From Arthrobacter pullicola (GTDB taxonomy: Bacteria > Actinomycetota > Actinomycetes > Actinomycetales > Micrococcaceae), in contig NZ_JACSQC010000009.1 in assembly GCF_014836875.1 (NCBI RefSeq), forward strand, positions 1 to 64,000: DNA of 64,000 bases, in the 5' to 3' direction. Below, piece after piece: positions 1 through 64,000 of the stretch (the stretch's first letter is position 1; every line of letters begins with the position of its first letter). The notes beneath the pieces are model-generated. The model was not told the DNA's origin and made no database searches. It worked only from the letters and a program-made list of their open reading frames with translations. A program made the translations under genes and the position numbers.

Positions 1-53
1 GACGGCACCTTGTTCGAAGACCCCGTGCCCAAGAACCTGCCCTCAGCCGCTTG
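1..53 (+). CDS. 3' end of an unidentified plus-strand gene (partial)
   Basis: Frame 1 is open from the window edge to a TGA at 51-53 and encodes 17 residues ending KNLPSAA. There is too little to recognise a family. The following 130 bases hold only a short hairpin-like CTGGG/CCCAG, so this could equally be a chance open frame. Confidence 0.3.
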
Positions 54-184
54 ACGAAAACCATAGAGGCACCCCCCAGCCAACAGATCGGCCGGTCGAG
101 CGTATTCCTCCGAGGCTGCAGTACTGGGCATCAACCCAGCAAAGTGGAGTCGATGAAAGAATCATCCATGGAAATAGAGCGGTT

Positions 185-1351
185 TTATGGAAGATGACAT
201 TCCGTTTGGGCATCGCCAAATTCAGCGATCCGCGACCCTACCCCAAGGAGTTCCTCGATAGCTGCCACCGTCCGCGGTGCCGCTTTACCGTCGCCGTACG
301 GGTTGACGGCATTGGCCATGGAATCGAAGTGCGCGCGGTCGTTCAGCAGCTGATCCACTTCCGCAACGATACGGTTTTCGTCAGTGCCGATCAGCTTGAC
401 CGTGCCGGCCACCACGGCTTCCGGACGCTCGGTGTTCTCGCGCATTACCAGTACAGGCTTGCCGAGGCTGGGAGCTTCTTCCTGGACTCCGCCGGAGTCA
501 GTCAGCACAACGTGCGCCATGGAGAGCATCCGGGTGAACTCACCGTATGCCAGCGGCTCCACCACGATGACGTTCGTCCTACCTTCGATGAACGGGACGA
601 CGGCCGCGCGGACAGCCGGGTTTTTGTGCAGCGGAACGACAATCGTTAGATCAGGTTCCGCGTCAGCGATTCGAGCCAAAGCCCGGCCCACACCGCGCAT
701 CGCCTCGCCCTGGTTCTCGCGGCGATGAGTTGTCACGAGAAGAATGCGGGCTTCCTCGGCGACGAGCTTTTCAAGCTGCGGGTCCGTGAACGGCACCTTC
801 TTGTCAACGGTCATGAACAGGGCGTCGATGACGGTGTTACCCGTGACGACAATGTCGCTGGCAGGAATGTTTTCCTGGAGCAGATTCGCGCGGCTTGTAG
901 TTGTGGGAGCCAAGTGCAGGCTGGCGATCTGGGAAGTCATTTTTCGGTTGGCTTCCTCAGGGAACGGGGAGAAGAGATCCCCGCTGCGAAGGCCTGCTTC
1001 AACGTGCACAACCGGGATGCCGTGATAAAAGGCTGCGATAGCGCCTGCCGTGGAGGTGGTGGTGTCGCCCTGGACGATCACGGCATCCGGACGGTTGACG
1101 CTGAAGAGTTTGTCTAGCCCGTCAATCGTGCGGGTCAGGATCCCGTTCAAGGTCTGCCCCGGAGTAAAAATATTCAGGTCGTGATCCGGGACGATTCCAA
1201 ACAGGCCGTTGACCTGGTCCAGCATCGAACGGTGCTGCCCCGTCACGGTCGTGAAGTGCTCCAGGGAAGTGGACTCCTGAAGGGCAGAAACGATCGGCGC
1301 CATTTTGATAGCTTCGGGCCGGGTTCCATAGATAGGCATAACGAGTGGCAA
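185..1351 (-). CDS. wecB: UDP-N-acetylglucosamine 2-epimerase (non-hydrolysing)
   Basis: This enzyme interconverts UDP-GlcNAc and UDP-ManNAc in the cytoplasm and supplies ManNAc for surface polymers. The 388-residue length is normal. Family motifs are visible: GTRPEAIK (residues 9-16), QGDTTTS (94-100), HVEAGLRSGD (116-125), GNTVIDAL (171-178), THRRENQG (208-215) and, near 290-310, SGGVQEEAP followed by ENTERPEA. The TTG start at 1351 places GTRPEAIK at the usual distance from the N-terminus; an in-frame ATG four codons later is the alternative. It is transcribed alone, away from the flanking genes, so the polymer it serves cannot be named. Confidence 0.95.
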   Translation of the reverse strand: MPLVMPIYGTRPEAIKMAPIVSALQESTSLEHFTTVTGQHRSMLDQVNGLFGIVPDHDLNIFTPGQTLNGILTRTIDGLDKLFSVNRPDAVIVQGDTTTSTAGAIAAFYHGIPVVHVEAGLRSGDLFSPFPEEANRKMTSQIASLHLAPTTTSRANLLQENIPASDIVVTGNTVIDALFMTVDKKVPFTDPQLEKLVAEEARILLVTTHRRENQGEAMRGVGRALARIADAEPDLTIVVPLHKNPAVRAAVVPFIEGRTNVIVVEPLAYGEFTRMLSMAHVVLTDSGGVQEEAPSLGKPVLVMRENTERPEAVVAGTVKLIGTDENRIVAEVDQLLNDRAHFDSMANAVNPYGDGKAAPRTVAAIEELLGVGSRIAEFGDAQTECHLP

Positions 1352-1459
1352 AGCGGTACCCCATAAGACGTGAGACTTAAAAAGTGTGAATGTTAGCGTG
1401 TGGTCCGGTCATCCTAGCCCATTCCCAGATTATTCCTGGGTCAGGGCGACTTCTTCGAT

Positions 1460-1690
1460 TCAGCCAAAAAAGACCAGAAGCGTTACAAGCACAGGCACCG
1501 ACACAAACACGCCCACAGTCAGAATCATGGCCACCGCACGCTTCCTGCGATAAGCCCTGGCCGGCTCGGCCTTGAACCCGCCGGAGGCACGCACCACTTC
1601 CTCCTCGAAAACGGGGCTGCGGTCGGTCCCCGAACTCATGTGCCGCGCTGCCGCAACCTCCGTATATAGCCGTTTGCCCATGTGCTCCAC
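1460..1690 (-). CDS. Small single-span membrane protein of unknown function
   Basis: A 76-residue protein with a charged N-terminal half and one C-terminal hydrophobic segment (about residues 54-75) preceded by RRKR, which predicts the N-terminus inside the cell. I do not recognise a family. The GTG at 1690 or the ATG at 1681 could be the start; GGAG lies 3 bases before the ATG. An overlapping frame on the same strand (up to 1709) lacks a membrane segment and is less plausible. It could be a chance frame, but the positive-inside arrangement is protein-like. Confidence 0.5.
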   Translation of the reverse strand: MEHMGKRLYTEVAAARHMSSGTDRSPVFEEEVVRASGGFKAEPARAYRRKRAVAMILTVGVFVSVPVLVTLLVFFG

Positions 1691-1855
1691 TTTCCCACAA
1701 GAACCGCAATCCTTAGGGGTGGCTGTCAGAGCCCTGCGGTACGCTTCTCACTGGGCAGGTTACTGATCGGGTCAACGGAGCCCCGGAGGCTGCCCAAGAA
1801 CGAGCTGGCACAAACCGGAGTTCACGTATGAGCTACAGCACGGAACGGGATTACT

Positions 1856-2887
1856 TTGCAGACTAAGATCACCGCCAATGCGCAAGCGCTGAAGCGATGG
1901 TTGAGCAAGGCCGAGGTCTCTCTGGGGAACCACAGCGACCGGCTGAATGCCATCAACATTTTCCCGGTGGCCGACGGCGACACCGGAACCAACCTCTACC
2001 TCACCATGCGCGCTGCCTCCGCCGCAGCAGCCGATCAGGAAACGCATGACATCGGCGAACTGCTCTCCACGGCCGGCCGGTCTGCCATGGAACAGGCCCG
2101 CGGAAACTCCGGCACGCTGCTCTCCGTCTTCCTCACCGCGATGGCCGAGCCGCTGCAGGGACACAGCAGGCTCTCCGCGCCGCTTCTGGCCTTGGCGCTG
2201 GACCGGGCGCAGCTGCGCTCCTGGTCGGTGCTCAGTGATCCCGTTCCCGGAACCATGCTCTCCGTACTGGAAGAGGCTGCCCGGGGAGCATCACGGGTAG
2301 AGCCGGCCCAGAACGGCGATGATTCCAACGCGGGCCTGGCTGTAACCCTCCGCGCCATGATGACCTCCGCACTGGCCGCCGTCGTGCGCACCGAAGAGCA
2401 GCTGCAGACCCTCACCGATGCCCGGGTTGTCGACGCCGGCGGCGTGGGGTTCCTGCTGGTCCTGGATGCCCTGCGGGCCTCCGCCCTCGGCGAGGAACTC
2501 CAGGGAGAGCTCCTTGACGGACTGCACGGCTACGACGTCCAGGACCCGCATATCCACAGCAACCAGCCGCAGCTCGAAGGCGTGGAAGTCATGTGCACCA
2601 TCACGCTTAGCCCGCTCGACGCCGCCACGATGCGGCTTTCGCTCGATGAGCTGGGGGAGTCCGTGATCATGAGCGCGGTCAGCCCCGTGGGGGACGGCTA
2701 CCGGTGGCGGGTCCACGTCCATACTCCGGATGCGGGGGCTGCCCTGGAACTGCTGCGCACGGTTGGCGAACCGACCAATGTCACGATCACCGAGCTGTCC
2801 GCCAACGGGCACCAGACAACGGAAATCCCGCAGGTCCCGGTCCCCGGTGACCCCGCCGCCGGTGGCGGTCTGGCCCGCGAAGCCTAG
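1856..2887 (+). CDS. DAK2 (DhaL-type) domain protein, FakA-like but short
   Basis: The N-terminal 200 residues are a DhaL/DAK2 domain: VADGDTGTNL (about residues 38-47) supplies the Mg-ATP-binding Asp residues, followed by RGNSGTLLS and DAGGVGFLLVLDAL. A middle domain ending in RVHVHTPDAGAALELL follows. FakA fatty-acid kinases of Firmicutes continue for about 200 more residues with a DegV-like domain that is absent here. The family phosphorylates fatty acids or dihydroxyacetone; the substrate here is unknown. The start is TTG at 1856 behind GGAACGGGA. recG follows after 6 bases, an arrangement common in actinobacteria and pointing to co-transcription. Confidence 0.85.
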   Translation: MQTKITANAQALKRWLSKAEVSLGNHSDRLNAINIFPVADGDTGTNLYLTMRAASAAAADQETHDIGELLSTAGRSAMEQARGNSGTLLSVFLTAMAEPLQGHSRLSAPLLALALDRAQLRSWSVLSDPVPGTMLSVLEEAARGASRVEPAQNGDDSNAGLAVTLRAMMTSALAAVVRTEEQLQTLTDARVVDAGGVGFLLVLDALRASALGEELQGELLDGLHGYDVQDPHIHSNQPQLEGVEVMCTITLSPLDAATMRLSLDELGESVIMSAVSPVGDGYRWRVHVHTPDAGAALELLRTVGEPTNVTITELSANGHQTTEIPQVPVPGDPAAGGGLAREA

Positions 2888-2893
2888 AGGCCC

Positions 2894-5119
2894 ATGCAGG
2901 ACAGGATTCCCGGCGAACTCGACTACCCGCTTGACCGCCGGATTGGTAAACGCTCTGCGGACAGGATTGCCCAGCAGCTTGGGATCACCACTGTCGGTGA
3001 GCTGCTGCTGCACGTTCCCCGCCGCTACCTGGAACGCGGTGAACTCACGCCGATAGCGGAGATTCCCTTCGATGAGGAAGTCACGCTGGTTGCCCGCGTG
3101 CAAAGCAACAACGCCAGGCGGATGCAGACCCGCAAGGGAATGATTGTTGAGATCACGGTGACGGACGACGCCGGCGGATCGCTTGGGCTGCTGCACCTGA
3201 CCTTCTTCAACGGCTACGGGGCACAGAAAGACCTGCAGGTGGGCGCCCGGGCCATGTTTTCCGGCAAAGTCGGCGTCTACAAAGGTCAGCTGACACTGAC
3301 CAACCCCAACTACGTGCTCCTGGCCGACGATGCCGATGACGAAGAGGAAGCCAAACGGCCGATCCCCGTTTACCCGGCCACCGCCAAACTGACCAGCTGG
3401 GACATCAAAAAGACCATCGACCTGCTGCTGGACACCCTGCAGGCCGAGCGGCTGCGCGATCCGGTCCCGGAACAGATCCGCAGCCGGGAGCACCTGATGC
3501 CCCTGGCCGCAGCCTACGAGGCCCTCCACCGGCCGGCGGACATCCAGGAGGCGTATAAGGCACGGCACCGTTTCCGCTACCAGGAAGCCCTCGTCCTGCA
3601 GACGGCCCTGGCCCGCCGGCACGCGTTTACCGCGCTGCAGGACGCCACCGCCAGGCCGCCGGCACCCGGGGGTCTGCTGGACACCTTCGACGCCGCCCTG
3701 CCTTTCACCCTCACCGGCGGCCAGGGTCAGGTCGGGGCGGAACTGGCCGGTGACCTGGCCCGGGCACACCCGATGAACCGGCTGCTGCAGGGCGAAGTGG
3801 GGTCGGGTAAAACCCTGGTCGCGCTGCGGGCCATGCTTCAGGTGATCGACGCCGGAGGCCAGGCTGCGCTGCTGGCTCCCACCGAAGTCCTTGCCGCCCA
3901 GCACCACGCGTCGATTACCCGGACGCTGGGGCCGCTGGCGGAAGGCGGACTGCTCGGGGGCAGCGAACAAGGCACCCGCGTCACGCTCCTGACCGGGTCC
4001 ATGGGGGCCGCCCAGCGGAAGGCTGCCCTGCTGGAAGCTGCCAGCGGATCCGCGGGAATCGTCATTGGTACCCATGCCCTGCTCGCCGAGCACGTTCAGT
4101 TCGCGGACCTCGGCCTCGTGGTTGTGGACGAACAGCACCGGTTCGGCGTCGAGCAGCGGGACATCCTGCGGTCCAAGGGCCGGCACAGCACGCCGCACCT
4201 CCTGGTGATGACGGCCACCCCGATTCCGCGCACCGTCGCCATGACGGTTTTCGGTGACCTCGACGTCTCCACGCTGGCCGAACTGCCGGCCGGCCGGGCA
4301 CCGATTTCCACGTATCTGGCGCCGCTGACCGACAAGCCGGCGTGGGGTCCGCGGATCTGGGCGCGGGCACGGGAAGAGATCGACGCCGGACGGCAGGTCT
4401 ATGTGGTCTGCCCCAAGATCGGGGACCGCGAAGAGGAGCCCGGCACCGAACTCGCCCTGATCGAGGAGCTCCCTGGCAAACCCGCTGCCCAGCGCAACCA
4501 GCGCCCGCTCGCTTCCGTGCTGGAGACCATGGAGCGGCTGCAGGAGCTGCCCGTCCTCGCCGGCACCCGGATGGCGATGCTGCACGGCCGGATGGACGCG
4601 GCGGATAAGTCAGCAACCATGGACGCCTTCAACCGCGGGGAGATTGACCTGCTGGTCTCCACAACGGTGATCGAAGTCGGAGTGGACGTGCACAACGCCA
4701 CCATGATGGTGATCCTGGATGCCGAACGGTTCGGAATGTCCCAGCTCCATCAGCTCCGCGGCCGCGTGGGCCGGGGCGGGCTGCACGGCACCTGCCTGCT
4801 GGTGACGAATCTTGAACCCGGGCACCCGAGCCGGGAACGGCTGGACGCGGTGGCCGCAACGACGGACGGATTCGAACTCTCCCGCCGTGACCTGGAACTG
4901 CGCCGGGAAGGCGACATCCTGGGCGCCTCACAGTCCGGCGGGCGCTCCACCCTGAAGCTGCTGCGCGCCATCCAGGACGAAAAAGTCATCGAAAAGGCCC
5001 GGACAGACGCACAGGAACTTGTGGCCGTTGACCCCGACCTGCTCGATTATCCCGGCCTGAACGAAGCGATTGACGCGTACCTGAACCCGGAAAAGGAAGC
5101 GTTCCTGGAACGGGGCTGA
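2894..5119 (+). CDS. recG: ATP-dependent DNA helicase RecG
   Basis: RecG remodels stalled replication forks and branch-migrates recombination intermediates. The 741 residues show an N-terminal wedge/OB domain, then a superfamily-2 helicase core: Walker A GEVGSGKT (about 300-307), Walker B DEQH (about 411-414), the TATPIPRT motif, and in the second lobe STTVIEVGVDV and QLRGRVGRGG. A C-terminal TRG-like region follows. AGAGG precedes the ATG, inside the end of the DAK2 gene. rsmD begins 37 bases downstream, so DAK2-recG-rsmD probably form one transcript. Confidence 0.97.
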   Translation: MQDRIPGELDYPLDRRIGKRSADRIAQQLGITTVGELLLHVPRRYLERGELTPIAEIPFDEEVTLVARVQSNNARRMQTRKGMIVEITVTDDAGGSLGLLHLTFFNGYGAQKDLQVGARAMFSGKVGVYKGQLTLTNPNYVLLADDADDEEEAKRPIPVYPATAKLTSWDIKKTIDLLLDTLQAERLRDPVPEQIRSREHLMPLAAAYEALHRPADIQEAYKARHRFRYQEALVLQTALARRHAFTALQDATARPPAPGGLLDTFDAALPFTLTGGQGQVGAELAGDLARAHPMNRLLQGEVGSGKTLVALRAMLQVIDAGGQAALLAPTEVLAAQHHASITRTLGPLAEGGLLGGSEQGTRVTLLTGSMGAAQRKAALLEAASGSAGIVIGTHALLAEHVQFADLGLVVVDEQHRFGVEQRDILRSKGRHSTPHLLVMTATPIPRTVAMTVFGDLDVSTLAELPAGRAPISTYLAPLTDKPAWGPRIWARAREEIDAGRQVYVVCPKIGDREEEPGTELALIEELPGKPAAQRNQRPLASVLETMERLQELPVLAGTRMAMLHGRMDAADKSATMDAFNRGEIDLLVSTTVIEVGVDVHNATMMVILDAERFGMSQLHQLRGRVGRGGLHGTCLLVTNLEPGHPSRERLDAVAATTDGFELSRRDLELRREGDILGASQSGGRSTLKLLRAIQDEKVIEKARTDAQELVAVDPDLLDYPGLNEAIDAYLNPEKEAFLERG

Positions 5120-5156
5120 TGCCGGGCGGGACCCCGCGGCTGGATAGAGTGGAAAC

Positions 5157-5759
5157 ATGAGCCGCATCATTGCCGGGGCCGCCGGCGGAACCACCCTGTC
5201 CAGCGTTCCCGGATCAGGAACCCGCCCCACCACGGACAGGGTGAAGGAAGCGCTCTTCTCCCGGCTCGAGTCCTACGAAATCCTCTCCGGCGCCTATGTC
5301 CTTGACCTGTTCGCCGGATCCGGCTCCCTGGGCGTCGAAAGCGCCAGCCGCGGAGCTGCCCGGGTTGACCTGGTGGAGCTGGCGGAGAAGGCTGCGGGGG
5401 TCTGCCGCAGCAACGCCGGACTGGTGAACCGCGTGCTGGGCAAGGAACGCGTGCGCGTGCACCGGGCCAAGGCCGAGACCTATCTGCTCCGGGTTCCCGA
5501 GGGCCTGGCCTGGGACCTGGTGTTCCTTGACCCGCCTTATGACCTGGATGAAGACGGCCTGGCCGGCGTTCTGCAGGCCCTCACCGCGCACCTCGCGCCC
5601 GGCGCCGTTGTGGTGGTGGAACGTTCCACCCGGTCTCCGGAACCCGTCTGGCCCGACGGGCTGGAGCGCTTCAGTGAACGTGCCTACGGCGAAACAACCC
5701 TCTGGTTCGCCGAACCGGCCCAGACAGAACCAGCCCAGCCCGGTGACGCCAAAGGCTGA
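5157..5759 (+). CDS. rsmD: 16S rRNA (guanine(966)-N(2))-methyltransferase
   Basis: RsmD methylates N2 of G966 in 16S rRNA during 30S assembly, using S-adenosylmethionine. The 200-residue protein opens with RIIAG and GTRPTTDRVKEALFSRL, then LDLFAGSGSLGVE (SAM-binding loop) and the catalytic DPPYDL motif at about residue 124. Length and motif order are normal. The downstream gene converges on it, with only 26 bases between the two stops. Confidence 0.95.
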   Translation: MSRIIAGAAGGTTLSSVPGSGTRPTTDRVKEALFSRLESYEILSGAYVLDLFAGSGSLGVESASRGAARVDLVELAEKAAGVCRSNAGLVNRVLGKERVRVHRAKAETYLLRVPEGLAWDLVFLDPPYDLDEDGLAGVLQALTAHLAPGAVVVVERSTRSPEPVWPDGLERFSERAYGETTLWFAEPAQTEPAQPGDAKG

Positions 5760-5785
5760 CGCCTAAACGCCTAAACGCCCAGCGC

Positions 5786-6580
5786 TCAGCGCCCGGCCGC
5801 GAAGGCGTCCAGCTCGGCCCCGGTGAGGACGGCTGCGGGATGCGGTCCCGCCCCCAGCAGCGCCGTGGTCCAGTCCTGTGGCCAGCGGAACGGGGCCCCG
5901 GCCAGCACGATGTTCCCCGGGTGACGGCCGGTGAACATACTCGTGTCGCCCAGGGCAGCAACCTCGCCGCCGGCCGCGCCAAACACTGCCTGCATCGACG
6001 CGGCCTGCCGGCGCGCAAAGTTCAGCGGCGGATCATCGCCCACATTGACCAGCAGCACACCGGTGGCAGTGAGCAGCTCCAGCAGTTCGGCGTAGTACTC
6101 CGGCGCCGCCAGGTGTTCCGGAGCATCGGCACCGGCAAAGACATCCAGCACAATAACGTCGAAAGACGCCGGTTCGAACCGGTCGAGCTCCGCCCGGGCG
6201 TCACCGATGATGGTCTGCAGCCGGGTTCCTTCGGGCAGCGGCAGGTACGCCAGCACGTAGTCCAGGAGTTCGCGTTCAAGCTCGACGGCGGCCTGCTCCG
6301 AGCCGGGCCGGGTGGCCTGGACATAGCGCGCCAGCGTCAGGGCGCCGGCACCCAGATGCAGGGTCCGCAGCGGCTGGCCGGCCGGTGCGGCGAGGTCCAG
6401 GACGTTGCCGATCCTCCGGAGATACTCGTAGAAGATCTCCTGCGGCTGCGCTAGGTTCACATGCGACTGCTGGGCACCTCCGATGGACAGGATCCAGGCG
6501 CCCTCGGTGAACGCGTCCTCGTCCAGTTCGGCATGCGCACCGATACCGCGGAGCAGGCGCGACGGCGGACGGCGGGCCAC
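5786..6580 (-). CDS. Spermidine-synthase-like Rossmann protein
   Basis: A 264-residue protein of the spermidine synthase/SAM-methyltransferase fold: LHLGAGALTLARYV (glycine loop, about 85-98), an acidic residue pair at VELERELL, and VIVLDVFAGADAPEH, which corresponds to the polyamine-synthase DxF region. Actinobacteria carry many such proteins that do not make spermidine, and no polyamine genes are nearby, so the substrate is unknown. Its GTG start shares one base with the stop of the upstream aminotransferase (TAGTG), indicating translational coupling. Confidence 0.8.
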   Translation of the reverse strand: MARRPPSRLLRGIGAHAELDEDAFTEGAWILSIGGAQQSHVNLAQPQEIFYEYLRRIGNVLDLAAPAGQPLRTLHLGAGALTLARYVQATRPGSEQAAVELERELLDYVLAYLPLPEGTRLQTIIGDARAELDRFEPASFDVIVLDVFAGADAPEHLAAPEYYAELLELLTATGVLLVNVGDDPPLNFARRQAASMQAVFGAAGGEVAALGDTSMFTGRHPGNIVLAGAPFRWPQDWTTALLGAGPHPAAVLTGAELDAFAAGR

Positions 6581-7824
6581 TAGAGGACCTCCCCGAGGCG
6601 TGCGATGCGTTCCGCGGCTTCCTGCAGCACGTCGAAGCGTTTGCAGAACGCGAAGCGCAGCAGCGTGCGGGTCCGTTCGGCTCCCTCCGGATGGCAGAAC
6701 ATGGCCACCGGGATGGCGGCAACGCCCACCAGCTCCGGCAGCCGGCGGGCCAGGGCGGTGGCATCGGTAATGCCCAGGGGAGCGACGTCGGCGTTGACGA
6801 AGTAGGTGCCCTGCGGCGTGTAGACGTCCAGGCCGGCGGCCCGCAGCCCGGCGGAAAGGACGTTGCGCTTGGCCCGCAGGGTTCCGGCGGCGTCGGTGAA
6901 GAAGGAATCCTCCATCCGCAGGCCCGCGGCGATGGCGGCCTGGAACGGCGACCCGGAGCTGTAGGTCAGGAAGCTCTTGACGGTGCGTACCGCGGCCACC
7001 AGCTCGGCGGGCCCGCTCAGCCAGCCAATCTTCCAGCCGGTCAGGGAGAACGTCTTGCCGGCCGAGGAGATGGTGAGGGTCCGGTCCGCGGCTCCCGGGA
7101 GGGTGGCCACGGGGATGTGCCGGGGACCGAAGGTGAGGTGCTCATACACCTCATCGGTGAGGATCACGACGTCGTGCCGGATGGCCAGGTCCACGATCCG
7201 CTGCAGGACCGGTTCCGGGAAGACCGCGCCGGTGGGATTGTGCGGGTTGTTCACCAGGACCACGCGGGTGCGGTCGGTGAACGCCGCTTCCAGGGCGTCC
7301 AGGTCCGGCATGAAATCCGGTGCCAGCAGGGGAGCGGTGGTGTGGGTGGCGCCGCTCAGGCCGATGATGGCGCCGTAGGAGTCGTAGAACGGTTCGAAGG
7401 TCAGGACCTCATCGCCCGGCCCGGTCAGTGCCAGCAGCGCCGAGGCGATGGCCTCGGTGGCGCCCGTGGTCACAATGATTTCGGTCGCCGGGTCCAGGGT
7501 CAGCCCGTAGAAGCGTTCCTGGTGCTCGGCGACAGCCTCGCGCAGCACCGGCAGTCCCTGGCCCGGAGCATACTGGTTGGCGCCGGCCAGGATGGCCTTG
7601 CGGGCAGCGTTCCGGATCTCTGCCGGACCGTCCTCATCCGGGAATCCCTGGCCCAGGTTGATTGCCCCGTGCACGCCGGCCAGTGCCGTGATCTCCTCGA
7701 AGATGGTCACTCCCAGGTTTCCGTCCGCGCCGAGCAGGTTGGCACCTGCGGCTGTCCGCTGCCAGGGGGCGGGAGCTCCGTCCCGGGAGTCGCGGAGGGT
7801 TTGTGCGCGGGGTGTTGAAGTCAT
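6580..7824 (-). CDS. PLP-dependent aminotransferase, class I/II (DapC/methionine aminotransferase group)
   Basis: A fold-type I aminotransferase of about 414 residues. It shows NNPHNPTGAVF, a DEVYEHLTF segment, SSAGKTFSLTGWKIGW with the PLP-binding Lys, and a C-terminal LLRFAFCKR substrate-carboxylate Arg region. Relatives act as N-succinyldiaminopimelate aminotransferase, in methionine salvage or on kynurenine; sequence does not decide among them. I chose the ATG at 7824; GTG/TTG codons at 7845/7848 are alternative starts, because GAAGG lies only one base from the ATG. It is divergent from coaD across a gap of about 40 bases. Confidence 0.9.
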   Translation of the reverse strand: MTSTPRAQTLRDSRDGAPAPWQRTAAGANLLGADGNLGVTIFEEITALAGVHGAINLGQGFPDEDGPAEIRNAARKAILAGANQYAPGQGLPVLREAVAEHQERFYGLTLDPATEIIVTTGATEAIASALLALTGPGDEVLTFEPFYDSYGAIIGLSGATHTTAPLLAPDFMPDLDALEAAFTDRTRVVLVNNPHNPTGAVFPEPVLQRIVDLAIRHDVVILTDEVYEHLTFGPRHIPVATLPGAADRTLTISSAGKTFSLTGWKIGWLSGPAELVAAVRTVKSFLTYSSGSPFQAAIAAGLRMEDSFFTDAAGTLRAKRNVLSAGLRAAGLDVYTPQGTYFVNADVAPLGITDATALARRLPELVGVAAIPVAMFCHPEGAERTRTLLRFAFCKRFDVLQEAAERIARLGEVL

Positions 7825-7865
7825 GCCTTCAAGTATTACCCGCACCAAGCCGGTAGATTCGACTT

Positions 7866-8339
7866 ATGCGACGCGCAGTATGCCCCGGTTCCTTTGACCC
7901 GATCCACAATGGCCACCTGGAAGTGATTGCCCGGGCCGCCAACCTCTTCGACGAAGTCATCGTGGCCGTTTCCACGAACTACGCCAAAAAGTACCGGTTC
8001 TCCGAGGCCGAACGGCTGGAGATCGCCGCGGAAACACTCGGCTCCCTGGCCGGGGTGTCGGTGCTGCCCATGGGGCACGGGCTGCTGGCTGAGTTCTGCC
8101 GCGACCACGGTGCCAACGCAATTGTGAAGGGCCTGCGCTCGGTCCAGGACTACCAGTACGAGCTGCCGATGGCCGTGATGAACCGGCACCTGACCGGCGT
8201 CGAAACCGTGTTCCTTGCGGCGGATAACTCCTACACGCACCTGTCCTCCAGTCTGATCAAGGAAGTTGCCGCACTGGGCGGGGACATCGCCGAGTTCGTG
8301 CCGAGCGCCGTCCTGAAACGGATGGACGCGCTGCGCTAG
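7866..8339 (+). CDS. coaD: Phosphopantetheine adenylyltransferase
   Basis: CoaD transfers AMP to 4'-phosphopantetheine, the penultimate step of coenzyme A synthesis. The 157-residue protein has the nucleotidyltransferase motif HNGH (residues 14-17) after GSFDPI, then KGLRSVQDYQYELPMA and the C-terminal SSSLIKE segment equivalent to the ISSTxxR motif. Length is exactly that of the family. In actinobacteria coaD commonly follows rsmD; here the two genes on the opposite strand separate them. Confidence 0.97.
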   Translation: MRRAVCPGSFDPIHNGHLEVIARAANLFDEVIVAVSTNYAKKYRFSEAERLEIAAETLGSLAGVSVLPMGHGLLAEFCRDHGANAIVKGLRSVQDYQYELPMAVMNRHLTGVETVFLAADNSYTHLSSSLIKEVAALGGDIAEFVPSAVLKRMDALR

Positions 8340-8391
8340 CCGTGCCGGGGCACCCTGACCAGCTCGTTCCCAGCCGTGCGGGGCGCCGCTC

Positions 8392-8988
8392 CTAGCCGAT
8401 CCGGCTGCCGCACGCCGGGCGCAGGAAAGCCGCCAGCAGGCCGCCTGTTTCCTCCACAAACCGCCCGGCCCACCGCGAGGGGCTCATCGTGGGCTCCGAA
8501 GCAACCATGGTGAGGTGGGCTGCCGAGCACTGGGTGATGTTGGCCTCCGCACGGACCACATGGTACGTCGAGGTCACCACGATGATCTCGTCCCAGCCGT
8601 TATCCGCGGCCAGGCGGGCAACCGAGCGTGCCTCGGCCCGGGTTGTCAGAGGAGACGGGGTGAAACACTCGATCGCCGGGTTGGTGGTGTACTCACAGAC
8701 GAAGTCAGTGTTCGCATTGCCCGGAGTATCGGTGGTGGACAGGACGAGGACGGGAGCGTAGCCGTCCCGCAGCAGCTGCTGCCCGACCGGCAGGCGCTCC
8801 GCGGCAGCCCCGGCCAGCACCACAATGGCGTCCGCGCTGACCGCCTCACCGCTGGGATCCTTTGCGGCCTGGGGATACAGGAAGAGGTTGGCGGCGGCGA
8901 ACAGCCAGACCAGCAGGGCGCACAGCACTGCCGTCCCGATCCGGACAAAAACGCGCCGGAAAGCGGCTGCGGGGCGAAGGAGAGACAC
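8392..8988 (-). CDS. DUF218 (YdcF/SanA-type) membrane protein
   Basis: A 198-residue protein with one N-terminal membrane segment (about 16-36) and an extracytoplasmic DUF218 domain: ADAIVVLAGAAAERLPVGQQLL, then ETTxTRAEA-like TTRAEARSVARLA, then IIVVTSTYHVVRA. SanA-type members influence envelope integrity, but the reaction is not established. Two extra cysteine pairs (CEY, ECF) lie in the outer domain and might be disulfide-bonded. The start is GTG at 8988. Confidence 0.75.
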   Translation of the reverse strand: MSLLRPAAAFRRVFVRIGTAVLCALLVWLFAAANLFLYPQAAKDPSGEAVSADAIVVLAGAAAERLPVGQQLLRDGYAPVLVLSTTDTPGNANTDFVCEYTTNPAIECFTPSPLTTRAEARSVARLAADNGWDEIIVVTSTYHVVRAEANITQCSAAHLTMVASEPTMSPSRWAGRFVEETGGLLAAFLRPACGSRIG

Positions 8989-9117
8989 ACCGCAAGCGTA
9001 GGTGAGAGCTGGGCGTGAGCCGGAATCCGCCGTCGTGCCCCGGTGCGGCTAAACTGGAGCAGCAGCCGCGGTACGGCAGGCACGGGGCCCGGCCCCAGCG
9101 CCCGCCGGCGGGCCGGT

Positions 9118-9147
9118 TTGAGAGATTCCCTCCGGTCAGGCTAAGAT
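9118..9147 (+). promoter_or_regulatory. Sigma-A-type promoter of the DUF177-rpmF-rnc-mutM operon
   Basis: TTGAGA at 9118-9123, an 18-base spacer and TAAGAT at 9142-9147. Transcription would begin near 9154, leaving about 25 bases before the Shine-Dalgarno-led ATT at 9180. Assigned by eye from consensus similarity. Confidence 0.55.
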
Positions 9148-9179
9148 GATATGTCGGTCTATGTTCTACAGGAGTTCTC

Positions 9180-9782
9180 ATTAGCGTTTCATCGCGGTCA
9201 CATCCGAGTTCCCCCTTGGCAGTCAATGTCAAGGATCTCGGGCGCAGCCCGGGAACCATGCGGACAATGCATGAGCATCTGCCGGCACCGAAAGACTTCG
9301 GTGTTGCGCTGATCGGCGTACCCGTGGGATCGGACATTGAGCTCGATCTGCGGTTTGAGGCCGTGCACGAAGGGATTTTGGTATCAGGAAACGCGGTTGT
9401 CCCAGTCCGGGGCGAGTGCGGCCGGTGCCTGACGCCCATCGCGTACGACCAGGACGTCGATGTGCAGGAACTCTTCTACTACGAGGACGCTGAGTCCTTC
9501 GGAGAAGAAGAGGAAGAAGAGCAACGCCGGATCGAGCGAGATGTCATCGATCTTGAACCGGTTTTGCGGGACGCAGTGGTCACCACCCTGCCGTTCCAGC
9601 CGGTGTGCCGGGAAGACTGCGAAGGTCTTTGCCCCGATTGCGGGGTGCGCCTTGAGGAGGATCCGGGTCACCACCATGAAGTCGTGGATCCTCGCTGGGC
9701 AGCCCTTGCCGGGTTGACTGGCACCGCCGCTGACAACGAAGCGGCAAAAAGTACAGAGTCAGACGAGAGAGAAGAGAGTTAG
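9180..9782 (+). CDS. DUF177/YceD family protein (23S rRNA accumulation), apparent ATT start
   Basis: YceD-family proteins precede rpmF in most bacteria and are needed for 23S rRNA accumulation. Visible features are CGRCLTPI, an acidic run EEEEEEQ, then [16 protein letters not shown], a probable four-Cys metal site. There is no in-frame ATG/GTG before residue 13. A TTG at 9216 has no ribosome-binding site, whereas AGGAG at 9170-9174 stands 5 bases before an in-frame ATT at 9180. I therefore start there, adding [11 protein letters not shown] before LAVNVKDLG. If wrong, the gene runs 9216-9782 (188 aa). rpmF follows after 2 bases. Confidence 0.85.
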
Positions 9783-9784
9783 TC

Positions 9785-9988
9785 GTGGCTGTTCCCAAGC
9801 GGAAAATGTCCCGCTCGAATACGCGTGCACGCCGGTCCCAGTGGAAGGCAACTGCGCCCAACCTGGTGAAGACCGTTGAGAACGGCCGCGTAACCTACAG
9901 CCTGCCCCATCAGGCCAAGGTCGTAACCGACTCCGCAGGCACTGCGCTGTTCCTTGAATACAAGGGCCGCAAGGTAGCGGACGTCTAA
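9785..9988 (+). CDS. rpmF: 50S ribosomal protein L32
   Basis: A 67-residue basic protein beginning [20 protein letters not shown], the standard L32 N-terminus, with a GTG start two bases after the DUF177 stop. The Zn-binding cysteines of some L32 forms are absent (it has none), so this is the Zn-independent form. Co-transcribed with the DUF177 gene. Confidence 0.97.
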
Positions 9989-9991
9989 GAC

Positions 9992-10048
9992 CAGTGTTTA
10001 CCCCTTTTCCGTCTGTCCTCTGAGGACATTCGTTGAAGGGGCACACTG
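9992..10048 (+). promoter_or_regulatory. Three-tier stem-loop between rpmF and rnc, candidate RNase III target
   Basis: Pairing tiers, all perfect: CAGTGT 9992-9997 with ACACTG 10043-10048; CCCCTT 10001-10006 with AAGGGG 10036-10041; TGTCC 10014-10018 with GGACA 10024-10028 around a TCTGA loop. It ends 22 bases before the rnc start. RNase III is known to control its own mRNA by cutting a 5' stem-loop in Escherichia coli and Streptomyces; that this hairpin does so is inference. Confidence 0.5.
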
Positions 10049-10070
10049 CTTTTCGGGGCGATCTCAGCAC

Positions 10071-10778
10071 GTGAAGAATACTGAAGAGCTTCAGAAGCGT
10101 CTCGGCGTCGACATCGATGCCGGGACGCTTCGTCTTGCGCTCACACACCGGTCCTACGCCTACGAACACGGCGGGATCCCGACCAACGAACGCCTCGAGT
10201 TCCTTGGGGATTCCATTCTCGGTTTCTCCATCACCGACGCGCTGTACCGGGACAACCCCGACCTCTCCGAAGGGGAGCTGGCCAAGCGCCGCTCCTCCGT
10301 CGTGAGCACCAAGGCGCTTGCCTCAGTTGCCCGCCAGCTGCAGCTTGGAGATTTCATCCTGCTGGGACAGGGCGAGAAGCTGACGAACGGCAAGGACAAA
10401 TCCTCCATCCTGGCCGACACCACCGAAGCCCTGATTGGTGCGGTGTACCTGTGCCACGGGATCGAGACGGCCCGCGCCATGGTGATGCGGCTGATCGGTC
10501 CGCTGCTGCACGACGCAGACACCCTGGGCGCCGGAACCGACTGGAAAACCAGCATCCAGGAAATCGCTGCCGCCCGGAAACTCGGCGACATCGAATACCG
10601 GGTTACCGGCACCGGACCGGACCATTCCCGCAGCTTCGTGGCTGTCCTGCACATCGGCGGCCAGGCTTACGGCACCGGCAGCGGACGCTCCAAGAAAGAC
10701 GCTGAGCAGGAAGCCGCAGCAGACACCTGCCGCCGGCTGAACGATACCGGCGTGCGTCCGGTCACCCCCTCCGTCTAG
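10071..10778 (+). CDS. rnc: Ribonuclease III
   Basis: RNase III cleaves double-stranded RNA in rRNA and mRNA processing. The 235 residues contain the signature [11 protein letters not shown] (40-50), the second catalytic acidic cluster at [12 protein letters not shown], and a C-terminal double-stranded RNA-binding domain with the [14 protein letters not shown] end motif. The start is GTG at 10071. A strong stem-loop lies directly upstream and mutM 11 bases downstream. Confidence 0.97.
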
Positions 10779-10789
10779 CAGATCCGCCC

Positions 10790-11755
10790 ATGCCGGAACT
10801 TCCCGAAGTTGAGGTTGTGCGCCGCGGCCTGGCCCGGTGGGTACGGGGACGGAACATCGACGCCGCAGAGGTCCTGGACCCGCGCTCCGTCCGGCGGCAC
10901 GCCCCGGGGCCGGATGATCTGCGGGCAAACCTGGAAGGCGCCCGCGTCCTGGACGTGGTCCGGCGCGGCAAGTTCCTGTGGATGCCGCTGGTCGAGGCCG
11001 GTGATGACGCCGGTGCCGTTCCTCCCTTCGCCCTCATGGCGCACCTGGGCATGAGCGGCCAGCTGCTGATGGAAGACCCGGCGCTGCCGGACGAGAAACA
11101 CCTCAAAATCCGGCTGACCCTCAGCCCCGCCACGGACACCGACGGGTCACCCATGCCCACCGAACTCAGATTCGTGGACCAGCGCATCTTCGGCGGGATG
11201 TTCCTTGCCGATCTGGAGCCGACTCCGGACGGCGCGCCGGGCGGGCTCTCCGAAACCGGAATGCCGCTGCTGCCCTCTGAAGCCGCGCACATAGCCCGTG
11301 ATCCGCTGGACCCGGCGTTCTCCTTCGACGAGTTCTACCGCAGGCTGCGTTCCCGCCGTACCGGAATCAAACGGGCACTGCTGGACCAGGGGCTGATCTC
11401 CGGCGTGGGGAACATCTACGCCGATGAAGCGCTCTGGAGCGCCAAAATCCACTTCGCCCGGCCCACGGACACCATGCGCCGTGCCGACGCCCTGCGGCTG
11501 GTGGAGACCGCACGGGACGTGATGACACGGGCGCTGGCCGCGGGCGGCACCAGCTTCGATTCCCTCTACGTCAACGTGAACGGAGCATCGGGGTACTTCG
11601 CCCGGTCCCTGAACGCCTACGGACGGGAAGGCGAGCCCTGCCTGCGCTGCGCCGAAGCCAGCCGCACCACGCTCATCCGCCGGGATTCCTTCATGAACCG
11701 GTCCTCCTACAGCTGCCCGGTGTGCCAGCCCAAGCCCCGCAACGGACGCTGGTAA
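10790..11755 (+). CDS. mutM: Formamidopyrimidine-DNA glycosylase
   Basis: MutM (Fpg) removes 8-oxoguanine and formamidopyrimidines and nicks the abasic site. The mature N-terminus [13 protein letters not shown] carries catalytic Pro2 and Glu3, the helix-two-turn-helix region includes [18 protein letters not shown], and a C-terminal zinc finger has CLRC and CPVC pairs. At 321 residues it is somewhat longer than the common 270-290, with insertions in the first domain. It follows rnc, as in most actinobacteria. Confidence 0.96.
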
Positions 11756-11801
11756 CCCCTCCCGGCGCCTGACGCGGGACGTCTGAGGCCTGGCAGTCCG
11801 C

Positions 11802-12293
11802 TCAGCGCAGGACCTCGATGAGGACCACCCACGCGAAGGCCGCCCCCGCGATCACGCCGAGGATTGCCCCGGCCCCCAGCCAGGCCAGCCCGGCGCCGTC
11901 GTCCATCAGGAGCAGGACCGCGCCCGCCGCATAGGCGGCAACCGGGGCCAGGAGCAGGAGAGCCTTAGGGAACCGCGTCCCGCGGGGCGCGCCGGAGCTG
12001 CGGTACACGGAGCCGACGGCGCGGATCACCACCACGGCCAGCGCGGCGGTGCCAAGCGCTGTCTCGGCGCCGTAGGCCCAGAGCGGCTGGCCGGGGACCA
12101 AGCCGAGCGCGCACACCACCAGCGCCAGCGTGAGCGTAGCAACGGCTGCTGCGGCACGGGACGGGAGCGGTTCCGCGGCGAGAATATCCTTGATATTCAC
12201 CGACATCGCCACGATCAGCAGCCCCACCAGCGCCGCCGTGCCGCCCAGCATGGCCACGTTGAACTCACTCCAGGCTTCCAGCGGGGATTCCAT
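11802..12293 (-). CDS. Five-span membrane protein of unknown function
   Basis: A 163-residue, strongly hydrophobic protein with about five membrane segments, starting at residues 13-32, 49-67, 72-90, 111-127 and 136-160. No catalytic or binding motif is visible and I do not recognise a family. It lies between the 3' end of mutM and the leftward hydrolase gene, with the same orientation as the ole operon but 50 bases from it. Confidence 0.7.
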   Translation of the reverse strand: MESPLEAWSEFNVAMLGGTAALVGLLIVAMSVNIKDILAAEPLPSRAAAAVATLTLALVVCALGLVPGQPLWAYGAETALGTAALAVVVIRAVGSVYRSSGAPRGTRFPKALLLLAPVAAYAAGAVLLLMDDGAGLAWLGAGAILGVIAGAAFAWVVLIEVLR

Positions 12294-12343
12294 GCCAGCA
12301 CACTGTAGCGTGCACGGCCGGTGTTCTCAGCCGTGCCGGCGCG

Positions 12344-13171
12344 TTAGCTGCCGCGCAGCTCCGCAACCAGGGCGTCGTTGTAGACCGGCCAGGCTTCCGC
12401 TGCCCAGGGACCAAAGTCCCGGTCTGTGAGGGCGACGGCGGCTGCCTGCAGCTCGGGGTCCACCCACAGGAACGTGCCGGACTGCCCGAAGTGCCCGAAC
12501 GTGCGCGGCGAATTGGTGCTCCCGGTCCAGTGCGGGGACTTGCTGCCCCGGATTTCGAACCCCAGCCCCCAGTCGTTCTCCTTCTGCCGGCCGAAACCCG
12601 GCAGGACTCCGGCGAGACCCGGATAAACGACCGTGGTCGCCGCGGCCAGCGACTCCGGCGTGATCAGCCGGGGCGCCTGCAGCTCCGCGGCGAACCGGGC
12701 CAGATCCGCGGCGGTGGAAACGGCGCCGGCCGCCGGAGAGCCCTCCAACGTGGTGTCCGCCATCCCCAGGGGCGCCAGCACGGCCTCCTGGAGATAGTCG
12801 GCAAACCCAATGCCGGTGGCCTCCTCCAGTGCCTCGGCCAGGACCTCGAAACCGGCATTGGAGTACAGCCGCCGCGTGCCCGGTTCGTACCGGACGGTAC
12901 GGTCCCCGAAGTCGTAGCCGCCGGTGTGGGCCAGCAGGTGGGCGATCGTGGAACCGGGCGGCCCGGCGGGATCATCGAGGACCACGGCTTCCTCTACGAG
13001 CGCAACCTGGAAGGCGTACGCCGTCAGCAGCTTGGTCACGGAGGCCAGTGGAAAGCGCCGGCCCTGGTCGCCGTCGGCCCCCAGCACGGTGCCGTCGGCG
13101 GCGATGACAGCCGCGGCGGCGTGCTCGGCGGGCCAGTCCTGGATTAGTGCTGTGCTTTTCATCCCTGCCAT
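12344..13171 (-). CDS. Serine hydrolase, beta-lactamase/esterase class C fold
   Basis: A 275-residue penicillin-binding/beta-lactamase-like protein: SVTK (about 44-47) is the SxxK nucleophile motif, YSNAG gives the Tyr-x-Asn motif, and a C-terminal FGHFGQSGT replaces KTG. There is no signal peptide, so it is probably a cytoplasmic esterase or peptidase rather than a true beta-lactamase. It starts one base after the oleD stop; a second ATG at 13162 is also possible. This spacing makes it a probable last gene of the ole operon, though no role in alkene synthesis is known. Confidence 0.85.
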   Translation of the reverse strand: MAGMKSTALIQDWPAEHAAAAVIAADGTVLGADGDQGRRFPLASVTKLLTAYAFQVALVEEAVVLDDPAGPPGSTIAHLLAHTGGYDFGDRTVRYEPGTRRLYSNAGFEVLAEALEEATGIGFADYLQEAVLAPLGMADTTLEGSPAAGAVSTAADLARFAAELQAPRLITPESLAAATTVVYPGLAGVLPGFGRQKENDWGLGFEIRGSKSPHWTGSTNSPRTFGHFGQSGTFLWVDPELQAAAVALTDRDFGPWAAEAWPVYNDALVAELRGS

Positions 13172-13172
13172 C

Positions 13173-14201
13173 CTATGACGTCGGCCGGCTGGTGCTGTCC
13201 GGCACCGGCGCGGCCGTGCCGCCGTAGTGGGCGGCCAGGCGGCGCATACCCTCGTCGATGGAGACCTCGGGCGTCCAGTCCAGCACCTTGCGGGTGTGGC
13301 GCTGATCGAACCAGTGCGAGGTGGAGAGCTGCTCGGCCAGGAACCGGGTCATCGGGGGCTCATCGTGGACCAGGCCGCGCGCGCCGGCCGCCAGCCAGGC
13401 CTTCTCGATGATGCTTCCCGCGCCTCTGGCCAGCCAGCCCGGGACGCTGAACCCCGGTGCACGGACGCCGCCGGCGGCACAGATACCGGCCATCAGCTCG
13501 CCGACGGTGCGCGGCTGGCCGTTCGTGACCACCAGCGCCTGCCCGTGGGCGTGCTCCATCCGTTCCAGCCCGCGGACGATCGCCGCGGCGGCGTTGTCCA
13601 CGTAGGTGGTGTCGATGAGGGCCGCTCCGCCGTCCAGCAGGGGCAGCCGGCCGGAGCGCGCCCGGTCGATCACGCGTTCCACCAGCTGGGTATCACCGGG
13701 GCCCCAGACGACGTGGGGACGGATCGCGGTGACCCGGAAGTCCGGCGAGTCAGCCGCCAGGGCCAGCAGTTCCGCCGCGGCCTTGGACCGGGCGTAGTAG
13801 CCGCGGGCCTGGTCCGGATCGGCCTGCCCGGCGCCGGCTCCGGCGATCGGCTCGCCGAAGTGGGCCACGGAGGGGGAGGAGACGAAGACCAGGTCACGGA
13901 CCCCGGCGGCGCGCGCGGCGGCCAGGATGTTGCGGGTGCCCTCGATGTTGGTTGCTTCGAACTCGGACCACGCGCCGGTGAAAGACACCTTGGCCGCGAG
14001 GTGCACGACGGCGTCCATTCCCGCTACGGCCCGTGCCACGGCGGCCGGGTCGGTCACCGAGCCGGCCACCGATTCCAGACCGGAACCGGCTGCCGGCCGG
14101 CGCTGGAAGGTGCGGACCTGATGCCCGCGGTCGGCCAGCAGCTGGGCGACGGCGCCGCCGAGCAGGCCGCTGGCGCCGGTGACGAGGATACGCCGGCTCA
14201 T
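13173..14201 (-). CDS. oleD: 2-alkyl-3-oxoalkanoate reductase OleD
   Basis: OleD reduces the beta-keto acid made by OleA to a beta-hydroxy acid with NADPH. The 342-residue extended SDR shows TGASGLLGG (8-16), a YYARSKAA catalytic Tyr-Lys pair, and HVVWGPGDTQL, typical of 3-beta-HSD-like reductases. Its ATG overlaps the oleBC stop by four bases (ATGA), so the two are translationally coupled. Context with oleA and oleBC fixes the assignment. Confidence 0.92.
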   Translation of the reverse strand: MSRRILVTGASGLLGGAVAQLLADRGHQVRTFQRRPAAGSGLESVAGSVTDPAAVARAVAGMDAVVHLAAKVSFTGAWSEFEATNIEGTRNILAAARAAGVRDLVFVSSPSVAHFGEPIAGAGAGQADPDQARGYYARSKAAAELLALAADSPDFRVTAIRPHVVWGPGDTQLVERVIDRARSGRLPLLDGGAALIDTTYVDNAAAAIVRGLERMEHAHGQALVVTNGQPRTVGELMAGICAAGGVRAPGFSVPGWLARGAGSIIEKAWLAAGARGLVHDEPPMTRFLAEQLSTSHWFDQRHTRKVLDWTPEVSIDEGMRRLAAHYGGTAAPVPDSTSRPTS

Positions 14202-16861
14202 CGCCGGGCTCCCGGTGCGCTGATCCGTCCGCCGGCCAGGACCTTCGCGGCCCAGTCGCCAAGGGCGGCGCGGTCGATTTTGGAGTTGTGCCGGATGTCG
14301 GTGGGCATCTGCGGCAGCACCAGCACCGCGGCGAGGTCCAGCCCGCAGGCTGCGGCGACGGCGTTCCGGACAGCCGCTGCCGTTTCCTGATCGGCCGGCC
14401 CTGCCCTTCGGGTGCCGCCGGCGGGTTCAATGACCGCCACCGGCACCTGTGCTCCGGCGGGGCCGACGCCGACCAGGGCGGCAAGCCGCACCGCCGGTAC
14501 GCTCTCGGCAGCCTGCTCCGCCGCGACCGGTGTGACCGGACCGGCGGCCGTGGTGAGCACGTGCCCCAGCCGGCCTTCGACCCAGAGGCGGCCGTCGGCG
14601 TCGAAATGGCCCACGTCCCCGGTCCGGTGCCAGCCGGGCACCGAGGAACTGTGCTCTTCGGTGATCCAAAGCCTGTCGTACCGGTCCTTCACGTGCGGGG
14701 CGCTGACCAGGATTTCCCCGGTGACATCCGCAGCGTCGGAGAGCCCGGTTCCGGCGGAGCCGTCCTCGGCCAGCGGGGCGATGGCCACCCGGGCGCCGGC
14801 GACGGCGGTCCCCACGCAGACACCGTTGCCGGTGCCGGCCTTGCGGATCTGCTCCAGGCTGATGTCGGTGACCGGCAGGGCCTCGGTCATGCCGTACGGG
14901 GTGTGCAGGGCAGCCTGCGGTACCAGCAGCTGGACCCGGCTCAGCAGTGCTTCCGGAATCGGTGCGCCGGCGGAAAGCAGCAGGTCCACTCCGGCCAGCG
15001 CGGCACGCTGCGCCGCGTTGAGCTCATCCGCCGTGGCCAGGACGTTGGCCAAAGCGGCCGGAGACGCGAACACCGTGGTGGCATTCACGGCGGCTGCTGC
15101 GTCCGCCAGCGCCCGGGCGCTGAGCGTGCGCGGCGCGGTGACGTCCATGTCCGGGGTCACCGATGTGGCACCGAGGGCCGGGCCCAGCAGCGCGAACGGG
15201 GCGAAGCCGGCCACCAGTGAGGAACCGGCCCGCAGGTCGTAGGTCTCCTTCAGGGTGTCCCGCATCGCGGCGAGACGGCGGTGGGTGTACACGGCGCCCT
15301 TAGCCGGTCCGGTGGAACCGGAAGTGAAGAGGACGGCGGCATCGGCGTCGGGGTCCGTGCGGTAGTCCGGAACCGGCTGGCCGGTGCCTGCCTGCACCAG
15401 CTCCGAAACCGTGTGCTCCACGCCCAGCAGCCTGCGCCGCAGGGGCGCGGCTTCGCCGGCCAGGATCCGCTGCCCGGGCCAGCCGAAGAGCCGGGCTCCG
15501 GTGATGGCCCGTTCGATTCCCACGATGAACTGCGGTCCGGCGCCCTTGATGGCCCGGCTCAGGCCCTTGGTGCCCAGCCCGGCGTCCGCCACCACCACCA
15601 CGGCGCCCAGGCGCAGGCAGGCGTAGATCAGCGAGGTCAGCTCGATGCCGGGCGGCACCAGCAGGTTCACCCGGTCGCCCGGACGGACGCCGATTCCGGC
15701 GAGCCCCGCGGCGAGGGCATCAACCCGGACGGCGAGCTGTTTCCAGGAAAGAACCTTAGGAGCAGCAGGGGCGGCTGCGTCACCGCCGGAGGTGGCCGGA
15801 GCCATGTCGACGACGGCGGGGGAGTCATCCCCGGAGCGCTCGTCCAGTTCCGCGAGCATGGGCCGGAAGGGGACCTGCGCGGCACCGGTTTCTGCGGAGG
15901 ATGCTGCGGTGGTTCCCGCGGTGGCGCTGGGCGCGCTGACATTTTGCTGCAGCCAGCTGAACACGGGGGAAGCGATGTCCCGGTCTTCGGGCAGCAGATG
16001 GCCGGCGCCTTCGAACCGGTGCACATCGGCGTGCGGCAGCCGCCCGATCAGGTCCCGCAGGTAACGGTCGGAGAACACCGGGTCCTTGGGGCCCCACAGG
16101 GCCAGGGCGGGGACGTTGAGCCGGCGGATTCCTTCCGCAACCCGGGTCAGGGCCCGGTAACTGGGATGGGCTTCGTCCGCGGGAATATCCGCCACGAAGT
16201 TCCCGACGCCGGCGCGCCGCGGGGTTCCGCGGTACGGTGCGGCAAAGGCGCGGCGGACCTCCGGTGCCAGTGCCGGCTGGGCCAGGGCATGGGTGACCCG
16301 GAGGAAGGCATCGGTGCTGACGGTGCCCCAGCCATGCACGGCGGGATGAAGCGCCAGCCGGAGGGCCGGCGGAAGCGAGAATCCGGCGGGGTGCACGGCG
16401 GTGTTGGTCAGGACCACCCCGGCCAGCTGGCTGCGGTGCGCCAGCGCCCAGCCCAGGGAGATGATGCCGCCCCAGTCGTGGCCCACGGTGACCACCGGTC
16501 CGTCCAGCTCCAGGGCCGTGGTGAGGTCGGAGAGATCGCTGATCCGGTCCGCCAGCCGCCGGAAGGTGCCGGTGCGGGCCGAGTAGCCCATGTCCAGCTG
16601 GTCAACGGCGATGACCCGCCAGGGGCGTTCGGCGGTGCTGCCGGCAGCGGCCAGCGTCCGCCAGAGGTAGGACCAGGTGGGGTTGCCGTGCACGCAGAGC
16701 AGGGTGCCGGCCGGTTCCACGCCCCGGGCCTCGAGGTCCGGCGCGTTGTCGAGCAGATGCCACTTGTGGTGTGTTCCGGGGCGGTCGACGGCGGCGGTGG
16801 AGGGAACGTGGACATAGCGGGACCAGGCGGCCGGAACACCGGGCCAGAGTTCAGCTACCAC
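14198..16861 (-). CDS. oleBC: OleBC fusion: beta-lactone decarboxylase plus beta-lactone synthetase
   Basis: A natural fusion of two alkene-pathway enzymes. Residues 1-300 are an alpha/beta hydrolase of the haloalkane-dehalogenase type (HGNPTWSYLWR, then GHDWGGIIS with the nucleophile Asp), corresponding to OleB, which turns a cis-beta-lactone into alkene and CO2. After a linker, residues about 360-880 are an adenylate-forming enzyme (FTSGSTGPAKGAVYTH, a YGMTEALPVTD segment, TGDVGHFD), corresponding to OleC. The start is GTG at 16861, overlapping the oleA stop by 7 bases with GGA upstream; an in-frame start at 16909 would lie inside oleA. Fusion is characteristic of Gram-positive ole clusters. 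Confidence 0.94.
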   Translation of the reverse strand: MVAELWPGVPAAWSRYVHVPSTAAVDRPGTHHKWHLLDNAPDLEARGVEPAGTLLCVHGNPTWSYLWRTLAAAGSTAERPWRVIAVDQLDMGYSARTGTFRRLADRISDLSDLTTALELDGPVVTVGHDWGGIISLGWALAHRSQLAGVVLTNTAVHPAGFSLPPALRLALHPAVHGWGTVSTDAFLRVTHALAQPALAPEVRRAFAAPYRGTPRRAGVGNFVADIPADEAHPSYRALTRVAEGIRRLNVPALALWGPKDPVFSDRYLRDLIGRLPHADVHRFEGAGHLLPEDRDIASPVFSWLQQNVSAPSATAGTTAASSAETGAAQVPFRPMLAELDERSGDDSPAVVDMAPATSGGDAAAPAAPKVLSWKQLAVRVDALAAGLAGIGVRPGDRVNLLVPPGIELTSLIYACLRLGAVVVVADAGLGTKGLSRAIKGAGPQFIVGIERAITGARLFGWPGQRILAGEAAPLRRRLLGVEHTVSELVQAGTGQPVPDYRTDPDADAAVLFTSGSTGPAKGAVYTHRRLAAMRDTLKETYDLRAGSSLVAGFAPFALLGPALGATSVTPDMDVTAPRTLSARALADAAAAVNATTVFASPAALANVLATADELNAAQRAALAGVDLLLSAGAPIPEALLSRVQLLVPQAALHTPYGMTEALPVTDISLEQIRKAGTGNGVCVGTAVAGARVAIAPLAEDGSAGTGLSDAADVTGEILVSAPHVKDRYDRLWITEEHSSSVPGWHRTGDVGHFDADGRLWVEGRLGHVLTTAAGPVTPVAAEQAAESVPAVRLAALVGVGPAGAQVPVAVIEPAGGTRRAGPADQETAAAVRNAVAAACGLDLAAVLVLPQMPTDIRHNSKIDRAALGDWAAKVLAGGRISAPGARR

Positions 16862-17880
16862 GCGATTTCCATCATGGTGGTGTTCAGGCCGGAGCCAACG
16901 CCCATACACAGCACCCGGTCACCCGGGGCCAGGGTCTTGGATTCCTGCGCCAGGGTCATGGGCAGGGAGGCGGGCCCCACATTGCCCCAGCGGGGGAAGG
17001 TGATCGGCACCCGTTCACGGTCCAGGTCCACTGCCTTGATGATCGCGTTGGTGTAGGAATTGGACACCTGGTGGGTCACGTAGCGGTCCATGCCCTGCCA
17101 GTCCCACCCGTTCCCCTGGGCTTCATGCCAGGCCGTGACCACCAGCTCCAGTCCGCCGTCGAGCAGGCCCTTGGTGTCGGTGTACATGCCGCCCTCGCTG
17201 CCGACACAGAGTTCGTGGTGCTCGGTTCCGGCCCGGGAGACCCCGCCCAGGATCCGGTGCGAGCCGGGGTGGTCCGCAGCGCGGCCGATCACGGCGGCAG
17301 CGGCGCCGCTGCCCAGGGTCAGGGTGGCGAATTCCCGCAGGTAGTCCTGCCGGGTGGAGTCTTCCCGGTTCAGCCGCCCGAAGGTGGCTTCCTGGACGCC
17401 CTGGGAGTCTTCCCCCGCGACAATCAGCGCGTAGTCGATCTGCCCGGACTCGATCATGTTGGAGGCCATGGTGATTCCGTTCACAAATCCCAGGCAGGCG
17501 TTGGCCAGATCGAAGTTGAGGGCGGAGGAGGGCAGGCCCAGGTGGTGGTGGATCTTGACGGCGACGGACGGCTCCAGGTTCCTGCGCGTCACGGAGGTGT
17601 TGATCAGCAGCCCGATCTGCGACGGCTCCACCCCAGCCTCGGCCATGGCCTTGGCGCCCGCTTCGATGGCGCCGTCTTCGAAGGTGGTGCCCGGCGCCCA
17701 CCAGCGGCGCTCGCTGACCCCTGCCACCCGCTCCAGCAGGCCCTTGGACAACCGCAGCCGCTTCAGGGAGGGAGAAAGCCGCTCATCGAATTCCGGTGAG
17801 CTGACAACGACGGGCGCCTCTACGCTCTTCACGCTCAGGAGTGCGGTGTTGGTGTGATGGAAGTTGAAGTTCCCGCTCAA
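16855..17880 (-). CDS. oleA: Acyl-CoA condensing thiolase OleA
   Basis: OleA joins two fatty acyl-CoAs head to head to give a 2-alkyl-3-ketoacid, the first step of long-chain olefin synthesis. It has the KAS III fold with active-site Cys in DLANACLGFVNG, a His in VTHQVSNSY and a C-terminal GVGSGLNTTMMEIAW. The TTG at 17880 has AGG about 6 bases upstream and gives the usual ~340 residues (341). A TTG at 17904 lacks a ribosome-binding site. The gene is divergent from smc and heads the oleA-oleBC-oleD operon. Confidence 0.93.
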   Translation of the reverse strand: MSGNFNFHHTNTALLSVKSVEAPVVVSSPEFDERLSPSLKRLRLSKGLLERVAGVSERRWWAPGTTFEDGAIEAGAKAMAEAGVEPSQIGLLINTSVTRRNLEPSVAVKIHHHLGLPSSALNFDLANACLGFVNGITMASNMIESGQIDYALIVAGEDSQGVQEATFGRLNREDSTRQDYLREFATLTLGSGAAAAVIGRAADHPGSHRILGGVSRAGTEHHELCVGSEGGMYTDTKGLLDGGLELVVTAWHEAQGNGWDWQGMDRYVTHQVSNSYTNAIIKAVDLDRERVPITFPRWGNVGPASLPMTLAQESKTLAPGDRVLCMGVGSGLNTTMMEIAW

Positions 17881-18093
17881 AATGCCTGCCTTGTCTGCTG
17901 CCAAAAAGATCGCGGTCCGGGCCCGGTTGTAACCCGTAACGGCGCCGCCGAACCATATGATTCTTCTAGAAGCCTACTTTCCTGCCGGGCCCGGAAAGCG
18001 CGAAAGCCCGGATTACGCTCTGCGAGTACTGCGGTTAAGTGTGGGGGAAGCACCGGCTTTAGGGAATCTTCCACAAACGAGAGACAGCGGACA

Positions 18094-21000
18094 GTGCATT
18101 TAAAAACCCTCACGATGCGGGGCTTCAAATCCTTCGCATCGGCCACCACCTTTGAGTTCGAGCCGGGGGTGACCGCTGTTGTCGGTCCAAACGGCTCGGG
18201 CAAATCCAACGTGGTGGACGCCCTGGCCTGGGTGATGGGGGAGCAGGGCGCAAAAACCCTGCGCGGCGGCAAGATGGAGGACGTCATCTTCGCCGGGACG
18301 TCCGGCCGCCAGCCGCTGGGCCGTGCGCAGGTTTCCCTGACCATCGACAATTCCGACGGCGCGCTGCCGATCGAGTATTCCGAAGTCACCATCTCCCGCA
18401 CCCTTTTCCGGGCCGGCGGCTCCGAGTACGCCATCAACGGAGCGCCCTGCCGGCTGCTGGACATCCAGGAACTGCTCTCCGACTCCGGCCTGGGCCGGGA
18501 AATGCACGTGATCGTTGGGCAGGGCCAGCTCGACAAGGTTCTGCACGCCTCGGCGGAGGACCGCCGCGGCTTTATCGAAGAAGCGGCGGGAATCCTCAAG
18601 CACCGCCGGCGCCGCGAAAAGACCGTCCGCAAGCTGGACGCCATGCAGGCGAACCTGGCCCGGCTGACCGACCTGACCACGGAACTGCGCCGGCAGCTGG
18701 GGCCGCTGGGCAAGCAGGCCGCCGTCGCCCGCCGGGCCAGGCAGGTCCAGCTGGACGTGCGGGACGCGCGCGCCCGGCTGCTGGCCGATGACCTGGTGAC
18801 CCTGTCCACCGCCGTCGAGCGGGACACAGCCGCCGAAGAGGTTCTGAAGCAGCGGCGCCGGGAGGTGGAGCAGACGGTCCAGGTCCAGGGGGCACGCCTG
18901 GCCGAACTGGAACGGCTGGCGGCCGTTGCCACCCCGCGGGTGAACGCCGCGCGGGACGCCTGGTACCTGCTCTCCTCCGGCCGGGAACGGCTGAACTCAC
19001 TCCAGGCGCTCGCCCGGGAACGCCAGCGGCTCCTCGGCTCCAGCGACGCTGCCCCGGACCCGGGGCGGGACCCGGAAAAACTCCAGGCACAGGCGGAGCG
19101 GATCCGCGCCGAAGCCGCCGGCCTTGAGGCCGAGGTTGAGGACCGAGACGGCGCGCTGGAAGACGCGGTGGAGATCCGCGCCGCAGCCGAGGAAGAGGCC
19201 GCCGCCGAAGAACGCCGGCTTGCCTCCCTGCTGCGCGCCGCCGCCGACCGGCGGGAGGGACTGGCCCGGCTGGCCGGATCCGTGGCTGCCGCCCGCTCCC
19301 GGGTGGAAGCAGCGGAAGCGGAACTGGGCCGGCTGCGCGCCTCCATCAGCCAGGGCGAGGAACGGCGCCGGAGCGCGGAAGCTGAATTTGCCGCCCTGGA
19401 AAACCAGGCAGCCGGCGCCGAAGCAGGCGAAGAAGGCCTGGATGCCCGCTATGAAGAAGCCGTTGCCCGGCTGGAAGCAGCGGAGGAACGGCTGGCTGAG
19501 CTGCAGGGCCAGGAACGGGAGGCCGTCCGCGCCAGGGAAACGCTGACCGCCCGGCGGGATGCGCTGGCCGTGGGCCTGGACCGCAAGGACGGTTCACAGG
19601 CGCTGCTGGATGCCGGAATCGACGGGGTCCTGGCGCCCCTGGCAGATCTGCTGAGTGTGCGTCCCGGCTATGAGCGGGCGGTCAGCGCCGCCCTGGGCCC
19701 GGCCGCGGAGTCCCTGGCAGTCCGGGGCACCGAACCTGCGCTCGCCGCCCTCGCCCTGCTCCGGGAATCCGGTGCGGGCCAGGTTTCGCTGGTCTTCGCC
19801 GGAAGCCCTGATCCTTCCAACGCGGGCGACGGCGGCTCGGCAGTGTCTGAACTGCCTGAACTGCCTGAACTGCCTGAACTGGCGGAGCTGCCCGCCGGCT
19901 GCGTCCGCGCCGTGGACGTGGTCGAAGCCGCCTCCGGGACCGGCGCCGCCCTGCGCGCCCTGCTGCGCGGCGTCGTCGTTGTCCCCTCGCTGGCGGAAGC
20001 CGCGGCTCTGCTGGCGGACGCACCCGGGGCGACCGCTGTGACCACTGTGACCATGGAAGGAGACGTGCTTTCCGCCTTCAGCGCCCGGGGAGGGTCAACC
20101 AGTGCTCCCGGGCTGATCGAAATCCAGGCCGCCGTGGAGGAAACCGAGGCACGGCTGGCCGAAGCAACGGCCCGTGCGGAGACCGCCCGGTTCGCGATTG
20201 CCGGAGCCGTAGGGGAACGGGACGCGGCGCAGGCACAGGTTGATGCCGCGCTCGCTGAACTACACGACTCCGATGCCCGGCTGGCTGCGGTAGGGGAACG
20301 GCTGGGCTCGCTGGGCTCCCTCCTGCGCTCCGCGGCCGGCGAAGCGGAACGGCTCTCACACCTGGCCGGAGCCGCCGAGGCGAACCTGGCACGGGAACAG
20401 GAACAGCTGGCCGCCGTCACGGAACGGCTCACCGCGGCACAGGAGAGCCCGGACGAGGCAGGGGAACCCTCCACCGACCGGCGGGACGCCCTGGCGCTCG
20501 CCGCCGCCCAGGCCCGGCAGGCGGAGATGGACGCCCGGTTGTCCCTCCGCTCGGCCCAGGAACGGCTGAAGGCCGTCTCCGGACGTGCGGAGTCCCTGGA
20601 GCGGGCGGCAGCAGCCGAACGCCGGGCACGGGCCGCCGCCGCTGAACGGGCCCGGGCGCGGGCTGCGCAGGCCGCGCGTGCGGCAGCTGTTGCCGAGGCT
20701 GCGGCCGCCGTCCGGCGCTGGGCCGATGCTTCCCTGGAAGCCGCCGCGGCGGAGCGGGATGAGGCTGAAGCCGTGCGGGCCGAATGGGACACCGAGCTGG
20801 CTGCCGTGCGGACCGCCCACGCTGCGGCCACAGCGGAACTGGCCAAACTTACCGACTCGGTTCACCGGGAGGAGCTGCTCCGCGCCGAGAAACGGCTGCG
20901 GATCGAAGCCCTGGAGGCCCGGGCCGTGGAGGAACTTGGCATCACCGCCGACCACCTGGTCGCCGAGTACGGGCCGGACCAGCCGGTCCCGGTGCCCGTG

Positions 21001-21747
21001 GAGGCCCCCGAAGCGGCGGGCAAGTGGGCCGCGCTCCACGTTCCGGTGGATGAAGACGGCAACCCGCTCACGGAGGGAATTCCCTATGACCGCGCCGAGC
21101 AGGAGAAGCGGCTCAAGCGGGCCGAGCGTGACCTGAGCTCGCTGGGCAAGGTCAACCCGCTGGCTCTGGAGGAATTCGCGGCCCTGGAGGAACGCCACCA
21201 GTTCCTCAGCACCCAGCTTGAGGACCTGAAGGCCACCCGCAAGGACCTGCTGGACATCATCCGGGAAGTGGACCAGCGGGTGGAGGAAGTCTTCACGTCG
21301 GCTTTCCAGGACACAGCCGTGCAGTTTGAGCGGGTCTTCGGCCGGTTGTTCCCCGGCGGCGAGGGACGCCTGGTGCTCACGGATCCCGCGGACATGCTCA
21401 CCACCGGCATCGAGGTGGAAGCCCGCCCGGCGGGCAAGAAGATCAAGCGGCTCTCGCTGCTCTCCGGCGGTGAACGCTCCCTGACCGCCGTCGCGCTGCT
21501 GGTGGCGATCTTCAAGGCCCGGCCCTCGCCCTTCTATGTGATGGACGAGGTTGAAGCGGCGCTGGATGACACCAACCTGGGCCGGCTCATCACCATCTTT
21601 GAAGAGCTGCGCGAATCCAGCCAGCTGATCGTGATCACCCATCAGAAGCGCACCATGGAGGTGGCAGATGCCCTGTACGGGGTGTCGATGCGCGGCGACG
21701 GGGTCTCCGCGGTGATCAGTCAGCGCCTGGACAAGGCCGCCGTCTGA
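18094..21747 (+). CDS. smc: Chromosome segregation ATPase SMC
   Basis: SMC with ScpAB condenses and segregates the chromosome. The 1217 residues show Walker A GPNGSGKSN (about 31-39) near the N-terminus, two long Ala/Glu/Arg-rich coiled-coil arms, a hinge around residues 510-680, and the C-terminal signature LSGGERSLTAVALL (about 1124-1137) with Walker B YVMDEVEAALDD. The GTG at 18094 gives the family N-terminus HLKTLTMRGFKSF; the reading frame is open further upstream but without homology. A short tandem repeat lies in the hinge. In actinobacteria smc typically sits between mutM and ftsY, as here. Confidence 0.96.
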   Translation: MHLKTLTMRGFKSFASATTFEFEPGVTAVVGPNGSGKSNVVDALAWVMGEQGAKTLRGGKMEDVIFAGTSGRQPLGRAQVSLTIDNSDGALPIEYSEVTISRTLFRAGGSEYAINGAPCRLLDIQELLSDSGLGREMHVIVGQGQLDKVLHASAEDRRGFIEEAAGILKHRRRREKTVRKLDAMQANLARLTDLTTELRRQLGPLGKQAAVARRARQVQLDVRDARARLLADDLVTLSTAVERDTAAEEVLKQRRREVEQTVQVQGARLAELERLAAVATPRVNAARDAWYLLSSGRERLNSLQALARERQRLLGSSDAAPDPGRDPEKLQAQAERIRAEAAGLEAEVEDRDGALEDAVEIRAAAEEEAAAEERRLASLLRAAADRREGLARLAGSVAAARSRVEAAEAELGRLRASISQGEERRRSAEAEFAALENQAAGAEAGEEGLDARYEEAVARLEAAEERLAELQGQEREAVRARETLTARRDALAVGLDRKDGSQALLDAGIDGVLAPLADLLSVRPGYERAVSAALGPAAESLAVRGTEPALAALALLRESGAGQVSLVFAGSPDPSNAGDGGSAVSELPELPELPELAELPAGCVRAVDVVEAASGTGAALRALLRGVVVVPSLAEAAALLADAPGATAVTTVTMEGDVLSAFSARGGSTSAPGLIEIQAAVEETEARLAEATARAETARFAIAGAVGERDAAQAQVDAALAELHDSDARLAAVGERLGSLGSLLRSAAGEAERLSHLAGAAEANLAREQEQLAAVTERLTAAQESPDEAGEPSTDRRDALALAAAQARQAEMDARLSLRSAQERLKAVSGRAESLERAAAAERRARAAAAERARARAAQAARAAAVAEAAAAVRRWADASLEAAAAERDEAEAVRAEWDTELAAVRTAHAAATAELAKLTDSVHREELLRAEKRLRIEALEARAVEELGITADHLVAEYGPDQPVPVPVEAPEAAGKWAALHVPVDEDGNPLTEGIPYDRAEQEKRLKRAERDLSSLGKVNPLALEEFAALEERHQFLSTQLEDLKATRKDLLDIIREVDQRVEEVFTSAFQDTAVQFERVFGRLFPGGEGRLVLTDPADMLTTGIEVEARPAGKKIKRLSLLSGGERSLTAVALLVAIFKARPSPFYVMDEVEAALDDTNLGRLITIFEELRESSQLIVITHQKRTMEVADALYGVSMRGDGVSAVISQRLDKAAV
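19847..19882 (+). repeat. Four 9-bp tandem repeats inside the smc hinge
   Basis: Units of CTGAACTGC start at 19847, 19856, 19865 and 19874 (the last unit ends GG). In frame they encode ELP units in a loop of the hinge domain. Copy number could vary by slippage without breaking the frame. Confidence 0.85.
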
Positions 21748-21774
21748 CCCGGGCCGGGTACCTGTCCGGTACGG

Positions 21775-22506
21775 CTAGCGCGCGTAGCGGGCGGTGAAGT
21801 TCCGCAGGATCAGCGGAGGATCGGTGACCTCCTGGAAGCGGATCGAGTCCATCACGGCATCGGCTTCCTCCGGCGGGAAGTATCCGGCGTTGCGGTAGAC
21901 CGAAATGCGGGTCAGCAGGCCGGCCACGTCGAGTTCGGGATGGAACTGCGTGGCGTACAGGTTGGTCCGGACCCGGAACATCTGCACCGGGCAGCCGGGG
22001 GAGCCGGCCAGGTTCACGGCGTGGGCCGGGAGCTTGGACACGGCTTCCTTGTGGCCCACGAACGCGGCAAAGGTATTGGGCAGCCCTTCCAGCAGCGGAT
22101 CCCGGCGTCCTTCAGGGGTGAGGGACACCGGCACCGCCGCGATGGCCTCACCGAACTGCCGGTCGACGACGGCGCCCTGGTGCCGTCCCAGCGTGCCGAC
22201 TCCGTAGCAGGCACCGAGGAACGGGAAGTCCCGGGCCACCACAGCATCCAGCAAGGCGCCGAGTTCCTTCTCCACGCGCAGCTGCAGGGAAGATTTGGTT
22301 TCCTCCGGGTCCGAGGAGTTGAAGGGGCTGCCGCCCACAATGATGCCGCTGTAGCGGTCCAGGTCAATCGGGGGCAGGGGAGCGGCTTCCACCCGGACCC
22401 GGTGCAGCTGGGCAGGCAGCAGGCCGCCGAAGGCCAGATAGGACTCATATTCCTCCTCGGCGGCACCGTCTTCGGCGCGCGAGGCCAGCAGCAGGAAGGG
22501 CTTCAT
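21775..22506 (-). CDS. Class I glutamine amidotransferase-like protein
   Basis: A stand-alone 243-residue GATase1 domain: nucleophile Cys in GACYGVGTLGRH (nucleophile elbow) and the His-Glu pair in TQFHPELD. Such proteins resemble GuaA amidotransferase domains, but act here without a synthetase partner; many are annotated as glutamine amidotransferase or gamma-glutamyl hydrolase without a proven substrate. Its ATG overlaps the stop of the MFS gene (ATGA), so both form a two-gene operon inserted between smc and ftsY. Confidence 0.85.
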   Translation of the reverse strand: MKPFLLLASRAEDGAAEEEYESYLAFGGLLPAQLHRVRVEAAPLPPIDLDRYSGIIVGGSPFNSSDPEETKSSLQLRVEKELGALLDAVVARDFPFLGACYGVGTLGRHQGAVVDRQFGEAIAAVPVSLTPEGRRDPLLEGLPNTFAAFVGHKEAVSKLPAHAVNLAGSPGCPVQMFRVRTNLYATQFHPELDVAGLLTRISVYRNAGYFPPEEADAVMDSIRFQEVTDPPLILRNFTARYAR

Positions 22507-23741
22507 TCCTCGATGGTAGTTCGCGTCCCGCGCGTCCGCTTCACCCGCATCTGCGGTGCCAGGGATTCGCGGGCACCGAGCCAGACGAGCAGCGCTACGG
22601 CAGCGATCGCGCCTGTCACTGCGAAGGCCCAGGTATACCCGAGCCGGTCGGCCAGCACACCGGCCAGGATGGGCCCAATGATGGCACCGGTGTCGGAGGA
22701 CATCTGGAAGGTGGCCAGGACCTTGCCGCCGCTGCGGCCGGAGCCAACGACGTCGGCCACCGCCGCCTGCTGTGCCGGGTTCAGCAGGCCCGTACCGATT
22801 CCGGCGATTCCCGAGACGATCAGGAACACGGCCACGGAACCGGAGAAACCGATGGCCGCAGTGGCGGCGGCATTAATCGCCAGGCCCGTGATGACCAGCG
22901 GTTTGCGCCCCCAGCTGTCCGCCAGCCGGCCGGAGAATGTCAGCGCCAGGGCTGTCCCGGCCGCGAAGGCCGTGAGCGAGATGCCGGCGATCTCCGGACC
23001 GGCGGACAGCACCGCTGCCGCGAACAGCGGCAGCAGGGAGTTCCGGACGCCGAAGGAGGACCAGCCGTTGGCGAAGCTGGAGACCAGGGCGGCCCGGTAC
23101 GCGGAATCGGAGAGGGCTTCGCGGACGGTCAGGTTTGCCGGGGCCGGGCCGGCGTCCGGGCTGGGCCTGGTGCCTCTGGCATCCCGGAGCAGGAACGCCA
23201 CCAGGACGGCGGTGATCAGCAGCGCCGCCGCATAGACCAGGAACGGCACCCGGAGTCCGAAGCCGGCCAGCAGCCCGCCGAGCAGCGGTCCGCCGATGTT
23301 GCCGAGCAGGAAGGAGGAGGCATAGGCGCCGGAGATCCGGCCGCGGATGGCAGGCGGAGCCAGGCGGATGATCAGGGCCATCGCCGAAATGGTGAACATG
23401 GTGGAGCCGATGCCGCCCAGGCCGCGGAAGATGAGCAGCTGCCAGTAGTTTTCCGCAAACGCACACGCCGCGGTGGACAGAGCCACGATCAGCAGTCCCA
23501 TGACGTAGACCGGGCGCTCGCCGAGTTTTTCCAGCAGCGCTCCGCCGGCGGGGGCGAAAACCAGCCGGGTAAAGGCAAAGGCACTGACCACCACCGAGGA
23601 CGCGGCAACGCCCACGTTGAAGCTTTGGGCAAACTGCGGCAGGACCGGCGCGACCAGGCCGAAGCCCAGGGCGATGAGGAAGGCGGCAGCGATAAGGACT
23701 TTGATTTCGCGGGGGATTGGAATCCGGGGAGAACGCACCAT
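22503..23741 (-). CDS. Major facilitator superfamily efflux-type transporter
   Basis: About 412 residues with 12 membrane segments in two six-helix halves. The sequence begins MVRSPRIPIPREIKVLIAAA, and GAYASSFLLGNIGGPLLGG resembles motif C of drug:H+ antiporters (14- and 12-TMS DHA families). The substrate is unknown. I chose the ATG at 23741 because the first transmembrane helix follows at once; the frame is open back to 23843 but that part is non-membrane and proline-rich. Divergent from ftsY and coupled to the amidotransferase gene. Confidence 0.88.
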   Translation of the reverse strand: MVRSPRIPIPREIKVLIAAAFLIALGFGLVAPVLPQFAQSFNVGVAASSVVVSAFAFTRLVFAPAGGALLEKLGERPVYVMGLLIVALSTAACAFAENYWQLLIFRGLGGIGSTMFTISAMALIIRLAPPAIRGRISGAYASSFLLGNIGGPLLGGLLAGFGLRVPFLVYAAALLITAVLVAFLLRDARGTRPSPDAGPAPANLTVREALSDSAYRAALVSSFANGWSSFGVRNSLLPLFAAAVLSAGPEIAGISLTAFAAGTALALTFSGRLADSWGRKPLVITGLAINAAATAAIGFSGSVAVFLIVSGIAGIGTGLLNPAQQAAVADVVGSGRSGGKVLATFQMSSDTGAIIGPILAGVLADRLGYTWAFAVTGAIAAVALLVWLGARESLAPQMRVKRTRGTRTTIEE

Positions 23742-23853
23742 GATGTTCTGATTCTCGCAGAATCCTCCGCCGTTCCGCCCGGGGCGGAACGGGGGTGCGC
23801 CCGCCGGCCGCGGCGGGTGCCCCGCAGCTGTGGCGTATGACATGCTGGAAAGC

Positions 23854-25050
23854 GTGAATGAGACTCTTTCGATAGTGATCTATGTGGTCATCGGGCTTGC
23901 CGTAATCGGCTCGGTGGCGGCGCTGCTGGTGCGCACCCGGCGCATGCCCAAGGGCATGTACCCCACAACCCGCGACGCCGACGACCAGCCCGGCGGCAGC
24001 ACCGCTGTCCTGGACCGTCCCGGGACGGCCGAGCCCGGAACGGATACCGCCGTCACGGTCCCCGACGATCTGCGGGACCTCGAGGAAGCACCGGCTGAGC
24101 CCCAGGCACCGGCGCTGGAGACCCCCGAACCCGTCCAGGGCCGCCTAGCCCGGCTGCGCGCCCGGCTCTCGAAGTCCAACAACGCCCTGGGCAAGGCCCT
24201 GCTTGCGCTGCTCTCCAGCGACAAGATCGACGAGGACGTCTGGGAGGAAATCGAGGAAACCCTGCTGCTGGCAGACCTCGGTACCGAGCCCACCATGGAA
24301 CTGGTGGACGCCCTGCGCGAACGCGTCCGGATTTCCGGCAGCCGCGATCCCCAGGAAGTCCGCGGCATGCTGCGCGAAGAGCTGATCAAGCTGGTGGACC
24401 CCACAATGGACCGTTCCCTGGCCGTGGAACGCCACGCGGACAAGCCTTCCGTTGTGATGGTGGTGGGCGTCAACGGCGTCGGCAAGACCACTACGGTCGG
24501 CAAGCTGGCCCGCGTGCTCGTCGCCGAGGACAAGGACGTGCTCCTGGGCGCTGCTGACACCTTCCGTGCCGCCGCCGCCGAACAGCTGGCCACCTGGGGC
24601 CAGCGGGTAGGCGTGCCCACCGTGCGTTCCGACGTCGACGGCGCCGATCCGGCATCCGTGGCGTTCGAAGCCGTGAAGGCCGGAATCGACGGCGAAGTGG
24701 ACACCGTGCTGATCGACACCGCCGGGCGGCTGCAGAACAAGGTTGGCCTGATGGACGAGCTTGGCAAGGTCAAGCGCGTCATTGAGAAGCAGGCCGAGGT
24801 GGACGAGGTCCTCCTGGTCCTGGACGCCACCACCGGCCAGAACGGACTGACCCAGGCGAAGGTCTTTGCCGAGGTCGTCAACATCACCGGCATTGTGCTG
24901 ACCAAGCTGGACGGAACCGCCAAGGGCGGGATCGTCGTCGCCATCCAGCGCACCCTCGGGGTGCCGGTCAAGCTGGTCGGGTTGGGCGAAGGGCCGGATG
25001 ACCTGGCACCGTTCGACGCCGAAGAGTTTGTGGACGCCCTGCTCTCCTGA
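23854..25050 (+). CDS. ftsY: Signal recognition particle receptor FtsY
   Basis: FtsY docks SRP-ribosome complexes at the membrane. About 398 residues: an N-terminal membrane helix (IVIYVVIGLAVIG), an acidic linker (about residues 50-95), the NG domain with GVNGVGKTTTVGKL (about 204-217), DTFRAAAAEQL, DTAGRLQ and TKLDGTAKGG. The GTG at 23854 puts the helix at the N-terminus; upstream GTG (23830) and ATG (23842) are alternatives. A perfect terminator follows 16 bases after the stop. Confidence 0.96.
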   Translation: MNETLSIVIYVVIGLAVIGSVAALLVRTRRMPKGMYPTTRDADDQPGGSTAVLDRPGTAEPGTDTAVTVPDDLRDLEEAPAEPQAPALETPEPVQGRLARLRARLSKSNNALGKALLALLSSDKIDEDVWEEIEETLLLADLGTEPTMELVDALRERVRISGSRDPQEVRGMLREELIKLVDPTMDRSLAVERHADKPSVVMVVGVNGVGKTTTVGKLARVLVAEDKDVLLGAADTFRAAAAEQLATWGQRVGVPTVRSDVDGADPASVAFEAVKAGIDGEVDTVLIDTAGRLQNKVGLMDELGKVKRVIEKQAEVDEVLLVLDATTGQNGLTQAKVFAEVVNITGIVLTKLDGTAKGGIVVAIQRTLGVPVKLVGLGEGPDDLAPFDAEEFVDALLS

Positions 25051-25066
25051 GCGCCCAGTAACGTAC

Positions 25067-25104
25067 AAAGCTCCCCGCACCGGATCGGTGCGGGGAGCTT
25101 TTTT
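25067..25104 (+). terminator. Rho-independent terminator of ftsY
   Basis: A perfect 15-bp stem (25067-25081 with 25087-25101), a 5-base loop, and a T run reaching 25104. It also faces the 3' end of the leftward GH79-like gene, so it probably works in both directions. Confidence 0.93.
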
Positions 25105-25139
25105 GTGCCGTACGGCTGCGGTCCGGTTACCTGTAGCGG

Positions 25140-26846
25140 TTAATCCTGGAACGTGAAGTTCAGGACGGTCACTGTGCCAGCCGTCAGGACGAACTCCTGG
25201 GTTGCTGAACCGTAAGCGAAGCCCGGGAGCGTGAGGCGCTCGCTTACCGGCACAGCTTCAGTTAGCTGACCATCAATCATGGTGCTGTCCTCGGAGGTGT
25301 ACGAGCTCCCCGTCAGCTGGGACATCGCCGCGGTGAGTGGACGGCCCGGGAGCACCAGGCTGACGTTCATCTGCGCGTCAGTTTCCGGGTTGTTGGCGTT
25401 GACCAGAACCACGCTGATGCTGCCGTCCGCATGGCGCACCGCGTAGGAGTGGCTGAGGCCTCCGCCCGTCTCTTCCGCCGCCAGGAACTCTCCGGGCTGC
25501 ATCTCGGCGATCATGGACAGCCCAAAGTAATTGGCACGTTCCTCCACTGCGCCATTGGGCTGCAGGTATTCTCCCCCGGAGCAGATGGCGGACATGGGCG
25601 GGCCGCCCCTGCATGTGATGAGCGAACTGTGGAAACTCAGCCGGCTGACGCCCAACTGGGCGCCGCTTATGGCGTAGTCAGCCGCCCAGAGCGCCGATGC
25701 ATGGGTCTTGGTCGTCTCATTCGATCCGGGGCACGCAGAAACACCGGTCTCAGTGATCCAGGTTTCCAGGCCGGCTGCGCTCGCAGGTTTTAGTGCTTCA
25801 CCTCGGTAATAGTCCGCGTGGTCATGAACGTTCTGGCTCATCAGGTTCGCCAGGATGGGTTCACCGTTGGCATCGCTCTTCCCATCACAGCTGGAAAGGG
25901 GGTAATGGTGGAAGGAAAAGACCTTCTGCTGGGGCAAATCCACCTTGGCGAAGGGCTCCCACCAAGCCTCGGAATAGACGCCGGGGCCAACAATTTTCAC
26001 ATCCGGCGCCACCTCATAGATCGCCTGTGCATAGGCCTTGAGTTCCGTGAGGTAATCCTCCATGGTCCAACCGGAATCCCGCAGTCCGTTGCTCGGGTAC
26101 CCGTTGGGTTCATTCCCTACCGTGATTCCCGCCAGCCGGTCCCCGAAAATTCGGGATGCATGGGCCGCCATGTCGGCGGCACGCGCAGGATCGTAGTGGC
26201 CCAGGTCAACGGTCAGGTTGATGGCGGCATCCGTTGCCTCCAGCAGCGTGTTCACCCGTTCAAGGTCAGCGGGGGCGACGGCGCGCACGGGATGGGCTTT
26301 GTCTCCCTTCAGATTGCTCGGAACCGGTTCTCCGGCCGAGGTCCAGAAGAAGCGCCGGTCCACGGCATTTCCGCCGAAACGCAGCAGGGGCTTGCCCAGC
26401 CCGGTGAGGGATTGAACCATCTCCGGGTTGTCTCCGGACATTGCCGGATCTGCCAGGTCGGTGGCTTCCAGCGACAAACCCACCAGTCCCGCTGGCAGGG
26501 AGGTTCCAGTCTTCGCTGCGCCTACCGTTAGCGCCAGCGGTTCAACCGAAGTCAGAGGAGATCCCTCCGGCGGGCCGATCTGGGTGTAGTAGGAGAAGAC
26601 CGGTTCCGGGGGAAGCGGAGTTTCCACAGCTATGGTTTCGGGCTGCACCGGGGCCGGCGCGGCCGGATCCTCAAGGAGGAGCGGAACGCTGATACCGGCT
26701 GCAGCCAGGAGAAGCGCAGCGGTGCCGGCGGCTATCCATTTCCCCCGGCCTGGGCGGGGTGGCCTTTGGTGCCGGCGGCTGGGCGGGTCCTGGTTGGCAG
26801 GCCCAGGTATCGAAGTCCGTCCGGGCAAGGGCGGGTTGTCAGGCAT
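25140..26846 (-). CDS. Membrane-anchored glycoside hydrolase, GH79-like
   Basis: A 568-residue protein with a short proline-rich cytoplasmic tail, one membrane segment (GKWIAAGTAALLLAAAGISV, about residues 34-53) and an outer (beta/alpha)8 domain. GNEPNGYPS carries the expected acid/base Glu and WITETGVSACPG the expected nucleophile Glu, as in the GH79 beta-glucuronidase/heparanase family. A C-terminal beta domain ends TVTVLNFTF. Four or more cysteines in the outer domain suggest disulfides. GGAGG lies 10 bases before the ATG at 26846. The substrate, perhaps a uronic-acid-containing polysaccharide, is inference. Confidence 0.82.
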   Translation of the reverse strand: MPDNPPLPGRTSIPGPANQDPPSRRHQRPPRPGRGKWIAAGTAALLLAAAGISVPLLLEDPAAPAPVQPETIAVETPLPPEPVFSYYTQIGPPEGSPLTSVEPLALTVGAAKTGTSLPAGLVGLSLEATDLADPAMSGDNPEMVQSLTGLGKPLLRFGGNAVDRRFFWTSAGEPVPSNLKGDKAHPVRAVAPADLERVNTLLEATDAAINLTVDLGHYDPARAADMAAHASRIFGDRLAGITVGNEPNGYPSNGLRDSGWTMEDYLTELKAYAQAIYEVAPDVKIVGPGVYSEAWWEPFAKVDLPQQKVFSFHHYPLSSCDGKSDANGEPILANLMSQNVHDHADYYRGEALKPASAAGLETWITETGVSACPGSNETTKTHASALWAADYAISGAQLGVSRLSFHSSLITCRGGPPMSAICSGGEYLQPNGAVEERANYFGLSMIAEMQPGEFLAAEETGGGLSHSYAVRHADGSISVVLVNANNPETDAQMNVSLVLPGRPLTAAMSQLTGSSYTSEDSTMIDGQLTEAVPVSERLTLPGFAYGSATQEFVLTAGTVTVLNFTFQD

Positions 26847-27092
26847 GGGGGATATTCCTCCGGGGTAGTGAGACTCAGGGAACATCCTAGCCGTGGCCGG
26901 CTCGCACGCTGCGACGCAGCACCCCCGGCCGGTTCCCACCGGGTAACCTGCACGAAATCTCCCCGTCACCGCGGTTTTACCCAGCGGAGGGCTTTGTAAT
27001 CTGCCGGCAATGGATCCGGCCGAATGCCGAAACTTCGCCCCGGCAGAGTTCTTTACGCGGGAGATGCCCGTGGATCGTGGAAGGACGTGGAG

Positions 27093-28388
27093 ATGGATCT
27101 GTCAGCAGGTCACGTCTGGGTGATGGTGTCGGCGGCCCTGGTGCTGCTCATGACCCCCGGAGTGGCATTCTTTTACGGCGGTATGACCCGCGCCAAAGCG
27201 GCACTGAACATGATGATGATGAGCTTTGTGTCGATCGGGCTGGTCGGCGTGGTCTGGGTTCTGTGGGGGTTCTCCATGACGGGCGGCGAGGGGATCGCGG
27301 GCCTGTTCGGCAGTCCCTTTGCATCCTTCGGCCTTGAGGACCTGATCGGCACCGAGGACATGATCAGCGCCGGCTTCGGGGCTACGTTCGCCATCATCAC
27401 CGTGGCCCTGATCAGCGGCGCCATTGCAGACCGTGCGAAGTTCAGCGCCTGGGCCGTCTTTGTCCCGGTCTGGGTCACCCTGGTCTACTGCCCGCTGGCC
27501 TTTATGGTCTGGGGCGGCGGACTGCTCGGAGCCGAGGGTGCCATCGGCTCGGTGGTCGGGGAGGCCATCGACTTTGCCGGCGGAACGGTCGTGCACATCA
27601 ACGCCGGTGTCGCAGCCCTGGTCCTGGCCCTGATCATCGGCAAGCGCCGCGGCTTCGGAACCGACCCCAGCCACCGTCCGCACAACATTCCGTTCGTGAT
27701 GCTCGGTGCGGCACTGCTCTGGTTCGGCTGGTTCGGCTTCAACGGCGGTGCCGCCGGCACCGCGGAGGAGGCCGGCCTGATCTGGGTCAACACCCTCGCA
27801 GCACCCGCAGCCGCCATGGTCGGCTGGCTGATTACCGAACGCATTCGCGACGGCCGCCCCACCTCGCTGGGCGCAGCATCGGGGATCGTCGCCGGCCTGG
27901 TGGCGATCACCCCGGCCTGCGCCAGCGTCAGCCCGGCAGGTGCACTCGGTCTCGGACTGGTAGCCGGTGTCGTGGCTGCGCTCGCGGTCGGGCTGAAGTA
28001 CAAGCTCGGCTATGACGATTCCCTGGATGTTGTGGGTGTCCACCTGGTTGCGGGCCTGATCGGCACCGTGGCCCTGGGCTTCATCGCCCTGCCGGTCGAC
28101 GGCGTTGGCGGCGGCCTGTTCTACGGCGGCGGATTCGCCCAGCTCGGCGCCCAGATCGTGGCGACCGTGGTGGCCATCATCTTCTCGGCCGTGATGACCC
28201 TCATCATCGGTCTCGCAATCCACAAGACCATCGGCTTCCGGGTTTCCGAGGAAGAGGAACTCAACGGCGTCGACCTCAGCGAGCATGCTGAGACCGCCTA
28301 CGAACTCGGCGGAGTCGGCGTGGGCGGGACCTTCCGCCCGGTCGCCGAAACCGCGTCCGCAGCCACCAAGGAGAGCGTCAACTCATGA
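27093..28388 (+). CDS. amtB: Ammonium transporter
   Basis: A 431-residue Amt channel with 11 membrane segments. It begins MDLSAGHVWVMVSAALVLLM and has the family signatures FFYGGMTR, AGGTVVHINAGVAAL (first pore His) and VDVxGxHxxAG-like VVGVHLVAGLIGT (second pore His). AAGGA stands 7 bases before the ATG at 27093; the frame is open further upstream without similarity. glnK overlaps its stop by four bases, the near-universal amtB-glnK arrangement in which the PII protein closes the channel. Confidence 0.96.
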   Translation: MDLSAGHVWVMVSAALVLLMTPGVAFFYGGMTRAKAALNMMMMSFVSIGLVGVVWVLWGFSMTGGEGIAGLFGSPFASFGLEDLIGTEDMISAGFGATFAIITVALISGAIADRAKFSAWAVFVPVWVTLVYCPLAFMVWGGGLLGAEGAIGSVVGEAIDFAGGTVVHINAGVAALVLALIIGKRRGFGTDPSHRPHNIPFVMLGAALLWFGWFGFNGGAAGTAEEAGLIWVNTLAAPAAAMVGWLITERIRDGRPTSLGAASGIVAGLVAITPACASVSPAGALGLGLVAGVVAALAVGLKYKLGYDDSLDVVGVHLVAGLIGTVALGFIALPVDGVGGGLFYGGGFAQLGAQIVATVVAIIFSAVMTLIIGLAIHKTIGFRVSEEEELNGVDLSEHAETAYELGGVGVGGTFRPVAETASAATKESVNS

Positions 28389-28723
28389 AACTCGTCACCG
28401 CAATCGTCCGGCCGGAGAAGTTCGACTCAATCCGCGGCGCACTGGAGAGCTACGGCGTCCAGGGGCTGACGGTCAGCCAGGCCAACGGCTACGGCCGGCA
28501 GCGGGGCCACACCGAGGTCTACCGCGGCGCGGAGTACACAGTGGACCTGCTGCCCAAGATCCGCGTTGAAGTCCTGGCCGCCAACGAATGGGTCAATGAC
28601 ATCGTTGATGTGCTGGTTTCCACCGCCAACACCGGCCGCGCCGGCGACGGCAAGGTGTGGGTCACCAACGTCGAAGAGGCGCTGCGCGTCCGCACCGGTG
28701 AACGGGGCGACTCAGCACTCTAG
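28385..28723 (+). CDS. glnK: Nitrogen regulatory protein P-II
   Basis: A 112-residue PII trimer subunit: MKLVTAIVRPEKFDSIRGAL, GHTEVYRGAEY with Tyr51 on the T-loop (the site uridylylated or adenylylated by GlnD), and the C-terminal RTGERG. The ATG overlaps amtB (ATGA). In Corynebacterium, Mycobacterium and Streptomyces a glnD gene follows; here the next features are a terminator and ffh. Confidence 0.97.
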   Translation: MKLVTAIVRPEKFDSIRGALESYGVQGLTVSQANGYGRQRGHTEVYRGAEYTVDLLPKIRVEVLAANEWVNDIVDVLVSTANTGRAGDGKVWVTNVEEALRVRTGERGDSAL

Positions 28724-28747
28724 CTTCCACACCCAGGGCATCTGAGA

Positions 28748-28790
28748 AAGGAACCGCCCGGCTGCCATCCAGCCGGGCGGTTCCTTCGTT
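28748..28790 (+). terminator. Rho-independent terminator of amtB-glnK
   Basis: A perfect 17-bp stem, 28748-28764 with 28770-28786, with a CCATC loop and a T-rich tail. It separates the ammonium operon from ffh. Confidence 0.92.
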
Positions 28791-28949
28791 TGGCTGCAAA
28801 AGACCATGAACGGCTGCGGTGTGCCGCAACCTCCCTGCCGGCCGCAGGCAGATAGGAACCCGGCGGCGAATACCCACCGGCGCTTGGTACCCTTAACAGC
28901 TGGGCCTGGCAAACATGGCGAACTACCCGATGAAAGAAGTGCGCAGCGC

Positions 28950-30533
28950 GTGTTCAATTCACTGTCTGACCGGTTGACTTCCACGTTCAAGAACCTGCGT
29001 GGCAAGGGGAGGCTGAGCGAGGCCGACGTTGATGCCACAGTGCGGGAAATCCGGCGTGCGCTCCTGGACGCCGACGTCGCCGTCCCCGTGGTCCGCAGTT
29101 TCACCGCTTCGGTCAAGGAACGTGCCCTCGGCTCCGAGGTGTCCCAGGCCCTGAACCCGGGCCAGCAGGTCGTCAAGATCGTCAACGAGGAACTCGTTGG
29201 CATCCTGGGCGGACAGACCCGCCGCCTCACCTTCGCGAAGAACCCCCCGACTGTCATCATGCTCGCGGGCCTCCAGGGCGCCGGTAAGACGACGCTGGCC
29301 GGCAAGCTTTCGCGCTACCTCAAGGACCAGGGCCACAGCCCGCTGCTGGTCGCCGCCGACCTCCAGCGTCCCAACGCCGTGAAGCAGCTGCAGGTCAACG
29401 GCGAACGCGCCGGTGTTCCGGTCTACGCACCCCACCCCGGTGTCAGCTCCGAGTTTGAGGCAGCAACAGGTGATCCGGTCGCCGTCGCCCGCCAGGGCGT
29501 GGAGGAAGCCCGGACCAAGCTGCACGACATCGTTATTGTGGACACCGCCGGACGCCTGGGCGTCGACGCGGAACTGATGCAGCAGGCAGCTGACATCCGT
29601 GCCGCGATTACTCCGGATGAAGTCCTCTTCGTCATCGACGCGATGATCGGACAGGATGCGGTCGCCACCGCACAGGCGTTCAACGAAGGCGTCAACTTCA
29701 CCGGCGTCGTCCTGACAAAGCTCGACGGCGATGCCCGCGGCGGTGCCGCCCTTTCCGTGGCCTCGATCACCGGCAAGCCCGTGATGTTCGCGTCCACCGG
29801 TGAAGGCCTGAAGGACTTCGAGGTCTTCCACCCGGACCGCATGGCCAGCCGCATCCTGGACATGGGCGACATCCTGACGCTCATTGAGCAGGCGGAGAAG
29901 TCCTGGGACAAGGACGAAGCCGCCCGCATGGCGAAGAAGTTCGCCGACCAGGAGGATTTCACCCTCGACGATTTCCTGGCGCAGATGCAGCAGCTGCGCA
30001 ACATGGGCTCCATGAAGAAGATGCTCATGATGATGCCCGGCGCAGCCGGCATGCGTGAGCAGCTGGAGAACTTCGACGAACGCGAAATCGACCGCGTCGA
30101 AGCAATCGTCCGCTCCATGACCCCGCACGAGCGCGTTGCCCCGAAGATCATTAACGGCTCGCGCCGCGCCAGGATCGCCCGCGGCTCCGGTGTCCATGTC
30201 TCCGAGGTCAACGGACTCCTGGAACGCTTTGCCCAGGCCCAGAAGATGATGAAGAAAATGGCTGCCGGCGGCGGCATCCCCGGAATGCCGGGCATGGCCG
30301 GCCCGGGTGGTTTCAGCGGCGGACGCAAGAAGCAGCAGGCTGCCAAGGGCAAGAAGAAGGCCCGCTCCGGCAACCCGGCCAAGGCCGCCCAGGAGCTGGC
30401 CGAAGCGGAGGCACGGCGCGCCGGTGCCCGCAAGTCCCTGCCCACCGGCTCCGCTTTCGGCGCGCAGGGCGGCGACTTCGATCCCTCCTCGCTGAACCTG
30501 CCGAAGGGCTTCGAGAAGTTCCTCGGCAAGTAA
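28950..30533 (+). CDS. ffh: Signal recognition particle GTPase Ffh
   Basis: Ffh binds signal peptides of nascent membrane proteins and docks with FtsY. The 527 residues have an NG domain with GLQGAGKTTLAGKL (about 107-120), DLQRPNA, DTAGRLG and TKLDGDARGG, then a methionine-rich M domain (MKKMLMMMPGA, QKMMKKMA) and a Gly/Lys-rich tail. The GTG at 28950 gives the standard start FNSLSDRLTSTFKNL; the open frame upstream has no similarity. Confidence 0.97.
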   Translation: MFNSLSDRLTSTFKNLRGKGRLSEADVDATVREIRRALLDADVAVPVVRSFTASVKERALGSEVSQALNPGQQVVKIVNEELVGILGGQTRRLTFAKNPPTVIMLAGLQGAGKTTLAGKLSRYLKDQGHSPLLVAADLQRPNAVKQLQVNGERAGVPVYAPHPGVSSEFEAATGDPVAVARQGVEEARTKLHDIVIVDTAGRLGVDAELMQQAADIRAAITPDEVLFVIDAMIGQDAVATAQAFNEGVNFTGVVLTKLDGDARGGAALSVASITGKPVMFASTGEGLKDFEVFHPDRMASRILDMGDILTLIEQAEKSWDKDEAARMAKKFADQEDFTLDDFLAQMQQLRNMGSMKKMLMMMPGAAGMREQLENFDEREIDRVEAIVRSMTPHERVAPKIINGSRRARIARGSGVHVSEVNGLLERFAQAQKMMKKMAAGGGIPGMPGMAGPGGFSGGRKKQQAAKGKKKARSGNPAKAAQELAEAEARRAGARKSLPTGSAFGAQGGDFDPSSLNLPKGFEKFLGK

Positions 30534-30553
30534 GCTCCCGGTAACGGCTTTGG

Positions 30554-30583
30554 CTGTGCGCCGGCATTTGCTCCGGCGCACAG
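30554..30583 (+). terminator. Hairpin after ffh without a T tract
   Basis: A perfect 11-bp GC-rich stem, 30554-30564 with 30573-30583, and an 8-base loop, 20 bases after the ffh stop. There is no T run, as for many actinobacterial I-shaped terminators, so termination is likely but not certain. Confidence 0.6.
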
Positions 30584-30636
30584 GATAGGCTTCTGCGGAT
30601 TCACGCAGTAACCACCGGCGGTGCGGAGGGCAGGCT

Positions 30637-31185
30637 TTGGCAGGACAAGGACTGACACGGTTCTATGGCAGTGTCTTCCGGCGCCGGGTGGACACCGCGC
30701 TGCTGCTCCGGGACGGCTCCGGCGGAATCCTGATCGTGCGTGCCGGCAACGGCCCGTGGGCGCTGCCCGGTGGAGTGGTCAAAACCGGGGAAGACCCGCG
30801 CTCGGCAGCCGCCCGGGAAGCCTCGGCGGTGCTGGGGGACCGGGTCCAGGCCGGCAGGATGCTTGTGTTGGACTGTTCTGTGGTGCCCGCCCAGGACGGC
30901 GGTGCCTTGTCCTTTGTCTACGACGGCGGTTCGGTGGCGGCTGCCACCAGCGAGTTCCGTGCCGCAGGCGGTTCGCTCCAGGCCAGATTCCTTCCCGCAG
31001 AGGATTGCGCACGGCTGCTCGACGCACCGGAGGCAGCCCGCCTGGCAGCAGGCCTGCGCGCCTTGGAACTGCAGGGGGTGGCGGAGCTGGTGGACGGACA
31101 GGACACCACCGAGGACCTTCCCCGCCCTGCCGGTGCTCCGGCACTGATGCCGCGTCTGCCGGAAGTGTCACACCTGCTGGGGTAA
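30637..31185 (+). CDS. Nudix-fold protein with a degenerate Nudix box
   Basis: A 182-residue protein with GNGPWALPGGVVKTGEDPR leading into a Nudix box at residues 45-67. The box reads REASAVLG where the family has REUXEEXGU: the two metal-binding Glu residues are Ala64 and Val65. Hydrolysis of a nucleoside diphosphate derivative is therefore doubtful; a binding role or decay is possible. The TTG at 30637 has GGAGGG about 7 bases upstream. It lies next to two other damaged genes. Confidence 0.8.
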   Translation: MAGQGLTRFYGSVFRRRVDTALLLRDGSGGILIVRAGNGPWALPGGVVKTGEDPRSAAAREASAVLGDRVQAGRMLVLDCSVVPAQDGGALSFVYDGGSVAAATSEFRAAGGSLQARFLPAEDCARLLDAPEAARLAAGLRALELQGVAELVDGQDTTEDLPRPAGAPALMPRLPEVSHLLG

Positions 31186-31218
31186 ACCGCCTTGGCTCTG
31201 CGGCGATACGCTGTTTGG

Positions 31219-31932
31219 ATGGCTCAGCAACGCATTGTTTTTGTGCACGGTGCCGGCCGCGTTGGCGCCGCCGCGTGGCCCCGGCAGCATTCCCTGGCAG
31301 GCAGGTACGACGCCCTGTTCCTGCGCAGGCATGGCTACCGCCCGGATCTGCCGCCGGCTCCTACCGATCACCGTGCCGATGCCGCCGCCGTGCTGGCGGC
31401 GCTCGGTGCCGGCGGCCACGTCGTTGCGCATGCCGAAGGCGCTGTTTCGGCCATGATGGCGGCGGTGCTGGCCCCGGAGCGCGTCTGGTCCCTGACCCTG
31501 TGCGAACCTGCAGTTTTTTCCCTGACCCGTGACCTGCCGGCCACCTCGGCCCACCGTCAGCATCTGCAGGCGCTCTTCAATAATGCCCCGTACCTGAGCG
31601 ATGAGGAGTACGCCGCCGAGTACCGCCGCCTGGTGTTCTCCGCGGAGGCGGCTGCTCCTCCCGGCGGAGACCCTTACGCCGCCGCCCGGCAGCGGATGCA
31701 GTCACCGCCGTGGGAGGCGCCGCTGGAGATTGTCCCGGGCGTCCCCACCCTGGTCCTGACCGGTGGATGGGAGCCGCTGTACGAAGAAGTGGCAGGTTTC
31801 CTGGCCTCGACGGGTGCCGACCACCGGGTCATCGGCGGTAACCACCGCCCCCAGGACACGGACGCGGGGCAGGAAGCGATCCGCGGGTTCCTTGCCGGCA
31901 GTCAGCCAGCCACAGCGGCAGCGGCCGGCTGA
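31219..31932 (+). CDS. Alpha/beta-hydrolase fold protein lacking the nucleophile serine
   Basis: About 237 residues. The N-terminus IVFVHGAGRVG is the oxyanion-hole strand of alpha/beta hydrolases. The nucleophile elbow, normally GHSxG, reads AHAEGA, so Ala72 (GCC at 31432-31434) replaces the Ser. LTGGWEPLYE and a C-terminal GGNHRPQDTDAG (possible catalytic His) are kept. A single base change could have caused the loss. An upstream TTG at 31192 is an alternative start. It may be inactive or non-enzymatic. Confidence 0.75.
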   Translation: MAQQRIVFVHGAGRVGAAAWPRQHSLAGRYDALFLRRHGYRPDLPPAPTDHRADAAAVLAALGAGGHVVAHAEGAVSAMMAAVLAPERVWSLTLCEPAVFSLTRDLPATSAHRQHLQALFNNAPYLSDEEYAAEYRRLVFSAEAAAPPGGDPYAAARQRMQSPPWEAPLEIVPGVPTLVLTGGWEPLYEEVAGFLASTGADHRVIGGNHRPQDTDAGQEAIRGFLAGSQPATAAAAG

Positions 31933-32169
31933 TGCCTTCCATTCGGACCGCAACCCCCGCGGACCTGGTCCGGCTTCCCCGGCTACCCGGGAATGACCCT
32001 TTGCACGTTCCTGGATGTTCCGTTCAACGCACCCTTTTACCGCAGCTGCGGATTCGAGGTCATTGAGCCGCACGGCAAACCGGCCGCGCTCCGCCGTCGC
32101 GAAGCGGAGTGCGGGCTGGACGACGCGGGACGACGCGTCGCCATGTCCATCCGCTTCGGACCGGTTTAG
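31932..32169 (+). pseudogene. Remnant of a GNAT acetyltransferase gene
   Basis: The ATG at 31932 (overlapping the previous stop) encodes PSIRTATPADLVRLPRL, a typical GNAT N-terminus, then shifts into nonsense and stops at 32064-32066. The +1 frame from about 31972 encodes GMTLCTFLDVPFNAPFYRSC followed by GFEVIE and a tail RRVAMSIRFGPV ending at TAG 32167-32169, which is a typical GNAT C-terminus. About 90-100 central residues, including the acetyl-CoA-binding loop, are missing and the two ends are out of frame. This looks like an internal deletion. Confidence 0.8.
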
Positions 32170-32192
32170 TTCCGGTTTCTTCCGGGGGTCTC

Positions 32193-32221
32193 TTGGGATT
32201 ACTCGAAGCTTCAAGTAATAT
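32193..32221 (+). promoter_or_regulatory. Promoter of the VOC gene, probably giving a leaderless mRNA
   Basis: TTGGGA at 32193-32198, a 17-base spacer and TAATAT at 32216-32221. The expected transcription start, seven bases on, falls at the ATG at 32229, which has no ribosome-binding site. The spacer is occupied by the palindromic operator. Confidence 0.55.
32198..32219 (+). promoter_or_regulatory. 22-bp palindromic operator upstream of the VOC gene
   Basis: Two 11-base half-sites, ATTACTCGAAG and CTTCAAGTAAT, match as inverted repeats except one position. A third half-site, CTTCAAGTAAAT, lies at 32235-32246 inside the coding region. It covers the promoter spacer and -10 box, the position of a repressor site. 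MarR- or HxlR-type regulators often bind such sites near VOC dioxygenase genes; the regulator is not in this window. Confidence 0.6.
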
Positions 32222-32228
32222 GGTTTGC

Positions 32229-33116
32229 ATGAACCTTCAAGTAAATTCCGCGGACCTGCTGCCTGCTGACCTCTCCATGGGGACGGTCATGCTCAAGGTG
32301 GGGGACCTGCCCAAGTTGTCCGCCTACTATCAGAGCGCCCTGGGCCTGGAAGTGGTGGCAGAGGCCGACGGCGGACTGTTCCTCGGGCGCGGAAATGTTC
32401 CGGTGGTCCATCTGGCGCCCGCCGGGGGACTGCAGGTCGCAGCGCGCGGGGAAGCGGGCCTGTTCCATACCGCAATCCTCTTTGAAACCCAGGCAGACCT
32501 CGCGGCCACCGTGGCCCTGGCTGCGCAGTATGATCCGGCAGCCTTTGTTGGCAGTGCCGATCACCTGGTCAGCGAGGCCTTCTACTTTACCGATCCCGAG
32601 GGGAACGGGATTGAGCTCTACTGGGACCGTCCGCGGGAAAACTGGGACTGGGACCAGGATGTGAACGGCAGGACGGTCCGGATGGCGTCACTGGCGCTGC
32701 CGCCCCAGGACTATTTCCGCAAGCATCTGTCCCAGACCGCGCTCGACGGCGTGTCTGATGCCGGTGCCGGGGTTGGCCATGTGCACCTGCAGGTAGGGGA
32801 TACCGCCACCGCCGCCGCGTTCTATGTGGACACGCTCGGATTCGAGCGGACCGCCGATTTCCATGGGCAGGCACTTTTTGTCTCAGCCGGCGGCTACCAC
32901 CACCACATGGCCATGAATGTCTGGAACAGCCGCGGCGCCGGCCCCCGCCGGGACACCCTCGGACTGGGGGAGGTGCTCATCAGCGTTCCGGATCAGGATG
33001 CGGTCGGGGCCCTCGCCGAGAGGCTGGCCTTCGCCGGGGTCGCCAGCCATCACACCGGTGCTGAACTGCGCTTCGAGGATCCCTGGCGCAACCGCCTCCG
33101 CGTCGCGGCAGCCTAA
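32229..33116 (+). CDS. Two-domain VOC (glyoxalase/ring-cleavage dioxygenase-like) protein
   Basis: A 295-residue protein with tandem vicinal-oxygen-chelate modules. Module 1 (about 15-135) has GTVMLKVGDLPKLSAYYQ and ends FTDPEGNGIELYWDRP; module 2 (about 175-290) has VGHVHLQVGDTATAAAFYVD and YHHHMAMNVW. Candidate metal ligands are His in VHLQV and HHHM and Glu in GIELY. This layout matches CatE-like catechol-2,3-dioxygenase homologues of the MhqA/MhqO group, which respond to quinones. The ATG at 32229 appears leaderless behind a palindromic operator. Confidence 0.88.
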   Translation: MNLQVNSADLLPADLSMGTVMLKVGDLPKLSAYYQSALGLEVVAEADGGLFLGRGNVPVVHLAPAGGLQVAARGEAGLFHTAILFETQADLAATVALAAQYDPAAFVGSADHLVSEAFYFTDPEGNGIELYWDRPRENWDWDQDVNGRTVRMASLALPPQDYFRKHLSQTALDGVSDAGAGVGHVHLQVGDTATAAAFYVDTLGFERTADFHGQALFVSAGGYHHHMAMNVWNSRGAGPRRDTLGLGEVLISVPDQDAVGALAERLAFAGVASHHTGAELRFEDPWRNRLRVAAA

Positions 33117-33567
33117 ATCCGCCCTGTTCTGTCCGGGCGGACCTCCGCGTGGTGCTTGTTCTGCCGCCGACGGCAGTGTCGCGCAGTGAGGTTCTGCATG
33201 TTTTGGGACATTCCTGCCGCCAAGGGACTTTCCTGCCACGGCGCCGCGCAGGAAAGTCCCAATATGGCAGGGATGTCCCGGATGGGAGGGGATCGGCGCC
33301 GTCTGGTGTCCCGATCCGGCAGGGGTGTCCCAATCCGGCAGGACTATCGCACAAGCGCCGAGAACCCTGCCTCAACAGACCAGCCAGGTCCGCGGAGCGC
33401 CGCGAGTCGCGAAAGATGGTCCCGTCTGGCACAATGGACAGGTACTCGATCTGCGCGGCCCCTCTCTCCGTGCAGTATCTTGTCCTTTTGAACCCCAACG
33501 TTATGGCCCGCCCCACGGGAGCAGAAGTACGGGTTCGCCCCATTTCAGATCAGGAGTGACCACAAAA
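33117..33567. other. 451-bp gene-free region before rpsP
   Basis: This stretch holds the REP-like repeat cluster at 33205-33348 and, after about 33350, the rpsP promoter and leader. A TGG-CACAAT-like element near 33432-33445 could be part of the promoter. Short open frames here show no protein-like features. AGGAG at 33552-33556 is the rpsP ribosome-binding site. Confidence 0.7.
33205..33348. repeat. REP-like cluster of GGGACNNNCCTGCC units, both orientations
   Basis: Forward units lie at 33205-33218 and 33224-33237. Reverse units lie at 33248-33260, 33266-33279 and 33318-33331, with degenerate copies at about 33284-33312 and 33337-33348. Units 2 and 3 are perfect inverted repeats over 13 bases, and units 1 and 4 match in 13 of 14 positions, so 33205-33279 can fold as a long hairpin. 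Unit spacing is about 19 bases. Confidence 0.8.
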
Positions 33568-33975
33568 GTGGCCGTAAAGATTCGCCTTAAGCGCCTTGGT
33601 AAGAAGTTCTCCGCACACTACCGCGTTGTTGTCATGGATTCCCGTGCCAAGCGCGATGGCCGTGCCATCGAGGAAATCGGAATTTACCGTCCGACCGAGG
33701 AACCGTCGTACATCGACATCAAGTCCGACCGTGCCCAGTACTGGCTCGGCGTCGGCGCCCAGCCGACCGAGCAGGTCGCAGCTCTGCTGAAGATCACCGG
33801 TGACTGGCAGAAGTACAAGAACATCGATGGCCAGGAAGGTACCCTGCGTACCAAGGCTCCGAAGGAAGCCTTCGTGGCTCCCGAGAAGAAGTCTGTGATC
33901 GTCCCCGAGGCAATCACCCCGAAGGCCAAGAAGGAAGAGGCTGCAGCCGCTTCCACTGAGGCTGAGGCTGAGTAG
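33568..33975 (+). CDS. rpsP: 30S ribosomal protein S16
   Basis: A 135-residue S16, longer than the ~85-residue core because of an Ala/Glu/Lys-rich C-terminal tail common in actinobacteria. The core reads [20 protein letters not shown] then [15 protein letters not shown] and [15 protein letters not shown]. The GTG at 33568 is preceded by AGGAG at 11 bases. It leads the rpsP-khpA-rimM-trmD run. Confidence 0.97.
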
Positions 33976-33976
33976 A

Positions 33977-34219
33977 TTGCTGGCTGAAGCGCTGGAGCAC
34001 CTCGTCCGTGGAATCGTTGACTCCCCTGAGGACGTCAAGGTTTCCGCCAAGAACAACCGCCGGGGGGAAACCCTCGAGGTTCGTGTTCACCAGGAAGATC
34101 TCGGCCGGGTCATCGGCCGCCAGGGCCGTACCGCCCGCGCTCTGCGCACGGTGATGTCCGCCCTGGCCGGCAGCGACCAGGTTCGTGTCGACGTCGTCGA
34201 CACAGACCGCCGCCGCTGA
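33977..34219 (+). CDS. khpA: KH-domain RNA-binding protein
   Basis: An 80-residue KhpA (YlqC) protein; with KhpB it binds many RNAs and, in streptococci, affects cell division. The KH signature GRVIGRQGRTARALR (about residues 43-57) contains the GxxG loop. The TTG start follows the rpsP stop by one base, the conserved rpsP-khpA pairing. Confidence 0.93.
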   Translation: MLAEALEHLVRGIVDSPEDVKVSAKNNRRGETLEVRVHQEDLGRVIGRQGRTARALRTVMSALAGSDQVRVDVVDTDRRR

Positions 34220-34338
34220 CGCACCAGCAATTCAAGCAGTTCTTAGCATCCGGCCCCGGCACCAGATAATGGTGAAGGGGCCGGATGTTTTTTCGGCTCC
34301 GGCCCAATCGGCCGAGCTTTTCGATCCAAGGAGAATCC

Positions 34339-34881
34339 ATGCAGTTGCAGGTCGCACGAATCGGCAAGCCCCACGGTATTCGGGGTGAAGTGACCGTCCA
34401 GGTCCTGACCGATGCACCTGAGGACCGCTTTGTTCCAGGTGCCGTCCTCACCGTCGAACCGGCTGCCAAGGGCCCGCTGACAGTGATCAGTGCGCGCTGG
34501 AACAAGGACATCCTGCTGCTCGGCTTCGAGGAAGTCGAAGACCGCAACGGCGCTGAGGAGCTGCGCGGGGTCAAGCTGTTCATCGACACCGATGAAGCTG
34601 ACGCGGACGACGACGGCGAAGGCTGGTATGAGCACGAACTGGTGGGCCTGAAAGTGAAGGTGGGTAACGACGTCGTCGGCACCGTCACCGCGCTGCGCAC
34701 CCTCACGGTTCAGGACCTGCTGGTCATCGAGGACACTGCGGGCCGGGAAGTCCTGGTTCCGTTCGTGGAAGCCATTGTTCCCGAGGTGAACACCGAAGAC
34801 GGTTTTGTGCTGCTGACGCCGCCGGCTGGCCTGTTTGAGCTGAACCTGCCCGAGGCAGACAAGGGCGGGGCAGGGCGCTAA
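34339..34881 (+). CDS. rimM: Ribosome maturation factor RimM
   Basis: RimM binds S19 and assists 30S head assembly. The 180 residues have an N-terminal QVARIGKPHGIRGEVTVQV barrel and a C-terminal PRC-barrel ending LVPFVEAIVPEVN. The ATG at 34339 has AAGGAG 8 bases upstream; the open frame before it has no similarity. trmD starts at the very next base after the stop. Confidence 0.95.
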   Translation: MQLQVARIGKPHGIRGEVTVQVLTDAPEDRFVPGAVLTVEPAAKGPLTVISARWNKDILLLGFEEVEDRNGAEELRGVKLFIDTDEADADDDGEGWYEHELVGLKVKVGNDVVGTVTALRTLTVQDLLVIEDTAGREVLVPFVEAIVPEVNTEDGFVLLTPPAGLFELNLPEADKGGAGR

Positions 34882-35682
34882 GTGCGTATTGACGTCTTCT
34901 CGATTTTTCCGGAGTACCTCGCCGCACTGGACCTGTCCCTGATCGGCAAGGCACGGCAGGACGGGATCCTGGACGTGCGGGTCCAGGACCTGCGCGCGTT
35001 CACCACCGACCGGCACCGCACAGTGGACGACACACCCTATGGCGGCGGCGCCGGCATGGTGATGAAGCCCGAACCCTGGGCCGAGGCGCTGTCCACCGCG
35101 CTCAGCGGCGGGACAGCCGAGGGGGAGTCCGGAGCCGGAGAACGCCCCACGCTCATTGTTCCCTCACCGGCGGGGGAAGTGTTCGCCCAGGCCACCGCCT
35201 ATGAACTGGCGGAGAAGCAGCAGCTGGTCTTCGCCTGCGGCCGGTACGAAGGCATCGACGAACGGGTCCTGGAATGGGCGGGCGAGAATTTCGATGTCCG
35301 GCCCATGAGCCTGGGCGACTACGTGCTGAACGGGGGAGAGGTGGCAGTGCTGGCCATGGTGGAGGCCATTGGCCGCCTGGTGCCCGGCGTCGTCGGCAAT
35401 CCGGAGTCCCTGGTGGAGGAATCGCACTCCGACGGCCTGCTCGAGTACCCCGTGTACACCAAGCCCTCGCTGTGGCGGGACCGGCCCATCCCGGAAGTCC
35501 TGCTCAGCGGTAACCACGCGAAGATCGCCCGGTTCCGGCGCGATGAGCAGCTTCGGCGTACCGCCGAACGCAGGCCGGACCTGATTGCGAAGCTCAACCC
35601 GTCCACGCTGGACAAAGCCGACCGCGCCGCACTGGAGGCACTGGGCTGGACGGTCACGGCGGAGGCCGTGCTGCCCCGGTAA
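34882..35682 (+). CDS. trmD: tRNA (guanosine(37)-N(1))-methyltransferase
   Basis: TrmD methylates G37 of tRNAs reading CNN codons and prevents frameshifting. The 266-residue SPOUT protein shows [41 protein letters not shown] and the trefoil-knot segment [16 protein letters not shown] start. Direct abutment to rimM implies coupling. Confidence 0.97.
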
Positions 35683-35850
35683 TCACAGGGGTTCCCGGAC
35701 CCCCGGCGCAGCTGCCGGTTGGTTGGCTGCTCAGGGGTGTGGCAGAATGGATAGTTGTGTCATCTGGGTCCGCACCTGCCACAGGGGGAGCGAGACTAAC
35801 AGCGAGACACACCGGCGCACCGATTCCCGGACAGCCGGTTTCTTTAGCTT

Positions 35851-35890
35851 CGGCGGTATTTGTGCGCTTACGGGCGCATCCTTGCCGCCG
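35851..35890 (+). promoter_or_regulatory. Two-tier hairpin in the rplS leader
   Basis: CGGCGG 35851-35856 pairs with CCGCCG 35885-35890, and TGCGC 35863-35867 with GCGCA 35874-35878, separated by a symmetric six-base internal loop. It lies within the 253-base gap between trmD and rplS, about 45 bases before the L19 start. Leaders that let L19 regulate its own gene are known in Bacillales; function here is inferred only from position and folding. Confidence 0.45.
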
Positions 35891-35935
35891 TGACCAAAGT
35901 GGATGACCTGTGGCGTTCACCAGGAGTGATAAACA

Positions 35936-36295
35936 ATGCACATCCTAGATTCTGTTGATGCAGCTTCGCTGCGTTCAGACATCCCCGAGTTCCGCGCCGG
36001 TGACACGGTCAAGGTTCACGTAAACATCGTCGAAGGCAAGAACACCCGTGTTCAGGTCTTCCAGGGCTTCGTCATGAAGCGCCAGGGCGACGGCCTCCGC
36101 GAGACCTTCACGGTCCGCAAGGTCAGCTTCGGTGTTGGCGTGGAGCGTACCTTCCCGGTGCACTCCCCGGTCCTCGACAAGGTCGAGATTGTCACCCGTG
36201 GTGACGTCCGCCGTGCCAAGCTGTACTACATGCGCGACCTGCGCGGCAAGGCTGCCAAGATCAAGGAAAAGCGCGACTTCCGTCCCGCCAAGTAA
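35936..36295 (+). CDS. rplS: 50S ribosomal protein L19
   Basis: A 119-residue L19, located at the 30S-50S interface. It shows [33 protein letters not shown] and [23 protein letters not shown] lies 9 bases before the ATG. It has its own leader region after trmD and is followed closely by two signal peptidase genes. Confidence 0.97.
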
Positions 36296-36300
36296 TTTTC

Positions 36301-37008
36301 TTGTCTGACACATCCGCAGATGGGGCCACGCCCCGGAAGCACACGAAACGCCGGTCCATTGCGGGCTGGCGTTTCGTGCTCTGCGCCGTCGCCGCCGCCG
36401 TCGTGCTGGGCGGTCTGGTCCGCGCGTTCGTCGTCGACGTCTACTACATTCCCTCGGGCTCCATGGAACCGCTGCTGGAACCGGGGGACCGGGTCCTGGT
36501 CTCCCGTACCGAGTACCGCACGGGCGAAATCCAGCGCGGCGACGTCGTCGTTTTCGACGGACGCGGCTCCCTGGCCCCGCTGCACAGTTCCGATCCTGTC
36601 CTGACGCAGGCCGTGAAACAGGCCGGGCAGTGGCTGGGGCTCACCGGCAGCGACACGGTCTACGTCAAGCGGGTTATCGGCGTCGCCGGAGACCGGATCG
36701 CCTGCTGCACCGCCGGAGATCCGCGGATCACGGTGAACGGCCAGCCGGTGGACGAACCGTACCTCTACCCGCAGGACGCCCCGAGCGAGCAGGCGTTCGA
36801 CGTCGTGGTCCCGGAGGGGCGGCTCTGGCTGATGGGGGACCACCGGTCGGAGTCAGCTGACTCCCGGGCGCTGCTTGGCGCCCCCGGCGGCGGCCTCATC
36901 CCGGAGGACCGGGTGATCGGCCGCGCCCAGCAAATCCTATGGCCATTCGAAAGAAGCACAGAGATTCAACGGCTAGAGTTGGATTCTGTATGGAATTCAG
37001 CGGAATAA
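36301..37008 (+). CDS. lepB: Type I signal peptidase (first of two)
   Basis: Signal peptidase I cleaves secretory signal peptides on the outer membrane face. The 235 residues have one N-terminal membrane helix (about 24-43), catalytic Ser in IPSGSMEP, catalytic Lys in VYVKRVIGVAGD, and the GDHRSESADSR box. A CC pair in the box D-adjacent loop is shared with the next gene. TTG start 5 bases after the rplS stop. It is in tandem with a paralogue. Confidence 0.94.
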   Translation: MSDTSADGATPRKHTKRRSIAGWRFVLCAVAAAVVLGGLVRAFVVDVYYIPSGSMEPLLEPGDRVLVSRTEYRTGEIQRGDVVVFDGRGSLAPLHSSDPVLTQAVKQAGQWLGLTGSDTVYVKRVIGVAGDRIACCTAGDPRITVNGQPVDEPYLYPQDAPSEQAFDVVVPEGRLWLMGDHRSESADSRALLGAPGGGLIPEDRVIGRAQQILWPFERSTEIQRLELDSVWNSAE

Positions 37009-37019
37009 GAGGACAGCAC

Positions 37020-37805
37020 ATGGCGCAGGACTTCCCGGACGATCCCCAGGACGGGAACGCAGCCTCCGGCGAACCGCGCTCCCACGCCGCCCATGCTGCC
37101 GGGCAGAACGGCAAGGACGGCAAAAACCGGGGCTTCGGCGCCTGGCTGCGCGAGGTAGCAACGATCATTGTCATCGCTCTGCTGCTGTCCTTCCTGATCA
37201 AGACCTTCCTCTTCCGGGCGTTCTTCATACCTTCCGGGTCGATGGAGGAAACCCTGGAGATTGACGACAGGATCTTCGTGAACCTGCTGGTCCCGGAACC
37301 CTTTGACCTGGAGCGCGGCGACGTCATTGTCTTCAAGGACACCCAGGCCTGGCTGCCGCCGACGGAAAACGGCGGCGGGAACTTCATCCAGGACGCCCTC
37401 ACCTTCGTTGGCCTGCTTCCGGACGAGTCCGAACAACACCTGGTCAAGCGGGTCATCGGTATGCCCGGGGACCATGTGGTGTGCTGCGACGCCGACGGCA
37501 AGATCACGATCAACGGCCAGGCCATCGACGAGCCCTACCTGTACCCGGGAGCACTGCCCTCGGAGACCCCGTTCGATGTAGTGGTTCCGGACGGAAAGGT
37601 CTGGGTGATGGGAGACCACCGCAACGCTTCGGCGGACTCCCGCGAGCACCAGAATGGTCCAAACGGCGGATTCATCGACATCTCCGATATTGAGGGCAAG
37701 GCGTCGGTTATTGCCTGGCCGCTGAGCCGGGCAGGCTTCATTGGAAGCTATCCCGAAGTCTTCGAGAACGTGCCGGACCCCGCCGGCGCCACGGTTGCAC
37801 CGTGA
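37020..37805 (+). CDS. lepB: Type I signal peptidase (second of two)
   Basis: A 261-residue paralogue of the preceding gene with a longer Gly/Asp/His-rich cytoplasmic N-terminus, a membrane helix (TIIVIALLLSFLIKTFLF), catalytic Ser in IPSGSMEE, Lys in HLVKRVIGMPGD and GDHRNASADSR. The ATG at 37020 has AGAGGA about 7 bases upstream; the frame is open further upstream inside the previous gene. Its stop overlaps the rnhB start (GTGA). Duplicate signal peptidases are common in actinobacteria. Confidence 0.94.
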   Translation: MAQDFPDDPQDGNAASGEPRSHAAHAAGQNGKDGKNRGFGAWLREVATIIVIALLLSFLIKTFLFRAFFIPSGSMEETLEIDDRIFVNLLVPEPFDLERGDVIVFKDTQAWLPPTENGGGNFIQDALTFVGLLPDESEQHLVKRVIGMPGDHVVCCDADGKITINGQAIDEPYLYPGALPSETPFDVVVPDGKVWVMGDHRNASADSREHQNGPNGGFIDISDIEGKASVIAWPLSRAGFIGSYPEVFENVPDPAGATVAP

Positions 37806-38611
37806 CCGCTGAGCCCCAGGCGGCACGGCGTGCTCCGGCAGGCGCCACGGCGGCCGCTGCTCCAGCCACGCGTACGGCACGGCGAAAGACCACGGGGACG
37901 ACGGCGCCGACCCTGCGCTTTGAACGCACCTTCGCCGCCCTGGGACACCGGGTCCTGGCCGGATGCGACGAGGTGGGCCGCGGCGCGCTGGCCGGGCCCG
38001 TCAGCGTGGGGCTGGTGGCGGTCCAGCTGGACTCCGTCCGCTCACTCAAGGGCGTGAAGGACAGCAAGCTGCTCTCCGCCGCGGACCGTGAAGCCATGGC
38101 GCCGCTGATCAAGAAATGGTGCCCGGCCTGGGGTGTAGGCCACGCCAGCGCCGCGGAAATCGACCTGCTGGGACTCATGGGAGCGCTGCGCCTGGCCGGG
38201 ACCCGCGCCTGGACACAGGTCCGCGGGACCTTGACACCCGACGTCGTGCTCCTGGACGGCAATCACAACTGGCTCTCACCGGCCGTCCAGGCCAGCCTGT
38301 TCGACGACGTCGAGGAGGTGGACGAAGCGGCCTGCACCGCACCCGTCCACACCCGGATCAAAGCGGACATGACCTGCCTCAGCGTCGCAGCGGCCTCCGT
38401 CTTAGCCAAGGTGGAACGCGACGCACTGATGACCGAATACGCTGCACTGCATCCGCAGTACGGCTGGGAGATCAATAAGGGTTACGCCACCGAGGCGCAC
38501 CGGGCGGCAATCGACCTGCTCGGTCCCTCGCCGCTGCACCGCCTCTCCTGGCGGCTGGGCTCGGCGCGATCCGATGACGAAGGGCCCGCTGCGGGCCCGC
38601 TTGGGGGATGA
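37802..38611 (+). CDS. rnhB: Ribonuclease HII
   Basis: RNase HII removes ribonucleotides from DNA and RNA primers. The 269 residues start with an Ala/Thr/Arg-rich extension of about 40, then AGCDEVGRGALAGP with Asp56 and Glu57, DVVLLDGNHNWL with the third acidic residue, and KADMTCLSVAAASVLAKV. GTG start overlapping the second lepB. Confidence 0.95.
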   Translation: MTAEPQAARRAPAGATAAAAPATRTARRKTTGTTAPTLRFERTFAALGHRVLAGCDEVGRGALAGPVSVGLVAVQLDSVRSLKGVKDSKLLSAADREAMAPLIKKWCPAWGVGHASAAEIDLLGLMGALRLAGTRAWTQVRGTLTPDVVLLDGNHNWLSPAVQASLFDDVEEVDEAACTAPVHTRIKADMTCLSVAAASVLAKVERDALMTEYAALHPQYGWEINKGYATEAHRAAIDLLGPSPLHRLSWRLGSARSDDEGPAAGPLGG

Positions 38612-38618
38612 TGGTGCC

Positions 38619-38942
38619 ATGAGCGCAGAGGATCTTGAGAACTACGAGACGGATATGGAGCTGCAGCTCTACCGCGAATACCGCGACGTCGTGGGACTGT
38701 TCAGCTACGTCGTCGAAACCGAACGGCGCTTCTACCTGGCGAATCACGTGGACCTGCAGGCCCGCTCGGCCGACGGGGAAATCTACTTCGACCTCACGCT
38801 GCAGGACGCCTGGGTCTGGGATGTGTACCGCTCGGCACGGTTCGTCAAAAGCGTGCGGGTCATCACCTTCAAGGACGTCAACGTCGAGGAACTCACCCGT
38901 AACGATGACCTCACCCTGCCTAAGCCGGACGACCTGAACTAG
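38619..38942 (+). CDS. DUF2469 family protein
   Basis: A 107-residue acidic protein conserved next to rnhB and yraN in actinobacteria. The sequence MSAEDLENYETDMELQLYRE then a central VVETERRFYLANHVDL matches the family; no function is established. The ATG at 38619 gives the family length; an open frame begins 45 bases earlier inside rnhB. Its last 23 bases overlap the 3' end of the convergent GNAT gene. Confidence 0.92.
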   Translation: MSAEDLENYETDMELQLYREYRDVVGLFSYVVETERRFYLANHVDLQARSADGEIYFDLTLQDAWVWDVYRSARFVKSVRVITFKDVNVEELTRNDDLTLPKPDDLN

Positions 38943-39552
38943 GGGATCCGGGCGCCGTGTCAGGCGGCGCGCCCTGCGGGACCACCGGCAGCAGCCGGAG
39001 GCAGTCAGTCCACAGGATCCTGGGAACCCGGGGAGCGGCCGCTTCCAGTTCGGAGAACCACGCATCCACCATCTCCCCGCGGTGGGCGAGCATCCGGGGG
39101 ACGGTCACCGGCAGTGGAAAGCCGCTGCGCCAGACGGGTTTATAGCTGCCGATGTTCCCAACGTTCGACGTCCAGTTGACCCGCTCCCACCCGAGGGAAT
39201 CGAAGGCGTAGGTTACCGCCAGCCGCACCGCCCGGCTCATCAGCCCCTGGCCGCGGAACTCCGGTGCCGTCACGAACCCCAGACCCCCGGTCCCCGCCCC
39301 CTGCCAGCGCAGATCGATACTGCCCGCGTACCTGCCGTCCTGCTCCAGGGCCCAGGCGATCTTGTCCTGCTGCGGGACCCCGACGGCCCTGACGTAGTTC
39401 AGCGCCATCTCACGGCTGTAGTCCAGCGGCACCGTGGTCCATTCGACGGTCAGGGGATCCCGGGACCGCTGCAGCACGGCGTCGGCGTCCGCCTCCACAT
39501 GGGGCCGCAGCAGAAGCGATTCATCCTGCAGCCGTGGGATCTCCAGCACCAT
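38920..39552 (-). CDS. GNAT family N-acetyltransferase (RimJ/RimL type)
   Basis: A 210-residue acetyltransferase: LLLRPHVEADADAVLQ at the N-terminus, GGLGFVTAPEFRGQGLMSRA as the acetyl-CoA pyrophosphate-binding loop (R/Q-x-x-G-x-G/A variant RGQGLM), then ERVNWTSNVGN, typical of RimJ/RimL relatives that acetylate N-terminal or side-chain amines. The C-terminal 50 residues are an unusual extension. The substrate is unknown. Convergent with the DUF2469 gene and overlapping it by 23 bases. Confidence 0.87.
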   Translation of the reverse strand: MVLEIPRLQDESLLLRPHVEADADAVLQRSRDPLTVEWTTVPLDYSREMALNYVRAVGVPQQDKIAWALEQDGRYAGSIDLRWQGAGTGGLGFVTAPEFRGQGLMSRAVRLAVTYAFDSLGWERVNWTSNVGNIGSYKPVWRSGFPLPVTVPRMLAHRGEMVDAWFSELEAAAPRVPRILWTDCLRLLPVVPQGAPPDTAPGSPSSGRPA

Positions 39553-39603
39553 TTTTCCAAGGTACCGCGCCGGCGGGCGCCCGCGGCATCATAGACTGCG
39601 TTC

Positions 39604-40236
39604 GTGGCTCCTTCGCTGCCTGATCCAGATTCCGGCGCTCCGGCAATTCCTGACGCGTTCTCCGGGGTGCGCATCTATGCGCAGTTGAAGCCCGACGCCG
39701 CCGGGCTGGCGGAACTGCTCCAGCTCCAGGCGGCCGCCCGGGAACGGGCACCGGGGACCCGGCGGGTGTCCGGGGACCGGCTGCACCTGACCCTGATCCA
39801 TTTCGGGAAGGCCGACGACGCGTTTGCCCGGCTCACTGTGGCCACCGGCGTCGCGGCGGAAGACTATGGCCGGGCACTGGCCAGGTACCTGCACGCGACC
39901 GCTGCTGCCCTGCCGGAAGACGCATTTGTCCTTGAGCCCCGCGGGCTGGCGGGCTTCGGGCGGGACGGTTCCACGCTGGCCGTGGAGTATGCCGCCACGG
40001 CCCGGCTCGAAATGGTCCACGCTGCGCTGTATTCGCTGCTGCTGGAGTTCCTGGCGGCCTGCGGGGTGCCGGACCCGGCCGGCTATGCAGCGCAGGACCC
40101 TGCCCTGGGCTTTGCGGCGCGGCTGCACCCGCATGTCAGCCTCCTGCATGGGTTCCGCGGCTTCAACGGTCCGCCGCCGGTGCTCGATCTGCAGCCTGTC
40201 CGGCTGCGGGCGACGCCGGTCCTGTACCGCAGCTGA
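39604..40236 (+). CDS. 2'-5' RNA ligase family (2H phosphoesterase) protein
   Basis: A 210-residue 2H phosphoesterase with the two diagnostic motifs: HLTLIHFG (about residues 61-68) and HPHVSLLHGF near the C-terminus. Members act as 2',3'-cyclic phosphodiesterases or RNA ligases (ThpR). The N-terminus RIYAQLKPDAAGLAEL resembles ThpR RIFVALxP. Substrate unknown. GTG start, divergent from the GNAT gene with 51 bases between the starts. Confidence 0.82.
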   Translation: MAPSLPDPDSGAPAIPDAFSGVRIYAQLKPDAAGLAELLQLQAAARERAPGTRRVSGDRLHLTLIHFGKADDAFARLTVATGVAAEDYGRALARYLHATAAALPEDAFVLEPRGLAGFGRDGSTLAVEYAATARLEMVHAALYSLLLEFLAACGVPDPAGYAAQDPALGFAARLHPHVSLLHGFRGFNGPPPVLDLQPVRLRATPVLYRS

Positions 40237-40261
40237 CCGGGTCTGGCCCTGGTGCGGGGAC

Positions 40262-41068
40262 CTAGCGGAGGGCGGAGGCGGGCAGGAGGGTTTCCCGGAC
40301 AACCTCGACGCCGCGCTCCTGGATCTGGCGTGCAGCGCTTTCGCTGAGCCCCGAGTCGCTGATGATGAGGTCAAGTTCCTCCAGGGCCAGCACCCGGTAC
40401 TTCGCGTAGCGCCCAAACTTGCTGCTGTCCGCCAGCAGCACCGTCTTCTCGGCGGATGCCATGGCGGCGCGTTTCGGATCCACCTTGGCCTCCACCGGCG
40501 TCGTGATTCCGTGCTGCACATCCCAGGAACTGGAGGACAGAAACGCGATGTCCAGGGACAGCTCGGCCAGCGTCAGGGTGGCAAGGCGGCCGATCATCGA
40601 CTTGTTGTCCCGGTCCACCCGCCCGCCTACGCAGATGAGTTCGACGCCCGGAAACTCGAGGAATGCTGCGGCGGTGGCCAGGTCATTGGAGACGACGGTG
40701 AGGTTCCGGCGGTCCTGCAGGTAGGGGCACATGGCCTGGACCGTGGTGCCTGCGTCCAGGTAGACGGTCATGGAATCTGACACCAGCTCCGCAGCATGGC
40801 GGGCAATCGCCGCCTTGGCCGGCAGATCGGCCGCTTCCTTCACGGAACGGGCCGGTTCCTCCAGGAGCCTGGTGGGTGCCAGGACGCCGCCCTGCGTGAC
40901 TTCGACGTCTCCCGCTTCGGCGAGAGCCGCGACGTCGCGGCGGGCTGTCATGTGGCTGACGCCGAGCAATTCGGTGATTTCCCGGTAGCTGAGCACTCTT
41001 TGGGCGCGCAGGTGCTGGAGAATCTGCTGCCTGCGCTGCTCCGGGATCAGGGATATCGACTTTGCCAT
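40262..41068 (-). CDS. DeoR/GlpR-type transcriptional regulator of the sugar-acid locus
   Basis: A 268-residue repressor of the DeoR family: an N-terminal winged helix (SYREITELLGVSHMTARRDV, about 26-45) and a sugar-phosphate sensor domain with MTVYLDAGTTVQAM and SNDLATAAAF. GGGAGG stands 5 bases before the ATG at 41068; the frame is open further upstream. It is the last gene of the leftward otnK-otnC group and probably responds to a phosphorylated sugar acid and controls both divergent arms. Confidence 0.9.
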   Translation of the reverse strand: MAKSISLIPEQRRQQILQHLRAQRVLSYREITELLGVSHMTARRDVAALAEAGDVEVTQGGVLAPTRLLEEPARSVKEAADLPAKAAIARHAAELVSDSMTVYLDAGTTVQAMCPYLQDRRNLTVVSNDLATAAAFLEFPGVELICVGGRVDRDNKSMIGRLATLTLAELSLDIAFLSSSSWDVQHGITTPVEAKVDPKRAAMASAEKTVLLADSSKFGRYAKYRVLALEELDLIISDSGLSESAARQIQERGVEVVRETLLPASALR

Positions 41069-41082
41069 TGGTGCCTCCCGGT

Positions 41083-41730
41083 TCAATCTACCGGAGAATG
41101 CGTCCAGGGACTGTTCCACCGCTCAGCGAGCTCGCGGATCTGGACCGGCGTGAGTTCGCGGCGCGGGGAGTTCTCCGTCAGGAGGGCGATCCGGCAGGCT
41201 TCCTCCAGCTCAGCGGCCCGTTCGACGGCGTCGTCCAGGTCCTTTCCGGACACCACGGATCCGTGGTTGGCCAGCAGGGCTGCACGGAAAGGGCCCCGCG
41301 CGCTCCGGATGTCTTCGCCGAGTCCGGCGTCGCCGGGATGCCGGTAGGGCAACAGGGGAGTCTGCCCGACCCGCATCACGAAGTACGGAGTGAGCGGCGG
41401 AACGGCATTGTCTTCAGACCAGGTGGTCCGGCAGGACAGGGCGACCGCCTGCGGAGAGTGCAGGTGGACGATCGCCTGGTGTTCTTCGCCGCGCCGGTAG
41501 AAACCTGCGTGCAGCGGCGTTTCCTTTGAAGCGGGGGCTCCGCCGAGGTGGACGCCGGTGAGCGAGACCCGGGCAAGGTCGGCCTCGGTCAGGTGCCCCA
41601 GGGAGGCACCGGTGCCGGTGATGAGGAAGCTGTCTCCGTCCCGCAGACTGAGGTTGCCGGTGGCTCCCGGGCTCAGGCCCATGTCGACGAGCCGGCGTCC
41701 GGCAGTGATGAGCTGGTTCTGGATGCTCAT
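41083..41730 (-). CDS. otnC: Class II aldolase/decarboxylase, OtnC-like
   Basis: A 215-residue class II aldolase/adducin-fold enzyme. SPGATGNLSLRDGDSFLIT is the substrate-phosphate loop, IVHLHSPQAVALS supplies two His metal ligands and LLANHGSVVSG another. In four-carbon acid sugar pathways OtnC decarboxylates 3-oxo-tetronate 4-phosphate to dihydroxyacetone phosphate. Its ATG overlaps the otnK-like stop (ATGA), matching the known otnK-otnC pairing; the exact stereoisomer used is not decidable. Confidence 0.87.
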   Translation of the reverse strand: MSIQNQLITAGRRLVDMGLSPGATGNLSLRDGDSFLITGTGASLGHLTEADLARVSLTGVHLGGAPASKETPLHAGFYRRGEEHQAIVHLHSPQAVALSCRTTWSEDNAVPPLTPYFVMRVGQTPLLPYRHPGDAGLGEDIRSARGPFRAALLANHGSVVSGKDLDDAVERAAELEEACRIALLTENSPRRELTPVQIRELAERWNSPWTHSPVD

Positions 41731-42956
41731 GCCAGGTGCTCCCAGGCTGAAACAAAAAGGTCATGCTCGCCGAAGTTGCCGCTCTTGAGCGCCAGGGCAA
41801 ACGGGCGTCCGCCGGCATCCGCCGTGGACCAGCACACGCCAGGCGCGAGCTCGGGGCCGATCTGCAGGGACTGGATGCCCAGTCCGCGCACCACGGCACC
41901 ACTGGTTTCGCCGCCTGCGACGATGAGCGCGGAAACGGCTGGGTCTGCAGTGAGGTGAACGGCAATCTGAGTCAGCACATGTTCGATGACGGGCGCGCTC
42001 TCCACGCCGTCGACCAGGGTGTGGACGTCTTCACGGCTGCGGGCCGCGCAGACTACGGGCGTGGAATCGGGTGCCTGCGCCAGGAACCAGGCAGCCAGTT
42101 CGGCGGCCACCGCCCCGGGGTCGGCAATGGCGGCGCGGATGTCGATCTGCCGCACCGGCTGGGTGCGTGCGGCGTGTGCAACCTGGGCCAGGGTGGTGGT
42201 GGAGACGCTCCCGCACAGGACGCCTCCCCGCCCGCGCTGCGGCGGCGCCCAAGCGGCGCCGCTCCCGCCGGGGCCGGTCAGGCCAAGCGCCAGTCCGGAA
42301 CCGCCGGAGACCAGCACATGCTCCGAAACCGCCGCGGCAATGATGCCAAGATCCTCATCATCGATGGCGTCCACCACCACGTAGCGGCCCTCGGCTGCAT
42401 CGATGGCTGCACGCAGCTCCGCGGGCCCTTGCCGGACAACCGGGCGGAACACTTCGCTGACACCGTGCGTGGTCTGCGGACCCAGCAGTTCGGTCAGGCG
42501 GGAGCGGGTCATGGGAGTCAAAGGGTGGTGCCGCATGGAGGAGTTCTCAAGGAGCACACCGTTCACAAAGAGGTGCCCGTTGTAGACGGTGCGTCCGTTG
42601 GCCGGAAGGGAAGGCACCACAACGCACCTCTGCGCGCCAAGTTCATCCGCGACGGCGTCGAGCACCGGCCCGATGTTTCCCTGGGCGGTGGAATCAAAGG
42701 TGGAGCAGTACTTCACGTAGAAACGGGCTGCACCCCAGCTGCGGAGGCGGCGGAGAGCGTCCAGCGACGCGGCTACGGCGGCCTCCTTGGTCTCGGACCG
42801 GCTCTTGAGGGCAATAACGACGGCGTCAAGGCCTGCCAGGTCCCCGGCGGCGGGCGTCCCGTCCTCGATGACGACGGCTACCCGGTGGCCCGAGCGGCGA
42901 AGCATGGTGGCTATATCCGTGGCGCCAGTGAAGTCGTCAGCGATGATTCCAAGCAC
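41727..42956 (-). CDS. otnK: Four-carbon acid sugar kinase (DUF1537), OtnK-like
   Basis: A 409-residue DUF1537 kinase: LGIIADDFTGATDIATML (N-terminal sugar-binding motif), VKYCSTFDSTAQGNIGPV, and a C-terminal nucleotide-binding domain with VAGGETSGAVVRGLG. OtnK phosphorylates 3-oxo-tetronate at O4; related kinases use D-threonate or D-erythronate. AAGGA is 8 bases before the GTG at 42956, deciding the start; a longer open frame to 43016 has none. It is coupled to the OtnC-like gene and divergent from the dehydrogenase gene. Confidence 0.9.
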   Translation of the reverse strand: MLGIIADDFTGATDIATMLRRSGHRVAVVIEDGTPAAGDLAGLDAVVIALKSRSETKEAAVAASLDALRRLRSWGAARFYVKYCSTFDSTAQGNIGPVLDAVADELGAQRCVVVPSLPANGRTVYNGHLFVNGVLLENSSMRHHPLTPMTRSRLTELLGPQTTHGVSEVFRPVVRQGPAELRAAIDAAEGRYVVVDAIDDEDLGIIAAAVSEHVLVSGGSGLALGLTGPGGSGAAWAPPQRGRGGVLCGSVSTTTLAQVAHAARTQPVRQIDIRAAIADPGAVAAELAAWFLAQAPDSTPVVCAARSREDVHTLVDGVESAPVIEHVLTQIAVHLTADPAVSALIVAGGETSGAVVRGLGIQSLQIGPELAPGVCWSTADAGGRPFALALKSGNFGEHDLFVSAWEHLA

Positions 42957-43044
42957 TTCTGTGATCCTTTCCGAACCAGCCGGTGAGGCGGCGGTTATCG
43001 GACTCGACTGTAACACCGCACTGTGAACGGTTGTTAAGTATTGG

Positions 43045-43080
43045 TAATTTGTTGTACGAAATTAGAAATCTGTGTCACAG
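43045..43080. promoter_or_regulatory. Two inverted repeats in the divergent sugar-acid promoter region
   Basis: TAATTT at 43045-43050 and AAATTA at 43059-43064 form a 6-8-6 inverted repeat; CTGTG-T-CACAG at 43070-43080 is a second, shorter palindrome. They lie in the 179-base gap between otnK and the dehydrogenase gene, in an AT-rich pocket, and are candidate sites for the DeoR-type repressor. Confidence 0.45.
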
Positions 43081-43135
43081 TGATTCCCGGCACGTTCGAA
43101 GGTCGAGCGGTGCTCACGAAGATTTGGACGCCACC

Positions 43136-44506
43136 GTGATTCTCCCTCACCGCGCTCGACGACGAGCTCCCATCCGCGTAGCCCTCACCGGGGCCAACGG
43201 CGGTTACGGGCGCACGTTCCTTGCCCAGCTTGCCTGCACCCCCGAAATCCTGCCCGCCGTCCTGGTGGATCCGGATACCGCCGGCGTGCTGGCCATGCTC
43301 GAAGAACTGGGTATCCCCTCCTCCCGTGCCGCCGCATCCAGCGGCCCGGCACAGACCGCGGAAATTACTGCCAGCGGCCGCATCGCCCTGGTCGGTTCCC
43401 TGGACGCCCTCGACTGGGCCGGCATCGACGTCCTGGTCGAGGCCTGCGGCCGGGTCGGGGCCGGCGCCGCCTATGCCGAGGCAGCACTGGAGAACAACAC
43501 CCATGTGGTGATGGTCAGCAAAGAGGTGGACACCGTTGTCGGCGTCGAACTCAGCGCCCGTGCGGCGGACAAGGGGCTCAGCTATCTCCCGGGCGACGGC
43601 GACCAGCCGGCCAACCTGCTGCGCCTGGTCGACTGGGTCAGCGCCGTCGGGCTGGACATCGTGGCCATCGGCAAGGCGGGGGAATACGACCTCGCGTTCG
43701 ACCCCGCAACCGGCCGGGTGAGCCAGGCGGGCGAAAGCATCGATGCCCCGCAGCTGACCGGGCTGCTGGAACTTGGCAGCAGTATTACCGACACCCTGGA
43801 CCAGCGGGCCGAAGCAGTCAGCCCGCTCAAGCGCGCAGCAGCAGCTGACTCGTGCGAAATGACGGTTGTCGCCATGCGCACCGGCATGATGGCCGACGTC
43901 GAGGCCATGCATTACCCCGTGGCCCGGATCAATGAACTTGCCGACATCTACGCCGCACGCGAAGACGGCGGCATCCTGGCGGGCGACGGCGTGGTGGACG
44001 TTTTCTCCGCCCTCCGGCTGCCGGGTGAGGCGAGCTTCGCCGGCGGCGTCTTCGCCATCGTCCGCACCGGCGATCCTGTCACCTGGGAAATCCTGCGCGG
44101 CAAGGGCCACGTCGTCAGCCGCGACGGCAGGTACGCCTGCATTTACTGGCCGTACCACTACATGGGCGTGGAGACCCCGCTCACGGTGCATGCCGCCGTC
44201 GAACTGGTGGAGGCTCCGCCGGCGGTGCCGGGCATGATCCTCGCGGGCCGTGCCCTGCGCGACCTGCCGGCCGGGACTGACCTGGCCGTAGCGGGACATC
44301 ACCACGAAATTGACTCAGTTGCACCCGTGATGATCGCTTCCGACCCCGCGGCCTCCCCGTTCTACCTGCTCGACGGCGCCCGCCTGATCCGGCCGGTTGC
44401 CAAGGGCAGCCTGATCGGCTTTGCCGATGTGGAAGGCGTGGACGCCGGAGCCCTCACCCTGTACCTCGCGGGAGCCTCCCGCGGACGAACCACCCGATCG
44501 GAGTAA
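43136..44506 (+). CDS. Homoserine-dehydrogenase-like oxidoreductase with SAF domain
   Basis: A 456-residue protein of the COG4091 type: an N-terminal Rossmann domain (RVALTGANGGYGRTFLAQL, about 16-34), a catalytic domain with SKEVDTVVGVEL and YLPGDGDQPANLLRLVDW, and a C-terminal SAF domain (RDLPAGTDLAVAGHH). Members are predicted NAD(P)-dependent dehydrogenases without settled substrates. GTG start; weak ribosome-binding site. Placement opposite otnK/otnC suggests that it oxidises the hydroxy acid that OtnK phosphorylates, replacing the usual LtnD/DenD. Confidence 0.85.
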   Translation: MILPHRARRRAPIRVALTGANGGYGRTFLAQLACTPEILPAVLVDPDTAGVLAMLEELGIPSSRAAASSGPAQTAEITASGRIALVGSLDALDWAGIDVLVEACGRVGAGAAYAEAALENNTHVVMVSKEVDTVVGVELSARAADKGLSYLPGDGDQPANLLRLVDWVSAVGLDIVAIGKAGEYDLAFDPATGRVSQAGESIDAPQLTGLLELGSSITDTLDQRAEAVSPLKRAAAADSCEMTVVAMRTGMMADVEAMHYPVARINELADIYAAREDGGILAGDGVVDVFSALRLPGEASFAGGVFAIVRTGDPVTWEILRGKGHVVSRDGRYACIYWPYHYMGVETPLTVHAAVELVEAPPAVPGMILAGRALRDLPAGTDLAVAGHHHEIDSVAPVMIASDPAASPFYLLDGARLIRPVAKGSLIGFADVEGVDAGALTLYLAGASRGRTTRSE

Positions 44507-44563
44507 ATCAATGACGTTCTTTACTTCCCCCGCCCCCGGGCTCGTCTCCTTTGAGCGCGCGGC

Positions 44564-45919
44564 ATGAGCCCCGAGATTATTGCCCTCATTGGGCTCGCGG
44601 CAGTTTTCACCATCTCCTCTGTCCGCAACGTGCACATGGGTGCACTGGCTCTCGTGGCCGCTTTCATTATCGGCATCGGCGTCGTCGGCGAAAGCCTGAA
44701 GGACGTCCTTGGCGGTTTCCCCGTGGATGCCCTGATCATCCTGGTGGGCATCACCTATCTCTTCGGGCTGGCGCACGAAACGGGCACGATTAAGTGGCTT
44801 GTTGACCGTTCCCTGGACCTCATCGGCGACAGGGTTGCACTGCTTCCCTGGGGCCTTTGGGCCATTGCAACGGCGGTTGCCTGCATGGGCACCTCCCACG
44901 CTGCATTCGCCGTCGTCCCCATTGCGATGACGCTGGCACACAGCCACAGGATCAACTCCACCATGATGGGCATCGCCATGAGTTCGGCGATTGTCGGCGG
45001 CGCGCTGGCACCCACCAGCATCGTCGGCATCACCGTGCAGACGGTTGCCTCCGAAGCCAACGTTCCCTATAACGCGGCGCTGATGTTCGGCCTCTCCATC
45101 GGGGTCAACGCACTCGTCGTCCTGATTGCCTTCTTTATGTTCGGCGGGCGTGAACTGATTGCCCGCACCCGGGCCGGCTCGGCCGGCCGCAGCGGCTCCA
45201 CCGGTGAAGGCCCGTCCTCCGGCGGCACCCGCAGCGCCAGCGGCGGCACCCTGACACTGTCCCGCACCGAAGCCCAGGTTCAGGCTCCGGCGCGTCCGAA
45301 GCTGGAACCCATGCAGCTGCTCGTCATCATCTCCATCTTCGTGCTCGTGGGCGGGTTCTTCACCCTGACCCAGCTCGACGTCGACGTGAACCTGGGCGTG
45401 GTGGCGCTGACCATCGCCGTCATCCTCTCCCTGGTGGATCCGGGCGTGGGACGCAAGGCAATCGCACGCATCGACTGGAGCACCACTCTGCTGCTCGGCG
45501 GCATCATCACCTACGTGGCGGTCCTGACCCGCCTCGGCGCCATTGACCAGCTCGGCGAAGCAGCCCGCTCGGTGAGCCAGCCGCTCCTCGCAGCATTCGT
45601 CATCTGCGTCATCGCGGCACTGGTCTCTGCCTTCGCATCGACCATCGGCATCATCGGTGCGCTGATCCCGCTCGCGGTTCCGCTCCTGGTTCCCGGCGGC
45701 GGACTGGAGATGACAGGTTTCATCTACGCGCTGGCAATCTCGGCGTCCCTGGTGGACTGCGCACCCTTTGGCACAACCGGCGCCACGATTGTTGCCTCGA
45801 CCGTGGAAGAACACCGCTCCACGGTGAACAAGCACCTCACCATCTGGGGTCTGTCGATGGTGATCATTGGACCGGTCATTACCCTCGGGGTCCTCGTGGT
45901 TCCGTTCCTCTGGGCCTAG
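44564..45919 (+). CDS. MatC-type dicarboxylate/sugar-acid transporter
   Basis: A 451-residue membrane protein with about 11-12 helices. The first half (MSPEIIALIGLAAVFTISSV, GITYLFGLAHETGTIKWLVD, SSAIVGGALAPTSIVGI) matches the MatC N-terminal domain of dicarboxylate carriers in the ion-transporter superfamily. A Ser/Gly-rich loop (about 203-232) joins the halves. The C-terminal half has CAPFGTTGATIVAST. It probably imports the four-carbon acid handled by the neighbouring enzymes. A terminator follows. Confidence 0.87.
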   Translation: MSPEIIALIGLAAVFTISSVRNVHMGALALVAAFIIGIGVVGESLKDVLGGFPVDALIILVGITYLFGLAHETGTIKWLVDRSLDLIGDRVALLPWGLWAIATAVACMGTSHAAFAVVPIAMTLAHSHRINSTMMGIAMSSAIVGGALAPTSIVGITVQTVASEANVPYNAALMFGLSIGVNALVVLIAFFMFGGRELIARTRAGSAGRSGSTGEGPSSGGTRSASGGTLTLSRTEAQVQAPARPKLEPMQLLVIISIFVLVGGFFTLTQLDVDVNLGVVALTIAVILSLVDPGVGRKAIARIDWSTTLLLGGIITYVAVLTRLGAIDQLGEAARSVSQPLLAAFVICVIAALVSAFASTIGIIGALIPLAVPLLVPGGGLEMTGFIYALAISASLVDCAPFGTTGATIVASTVEEHRSTVNKHLTIWGLSMVIIGPVITLGVLVVPFLWA

Positions 45920-45959
45920 GCCTAGATTCCCCGGACCGATCCCTGGTCCGGTAGACCGC

Positions 45960-46000
45960 AAAGGGCGGGCGCTGCTTTACGCAGCGCCCGCCTTTGTTTT
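45960..46000 (+). terminator. Rho-independent terminator after the MatC-type gene
   Basis: A 12-bp stem (45964-45975 with 45981-45992), a TTTAC loop, extended by AAA/TTT across a single-base bulge, then TTTGTTTT. A second hairpin, CCGGACC 45931-45937 with GGTCCGG 45945-45951, lies just before it. Confidence 0.88.
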
Positions 46001-46140
46001 CGCTCCGGGCCCCGTCCCAGGCCCCGCCCCGGGCAGCACCCATCCTGACTAATCCTGCACACCCCTGCCAGCGGGGCAAGCTGCCCACAGTAGGACGCGA
46101 TGCCGCCGGCCGCTGCGCTTCCCGGAGCCAAGCTGGGGGC

Positions 46141-46515
46141 ATGAAAGCCAAAGACGTTTTAGGCCGGACCGGTGAAGACCTTGCTGCGGACCACCTGGCC
46201 GCTGCCGGATATGACATCGTCGAGCGGAACTGGCGTTGCCCGCAGGGCGAAATAGACCTCGTCGTCAGGGACGGAGCCGTCCTGGTGGTGGTGGAGGTCA
46301 AAACCCGGTCGTCGCTGAACTATGGGCATCCGTTCGAGGCGGTCAGCTCCGCAAAGCTGGCCCGGCTGTATGTGCTGGCTGCCGCCTGGGCCCGGGCGCA
46401 CCCGGCCGCCCCCAAGGACTGGCGCGTCGATGCCGTCTCCGTGCTGCTCCCGGGTCCCGCCGGCCCGGCAGCCAACCCGGACCCCGTCATCGAACACCTG
46501 AAAGGGATCGGCTGA
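46141..46515 (+). CDS. YraN/UPF0102 family nuclease-fold protein
   Basis: A 124-residue restriction-endonuclease-like fold protein: GRTGEDLAADHLAAAGYDIV, then GEIDLVVRDGAVLVVVEVKT, which carries the E-D-ExK nuclease motif. Members are thought to process DNA ends, possibly Holliday structures, but no activity is settled. The ATG at 46141 gives the family length; the frame is open upstream. yifB starts on the last base of its stop. The yraN-yifB-dprA order is conserved. Confidence 0.93.
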   Translation: MKAKDVLGRTGEDLAADHLAAAGYDIVERNWRCPQGEIDLVVRDGAVLVVVEVKTRSSLNYGHPFEAVSSAKLARLYVLAAAWARAHPAAPKDWRVDAVSVLLPGPAGPAANPDPVIEHLKGIG

Positions 46516-48068
46516 TGGGGCTCGGACGCACCTACGCGGTGGGACTGACGGGCCTGGAAGGAAGAATTGTCGAGGTGGAGGCTGACATCGGCCAGAACCT
46601 TCCCGCCTTCATTCTGCTGGGCCTTCCCGACGCGTCCCTGAACGAGTCACGGGACCGGGTGAAATCGGCAGCAAAAAACTCCGGGCTTCCGCTGAGCCGG
46701 CGCAAGATCACGGTGAACCTCATGCCCGCTGATGTCCACAAGCGCGGCTCCGGCTTCGACCTGGCGATCGTTATGGCGGCGTTGGCGGCAGCGGGCGATG
46801 TGCGGGGCACAGACAGGACAGTGTTCCTTGCCGAGCTGGGACTGGACGGGAGGCTGCGTCCGCTGCGCGGCATCCTGCCCTCCGTCATGGCAGCCGTTGA
46901 CGCCGGCTTCCAAGACATCGTGGTGGCAGAAGCCAACGGCGCTGAAGCTTCACTGGTTCCGTCTGCCCGGGTAGCCCGGTTCACATCCCTGGCCGCTGTT
47001 GCCCAGCGGTTCGGGGCCGACCCTGAACAGCTCGTTTTTCCTGCCGAAACTCCCGCGGCCAAGCCCGGCGAGCGGACGGATGAGGGGCCCGCCCAGCCGC
47101 AGCACGGCGTCCCGGACCTCGCAGACATCGCCGGCCAGTCCGGGGCCCGGTTCGCGCTGGAGGTCGCTGCAGCCGGTGCACACCACCTGCTGATGACGGG
47201 TCCGCCCGGAGCGGGAAAGACGATGCTGGCCGAACGGCTGCCCGGCCTGCTGCCGGATTTGGAAGACACCGCGGCGATGGAGGTCACGGCCATTCATTCA
47301 CTCGACGTCCGGGGAGGTCCCTGCACCGGACTGATCCGCCGGCCGCCGTTCGAGAGTCCGCACCATACCGCCACCGCGGCGGCCGTGATCGGAGGAGGGG
47401 CAGGGATCCCGCGCCCCGGAGCCGCCTCCCGCGCCCACCGCGGAGTCCTCTTCCTGGACGAAGCACCCGAATACGAGGCACGGGTACTGGATGCCCTGCG
47501 CCAACCGCTGGAGAGCGGCACGCTGATACTGCACCGTGCCGCCGGGACGGCTGTGTACCCTGCCCGCTTCCAGCTGGTCCTGGCTGCCAACCCCTGTCCC
47601 TGCGGACTGGCCAGCGGAAAGGGCATCAACTGTACGTGCAGCGCACAGCAGCGGCGGCGCTACTTCGGCCGGCTCTCCGGACCGCTGCTGGACCGGGTGG
47701 ACCTGCAGCTTGAGATCCGCCGCGTTTCGCTGCCGGAGTTCGCTGCGGCGGGCGAAGCGGAGAAAACGGCGGATGTTGCCCGGAGGGTGGTCCACGCGCG
47801 GCAACGCCAGCGGGAACGGCTCAGCCCGTGGGGCTGTGAGACCAACGCGGAGGTCCCGGGGCAGGTACTGCGCGGTGCGCTCAAGCCGCCGGGGAACGCC
47901 ACCAAGGCCCTTGACCGCGCCATGGACCGGCAGTCCCTCACTGCCCGCGGATATGACCGGGTGCTGCGGGTGGCCTGGTCCATTGCCGATCTGGCGGGAC
48001 ATAACGGGCCCGACGCCGATGACATCGGTCAGGCCCTGGGCTTCCGGCAGCAGGCGGTGGCCGCATGA
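46515..48068 (+). CDS. YifB/ComM-type Mg-chelatase-like AAA+ ATPase
   Basis: A 517-residue AAA+ protein with an N-terminal Lon-protease-like domain (GLEGRIVEVEADIGQNLPAF), a central GPPGAGKTMLAERL Walker A (about residues 231-244), VLFLDEAPEYEARVLDALR Walker B and a four-Cys insertion (CPCGLASGKGINCTC). The homologue ComM (YifB) drives branch migration during natural transformation in Gram-negative bacteria. Coupled to yraN (TGATG) and to dprA (ATGA). Confidence 0.94.
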   Translation: MGLGRTYAVGLTGLEGRIVEVEADIGQNLPAFILLGLPDASLNESRDRVKSAAKNSGLPLSRRKITVNLMPADVHKRGSGFDLAIVMAALAAAGDVRGTDRTVFLAELGLDGRLRPLRGILPSVMAAVDAGFQDIVVAEANGAEASLVPSARVARFTSLAAVAQRFGADPEQLVFPAETPAAKPGERTDEGPAQPQHGVPDLADIAGQSGARFALEVAAAGAHHLLMTGPPGAGKTMLAERLPGLLPDLEDTAAMEVTAIHSLDVRGGPCTGLIRRPPFESPHHTATAAAVIGGGAGIPRPGAASRAHRGVLFLDEAPEYEARVLDALRQPLESGTLILHRAAGTAVYPARFQLVLAANPCPCGLASGKGINCTCSAQQRRRYFGRLSGPLLDRVDLQLEIRRVSLPEFAAAGEAEKTADVARRVVHARQRQRERLSPWGCETNAEVPGQVLRGALKPPGNATKALDRAMDRQSLTARGYDRVLRVAWSIADLAGHNGPDADDIGQALGFRQQAVAA

Positions 48069-49324
48069 ACGCGGCTGTTCCCGGGATCCTGCTGGCACGG
48101 GCTGCCCTGTCCCGCCTCATTGAACCTTCTGACACCGTTGGCCAGGCGCTCGTTATGGCCGTGGGTCCTGAAGCCGCTGCACGGATCGCGTCCGGCCGGC
48201 AAATGCCCGGTGCCGCGGACCGCCGTGGCCTCAGCGCCCTTCTGGAGGAGAACGGCATCCGTGGATCGGAACAAACATTGAACGAGGCGCTCGGCCGCTG
48301 GCGCCCACGCGCCGCTGGCCTCGCCCCGGAGCGCGACCTGGCCACGGTCTCCCGGTTCGGCGGAACGTTGCTGGTGCCGGAGGACCACCGCTGGCCCGGG
48401 GCGCTGGATGAGCTGGGGCTGGGGACGCCGTTCTGCCTCTGGACCAGGGGAGGCACCGCCATCCCGCCTGCGGCTCAGTGCGTCGCGGTGGTTGGCTCCC
48501 GGGATGCCACTGCCTACGGACTCTCCGTGACCGGGGACCTTGCCGCCGGTCTGGTGCAGCGCGGCCGGACGGTCATCTCCGGAGGCGCCTACGGCATTGA
48601 TGCGCAGGCGCACCGGTCGGCGCTCGCCGTGTCCGGCAGGGAGCCGGAGCCAGGAGAGCCTGCTCAGATTCCGACCCTCGCCGTGCTGGCCGGCGGGATC
48701 GACCGCTTCTACCCTGCGGGCAACGAGGACCTGCTCCGCGCTGTGGTGGACCGGGGCCTCATCCTCAGCGAAGTTCCGCCCGGGTCGGCGCCCACGCGCT
48801 GGAGGTTCCTGCAGCGCAACCGGCTCATCGCCGCCCTCAGCGCCGCCACCATCGTGGTGGAAGCACGCTGGCGTTCAGGTGCACTCAATACTGCCCATCA
48901 CGCGGCCGGGCTGGGGCGCGGTGTTGGTGCTGTTCCGGGACCGGTGTACTCCGCCAATTCCGCCGGCTGCCATCGGCTGCTACGCGACGGCAGTGCGGTC
49001 TGCGTGACAGACGCCGCCGAGGTAGTGGAGCTCTCCGATCCTCTTGGTCTCCCGTCCGCGGAACCAGCCGGGCCGGGCGCCGGTCCGATCGAGAACAGGC
49101 CTGACAAACGGGCGGACCACGACGGCCTGGCAGTCGAAGACATCCTGCTGCTGGATGCCCTGCCGCTGCGTACCGGATCCCCGGTGGAGAAGCTGGCCAT
49201 GGTCGCGGGCCTGGGTCTGCCGGCAGTGCGGGCCGGTCTGGCGCGCCTTGAACTCGAAGGCCTTGCCCGCCGCTCAAACACCGGCGCATGGCAGCGGGCA
49301 AGGCGAAGCGGCCCCGGCCGGTAA
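48065..49324 (+). CDS. dprA: DNA processing protein DprA
   Basis: DprA loads RecA onto incoming single-stranded DNA. The 419 residues hold the Rossmann core VAVVGSRDATAYG, VISGGAYGIDAQAHRSAL, VLAGGIDRFYPAGN and RNRLIAALSAATIVVEA, then a C-terminal winged-helix domain. An Ala-rich N-terminal domain (about 100 residues) precedes the core. Its ATG overlaps yifB by four bases. Actinobacteria carry it widely even when natural competence is unknown. Confidence 0.95.
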   Translation: MNAAVPGILLARAALSRLIEPSDTVGQALVMAVGPEAAARIASGRQMPGAADRRGLSALLEENGIRGSEQTLNEALGRWRPRAAGLAPERDLATVSRFGGTLLVPEDHRWPGALDELGLGTPFCLWTRGGTAIPPAAQCVAVVGSRDATAYGLSVTGDLAAGLVQRGRTVISGGAYGIDAQAHRSALAVSGREPEPGEPAQIPTLAVLAGGIDRFYPAGNEDLLRAVVDRGLILSEVPPGSAPTRWRFLQRNRLIAALSAATIVVEARWRSGALNTAHHAAGLGRGVGAVPGPVYSANSAGCHRLLRDGSAVCVTDAAEVVELSDPLGLPSAEPAGPGAGPIENRPDKRADHDGLAVEDILLLDALPLRTGSPVEKLAMVAGLGLPAVRAGLARLELEGLARRSNTGAWQRARRSGPGR

Positions 49325-49361
49325 GCCGGGCGGAGAGAAACGCGTGACAGGAACAGATCCA

Positions 49362-49407
49362 CCTGACGGGCATCCAACAACAAACCTGACGGTCATCCCA
49401 CAACAAA
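49362..49407 (+). repeat. Two tandem 23-bp repeats in the ogt-like 5' region
   Basis: Units 49362-49384 and 49385-49407 begin CCTGACGG and end ACAACAAA and differ at two positions. They fill most of the gap between dprA and the ogt-like start and end 12 bases before it, next to AAGGA. They could be a regulatory site or a simple duplication. Confidence 0.8.
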
Positions 49408-49419
49408 AAGGACAGCAAC

Positions 49420-49944
49420 ATGCGGACCCACAAAGTAATCACCTCACCCCTGGGCATTCTCACCCTCGTGGCCGAAGATGCCGTGCTTATCGCAATCGAA
49501 CCGGCGGCCCCGGACCCGGCCGCACCGGGAGCTGCCCGCTACGGGCTCTCTGCCGAGAACGGCTTTGAAGCGGTTGAACGCCAGCTCCAGGAATACTTCG
49601 AGGGACGGCGGTGCTGCCTCGACCTGCCGGCCAGCCAGCCAGGGACACCCTTTATGCAGCAGGTGTGGGCCACAGTCAGCTCCATCCCGTACGGCCAGAC
49701 GCGCAGCTACAAGCAGCTGGCGCTGGAACTCGGCGACGCAGCCAAGGCCCGCAGTGTCGGAGCAGCGCTGTCCCGCAACGCCCTGAACATCCTGGTGCCC
49801 ACTCACAGGGTGGTCGGCACCCGCGGAGCCCTGACGGGATACTCCGGCGGGGTGGACGCCAAACGCGTCCTCCTCACGCTGGAAGCCAGCCCCGGCAACG
49901 AAGCGCTCCGCCAGCAGTGTTCCGGAGCCGGTGTGCCTGCTTGA
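49420..49944 (+). CDS. Ogt/AGT-family DNA alkyltransferase homologue with catalytic Cys replaced by Thr
   Basis: A 174-residue protein with the full O6-alkylguanine transferase layout: N-terminal RNase-H-like domain, then TPFMQQVWATVSSIPYGQTR, ARSVGAALSRN with Arg111 as the arginine finger, and the active-site loop. The loop reads VPTHRVVG instead of PCHRV: Thr128 is encoded by ACT at 49801-49803. Suicidal alkyl transfer is therefore impossible as normally understood. Alkyltransferase-like proteins with Trp at this position bind lesions and recruit repair; a Thr form might act likewise or be decayed. Its last eight codons and stop are repeated at 60880-60912. Confidence 0.88.
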   Translation: MRTHKVITSPLGILTLVAEDAVLIAIEPAAPDPAAPGAARYGLSAENGFEAVERQLQEYFEGRRCCLDLPASQPGTPFMQQVWATVSSIPYGQTRSYKQLALELGDAAKARSVGAALSRNALNILVPTHRVVGTRGALTGYSGGVDAKRVLLTLEASPGNEALRQQCSGAGVPA

Positions 49945-49947
49945 AGC
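49915..49947 (+). repeat. Left copy of a perfect 33-bp direct repeat flanking the catabolic island
   Basis: Covers the last codons and TGA of the ogt-like gene plus AGC. It is identical base for base to 60880-60912 and diverges on both sides of the match. It contains GTTCCGGAGCCGGTGTGCC at its centre. Confidence 0.97.
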
Positions 49948-50024
49948 CCTGCTTGGCCTTTCTGATTCCTTTCCTGGAGCCGTCCGGAAAGTGCGAGCGT
50001 CGATGACCATCCGTGTGTTCCGTG

Positions 50025-50039
50025 CCGGAACAGTTCCGG
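50025..50039 (-). terminator. Short perfect palindrome at the end of the island operon
   Basis: CCGGAAC-A-GTTCCGG, two bases from the stop of the kinase gene. It lacks a T tract, so it is only a possible terminator for the leftward operon. Confidence 0.35.
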
Positions 50040-50040
50040 G

Positions 50041-51522
50041 TTAGCCGTTGACCCCGCCCGTTGCTGCCAGGACGTGTGAGATCTCCCGGGTTGCCGGATA
50101 GAGGGCGCGGTACAGCTGGTAGCGCTCGTTGTAGGCGTCTTCCAACGACGGGATGGGGACGACTGTCTGTGCTGGCGGGTTCCAGCCGTCGATACTGACG
50201 TCAGTGACGACGGCTGCCGCCAGGAGGGCCGCCCCGTAGCTGGCCCCGATCGTGATGGACGGGATGACCTGGGTCAGGCCGGTGACGTCGGAGACGATCT
50301 GTGCCCACAGGCCCCCTTGTGTACCTCCACCTGCAGCGACAATGCGCTTGGGCCTTACGCCAGCGGCCACCATGGCTTCGACGTTGTGCCTCACTCCAAA
50401 GGCCGTCGCCTCCAAAGCTGCCCGGTACAGATCCCCACGTGTGTGCGACAGCGTCAAACCGGCGATGACTCCCCGAGCAGCCGGATCCATGACGGGGGTG
50501 CGTTCACCGGCAAAGTACGGCAGCATCAGCAAGCCGCCGGCCCCGGGGCCCGAGCCGCGGGCTTCCGTCAGCAGATCGGCAAAATCCGGAGCTCCGAACA
50601 GGCCACGGAGCCAGCCTGTTATCGCACCGGATGTTGCCATGCCTCCGGCGAGGTTCCGGGTACCCGGGTATACACCGACGGTGCTCCAGAGGTTGGGTAC
50701 GGTGACTCTTTCCTCTGTGGTCGCCACCAGGAACATCGTTGTGCCGTACATGAGCATCAGATCGCCGGGGTTCTGCGCCCCAACACTCACGGCCTCGGTC
50801 CAGGCATCAATGGTCCCTGCGATGACCGGAATCCCTGCAGGCAGCCCAGTCTCGGCTGATGCGTCCGCGGTGATCGTGCCCGCGGTCTCATTCGCCCAAA
50901 GCAGCGGCGGAAGATCGATGCCGGGTGCAATCAGGTCTGCCCACGGCCGGTACCAGCCCTGGGCTGCGGTGTCGTAGAGCGGTGTGCACTGGCTGGCGGA
51001 GTGATGGTCCAGGACATACTGGCCACTGAGCTTCCACACGAGCCACGAGCTGGGCATGAACAGCCGGCGTGCCCGTTCCATCACCGCTGGTTCGTTGCCG
51101 GCCAGCCACGCCAGTTTCGGCCCGACGGCTTGGGAAGAGAGCGCGGAACCGGTTCGTTCCATGATCGCCGAGGCACCCAGCTGCTGGCTGAGGGCCTCGA
51201 TTTCGGCGGTAGCGCGGGTGTCGACTCCGTACAGAATGGCCGGACGCAGGGGAATCCCGCTGTCGTCGGTGACGAGCACGCAGGGCCCCATGCCGCTGAC
51301 CCCAACTGCGCGGATGTCAGCATTCGTCCCAGAGGTAAGCTCCTTGGCGATCGAGGAGAACTCCTCCCACCATTCATCGGCGCCCATTTCCACCCAGCCA
51401 GGGCGGGGACGTGACACCTCGTGGGTGCGTACGGCGGTGGCCAGGATGGTTCCGTCATCGCTGACCAGTACGCCCTTACTGCTGGAGGTGCCAATATCGA
51501 CACCTATTACCGCTGCTGTCAT
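50041..51522 (-). CDS. FGGY-family carbohydrate kinase (xylulokinase-like)
   Basis: A 493-residue sugar kinase: IGVDIGTSSSKGVLVSDDG (phosphate-1 loop), PGWVEMGADEWW, GVSGMGPCVLV, GTIDAWTEAVSVGA and AAGGGTQGGLWAQIVSDV (adenosine motif). The family phosphorylates xylulose, gluconate, fuculose and other polyols; specificity cannot be assigned. It overlaps the fucose-isomerase-like gene by four bases, so it should phosphorylate the ketose that the isomerase makes. Last gene of the island operon. Confidence 0.9.
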   Translation of the reverse strand: MTAAVIGVDIGTSSSKGVLVSDDGTILATAVRTHEVSRPRPGWVEMGADEWWEEFSSIAKELTSGTNADIRAVGVSGMGPCVLVTDDSGIPLRPAILYGVDTRATAEIEALSQQLGASAIMERTGSALSSQAVGPKLAWLAGNEPAVMERARRLFMPSSWLVWKLSGQYVLDHHSASQCTPLYDTAAQGWYRPWADLIAPGIDLPPLLWANETAGTITADASAETGLPAGIPVIAGTIDAWTEAVSVGAQNPGDLMLMYGTTMFLVATTEERVTVPNLWSTVGVYPGTRNLAGGMATSGAITGWLRGLFGAPDFADLLTEARGSGPGAGGLLMLPYFAGERTPVMDPAARGVIAGLTLSHTRGDLYRAALEATAFGVRHNVEAMVAAGVRPKRIVAAGGGTQGGLWAQIVSDVTGLTQVIPSITIGASYGAALLAAAVVTDVSIDGWNPPAQTVVPIPSLEDAYNERYQLYRALYPATREISHVLAATGGVNG

Positions 51523-53156
51523 GGCACGTTAACAGTTCCGCAGAGGTGGACCCGGACTCCCAGGCCGGCGAACAGGGCAGCCTTGGCCAGGAGGCCTTTA
51601 TCAGCTGTTTCCGCGTCAGGCGCGTAGACAACCTGCGCGTGGTTTGCCTTGTGGCGGCTCATGAACTGGTTTCGGTCCACACCGTGGAGCACAACGTGCG
51701 CGATCGGCCATTCGGGGTTCGTCGAATTCTTTCGGCGCCGGGTTTCTTCCTCGGGGAGTTCAACGACGCTGGCGCGGCCGATGTCCAGGTTGAGCTCGCC
51801 GTCGGCAATGAACAACCGGGACCAAACGATTTCGCCCGGCTTGGACACACCGTTGATCGTGCTGCCGCCCGCAGGAAAGAACACCTGCCCCTGACGCCAG
51901 CCCTCGGCATTCTGGTAGCCGCCGAGATGGGAAGGGGGAACCGATCCGGAGATTTCGTACACCCAGACGAACCGACCGTCGAAGTCCTCGCCCCAGCGGA
52001 CGTCGTGCAGCGTGGTCGCCGGGTCCAGTCCCATGGCTGTCCACACCCGGTTCGTTGCCAGGGCATCCACGGCAACACCTTCGTCAGCTTCGTTGAAGTG
52101 CGGAAGTGCCTGGCCCTCCCACAGGATGCGGGAACCGTCGCGTGAGGTTACCGGTGGGCGCTCGACGTTGTTCAGCAGCCCTTCGACCAGGTCACTGGCC
52201 GGGCAGAGGTCTTTGAGTCCCTGCTGGTACTGGATTCCGACGGCGTCCAGTCCGAAGTCATCGCTGAGGCGCAGGGCAGCGATATACATCTTGTACTGCC
52301 ACCTCAACTGGTTCTGCGTCAGTTCCGTTGCTTCGTCACTGCCGAGCCGGAACGTCATTCCCTTGTCCAGGAGCCAATCACCCACAGCGTCGGCTTCCCC
52401 GTCATCGACTGTGAGCATCTCGGCCCAAAGAGCGCTCTGGGAAAGACGCTCCTTGTAAATGCCGATCGGGTTGAGCAGCTCATCATCGATGATCGCGTTG
52501 TACATTCCCATGCACCCCTCATCGAAGACACCGATGATGGCCTTGTCCCTCAACAGTTCCTGTGCCAAGGCTTCACCAAGCTGCTTCTCAGGGCTGTCGG
52601 CCAGCTGAGGGAGCGGCCGGACATGGGAGTTGTCGTGGGGGACGCTGCCGGTCTCCACCCAGCTTCGGATGCCGTCCTTGAACCACTGGTCCTCAAAATC
52701 CACACTCCAGAGGGTCGAGTAGCGCAGACCCATCTTGGTCATACCCGCGTTGAGGCCCAGCAGACCGACCAGCCCGGGCCAGTCGGGGGCGAAGTTCGCC
52801 ACGGTGAGGATTGGCCCACGGTGGGTCCGCAGCCCGGCCAAGACGTGATGGCTGTACTGCCAGACTGCTTCGGCGACGACCAGCGGTGCATCCTCGGGGA
52901 TGTTCCTAAACACCTCCATGCCCATGCGCTGGCTGCGGATAAAGCCGTGGCCCAGACGGGAATCGACGTCGTTGGCCCGTTTCACCTCCCATCCCAGTTC
53001 CTCGAAGGCAGCTGTCAGATGCTTTTCCAGCTCCTGCTGCACCGGCCACCCAGCGACGTTTGCCGATTCGCGCAGGTCGCCGCTGGCGATCAGATAGGCG
53101 GTGTTCGGCTCGGCGACCGGTTTCTTCGGTGTTGAAGGTACGGCATATGCGGACAT
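51519..53156 (-). CDS. L-fucose isomerase family protein
   Basis: A 545-residue aldose-ketose isomerase related to FucI. GFIRSQRMGMEVFRNIP, GCMGMYNAIIDDELLNPIG followed by IYKERLSQSALWAEM, and the C-terminal LHGVDRNQFMSRHKANH match the family; FucI of Escherichia coli is about 590 residues, so some loops are shorter. AGGAG is 7 bases before the ATG at 53156. Natural substrates of the family include L-fucose, D-arabinose and L-galactose. It is coupled to the FGGY kinase. Confidence 0.88.
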   Translation of the reverse strand: MSAYAVPSTPKKPVAEPNTAYLIASGDLRESANVAGWPVQQELEKHLTAAFEELGWEVKRANDVDSRLGHGFIRSQRMGMEVFRNIPEDAPLVVAEAVWQYSHHVLAGLRTHRGPILTVANFAPDWPGLVGLLGLNAGMTKMGLRYSTLWSVDFEDQWFKDGIRSWVETGSVPHDNSHVRPLPQLADSPEKQLGEALAQELLRDKAIIGVFDEGCMGMYNAIIDDELLNPIGIYKERLSQSALWAEMLTVDDGEADAVGDWLLDKGMTFRLGSDEATELTQNQLRWQYKMYIAALRLSDDFGLDAVGIQYQQGLKDLCPASDLVEGLLNNVERPPVTSRDGSRILWEGQALPHFNEADEGVAVDALATNRVWTAMGLDPATTLHDVRWGEDFDGRFVWVYEISGSVPPSHLGGYQNAEGWRQGQVFFPAGGSTINGVSKPGEIVWSRLFIADGELNLDIGRASVVELPEEETRRRKNSTNPEWPIAHVVLHGVDRNQFMSRHKANHAQVVYAPDAETADKGLLAKAALFAGLGVRVHLCGTVNVP

Positions 53157-53256
53157 TTTGTTGCTCCTGTAGGTCTGGGAAGGGGCTGAAGGCCCGTTTC
53201 CAAGGCTCCGGCTGCTTGGTGCAGCCGGTGGCCCGTTGGAAAAGGCGTCCAGGGCG

Positions 53257-53703
53257 TTAGCGGGACGCAGCAAGCCCCGTGACGGTGACGTTGAATTCCG
53301 CCGCCGCTCTTTCAACGACATCGGCATCGCCGGAGGGAGGCAGGCCGCTGATGCCGATGGCTCCGACGATCACGCCGTTGATGAACAGGGGAGTGCCCCC
53401 CAGAGTGGGTGTCAGTTCCGGATCGTTGAGTCTGTCCAAATCGATCTGTCCGGCAGCGGCCGCCTCCTTTACCTCGGCGGTCGGCCGCCTGAGAATCAGA
53501 GCGGTATACGCCTTGCGGGCGGCCAGTTTCCGTGGGAGCGCACCACAGGAATCCTGTGCGCCAAAGGCGATGAGTTCTCCGAAGCTGCCGACTATGGCGC
53601 AGGCGACCCCAACCGGGACTCCGTCATGCAGGTGGGTGCGGCCGAGGACGGCCTGGAGAATGCTGCTGGCTGACTCAAAGCTCAGTGTTGGTCTTTCGAA
53701 CAT
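53257..53703 (-). CDS. GlcG/HbpS-type heme- or cofactor-binding-fold protein
   Basis: A 148-residue protein of the GlcG/HbpS (DUF336) family: VGVACAIVGSFGELIAFGAQD, ARKAYTALILRR, GGTPLFINGVIVGAIGISG. Members often sit in catabolic operons next to dehydratases and transporters; HbpS binds heme, but GlcG-type functions are unclear. GGAGGGG is 5 bases before the ATG at 53703. A GTG at 53742 overlapping the upstream stop (GTGA) is the alternative start. Its AxxDSC segment (AQDSCGA) contains a lone Cys. Confidence 0.8.
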   Translation of the reverse strand: MFERPTLSFESASSILQAVLGRTHLHDGVPVGVACAIVGSFGELIAFGAQDSCGALPRKLAARKAYTALILRRPTAEVKEAAAAGQIDLDRLNDPELTPTLGGTPLFINGVIVGAIGISGLPPSGDADVVERAAAEFNVTVTGLAASR

Positions 53704-53738
53704 GCCGGCCCCTCCCTGGCCTGCGCTGACGCCGGCAT

Positions 53739-54647
53739 TCACAGCTGTGCCGCAGCTTCGTGGATGCCAGCAAGCAGACGGTCCAGTTCCTTGCGCTGGA
53801 CATCATTCAGCGGTTTGAACGGTTCACGCAGATCGCCGCAGTCGAGCACGCCGTCGCCGGCGAGGTACTTCGCTGCCCTGAAGACGCCTTGGCTGACAAG
53901 CTCCTCAACCGTGTTGTTGATCTGCTCTTGAACAAGCCGGGCCCCGGGCAAATCGCCGGTCTCAAACAGCGCCCTGGTGCGAAGGAACAGCTCGGGCTGA
54001 ACGTTCACGGTTGTTCCAATGGTGGCTCTCGCCCCGGCCGCCAGGCTGGAGAGATAGATCTCGTCAAAACCGTTGAAGAAGACCTTCTCCGGATAGGCGG
54101 CTGTCATGCGTTCGAGCGAGTACAGGTCATGCGCGGTGTGCTTCACTCCCAGGACCTGCTCCTGGTCCAGGAGGGGGCCGGCAAGAGTCTTGTCGAACTG
54201 GACCTGCGTGAACTGAGGGATGTTGTAGATGATGACGGGCAGGCTCGTCGCTTCCATGACCCGGTTGTAATACCCGAGGATTTCCTCGGCCGTGAAGCGG
54301 TAGTAATAGGGTGGGATCAGCGAGACGGCATCAGCTCCGGCCGCTTCGGCATCCTTTGCCAGCGCAATGGCGTCCGCGGTGCGTATCGTGCCCACATGGG
54401 CGATGACCGGTGCCCGGCCGGCTGCCGTTTGCACCACGGTGCGGACAATCTCGGTGCGCTCATCAAGGCTCAGCAGGAGGCCCTCACCGGAGGAACCGCA
54501 GCAGTAAAACCCTTCCACGCCCCGGCCCAGCTGAAATTCCACGAGTTTAGACAACGTGGCAAAGTCAATCGACTCGTCAGCACGCATCGGCGACACAAGT
54601 GCGGAGAAGATCCGCTCAAACCGTGAGTAGTCCTGACTGGCTACCAT
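53739..54647 (-). CDS. DHDPS/N-acetylneuraminate lyase-family aldolase
   Basis: A 302-residue class I aldolase of the DapA superfamily. The Schiff-base Lys169 lies in VLGVKHTAHD and Tyr141 in VIIYNIPQ; the pyruvate-binding loop reads CCGSSGEGLL (50-59), closer to lyases than to DapA. In this context it probably cleaves or dehydrates a 2-keto-3-deoxy sugar acid. The ATG at 54647 overlaps the end of the SDR gene. Confidence 0.88.
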   Translation of the reverse strand: MVASQDYSRFERIFSALVSPMRADESIDFATLSKLVEFQLGRGVEGFYCCGSSGEGLLLSLDERTEIVRTVVQTAAGRAPVIAHVGTIRTADAIALAKDAEAAGADAVSLIPPYYYRFTAEEILGYYNRVMEATSLPVIIYNIPQFTQVQFDKTLAGPLLDQEQVLGVKHTAHDLYSLERMTAAYPEKVFFNGFDEIYLSSLAAGARATIGTTVNVQPELFLRTRALFETGDLPGARLVQEQINNTVEELVSQGVFRAAKYLAGDGVLDCGDLREPFKPLNDVQRKELDRLLAGIHEAAAQL

Positions 54648-55468
54648 GCAGTCCACCCCCCATCAACGATGAGATTGGCGCCGGTCATGTACGTCGACGC
54701 CTGGGAGATGAGGAAGACGACGGAACCGTTGTATTCGGAGGCGTCGGCCATCCTGCCGATTGGCATCCGGCTGGTGTAGTTGGCCTGGAACTTGGCATCC
54801 TGCGTTTCCCGGCCCACTCCGGAGGGCGTGAGGGTGTTGACCCTGATTCCGTGCCGTCCCCAATACGTGGCACAGTACCGGGTGAGGTTGTAGATGCCCG
54901 ATTTGGCGGCACTGTAGGCCACCGGCTTCACGAAGGGGACACCGGTCTCCTCCCCGCGGTAGGCGTAAATGTCCTGGACGGGGGAGACCATTCCGTAGAT
55001 GGAACCCACATTGACGATCGATCCGCCCTTTCCGGCCCGGCGCATGCGGCTTCCGACGGCCTGCACCATGAGGAACGTCCCGGTCAGATTGACGTCAACG
55101 ACTTCACGGAAAATTTCGACTGGGAATTCTTCAAACGGGCCGGAGACTTCCGGCGGGGCGCTTGGCTGTGTGTCCAGGCCGGCGTTGTTGATGAGGGCAT
55201 CAGGTACGCCCCACAGCGACTCCAGGGAATCGAGGGCTTCCTCGATGGTGGGTTTTTTCGTGATGTCGACAGAGAAGAAAGCGAGCCGGTCGCTTCCATG
55301 GATGTCCTCAAAGACTTCCTTGACCTTGGCCTCCGATACATCCCGGGCGAATACAGCCACCTTGGCGCCGCGTCCGTGGAGCTCCTGAACGAATTCGGCT
55401 CCGATCTGCCCGAGGCCGCCGGTCACTACGACAATCTTCTCTTCAACTGAGAACAACTGGTCATTCAT
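54641..55468 (-). CDS. Short-chain dehydrogenase/reductase
   Basis: A 275-residue classical SDR: TGGLGQIG (16-23) coenzyme loop, NNAG (94-97), Ser156, and Tyr185-x-x-x-Lys189 in AYSAAKSG. A 15-residue insertion (about 164-182) before the Tyr is unusual. Acidic residues after the second strand are not obvious, so NAD versus NADP is open. In the operon it would oxidise the sugar or a keto-deoxy acid intermediate. Confidence 0.9.
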   Translation of the reverse strand: MNDQLFSVEEKIVVVTGGLGQIGAEFVQELHGRGAKVAVFARDVSEAKVKEVFEDIHGSDRLAFFSVDITKKPTIEEALDSLESLWGVPDALINNAGLDTQPSAPPEVSGPFEEFPVEIFREVVDVNLTGTFLMVQAVGSRMRRAGKGGSIVNVGSIYGMVSPVQDIYAYRGEETGVPFVKPVAYSAAKSGIYNLTRYCATYWGRHGIRVNTLTPSGVGRETQDAKFQANYTSRMPIGRMADASEYNGSVVFLISQASTYMTGANLIVDGGWTAW

Positions 55469-55576
55469 CTTTGTATGGTTCCTATTTCGTGTATCTGGTC
55501 CGTCGGCACCCCGGTAGGCATGCGTTGGACATCAAGTGGGGAGCAACCCGGTGAGTCCTGCGCTCGCAGGCTGGTG

Positions 55577-56692
55577 CTAAAGACCGCCGGTCAGTGCCGG
55601 GATAGCGACCTCGTTTGCGGCAAGCTTTTCCCGGTTGAAGGCCAAACCATGGCCCGGAGTGCTGGACGGGGTGTAGTGCCCGTTGCGGAGCTCGCCGGTT
55701 CCTGGCAGGAGCACTCCGAGATCCGTGAGGGTTCCGCCGTCGGTGTATTCGGCGAGGTAGATGTTGGGAACGGCACATAGGACGGTGGCGCTGAGTTCCA
55801 TGATGAAGTGCGGTGCCATGGGCAGGTTCCAGGCGCGTGCCATCGCCGCGATGTCCATGTACGGGGTGATGCCGCCCACCCGGCCGATGTCGGCCTGGAC
55901 GAAGTCACACGTGTTGCTGGAGAAGTAGTGGTTGAACTGCTGGACGGTGTATAGATTCTCGCCGAGGCCGATGGGGCCGTCGGCGAGCTCGCGCAGCCGC
56001 TTGTGGCCGATGATGTCATCCACGGGCAGCGGCTCTTCGATCCAGGTCAGGTTGAATTGTTCGAATCGTTTGAACGCCTGGACGGCCTGGGGAAGTGTCC
56101 ACCCCTGATTTGCGTCAATCATTAGCGGGTACGGGCCGACCGCCTCACGGAGCTTGGCGAGACGGTACACGTCCTCTTCCAGGTCCGGTTTTCCGACCTT
56201 GACCTTGCCGGCGGCGAAACCGTCGGCCTTCCAGCCCTGGACCTGGTCGATAACTTCTTCGATGGACAGGTGCAGGTTGATGCCGCTGCCATACAAGGGT
56301 GTCTTGTCGCGGCAGCGCCCCAGCATATCTGCCAGGGACATGTTGGCAGTCTTGCCCATGATGTCCCAATACGCGATGTCCAGTCCGGCCAAGGCAAGAG
56401 TAGTGATGCCGCCGGTGCCGTTGAACCGGAGGTATTTCCAGGCCTTGTCCCAGAGGGCGCGGGGGGAGACTTCCTGGCCGATGAGGATCGGGGCAACTTC
56501 GGAGAGCATCGAGACTATGGTTGCGCCACCCACCCCGGAAGTGTGGCTGAAACCGGTGCCCGTCAGGCCCGTGTCGGTGGTGACGTCGACAAGGATTATC
56601 TCGATGTGGGTAACGAAGTTGATCTGGTCGCCCCAATCGCCCTTGGGAAGCTTCATACGGCACAGTTTTACGTCAATATTTTCGATTTTCAT
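55577..56692 (-). CDS. Enolase-superfamily sugar-acid dehydratase (mandelate racemase group)
   Basis: A 371-residue TIM-barrel enzyme. Lys163-x-Lys165 (KVKVG) is the base pair after strand 2; Asp193 (MIDANQGW), Glu219 (WIEEPL) and Glu245 (GLGENLY) bind Mg; Asp268 and His295 (APHFIMEL) form the second catalytic dyad. That arrangement fits acid-sugar dehydratases such as fuconate, galactonate or gluconate dehydratase; the exact acid cannot be read from the sequence. The product would suit the DHDPS-family aldolase two genes on. Confidence 0.92.
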   Translation of the reverse strand: MKIENIDVKLCRMKLPKGDWGDQINFVTHIEIILVDVTTDTGLTGTGFSHTSGVGGATIVSMLSEVAPILIGQEVSPRALWDKAWKYLRFNGTGGITTLALAGLDIAYWDIMGKTANMSLADMLGRCRDKTPLYGSGINLHLSIEEVIDQVQGWKADGFAAGKVKVGKPDLEEDVYRLAKLREAVGPYPLMIDANQGWTLPQAVQAFKRFEQFNLTWIEEPLPVDDIIGHKRLRELADGPIGLGENLYTVQQFNHYFSSNTCDFVQADIGRVGGITPYMDIAAMARAWNLPMAPHFIMELSATVLCAVPNIYLAEYTDGGTLTDLGVLLPGTGELRNGHYTPSSTPGHGLAFNREKLAANEVAIPALTGGL

Positions 56693-56801
56693 TGTGAGTC
56701 CGTTCTGGTCTGCTGGTTTGGTTGGGCTGCCGGTCCGGCCGCCTGGCCTGTAAAGGCCGGTCTGTCCTGGGTGCTGTCGGAGATGGGTACCAGCCCGGAG
56801 G

Positions 56802-57713
56802 TCATCCCTTCACTGCCCCGGCTGTGAGTCCTTCGATCAGGTTCCGCTGGACGAGCATGAAGCCGAGGAGCACGGGGATCGCGGCAACCACGCCACCTGC
56901 GGTCAGGAGATCCCATCTGATCTGGTACTCGCCGATAAACAGATGCAGGCCAACAGGGACGGTGTGCGTCTGGTTGGACTGGGTGAAGGTCAGGGCATAG
57001 AGGAATTCGTTCCAGGAGAAGATGAAGATGTACGTGCCTGCTGCTGTCAGGCCCGGCTTCATCAGGGGAAGCAGGATGTACCTGACCATCTGGAAGGCGC
57101 TGCACCCGTCGATGCGGGCGGCTTCATCCAGCGAAGCCGGCAGGGAATCAAGGAATCCCTTCAACAGCCACACGGCGAACGGTGTGGCGAAGGTGGTGTT
57201 GATGAGGATCAGCCCCGGGATGGTATCGAGCAGGCCAAACTGCCGCAGCTCTCCCTGGAGTGGAATCACCAGCAGCACCGCTGGGAACAGCTGGGCGATC
57301 AGGAGCGACGTCAGGACTGTCTGGCGGCCACGGAACCGGAAACGGGACAAACTGATGGCGGTTGTTGTGGCAGCCAGCAGGGAGACGACGACGGTGCCAA
57401 ACGCGACCATGGCGCTGTTCCCCAGGAACTGGAAGAAAGGTGTTCCTGCCGCAAGGTCTTTGTAGGCATCGAAGGTGGGGTTCTCTGGGAAGACCTGGGA
57501 TCCAGGAGCCAGCAGTTCCTGCTGGGGTGTCAACGAGGTCAGCAGCATAACCACGTAAGGCCCCAGGACCAGGATGAGCCAGACACCGACTGCAGCGATG
57601 ACAAATCCTTTGCCTACGCTTTTGCGCGCGGATGGCTGCCTGGGCCTGGTGCCCTGGACAGGCGGTGCGCTGCGGTACTTCTCGGCTGGCGGGTGCACAG
57701 TTGCTGCGCTCAC
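56802..57713 (-). CDS. ABC sugar transporter permease (MalG/UgpE type)
   Basis: A 303-residue inner-membrane permease with six helices. The EAA loop reads EAARIDGCSAFQMVRYILLP, the contact for the ATPase. It begins MSAATVHPPAEKYRSAPP, a cytoplasmic tail. Coupled to the other permease by a four-base overlap. Together with the binding protein it forms a CUT1-class importer. Confidence 0.93.
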   Translation of the reverse strand: MSAATVHPPAEKYRSAPPVQGTRPRQPSARKSVGKGFVIAAVGVWLILVLGPYVVMLLTSLTPQQELLAPGSQVFPENPTFDAYKDLAAGTPFFQFLGNSAMVAFGTVVVSLLAATTTAISLSRFRFRGRQTVLTSLLIAQLFPAVLLVIPLQGELRQFGLLDTIPGLILINTTFATPFAVWLLKGFLDSLPASLDEAARIDGCSAFQMVRYILLPLMKPGLTAAGTYIFIFSWNEFLYALTFTQSNQTHTVPVGLHLFIGEYQIRWDLLTAGGVVAAIPVLLGFMLVQRNLIEGLTAGAVKG

Positions 57714-58639
57714 TTTTCCTCTCCCTTCGCGGACAGGCGGACGTAGATCACGATGAAGACCATGAGCACGGCAGCTTGGATGACGGCGTAGGCGGCGCCG
57801 GTGCCGAAATCACCGGACTTGTAGGCCGTCAGGTACGCCTGCAGGGGCAGCGTGGTTGTCGCTTCCGCGGGTCCGCCTCCGGTGAGGATGAAGGCGAGAT
57901 CGACGTAGTTGGCTGTCCAGATGATCCGCAGAATTGTGGTGATCAGAATAGTTGGAAGGATCTTGGGTGCGACGACGTTCCAGAAGACTCCCCACGGTCC
58001 GCATCCGTCCATGCGTGCAGATTCCTTGAGTTCCCCGGAGACCCCCTGGAGTGCAGCGAGGATCATGACAGCGAAGAAAGGTACGCCCTGCCAGACATCG
58101 ACCATGATCAGCGTCGGCAAGGCTGTTTCAGGGCTGCTCAACCAGGTGATGGGTGACTGTATGATGCCCAGGTTGAGGAGCGCGGAGTTGATCAGGCCGT
58201 GGTTGGGGTCCAGCAGCCAGAGCCAGATCAAGGCAACCAGAACACTGGGGGTTGCCCAGGGGATCATGACCAGGCCGCGGACAGCTCCGCGAAGGGGGAT
58301 CCGCTGGTTCAACAGGAGCGCACCGCACATACCAAGGACAAGCTGCAGCCCGACGGCACCAAAAGTCCACGCTGCCGAAGTCAGAGCGTAATGCCCGAAT
58401 TTCTCGCCGGTGAAGATCTCCAGATAATTGGAGAAACCAACGAAGCCGGTGATGCCGCCTAGAATTCCGGCTTCATTGAGAGACAGCCACAGTGAACTGA
58501 GAACCGGGTAGAGAACGAATACGCCGAGAAGAATCAAAGTGGGAGCCAGATAAATGAACGGCTCCACCTTCTGCTGGAACTTTTGGCGTCTGCGGCGTAC
58601 AGCCGGCGGGGCAGCAGGCCTGACGGTGGTCGCTAACAT
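57710..58639 (-). CDS. ABC sugar transporter permease (MalF/UgpA type)
   Basis: A 309-residue permease with six helices and the EAA motif ESARMDGCGPWGVFWNVVAP. PFIYLAPTLILLGVFVLYPV is the first helix, standard for CUT1 partners. It starts two bases after the stop of the binding-protein gene and pairs with the downstream MalG-type subunit. Confidence 0.93.
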   Translation of the reverse strand: MLATTVRPAAPPAVRRRRQKFQQKVEPFIYLAPTLILLGVFVLYPVLSSLWLSLNEAGILGGITGFVGFSNYLEIFTGEKFGHYALTSAAWTFGAVGLQLVLGMCGALLLNQRIPLRGAVRGLVMIPWATPSVLVALIWLWLLDPNHGLINSALLNLGIIQSPITWLSSPETALPTLIMVDVWQGVPFFAVMILAALQGVSGELKESARMDGCGPWGVFWNVVAPKILPTILITTILRIIWTANYVDLAFILTGGGPAEATTTLPLQAYLTAYKSGDFGTGAAYAVIQAAVLMVFIVIYVRLSAKGEEK

Positions 58640-58641
58640 GG

Positions 58642-59901
58642 TCAGCGCCTCAGATCTTCAGCGAGCTTCTTCATCATCTGCTCACTGGTGGACTGGTTCA
58701 GGAAAGCGCTCTGGATGGCGGGGCTCCACGTCTGATTGGCCACGGCGGCCGTACCCTTGACTGCAGGCCAGCTCAGCGCTCCTGCCTGAGCTGCGATGGC
58801 GACCCGGTAAGCCTCGTCGCCGCTGAAGAACGGATCCTCGGCGGCAGATTTCAACACCGGAAGCTGGCCCTGCTTGGACGTGCTGATCTTAACCATCGGA
58901 TCCTTCGTGGCGAGCCAGGAGATCCATTCGAAGGCCTGCTGCTGCTTCTTGGAGGATTGCAGAACGACGTTGCCGCTCATAGATCCCAGGGTGCGTGCAG
59001 CTGCGGGGTCCTTCGACGGCATTGGGATTACGCCGAGGTCATCGCCGAGCCCTGAGCGCAGTGCACTGAGCGATCCGGTGTGGTGGATCAGCATTCCGGT
59101 TTGACCGCCCTGGAAGTTAGCGATCACCTGGGCAAAGGCCGCAGTCGTTGAACCGGGGGGAGCTGCGTTCAATTTCGTCTGCAGGTCGAGGTACTGCTGG
59201 TTGACCGAGATGGCGGTCGGATCGTCAAGAACGACGTTGCCGGCCTCATCGACCATGCGTGCCCCACCTGAGAACATCCAAGCTGCCCATTGGTCCTGAC
59301 CGCCTGCTCCGCCACGGACGTCAATGCCGAACCGGCCCGTCGATGCGTCTGTGAGCTTCTCGGCGGCCCGCAGCACGTCCTCATGCGTACGGGGAGCATC
59401 CAGGCCCGCGTCCTTGAAGAAGCTCTTGCGGTAATACATGTACAGCGTGACGAACTGGTGGGGCAGCATGTAAAGACTGTCGCTGCCCGGGACTTTGCCC
59501 GTAGCGTACAGCTCGGCTAGGACATCTTCCTGCCCATCCCATTTACTGACCATGTCGTCAAGGGATGCGATGGCATTTTGTCCAACAAACTGCCCGAGCC
59601 ACCAATCCTTGAACCGGCAGGCATCCGGCCCGCCCCCGCTGCTGAGCGCCGTCAGCAGCTTGTCCTGGTACTGGGCCAGCGGGATGATCTGCAGGTTGAC
59701 TTTGAAGCCTGCGTTCAGACCGTTGAACTGATCGGCGAGCTGCTGCCACGTTTGATCGGTGGCGTCATCCTGCCAGAGCCAGTACTCAAGGTCTCCACCG
59801 GTCTGGTCCGCTGAAGATGATGAACCGCAGGCTGCCAGCGATGGCAGGGTGAGTGCCAGGGAACCGGCCGCGGCGGCCTTGAGGAAAGTGCGACGCTCCA
59901 T
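58642..59901 (-). CDS. ABC sugar-binding lipoprotein, probable Tat substrate
   Basis: A 419-residue extracellular solute-binding protein, family 1. The signal MERRTFLKAAAAGSLALTLP has a twin-arginine start and is followed by the lipobox LAAC, so it is probably exported folded and lipid-anchored. GLGDDLGVIPMPSKDP and RTLGSMSGNVVLQSSKKQQQ resemble other CUT1 binders. AAGGAG lies 7 bases before the ATG. No ATPase gene accompanies the system. Confidence 0.92.
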   Translation of the reverse strand: MERRTFLKAAAAGSLALTLPSLAACGSSSSADQTGGDLEYWLWQDDATDQTWQQLADQFNGLNAGFKVNLQIIPLAQYQDKLLTALSSGGGPDACRFKDWWLGQFVGQNAIASLDDMVSKWDGQEDVLAELYATGKVPGSDSLYMLPHQFVTLYMYYRKSFFKDAGLDAPRTHEDVLRAAEKLTDASTGRFGIDVRGGAGGQDQWAAWMFSGGARMVDEAGNVVLDDPTAISVNQQYLDLQTKLNAAPPGSTTAAFAQVIANFQGGQTGMLIHHTGSLSALRSGLGDDLGVIPMPSKDPAAARTLGSMSGNVVLQSSKKQQQAFEWISWLATKDPMVKISTSKQGQLPVLKSAAEDPFFSGDEAYRVAIAAQAGALSWPAVKGTAAVANQTWSPAIQSAFLNQSTSEQMMKKLAEDLRR

Positions 59902-59941
59902 TGCGAGGTCTCCTTATATTGGTGGGAGGGGGGATAACTGA

Positions 59942-60634
59942 CTAGCGCGGGCTGGCCTTGATGTCCTGCTCTGCAAGGTGGGCCAACCGGTTTCGGACAT
60001 CGAAGAAGTGGATGTCCAGGCGGTGGGCGGCCAGTTGGGGATCTCCGGTCTCTATGGCGTCGACGATCACCGCATGCAGGGCAGCGGTGTGGGGGAGGTC
60101 CTTACCGGTCGTGATTGTTGAACTTGCTGTTTTAAAGAAGTGCCAGAATCCACTGAGAATCCCGCTGAGGGTTCGGTTTTCCAGGCCTTCGTAGAGCATG
60201 GCGTGAAACTGCTCATCTTCATCCAGGAAGGTCTTGCCCTCTTCTGCACGCGCTCTCATGGCGTCGGTGAGACCGCGCAGCTGCTTCAGGCGGCGTGCAC
60301 TCATTGTTTGGAAGGCCGCAGGAAAAAACTGGGTTTCCAAGGCTTGACGCATTTCCAGAATCTCTAGGAGGCTGTCGTGATCGTAGGGGAGCGTCATTCC
60401 GATATGTTGGCCAAACACGGCGGGGTCAAAGCCCCTCATCCGGCGCCTGGCGCCCTGGCGTGCCTCGACGAATCCAAGGGCCTGCAGGGCACACAGCACT
60501 TCTCGCACTGACTGGCGGCTCATGTTCAATTTCAGTGCCAGCTGCGGTTCAGTTGGAAGCGGATCCCCCGGTTGGACACCAAGGTCGCGCAGCAGCCGCA
60601 CCATGCGGACTTGATGATCTTCCAGAGACGCCAT
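59942..60634 (-). CDS. GntR/FadR (FCD)-family transcriptional regulator
   Basis: A 230-residue regulator: a winged-helix domain (LPTEPQLALKLNMSRQSVRE, about 26-45, then ALQALGFVEARQG) and a C-terminal all-helical FCD domain with metal/ligand His residues in FHAML, LHAVIVDAI and IHFFDV. GGAGAGAAG precedes the ATG at 60634; the open frame reaching back across xerC is a shadow. It heads the leftward operon and sits under three FadR-type palindromes, so it probably represses its own operon and responds to a sugar acid. Confidence 0.92.
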   Translation of the reverse strand: MASLEDHQVRMVRLLRDLGVQPGDPLPTEPQLALKLNMSRQSVREVLCALQALGFVEARQGARRRMRGFDPAVFGQHIGMTLPYDHDSLLEILEMRQALETQFFPAAFQTMSARRLKQLRGLTDAMRARAEEGKTFLDEDEQFHAMLYEGLENRTLSGILSGFWHFFKTASSTITTGKDLPHTAALHAVIVDAIETGDPQLAAHRLDIHFFDVRNRLAHLAEQDIKASPR

Positions 60635-60656
60635 GACTTCTCTCCATTGAGGGGAA

Positions 60657-60669
60657 CTTGTCCGACAAG
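60657..60669. promoter_or_regulatory. FadR-type operator 1
   Basis: CTTGTCCGACAAG, a perfect 13-bp palindrome fitting the FadR-family consensus TNGTNNNACNA, 22 bases upstream of the gntR start; suited to autorepression. Confidence 0.7.
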
Positions 60670-60763
60670 ACTCGGAGCTCCGATTCCGTTTAGTGATGCT
60701 AAGCACAGCATTGAGTCCGACGCTGCGCAATGAAAAAGGGTCTATTACGTTCTGAGAAGGTCT

Positions 60764-60776
60764 AACGTCGGACAAG
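60764..60776. promoter_or_regulatory. FadR-type operator 2 (imperfect)
   Basis: AACGTCGGACAAG, matching the right half of the other sites and 10 of 11 consensus positions when the constant bases and spacing are compared. Its centre is 33 bases from site 3, about three helical turns. Confidence 0.55.
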
Positions 60777-60796
60777 TTGATGCTGCCGGACCCAAA

Positions 60797-60809
60797 CTTG
60801 TCGGACAAG
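60797..60809. promoter_or_regulatory. FadR-type operator 3
   Basis: CTTGTCGGACAAG, a perfect 13-bp palindrome with the TNGTNNNACNA core, the most distal of the three sites. Confidence 0.7.
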
Positions 60810-60879
60810 GAGACAAATCCCAGTCCGAAGAGGGTCCACTCTGTGCGCAGTGAAGCACCATCTGCCGCCGCAGGAGCTC

Positions 60880-60912
60880 CAGTGTTCCGGAGCCGGTGTG
60901 CCTGCTTGAAGC
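60880..60912 (+). repeat. Right copy of the 33-bp direct repeat flanking the catabolic island
   Basis: Identical to 49915-49947. It carries the last eight sense codons and stop of the ogt-like gene without the rest of the gene, directly upstream of xerC. Bases on both sides differ from the left copy. Confidence 0.97.
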
Positions 60913-60940
60913 TGTCCCGAAAAGCGGGGAAGGTAGGACG

Positions 60941-62002
60941 GTGAGCAACACCGGCGGAACAACAGAAGGCGCGGAGGAAGTGGCAGGCGCCTCCGCAAGG
61001 ACCGCCGGGAAGATCCCCGCCCAAAAGACAGAGCCCGGGCGCGGGTCCACCCAAGCTGCGAAGCCGGAGGCTGCTCGATCCGCAGCTTCCCGGCCGGCTG
61101 AGTTCAGCCAGGCCCTTGAGTCCTTCTGCAGCTATCTCTCCTCGGAGCGGGCCCGCTCCGAACATACGGTCCGCGCGTACGAGGGTGACATTGCCGGACT
61201 CCTGGACTATGCGGCCCAGCAAGGCCTCACCACGCTGGCCGAAATTGACCTGCATCTGCTGCGCGGCTGGCTGGGTGCGCTCAACGAAGCAGGGCTCGCA
61301 AGGGCAACCCTTGCCCGCCGGGCAGCTACCGCCCGGTCCTTCACCGGATGGGCGCTGCGGGAGGAGAAGATCCAGGCGGACCCTGCGCTCCGGCTCAAAG
61401 CTCCAAAGCGGTCCAAGACCCTGCCGGGAGTGCTGCGTCCGGCGCAGCTGGAGGCCCTCTTTGAAACGCTGGCGGCGGCGGCAGCGGAAGGCGGGGCACT
61501 GGCCCTCCGTGACCGGGCGCTGGTGGAACTGCTCTATGCCACGGGCATCCGTGTGGGGGAGCTTGCAGGGCTGGACGTTGACGATCTCGATCTGGACCGG
61601 CGCACCCTGAGGGTCCTCGGCAAAGGCAACAAGGAACGGACAGTTCCCTACGGTCTTCCGGCCGCCCTGGCGGTGGACGACTGGCTCCGCCGGGGGCGGC
61701 CCGACTTCGCCGGTCCGGACAGCGGCCCGGCTTTGTTCCTGGGCCAACGGGGACGGCGGATCGATCCACGCCAGGTCCGCGCCGTCACCTCCGCGCTGTT
61801 TGAGTCCCTGGGGGACACCTCGGCCAGCGGTCCCCACGCCCTGCGGCACAGCGCCGCAACGCACCTGCTGGACGGCGGAGCTGACCTGCGCAGTGTCCAG
61901 GAGATCCTGGGGCACAGCAGTCTCGCAACGACCCAGCTCTACACCCATGTCTCAGTGGACCGGCTCCGCAGGAGCTACCAGCAGGCGCACCCGCGTGCGT
62001 GA
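60941..62002 (+). CDS. xerC: Tyrosine recombinase XerC
   Basis: XerC with XerD resolves chromosome dimers at dif. The 353 residues have a ~45-residue Ala/Gly-rich N-terminal extension, a SAM-like core-binding domain (FCSYLSSERARSEHTVRAYE) and the catalytic domain: Arg in ATGIRVGELAGL, HALRHSAATHLL, then LGHSSLATTQLYTHV with the nucleophile Tyr. GTG start at 60941 behind AAGG/AGGA. It follows dprA in many actinobacteria, so it is the housekeeping enzyme rather than an island integrase. Confidence 0.94.
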   Translation: MSNTGGTTEGAEEVAGASARTAGKIPAQKTEPGRGSTQAAKPEAARSAASRPAEFSQALESFCSYLSSERARSEHTVRAYEGDIAGLLDYAAQQGLTTLAEIDLHLLRGWLGALNEAGLARATLARRAATARSFTGWALREEKIQADPALRLKAPKRSKTLPGVLRPAQLEALFETLAAAAAEGGALALRDRALVELLYATGIRVGELAGLDVDDLDLDRRTLRVLGKGNKERTVPYGLPAALAVDDWLRRGRPDFAGPDSGPALFLGQRGRRIDPRQVRAVTSALFESLGDTSASGPHALRHSAATHLLDGGADLRSVQEILGHSSLATTQLYTHVSVDRLRRSYQQAHPRA

Positions 62003-62215
62003 CCCAGCCAGGACCGTATGCGGTGCGGCAGATCCGACTGACAACCAAGTAGTTTCATTGGCGTAATTGCGTAACATACGGCACAATGATGCTAGGTCTC
62101 GCACCGAGCAGTCCGGCAATGCCACAGGACTGCATCAGTTTCAGGGCACACAGGCAGAATCCGTCCCGCCATGCAGGTCGTTGGGGAAGACGCACCTACA
62201 GCTACGGAGGATGGA

Positions 62216-62719
62216 ATGACTGTTGTGATGGCGCACGGCGTATTGTTCGTGCACTCAGCCCCTTCTGCGTTGTGCCCTCATATCGAGTGGGCGATCGGGT
62301 CCGTCGTGGAAAAGCGGACGGACTTTGAGTGGGCGCCGCAGCCTGCCGCGCCCGGGATGGTCCGCGCGGAACTTGCCTGGTCAGGTCCGCAGGGAACCGG
62401 ATCCCTGCTCGCCTCCGCATTGCGGGGCTGGGCGCACCTCCGCTATGAGGTCACTGAAGAGGCCAGCGCGGGTGCTGATGGCAGCCGCTGGTCCCACACG
62501 CCGGAGCTGGGAATTTTCCACGCCACCACGGACGTCCATGGGAACATCATGGTTTCCGAAGACCGCATCCGGTACGCCTACGAAAACGGGGCAGGCGACC
62601 CCGCCGCGGTCTACCATGAACTTTCCCTCGCACTCGGCGAGGCCTGGGACGATGAATTGGAACCGTTCCGCCACGCTGCCGACGGAGCTCCCGTCCGCTG
62701 GCTGCACCAGGTCGGCTGA
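62216..62719 (+). CDS. DUF3145 family protein
   Basis: A 167-residue actinobacterial protein of unknown function. GVLFVHSAPSALCPHIEWAI at the N-terminus and GIFHATTDVHGNIMVSEDRI centrally match the family, whose usual length is about 165. GGAGG lies 5 bases before the ATG at 62216; an ATG 45 bases upstream in the same frame lacks one. Single gene. Confidence 0.93.
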   Translation: MTVVMAHGVLFVHSAPSALCPHIEWAIGSVVEKRTDFEWAPQPAAPGMVRAELAWSGPQGTGSLLASALRGWAHLRYEVTEEASAGADGSRWSHTPELGIFHATTDVHGNIMVSEDRIRYAYENGAGDPAAVYHELSLALGEAWDDELEPFRHAADGAPVRWLHQVG

Positions 62720-62830
62720 CCATCTTCCCCAGCGCGCCGACGCCGCCGAGCAGCCTTCCGTAGATGTCATTGACCGGACGTGCTGCCGCCTGCCCGCCGG
62801 ATCAAGCTGACGCAACATTCCGGAAATGAC

Positions 62831-62874
62831 TTGCCGTTTCGGAAAGTGTTACTTAGTCTTTCCAACATGGAAAG
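62831..62874 (+). promoter_or_regulatory. Promoter and operator of the membrane-protein/winged-helix pair
   Basis: TTGCCG at 62831-62836, 17 bases, TAGTCT at 62854-62859; transcription would start at or next to the ATG at 62867 (leaderless). CTTTCC-AACAT-GGAAAG at 62858-62874 is a perfect 6-5-6 inverted repeat over the start, and GGAAAG recurs at 62841-62846. A natural site for the winged-helix protein encoded second in the operon. Confidence 0.5.
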
Positions 62875-63334
62875 TGAATCTCAACGGCCTACGCGCGCCG
62901 AAGCAGCCAGTGCCCTGACCGAACTGGGAGCGGACCGGGAACGGCTGGCAGAGAGCATTCGCGTGCCCTGGCCGCTCCTGGCCGGTTTTGGAGCCGTCGC
63001 GGCGTGGTGGGTTGGAGCGGCTGGAACGGCATCTCCCGGCCAGGGCTACGAACCGCCGTCATCCGGGGTGATGATGCTGGTTGTAGTCCTGTTCCTCAGT
63101 TACCTGGTCCAGCGGCATACCGGGGTCCGCTTCCGGAGCATGGGATTCCGCGCGGCATTGGCCGTGGCAGGGATCGCAGCCGTCTGCCTGATTCTGTTCA
63201 GCACCTCACTGGGATTCGTATCCCTGGGCCTGCCCTGGGCGGTCCTTCTCACCAGCGCCGCCGCGTTTGGCGTAACGACCTGGCTGGCTGCTGTCGCCTA
63301 CCGGTCCGCAGCCGCGAAACTGCGCCATGGATGA
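62867..63334 (+). CDS. Four-span membrane protein paired with a winged-helix regulator
   Basis: A 155-residue protein with a charged N-terminal helix (RAEAASALTELGADRERLAESI) and four membrane segments (about 36-52, 66-82, 93-111, 118-140). No enzymatic motif. Such proteins commonly accompany small ArsR/MarR-like regulators in actinobacteria, without an established role. Its last 8 bases overlap the next gene. Confidence 0.82.
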   Translation: MESESQRPTRAEAASALTELGADRERLAESIRVPWPLLAGFGAVAAWWVGAAGTASPGQGYEPPSSGVMMLVVVLFLSYLVQRHTGVRFRSMGFRAALAVAGIAAVCLILFSTSLGFVSLGLPWAVLLTSAAAFGVTTWLAAVAYRSAAAKLRHG

Positions 63335-63635
63335 GCCGCGCTTCGACGAAGTTATCCACGCACCGCTGCGGCTGCGGATCTGCGGGCTCCTCCATCCTGT
63401 CGACCGGCTCGACTTTGGCGTGCTGCGAACTGCCTTGGACGTTTCGGATGCCACCCTGTCCAAACATGTGAAAACCCTAGCGGAGTCCGGCTATGTCCTA
63501 GCCGACAAGACAACGAAGGCAGAGAGGGGAGATGCCCGCCGGGTCATGTGGCTCTCGCTCTCCCGGGCAGGGCGGGCTGCCTTTGATGCGCATGTACGAG
63601 CCCTTCAACAGATCGCCGGCACGGCCGGACGATAG
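63327..63635 (+). CDS. Winged-helix transcriptional regulator (transcriptional-regulator MarR/ArsR-like)
   Basis: A 102-residue DNA-binding protein: APLRLRICGLL, FGVLRTALDVSDATLSKHVK (recognition helix region), LAESGYV, then a wing with RGDARRVMWLSLSRAGRAAF. The layout fits the stand-alone winged-helix group that controls an adjacent membrane-protein gene. ATG overlapping the upstream gene by 8 bases. Confidence 0.88.
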   Translation: MDEPRFDEVIHAPLRLRICGLLHPVDRLDFGVLRTALDVSDATLSKHVKTLAESGYVLADKTTKAERGDARRVMWLSLSRAGRAAFDAHVRALQQIAGTAGR

Positions 63636-63689
63636 GCAGCCAAGTCCGCTGCCCGGGACGAAACTGCGGCGCATCCTGCGCTTAAAGCC

Positions 63690-63723
63690 AAAGGCCGGGA
63701 CCCCGTTCGGGATCCCGGCCTTT
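63690..63723. terminator. Bidirectional terminator between the winged-helix gene and fabF
   Basis: AAAGGCCGGGAC and its complement form a stem of 15 pairs with one mismatch around a GTTC loop, flanked by A and T runs on both sides, between two convergent genes. Confidence 0.85.
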
Positions 63724-63734
63724 AGGCTGCTGCG

Positions 63735-64000
63735 TTAGTGGTTCCGCAGGGCAACGACGGCGTTGTGCCCGCCGAAGCCGAAGGAATTGTTCAGCACCAC
63801 GATGTCACCCGCGGGCAGGTTGCGGGCCGACGTGACAACGTCGAGCGGAATCTCCGGATCCTGGTTGTCGAGGTTGATGGTGGCGGGTGCCTGCCGCGTG
63901 TAAACGGCCATAGCTGTCATCACTGCTTCGACGGCGCCGGAAGCTCCGAGCAGGTGCCCGGTCTGGGACTTCGTCGCCGAGACGGCAACGTTGTCCACGT
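63735..64000 (-). CDS. fabF: Beta-ketoacyl-ACP synthase II, C-terminal part (cut by window edge)
   Basis: The last 88 residues of a KAS II condensing enzyme of fatty-acid elongation. VSATKSQTGHLLGASGAVEA holds the catalytic Lys and His, and LNNSFGFGGHNAVVALR the C-terminal glycine-rich loop. The gene continues beyond 64000; its start is not in the window. Confidence 0.95.
   Translation of the reverse strand, partial: VDNVAVSATKSQTGHLLGASGAVEAVMTAMAVYTRQAPATINLDNQDPEIPLDVVTSARNLPAGDIVVLNNSFGFGGHNAVVALRNH

Follow-up and report, generated by a model that had tools for sequence, protein, structure and literature searches.

Judged by comparison with its relatives, the junction between ogt and xerC in the window (the whole stretch of DNA analysed, 64 kb) is the site of a lineage-specific gain: 10,932 bp were inserted and 33 bp were duplicated at the 3' end of the ogt-like gene. 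What was gained is a whole catabolic operon; its ends are sharp and there is no mobility gene among its ten genes. The reading that fits best is site-specific integration by a recombinase since lost or acting in trans, and it is held tentatively, with slightly less than even confidence.

The insertion and its repeat

The match between the window's contig and the relative G012 stops at 49947 and restarts at 60880, and the two parts of the alignment share exactly 33 bases; this points to an insert of 10,932 bp (49948..60879) accompanied by a 33-bp duplication. Against a second relative, G005, the corresponding overlap is 32 bases. On the left of the island lie a dprA-like gene (48065..49324, plus strand; the label is presumed, being that of the first-pass annotation) and the ogt-like gene (49420..49944, plus strand), and on the right xerC (60941..62002, plus strand; PF00589). 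On either side the contig is collinear with G012 and G005, which bears out the earlier description of dprA-ogt and xerC as running rightward outside the repeats, as in relatives.

The search of the genus covered 29 genomes, the window's own among them. In the 28 others, here called the relatives, ogt and xerC are adjacent and the insert is missing from their junction (28/28; the end of ogt is uncertain at locus L021). The ogt-like stop lies 330 bp or less from the xerC match, and no element separates the two genes in any of the 28. The empty junction that had been proposed as a check is therefore present throughout the relatives sampled. When the modelled empty site is aligned to the seven nearest loci, the segment is single in L004 to L007; L008 to L010 have one good copy, with imperfect extra units before it.

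The 33 bases at 49915..49947 recur identically, in direct orientation on the plus strand, at 60880..60912, as the first-pass annotation had claimed; each copy lies at an edge of the G012 alignment. This is the longest exact direct repeat of the window. The runner-up is a 26-bp local overlapping tandem at 19847, and the chance expectation for a 33-bp pair is, by a crude estimate, 7e-10 per window. Further copies had been suggested as a thing to look for; at three mismatches or fewer, the 3.62-Mb genome contains these two, both on the window's contig, and no third. The repeat consists of nine codons of the ogt-like gene and its stop (CAG TGT TCC GGA GCC GGT GTG CCT GCT TGA), followed by AGC. The earlier count of eight codons plus the stop is one codon short. 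The final nine codons and the stop of the ogt-like gene lie in the left copy; at the insertion site, both its reading frame and its stop are thereby restored.

Among 395 family genomes, the window's is the only one with the 19-bp core of the repeat (two mismatches or fewer) as a same-strand pair at a single locus. Four others (G006, G014, G022 and G146) have two core matches each at this threshold, far apart or on different contigs. The repeat and the island are read from a draft assembly of 15 contigs.

End repeats of other large indels were surveyed over about 400 kb, by comparing contig C15 and 300 kb of contig C9 with the matching stretches of G012 and G005, and G012 with G005. This gave 35 pairwise rows with a length difference of about 700 bp or more, hand-merged to about 19 distinct events; in many rows unmatched sequence stands on both sides, as in a replacement, which makes these rows less clean tests. 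Up to 150 bp from the ends, the longest exact direct repeat measures 33 bp in the two rows that represent the ogt island, a single event; in the remaining 33 rows (about 18 events) it measures 7 to 11 bp. In one 697-bp event (two rows) the alignments overlap by 11, and the longest exact repeat is 9 or 10. A random-shift control was contaminated where both shifts coincided (values of at least 36), and the observed values are relied on here. Long end repeats are not the normal mode of DNA gain in these genomes. The repeat at the ogt island is three times longer than at any other surveyed large indel; it is therefore the mark of a particular process and not of the usual gain of DNA.

Two other variable regions were noted. 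A second catabolic cluster lies upstream in the window (40238-46045); it is found in the window's genome and in G012, is absent in G005, and has no exact end repeat longer than 8 bp. Going by their translations, its genes are presumably a regulator and aldolase-like, sugar-acid kinase-like, dehydrogenase-like and permease genes. G012 has 14.8 kb (G012:C2:173612-188377) where the window's genome has 1.1 kb, also with no exact end repeat longer than 8 bp.

Origin of the duplication

Upstream of xerC, the stretch TTGAAG, 17 bp, GAAGGT (60906..60934, plus strand) probably serves as a leaderless promoter of this gene; this role is assigned from ungapped conservation in 27 of 28 loci, those having the core. 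Its probable -35 box, TTGAAG, falls within the right repeat, and at the empty site it overlaps with the stop of ogt; the GTG start of xerC follows six bases past the probable -10. Exact GCCTGCTTGA is found upstream of xerC in 27 of the 28 relatives and is missing in L021. In the ungapped alignment of 27 loci on the core, where core positions 0 to 9 are conserved by construction, all 27 also match the window at -6, -4 and -2 before the core, at the A, G and T of the hexamer 17 bases past TTGAnn, and at the GTG six bases further. A sigma-70 scan did not call the xerC promoter; it gave one site in the region against 2.0 expected.

Over 60906-60943 of the window, the pattern TTGAnn, 17 bp, nAnnGT, 6 nt, GTG is strictly conserved, being shared by 27 of the 28 relatives. 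In 19 relatives the core contains the ogt stop, and in eight the stop lies upstream of it; the core is missing in one. In another genus (g10; 101 genomes with an xerC match), the 30 loci listed contain no ogt match, and no core at one mismatch or fewer within 700 bp; dprA matches lie beside xerC in 29 of them.

Where a stop codon overlaps the promoter of the next gene, only duplicating insertions keep both genes intact, and restoration of the gene end alone is not proof of an integrase. Since the ogt stop overlaps the probable xerC -35 box, an insertion that spared both genes would have had to duplicate the overlap; by our estimate, the duplicated stretch would need to be at least about 16 bp long. 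The end-restoring duplication could then be explained by selection, because of this same overlap. The likeness to integration into a gene's 3' end, to which the first-pass annotation had drawn attention, stands in so far as the ogt end is restored; the step from there to an integrase is weakened by the promoter-like element.

No recombinase or transposase was found by Pfam among the ten operon genes, which also include no integrase, relaxase or conjugation genes, and there is no tRNA in the window; the earlier report of no integrase, transposase or tRNA holds to this extent. PF00589 has two matches in the genome, the XerC beside the island and a protein on contig C13 that is probably XerD; PF07508 has no match in the genome. 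On these grounds an autonomous integrase-bearing island is rejected. A composite or unit transposon is likewise rejected, since, when the inner 100 bp of the two island ends are compared, no exact inverted match exceeds 6 bp, and the operon has no transposase.

Xer-like recombination had been put forward as a route because xerC adjoins the island, and the draft state of the assembly could suggest an artefact instead; both are hardly credible. A dif-type site with zero mismatches to the typed dif consensus lies on a different contig, C9. The repeat matches dif at 11 positions, no better than shuffled sequence (mean 10.9, p 0.61), and an element integrated by Xer at dif is thus rejected. A false join would be unlikely to yield a repeat that agrees with the genuine end of ogt on one side and with the element upstream of xerC on the other; the flanks, moreover, are both collinear with the two compared relatives, G012 and G005.

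Perfect repeats of such length at a gene end ordinarily result from site-specific integration, and gene 3' ends whose frame and stop are restored are common integrase targets. It is for this reason that site-specific integration fits best. A putative circular form would have recombined site-specifically with the chromosome at the ogt-like 3' end, leaving the 33-bp common core at each end of a cargo-only island. Its recombinase would have been encoded on a since-deleted part of the element, or supplied by another, now absent element, and the island would now be stranded without it; such a lost or helper recombinase is plausible but unproven. This reading is supported by the exact duplication, the empty site in 28 relatives, the position at a gene 3' end and the GC content of the island (61.4%, against 66.3% in the remaining contig). 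Counted against it are the lack of an integrase, of a third copy, of a convincing attP-like match in IMG/VR, phages or plasmids and of any element at the site in 28 relatives; the non-coding ends of the island, which measure no more than 93 bp on the left and 245 bp on the right; and a duplication that selection could explain. That the operon and the 33-bp core form a mobile bare cassette, a circle integrated in trans at the overlap of ogt stop and xerC promoter with a duplication that spares both genes, is a long shot.

Because neither such a recombinase nor an attP was found, and because the two functions overlap, two other histories have to be reckoned with. One is capture during break repair, which is unlikely and still deserves a hearing: a staggered break or template switch would have taken up a linear 11-kb fragment, fill-in would have duplicated 33 bp, and survivors would have been selected for an intact ogt stop and xerC -35 box. 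Bacterial end joining can take up foreign DNA, and the genome has one Ku gene. The need to duplicate about 16 bp or more, the position of the stop within the core in most relatives (19/28), the -35/-10/GTG layout fixed in the 27 core-bearing loci and the lack of any integrase beyond the Xer pair are all consistent with such capture. It accords less well with the other large indels (about 18), none of which has an end repeat longer than 11 bp, or with island ends that fit a whole operon closely, as is rare for random fragments.

The other history, which is improbable, has two steps. Slippage would first have duplicated the ogt-tail/xerC-promoter segment in tandem, uncoupling the two functions; foreign DNA would then have entered between the copies without making a repeat of its own, in keeping with the lack of long repeats at other large indels. 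Traces of tandem structure occur at loci with no island: in three ogt-xerC spacers, selected by eye from the 28, self-similarity is 66% at period 25 in L010 (0/1000 shuffles), 52% at period 26 in L008 (p 0.012) and, weakly, 45% at period 20 in L009 (p 0.083). Tandem Repeats Finder, however, gives no array in L008 or L010, and no genome of the genus was seen to have the 19-bp core in tandem at two mismatches or fewer. The eight relatives with the ogt stop upstream of the core are in line with such uncoupling. It speaks against this history that the insert directly abuts both repeats and that no spacer or incomplete copy is left, except a possible 8-mer: the first eight bases of the island repeat CCTGCTTG of the 33-mer, a degree of sharing also found in 5% of random island 60-mers.

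A homologous single crossover would give the same anatomy and a perfect 33-bp repeat, and would require no integrase in this strain. RecA would have recombined a circle of the operon and the 33-bp ogt tail that had earlier been excised from the same locus of a related strain, so that the repeat would have originated in a different strain. This presupposes that an island was already present at the locus, and none is found in the 28 relatives; moreover, 33 bp is short for RecA. This route is quite unlikely.

Comparison with known islands

Islands that are flanked by repeats and lack an integrase are already known; the ogt-xerC island is a well-delimited fresh example, not a new kind. The microcin H47 island of E. 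coli is described as a 13-kb island that excises and integrates, as detected by PCR, without a recombinase of its own (PMC3191183). The follow-up describes tests of the 16 K-12 site-specific recombinases, RecET and RecA-dependent pathways, none of which was implicated according to its account, and states that a clone of the deleted form could not be recovered (PMC5426353). Like the H47 island, the island of the window is small, cargo-only and flanked by direct repeats, and it has no recombinase of its own (PMC3191183, PMC5426353). In contrast to the single perfect 33-mer of the window, the H47 repeats are described as extensive and imperfect, with four recombination segments. Mobility of the H47 island was seen by PCR; that of the island of the window is putative. 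If it is mobile, it would be an actinobacterial counterpart of the E. coli H47 island.

Cis-mobilizable elements (CIMEs) are described as decayed ICEs or IMEs (PMC5704250). In Streptococcus salivarius, CIMEs with cargo, 1.2 to 13 kb in size, reportedly keep their att sites and lie at gene 3' ends; ten of these or their like carry carbohydrate-metabolism enzymes, and the authors judge CIMEs very prevalent in this species (PMC7563491). Going by its sequence, the ogt-xerC island fits the anatomy of a CIME: it has direct repeats, which are putative att sites, at a gene 3' end, the site is empty in relatives, and none of its ten genes encodes an integrase, a relaxase or a conjugation function. It thus shares with CIMEs the gene 3' end, the retained att-like repeats, the absence of integrase and transfer genes, and the size range of the cargo (PMC5704250, PMC7563491). 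It differs in that CIMEs, in those surveys, are mostly in tandem with ICEs or IMEs. No parent ICE or IME, and no integrase or attP for the ogt site, was found in the 28 relatives, IMG/VR, phages, plasmids or the Pfam matches of the genome.

Pseudomonas islands downstream of tmRNA are reported to have 14-bp direct repeats at a gene 3' end, and one of them to need a helper phage for transfer (PMC12595487). They resemble the island of the window in their short direct repeats and their position. Unlike it, they are described as encoding a tyrosine integrase that is required for excision (PMC12595487). Word searches of the literature gave no report of an ogt insertion site and no paper that joins ogt, attB, integrase and integration site.

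The cargo operon and its donor

The ten genes between the repeats form one leftward operon (all on the minus strand) that includes its own regulator; a single complete sugar-acid operon had been read here, and Pfam families are seen for all ten genes. At the left end are a FGGY carbohydrate kinase (50041..51522; PF00370/PF02782) and an L-fucose isomerase-like protein (51519..53150, start uncertain) with a PF02952 C-terminal domain and 72% amino acid identity to L108. These are followed by a HbpS-like protein (53257..53742; PF03928), a DHDPS/NAL-family aldolase or dehydratase (53739..54656; PF00701), a short-chain dehydrogenase (54641..55468; PF13561) and an enolase-superfamily sugar-acid dehydratase (55577..56692; PF13378/PF02746). 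The nearest NCBIfam model of the latter is L-talarate/galactarate dehydratase, at 244 bits, which is below the cut-off of 500. Transport is represented by two ABC sugar permeases (56802..57713 and 57710..58639; both PF00528) and a solute-binding protein (58642..59901; PF01547). The regulator, of the GntR/FCD type (59942..60634; PF00392/PF07729), lies at the right end.

A check of GC and codon bias had been proposed, and its outcome is divided. The overall GC of the island differs from the remaining contig, as given above; third-position GC of the island genes is 0.68 to 0.79, close to the value of 0.77 in dprA, ogt and xerC. Composition therefore does not prove foreign origin.

When 4.1 kb of island DNA was searched against 394 other family genomes, one match was found at E 1e-60 or better, in pieces of about 69% identity. 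This match, in a different genus, is the nearest whole operon found: its proteins are 35 to 72% identical, the order of isomerase and kinase is swapped, and the HbpS-like gene is unmatched. Since even this operon is so divergent and rearranged, the donor is presumably not among the sampled genomes. With the sugar-acid dehydratase as query, 395 other genomes of the order gave four matches at E 1e-120, of 57 to 64% identity. No other match within the genus exceeds 43% identity, and the best of 33 loci in the genome_contigs set are 48 to 50% identical.

A plasmid or phage donor is rejected on the searches made. The island has no megablast match among plasmids. Plasmid relatives of the dehydratase number 125 records, all below 60% identity; two Klebsiella pneumoniae plasmids carry the closest, at 58%. 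For the repeat itself, the strongest plasmid match (27 bp, 88.9%, E 0.9) is on a plasmid of Arthrobacter, in the vicinity of IS3 and IS21 genes, and is taken as chance. The exact 19-bp core is absent from IMG/VR, and all matches of the left junction to phages have E values of at least 1.

Two palindromes CTTGTCNGACAAG are found upstream of the GntR/FCD regulator. They are CTTGTCCGACAAG (60657..60669) and CTTGTCGGACAAG (60797..60809), each a possible operator by its sequence; a half site of the palindrome lies near 60767.
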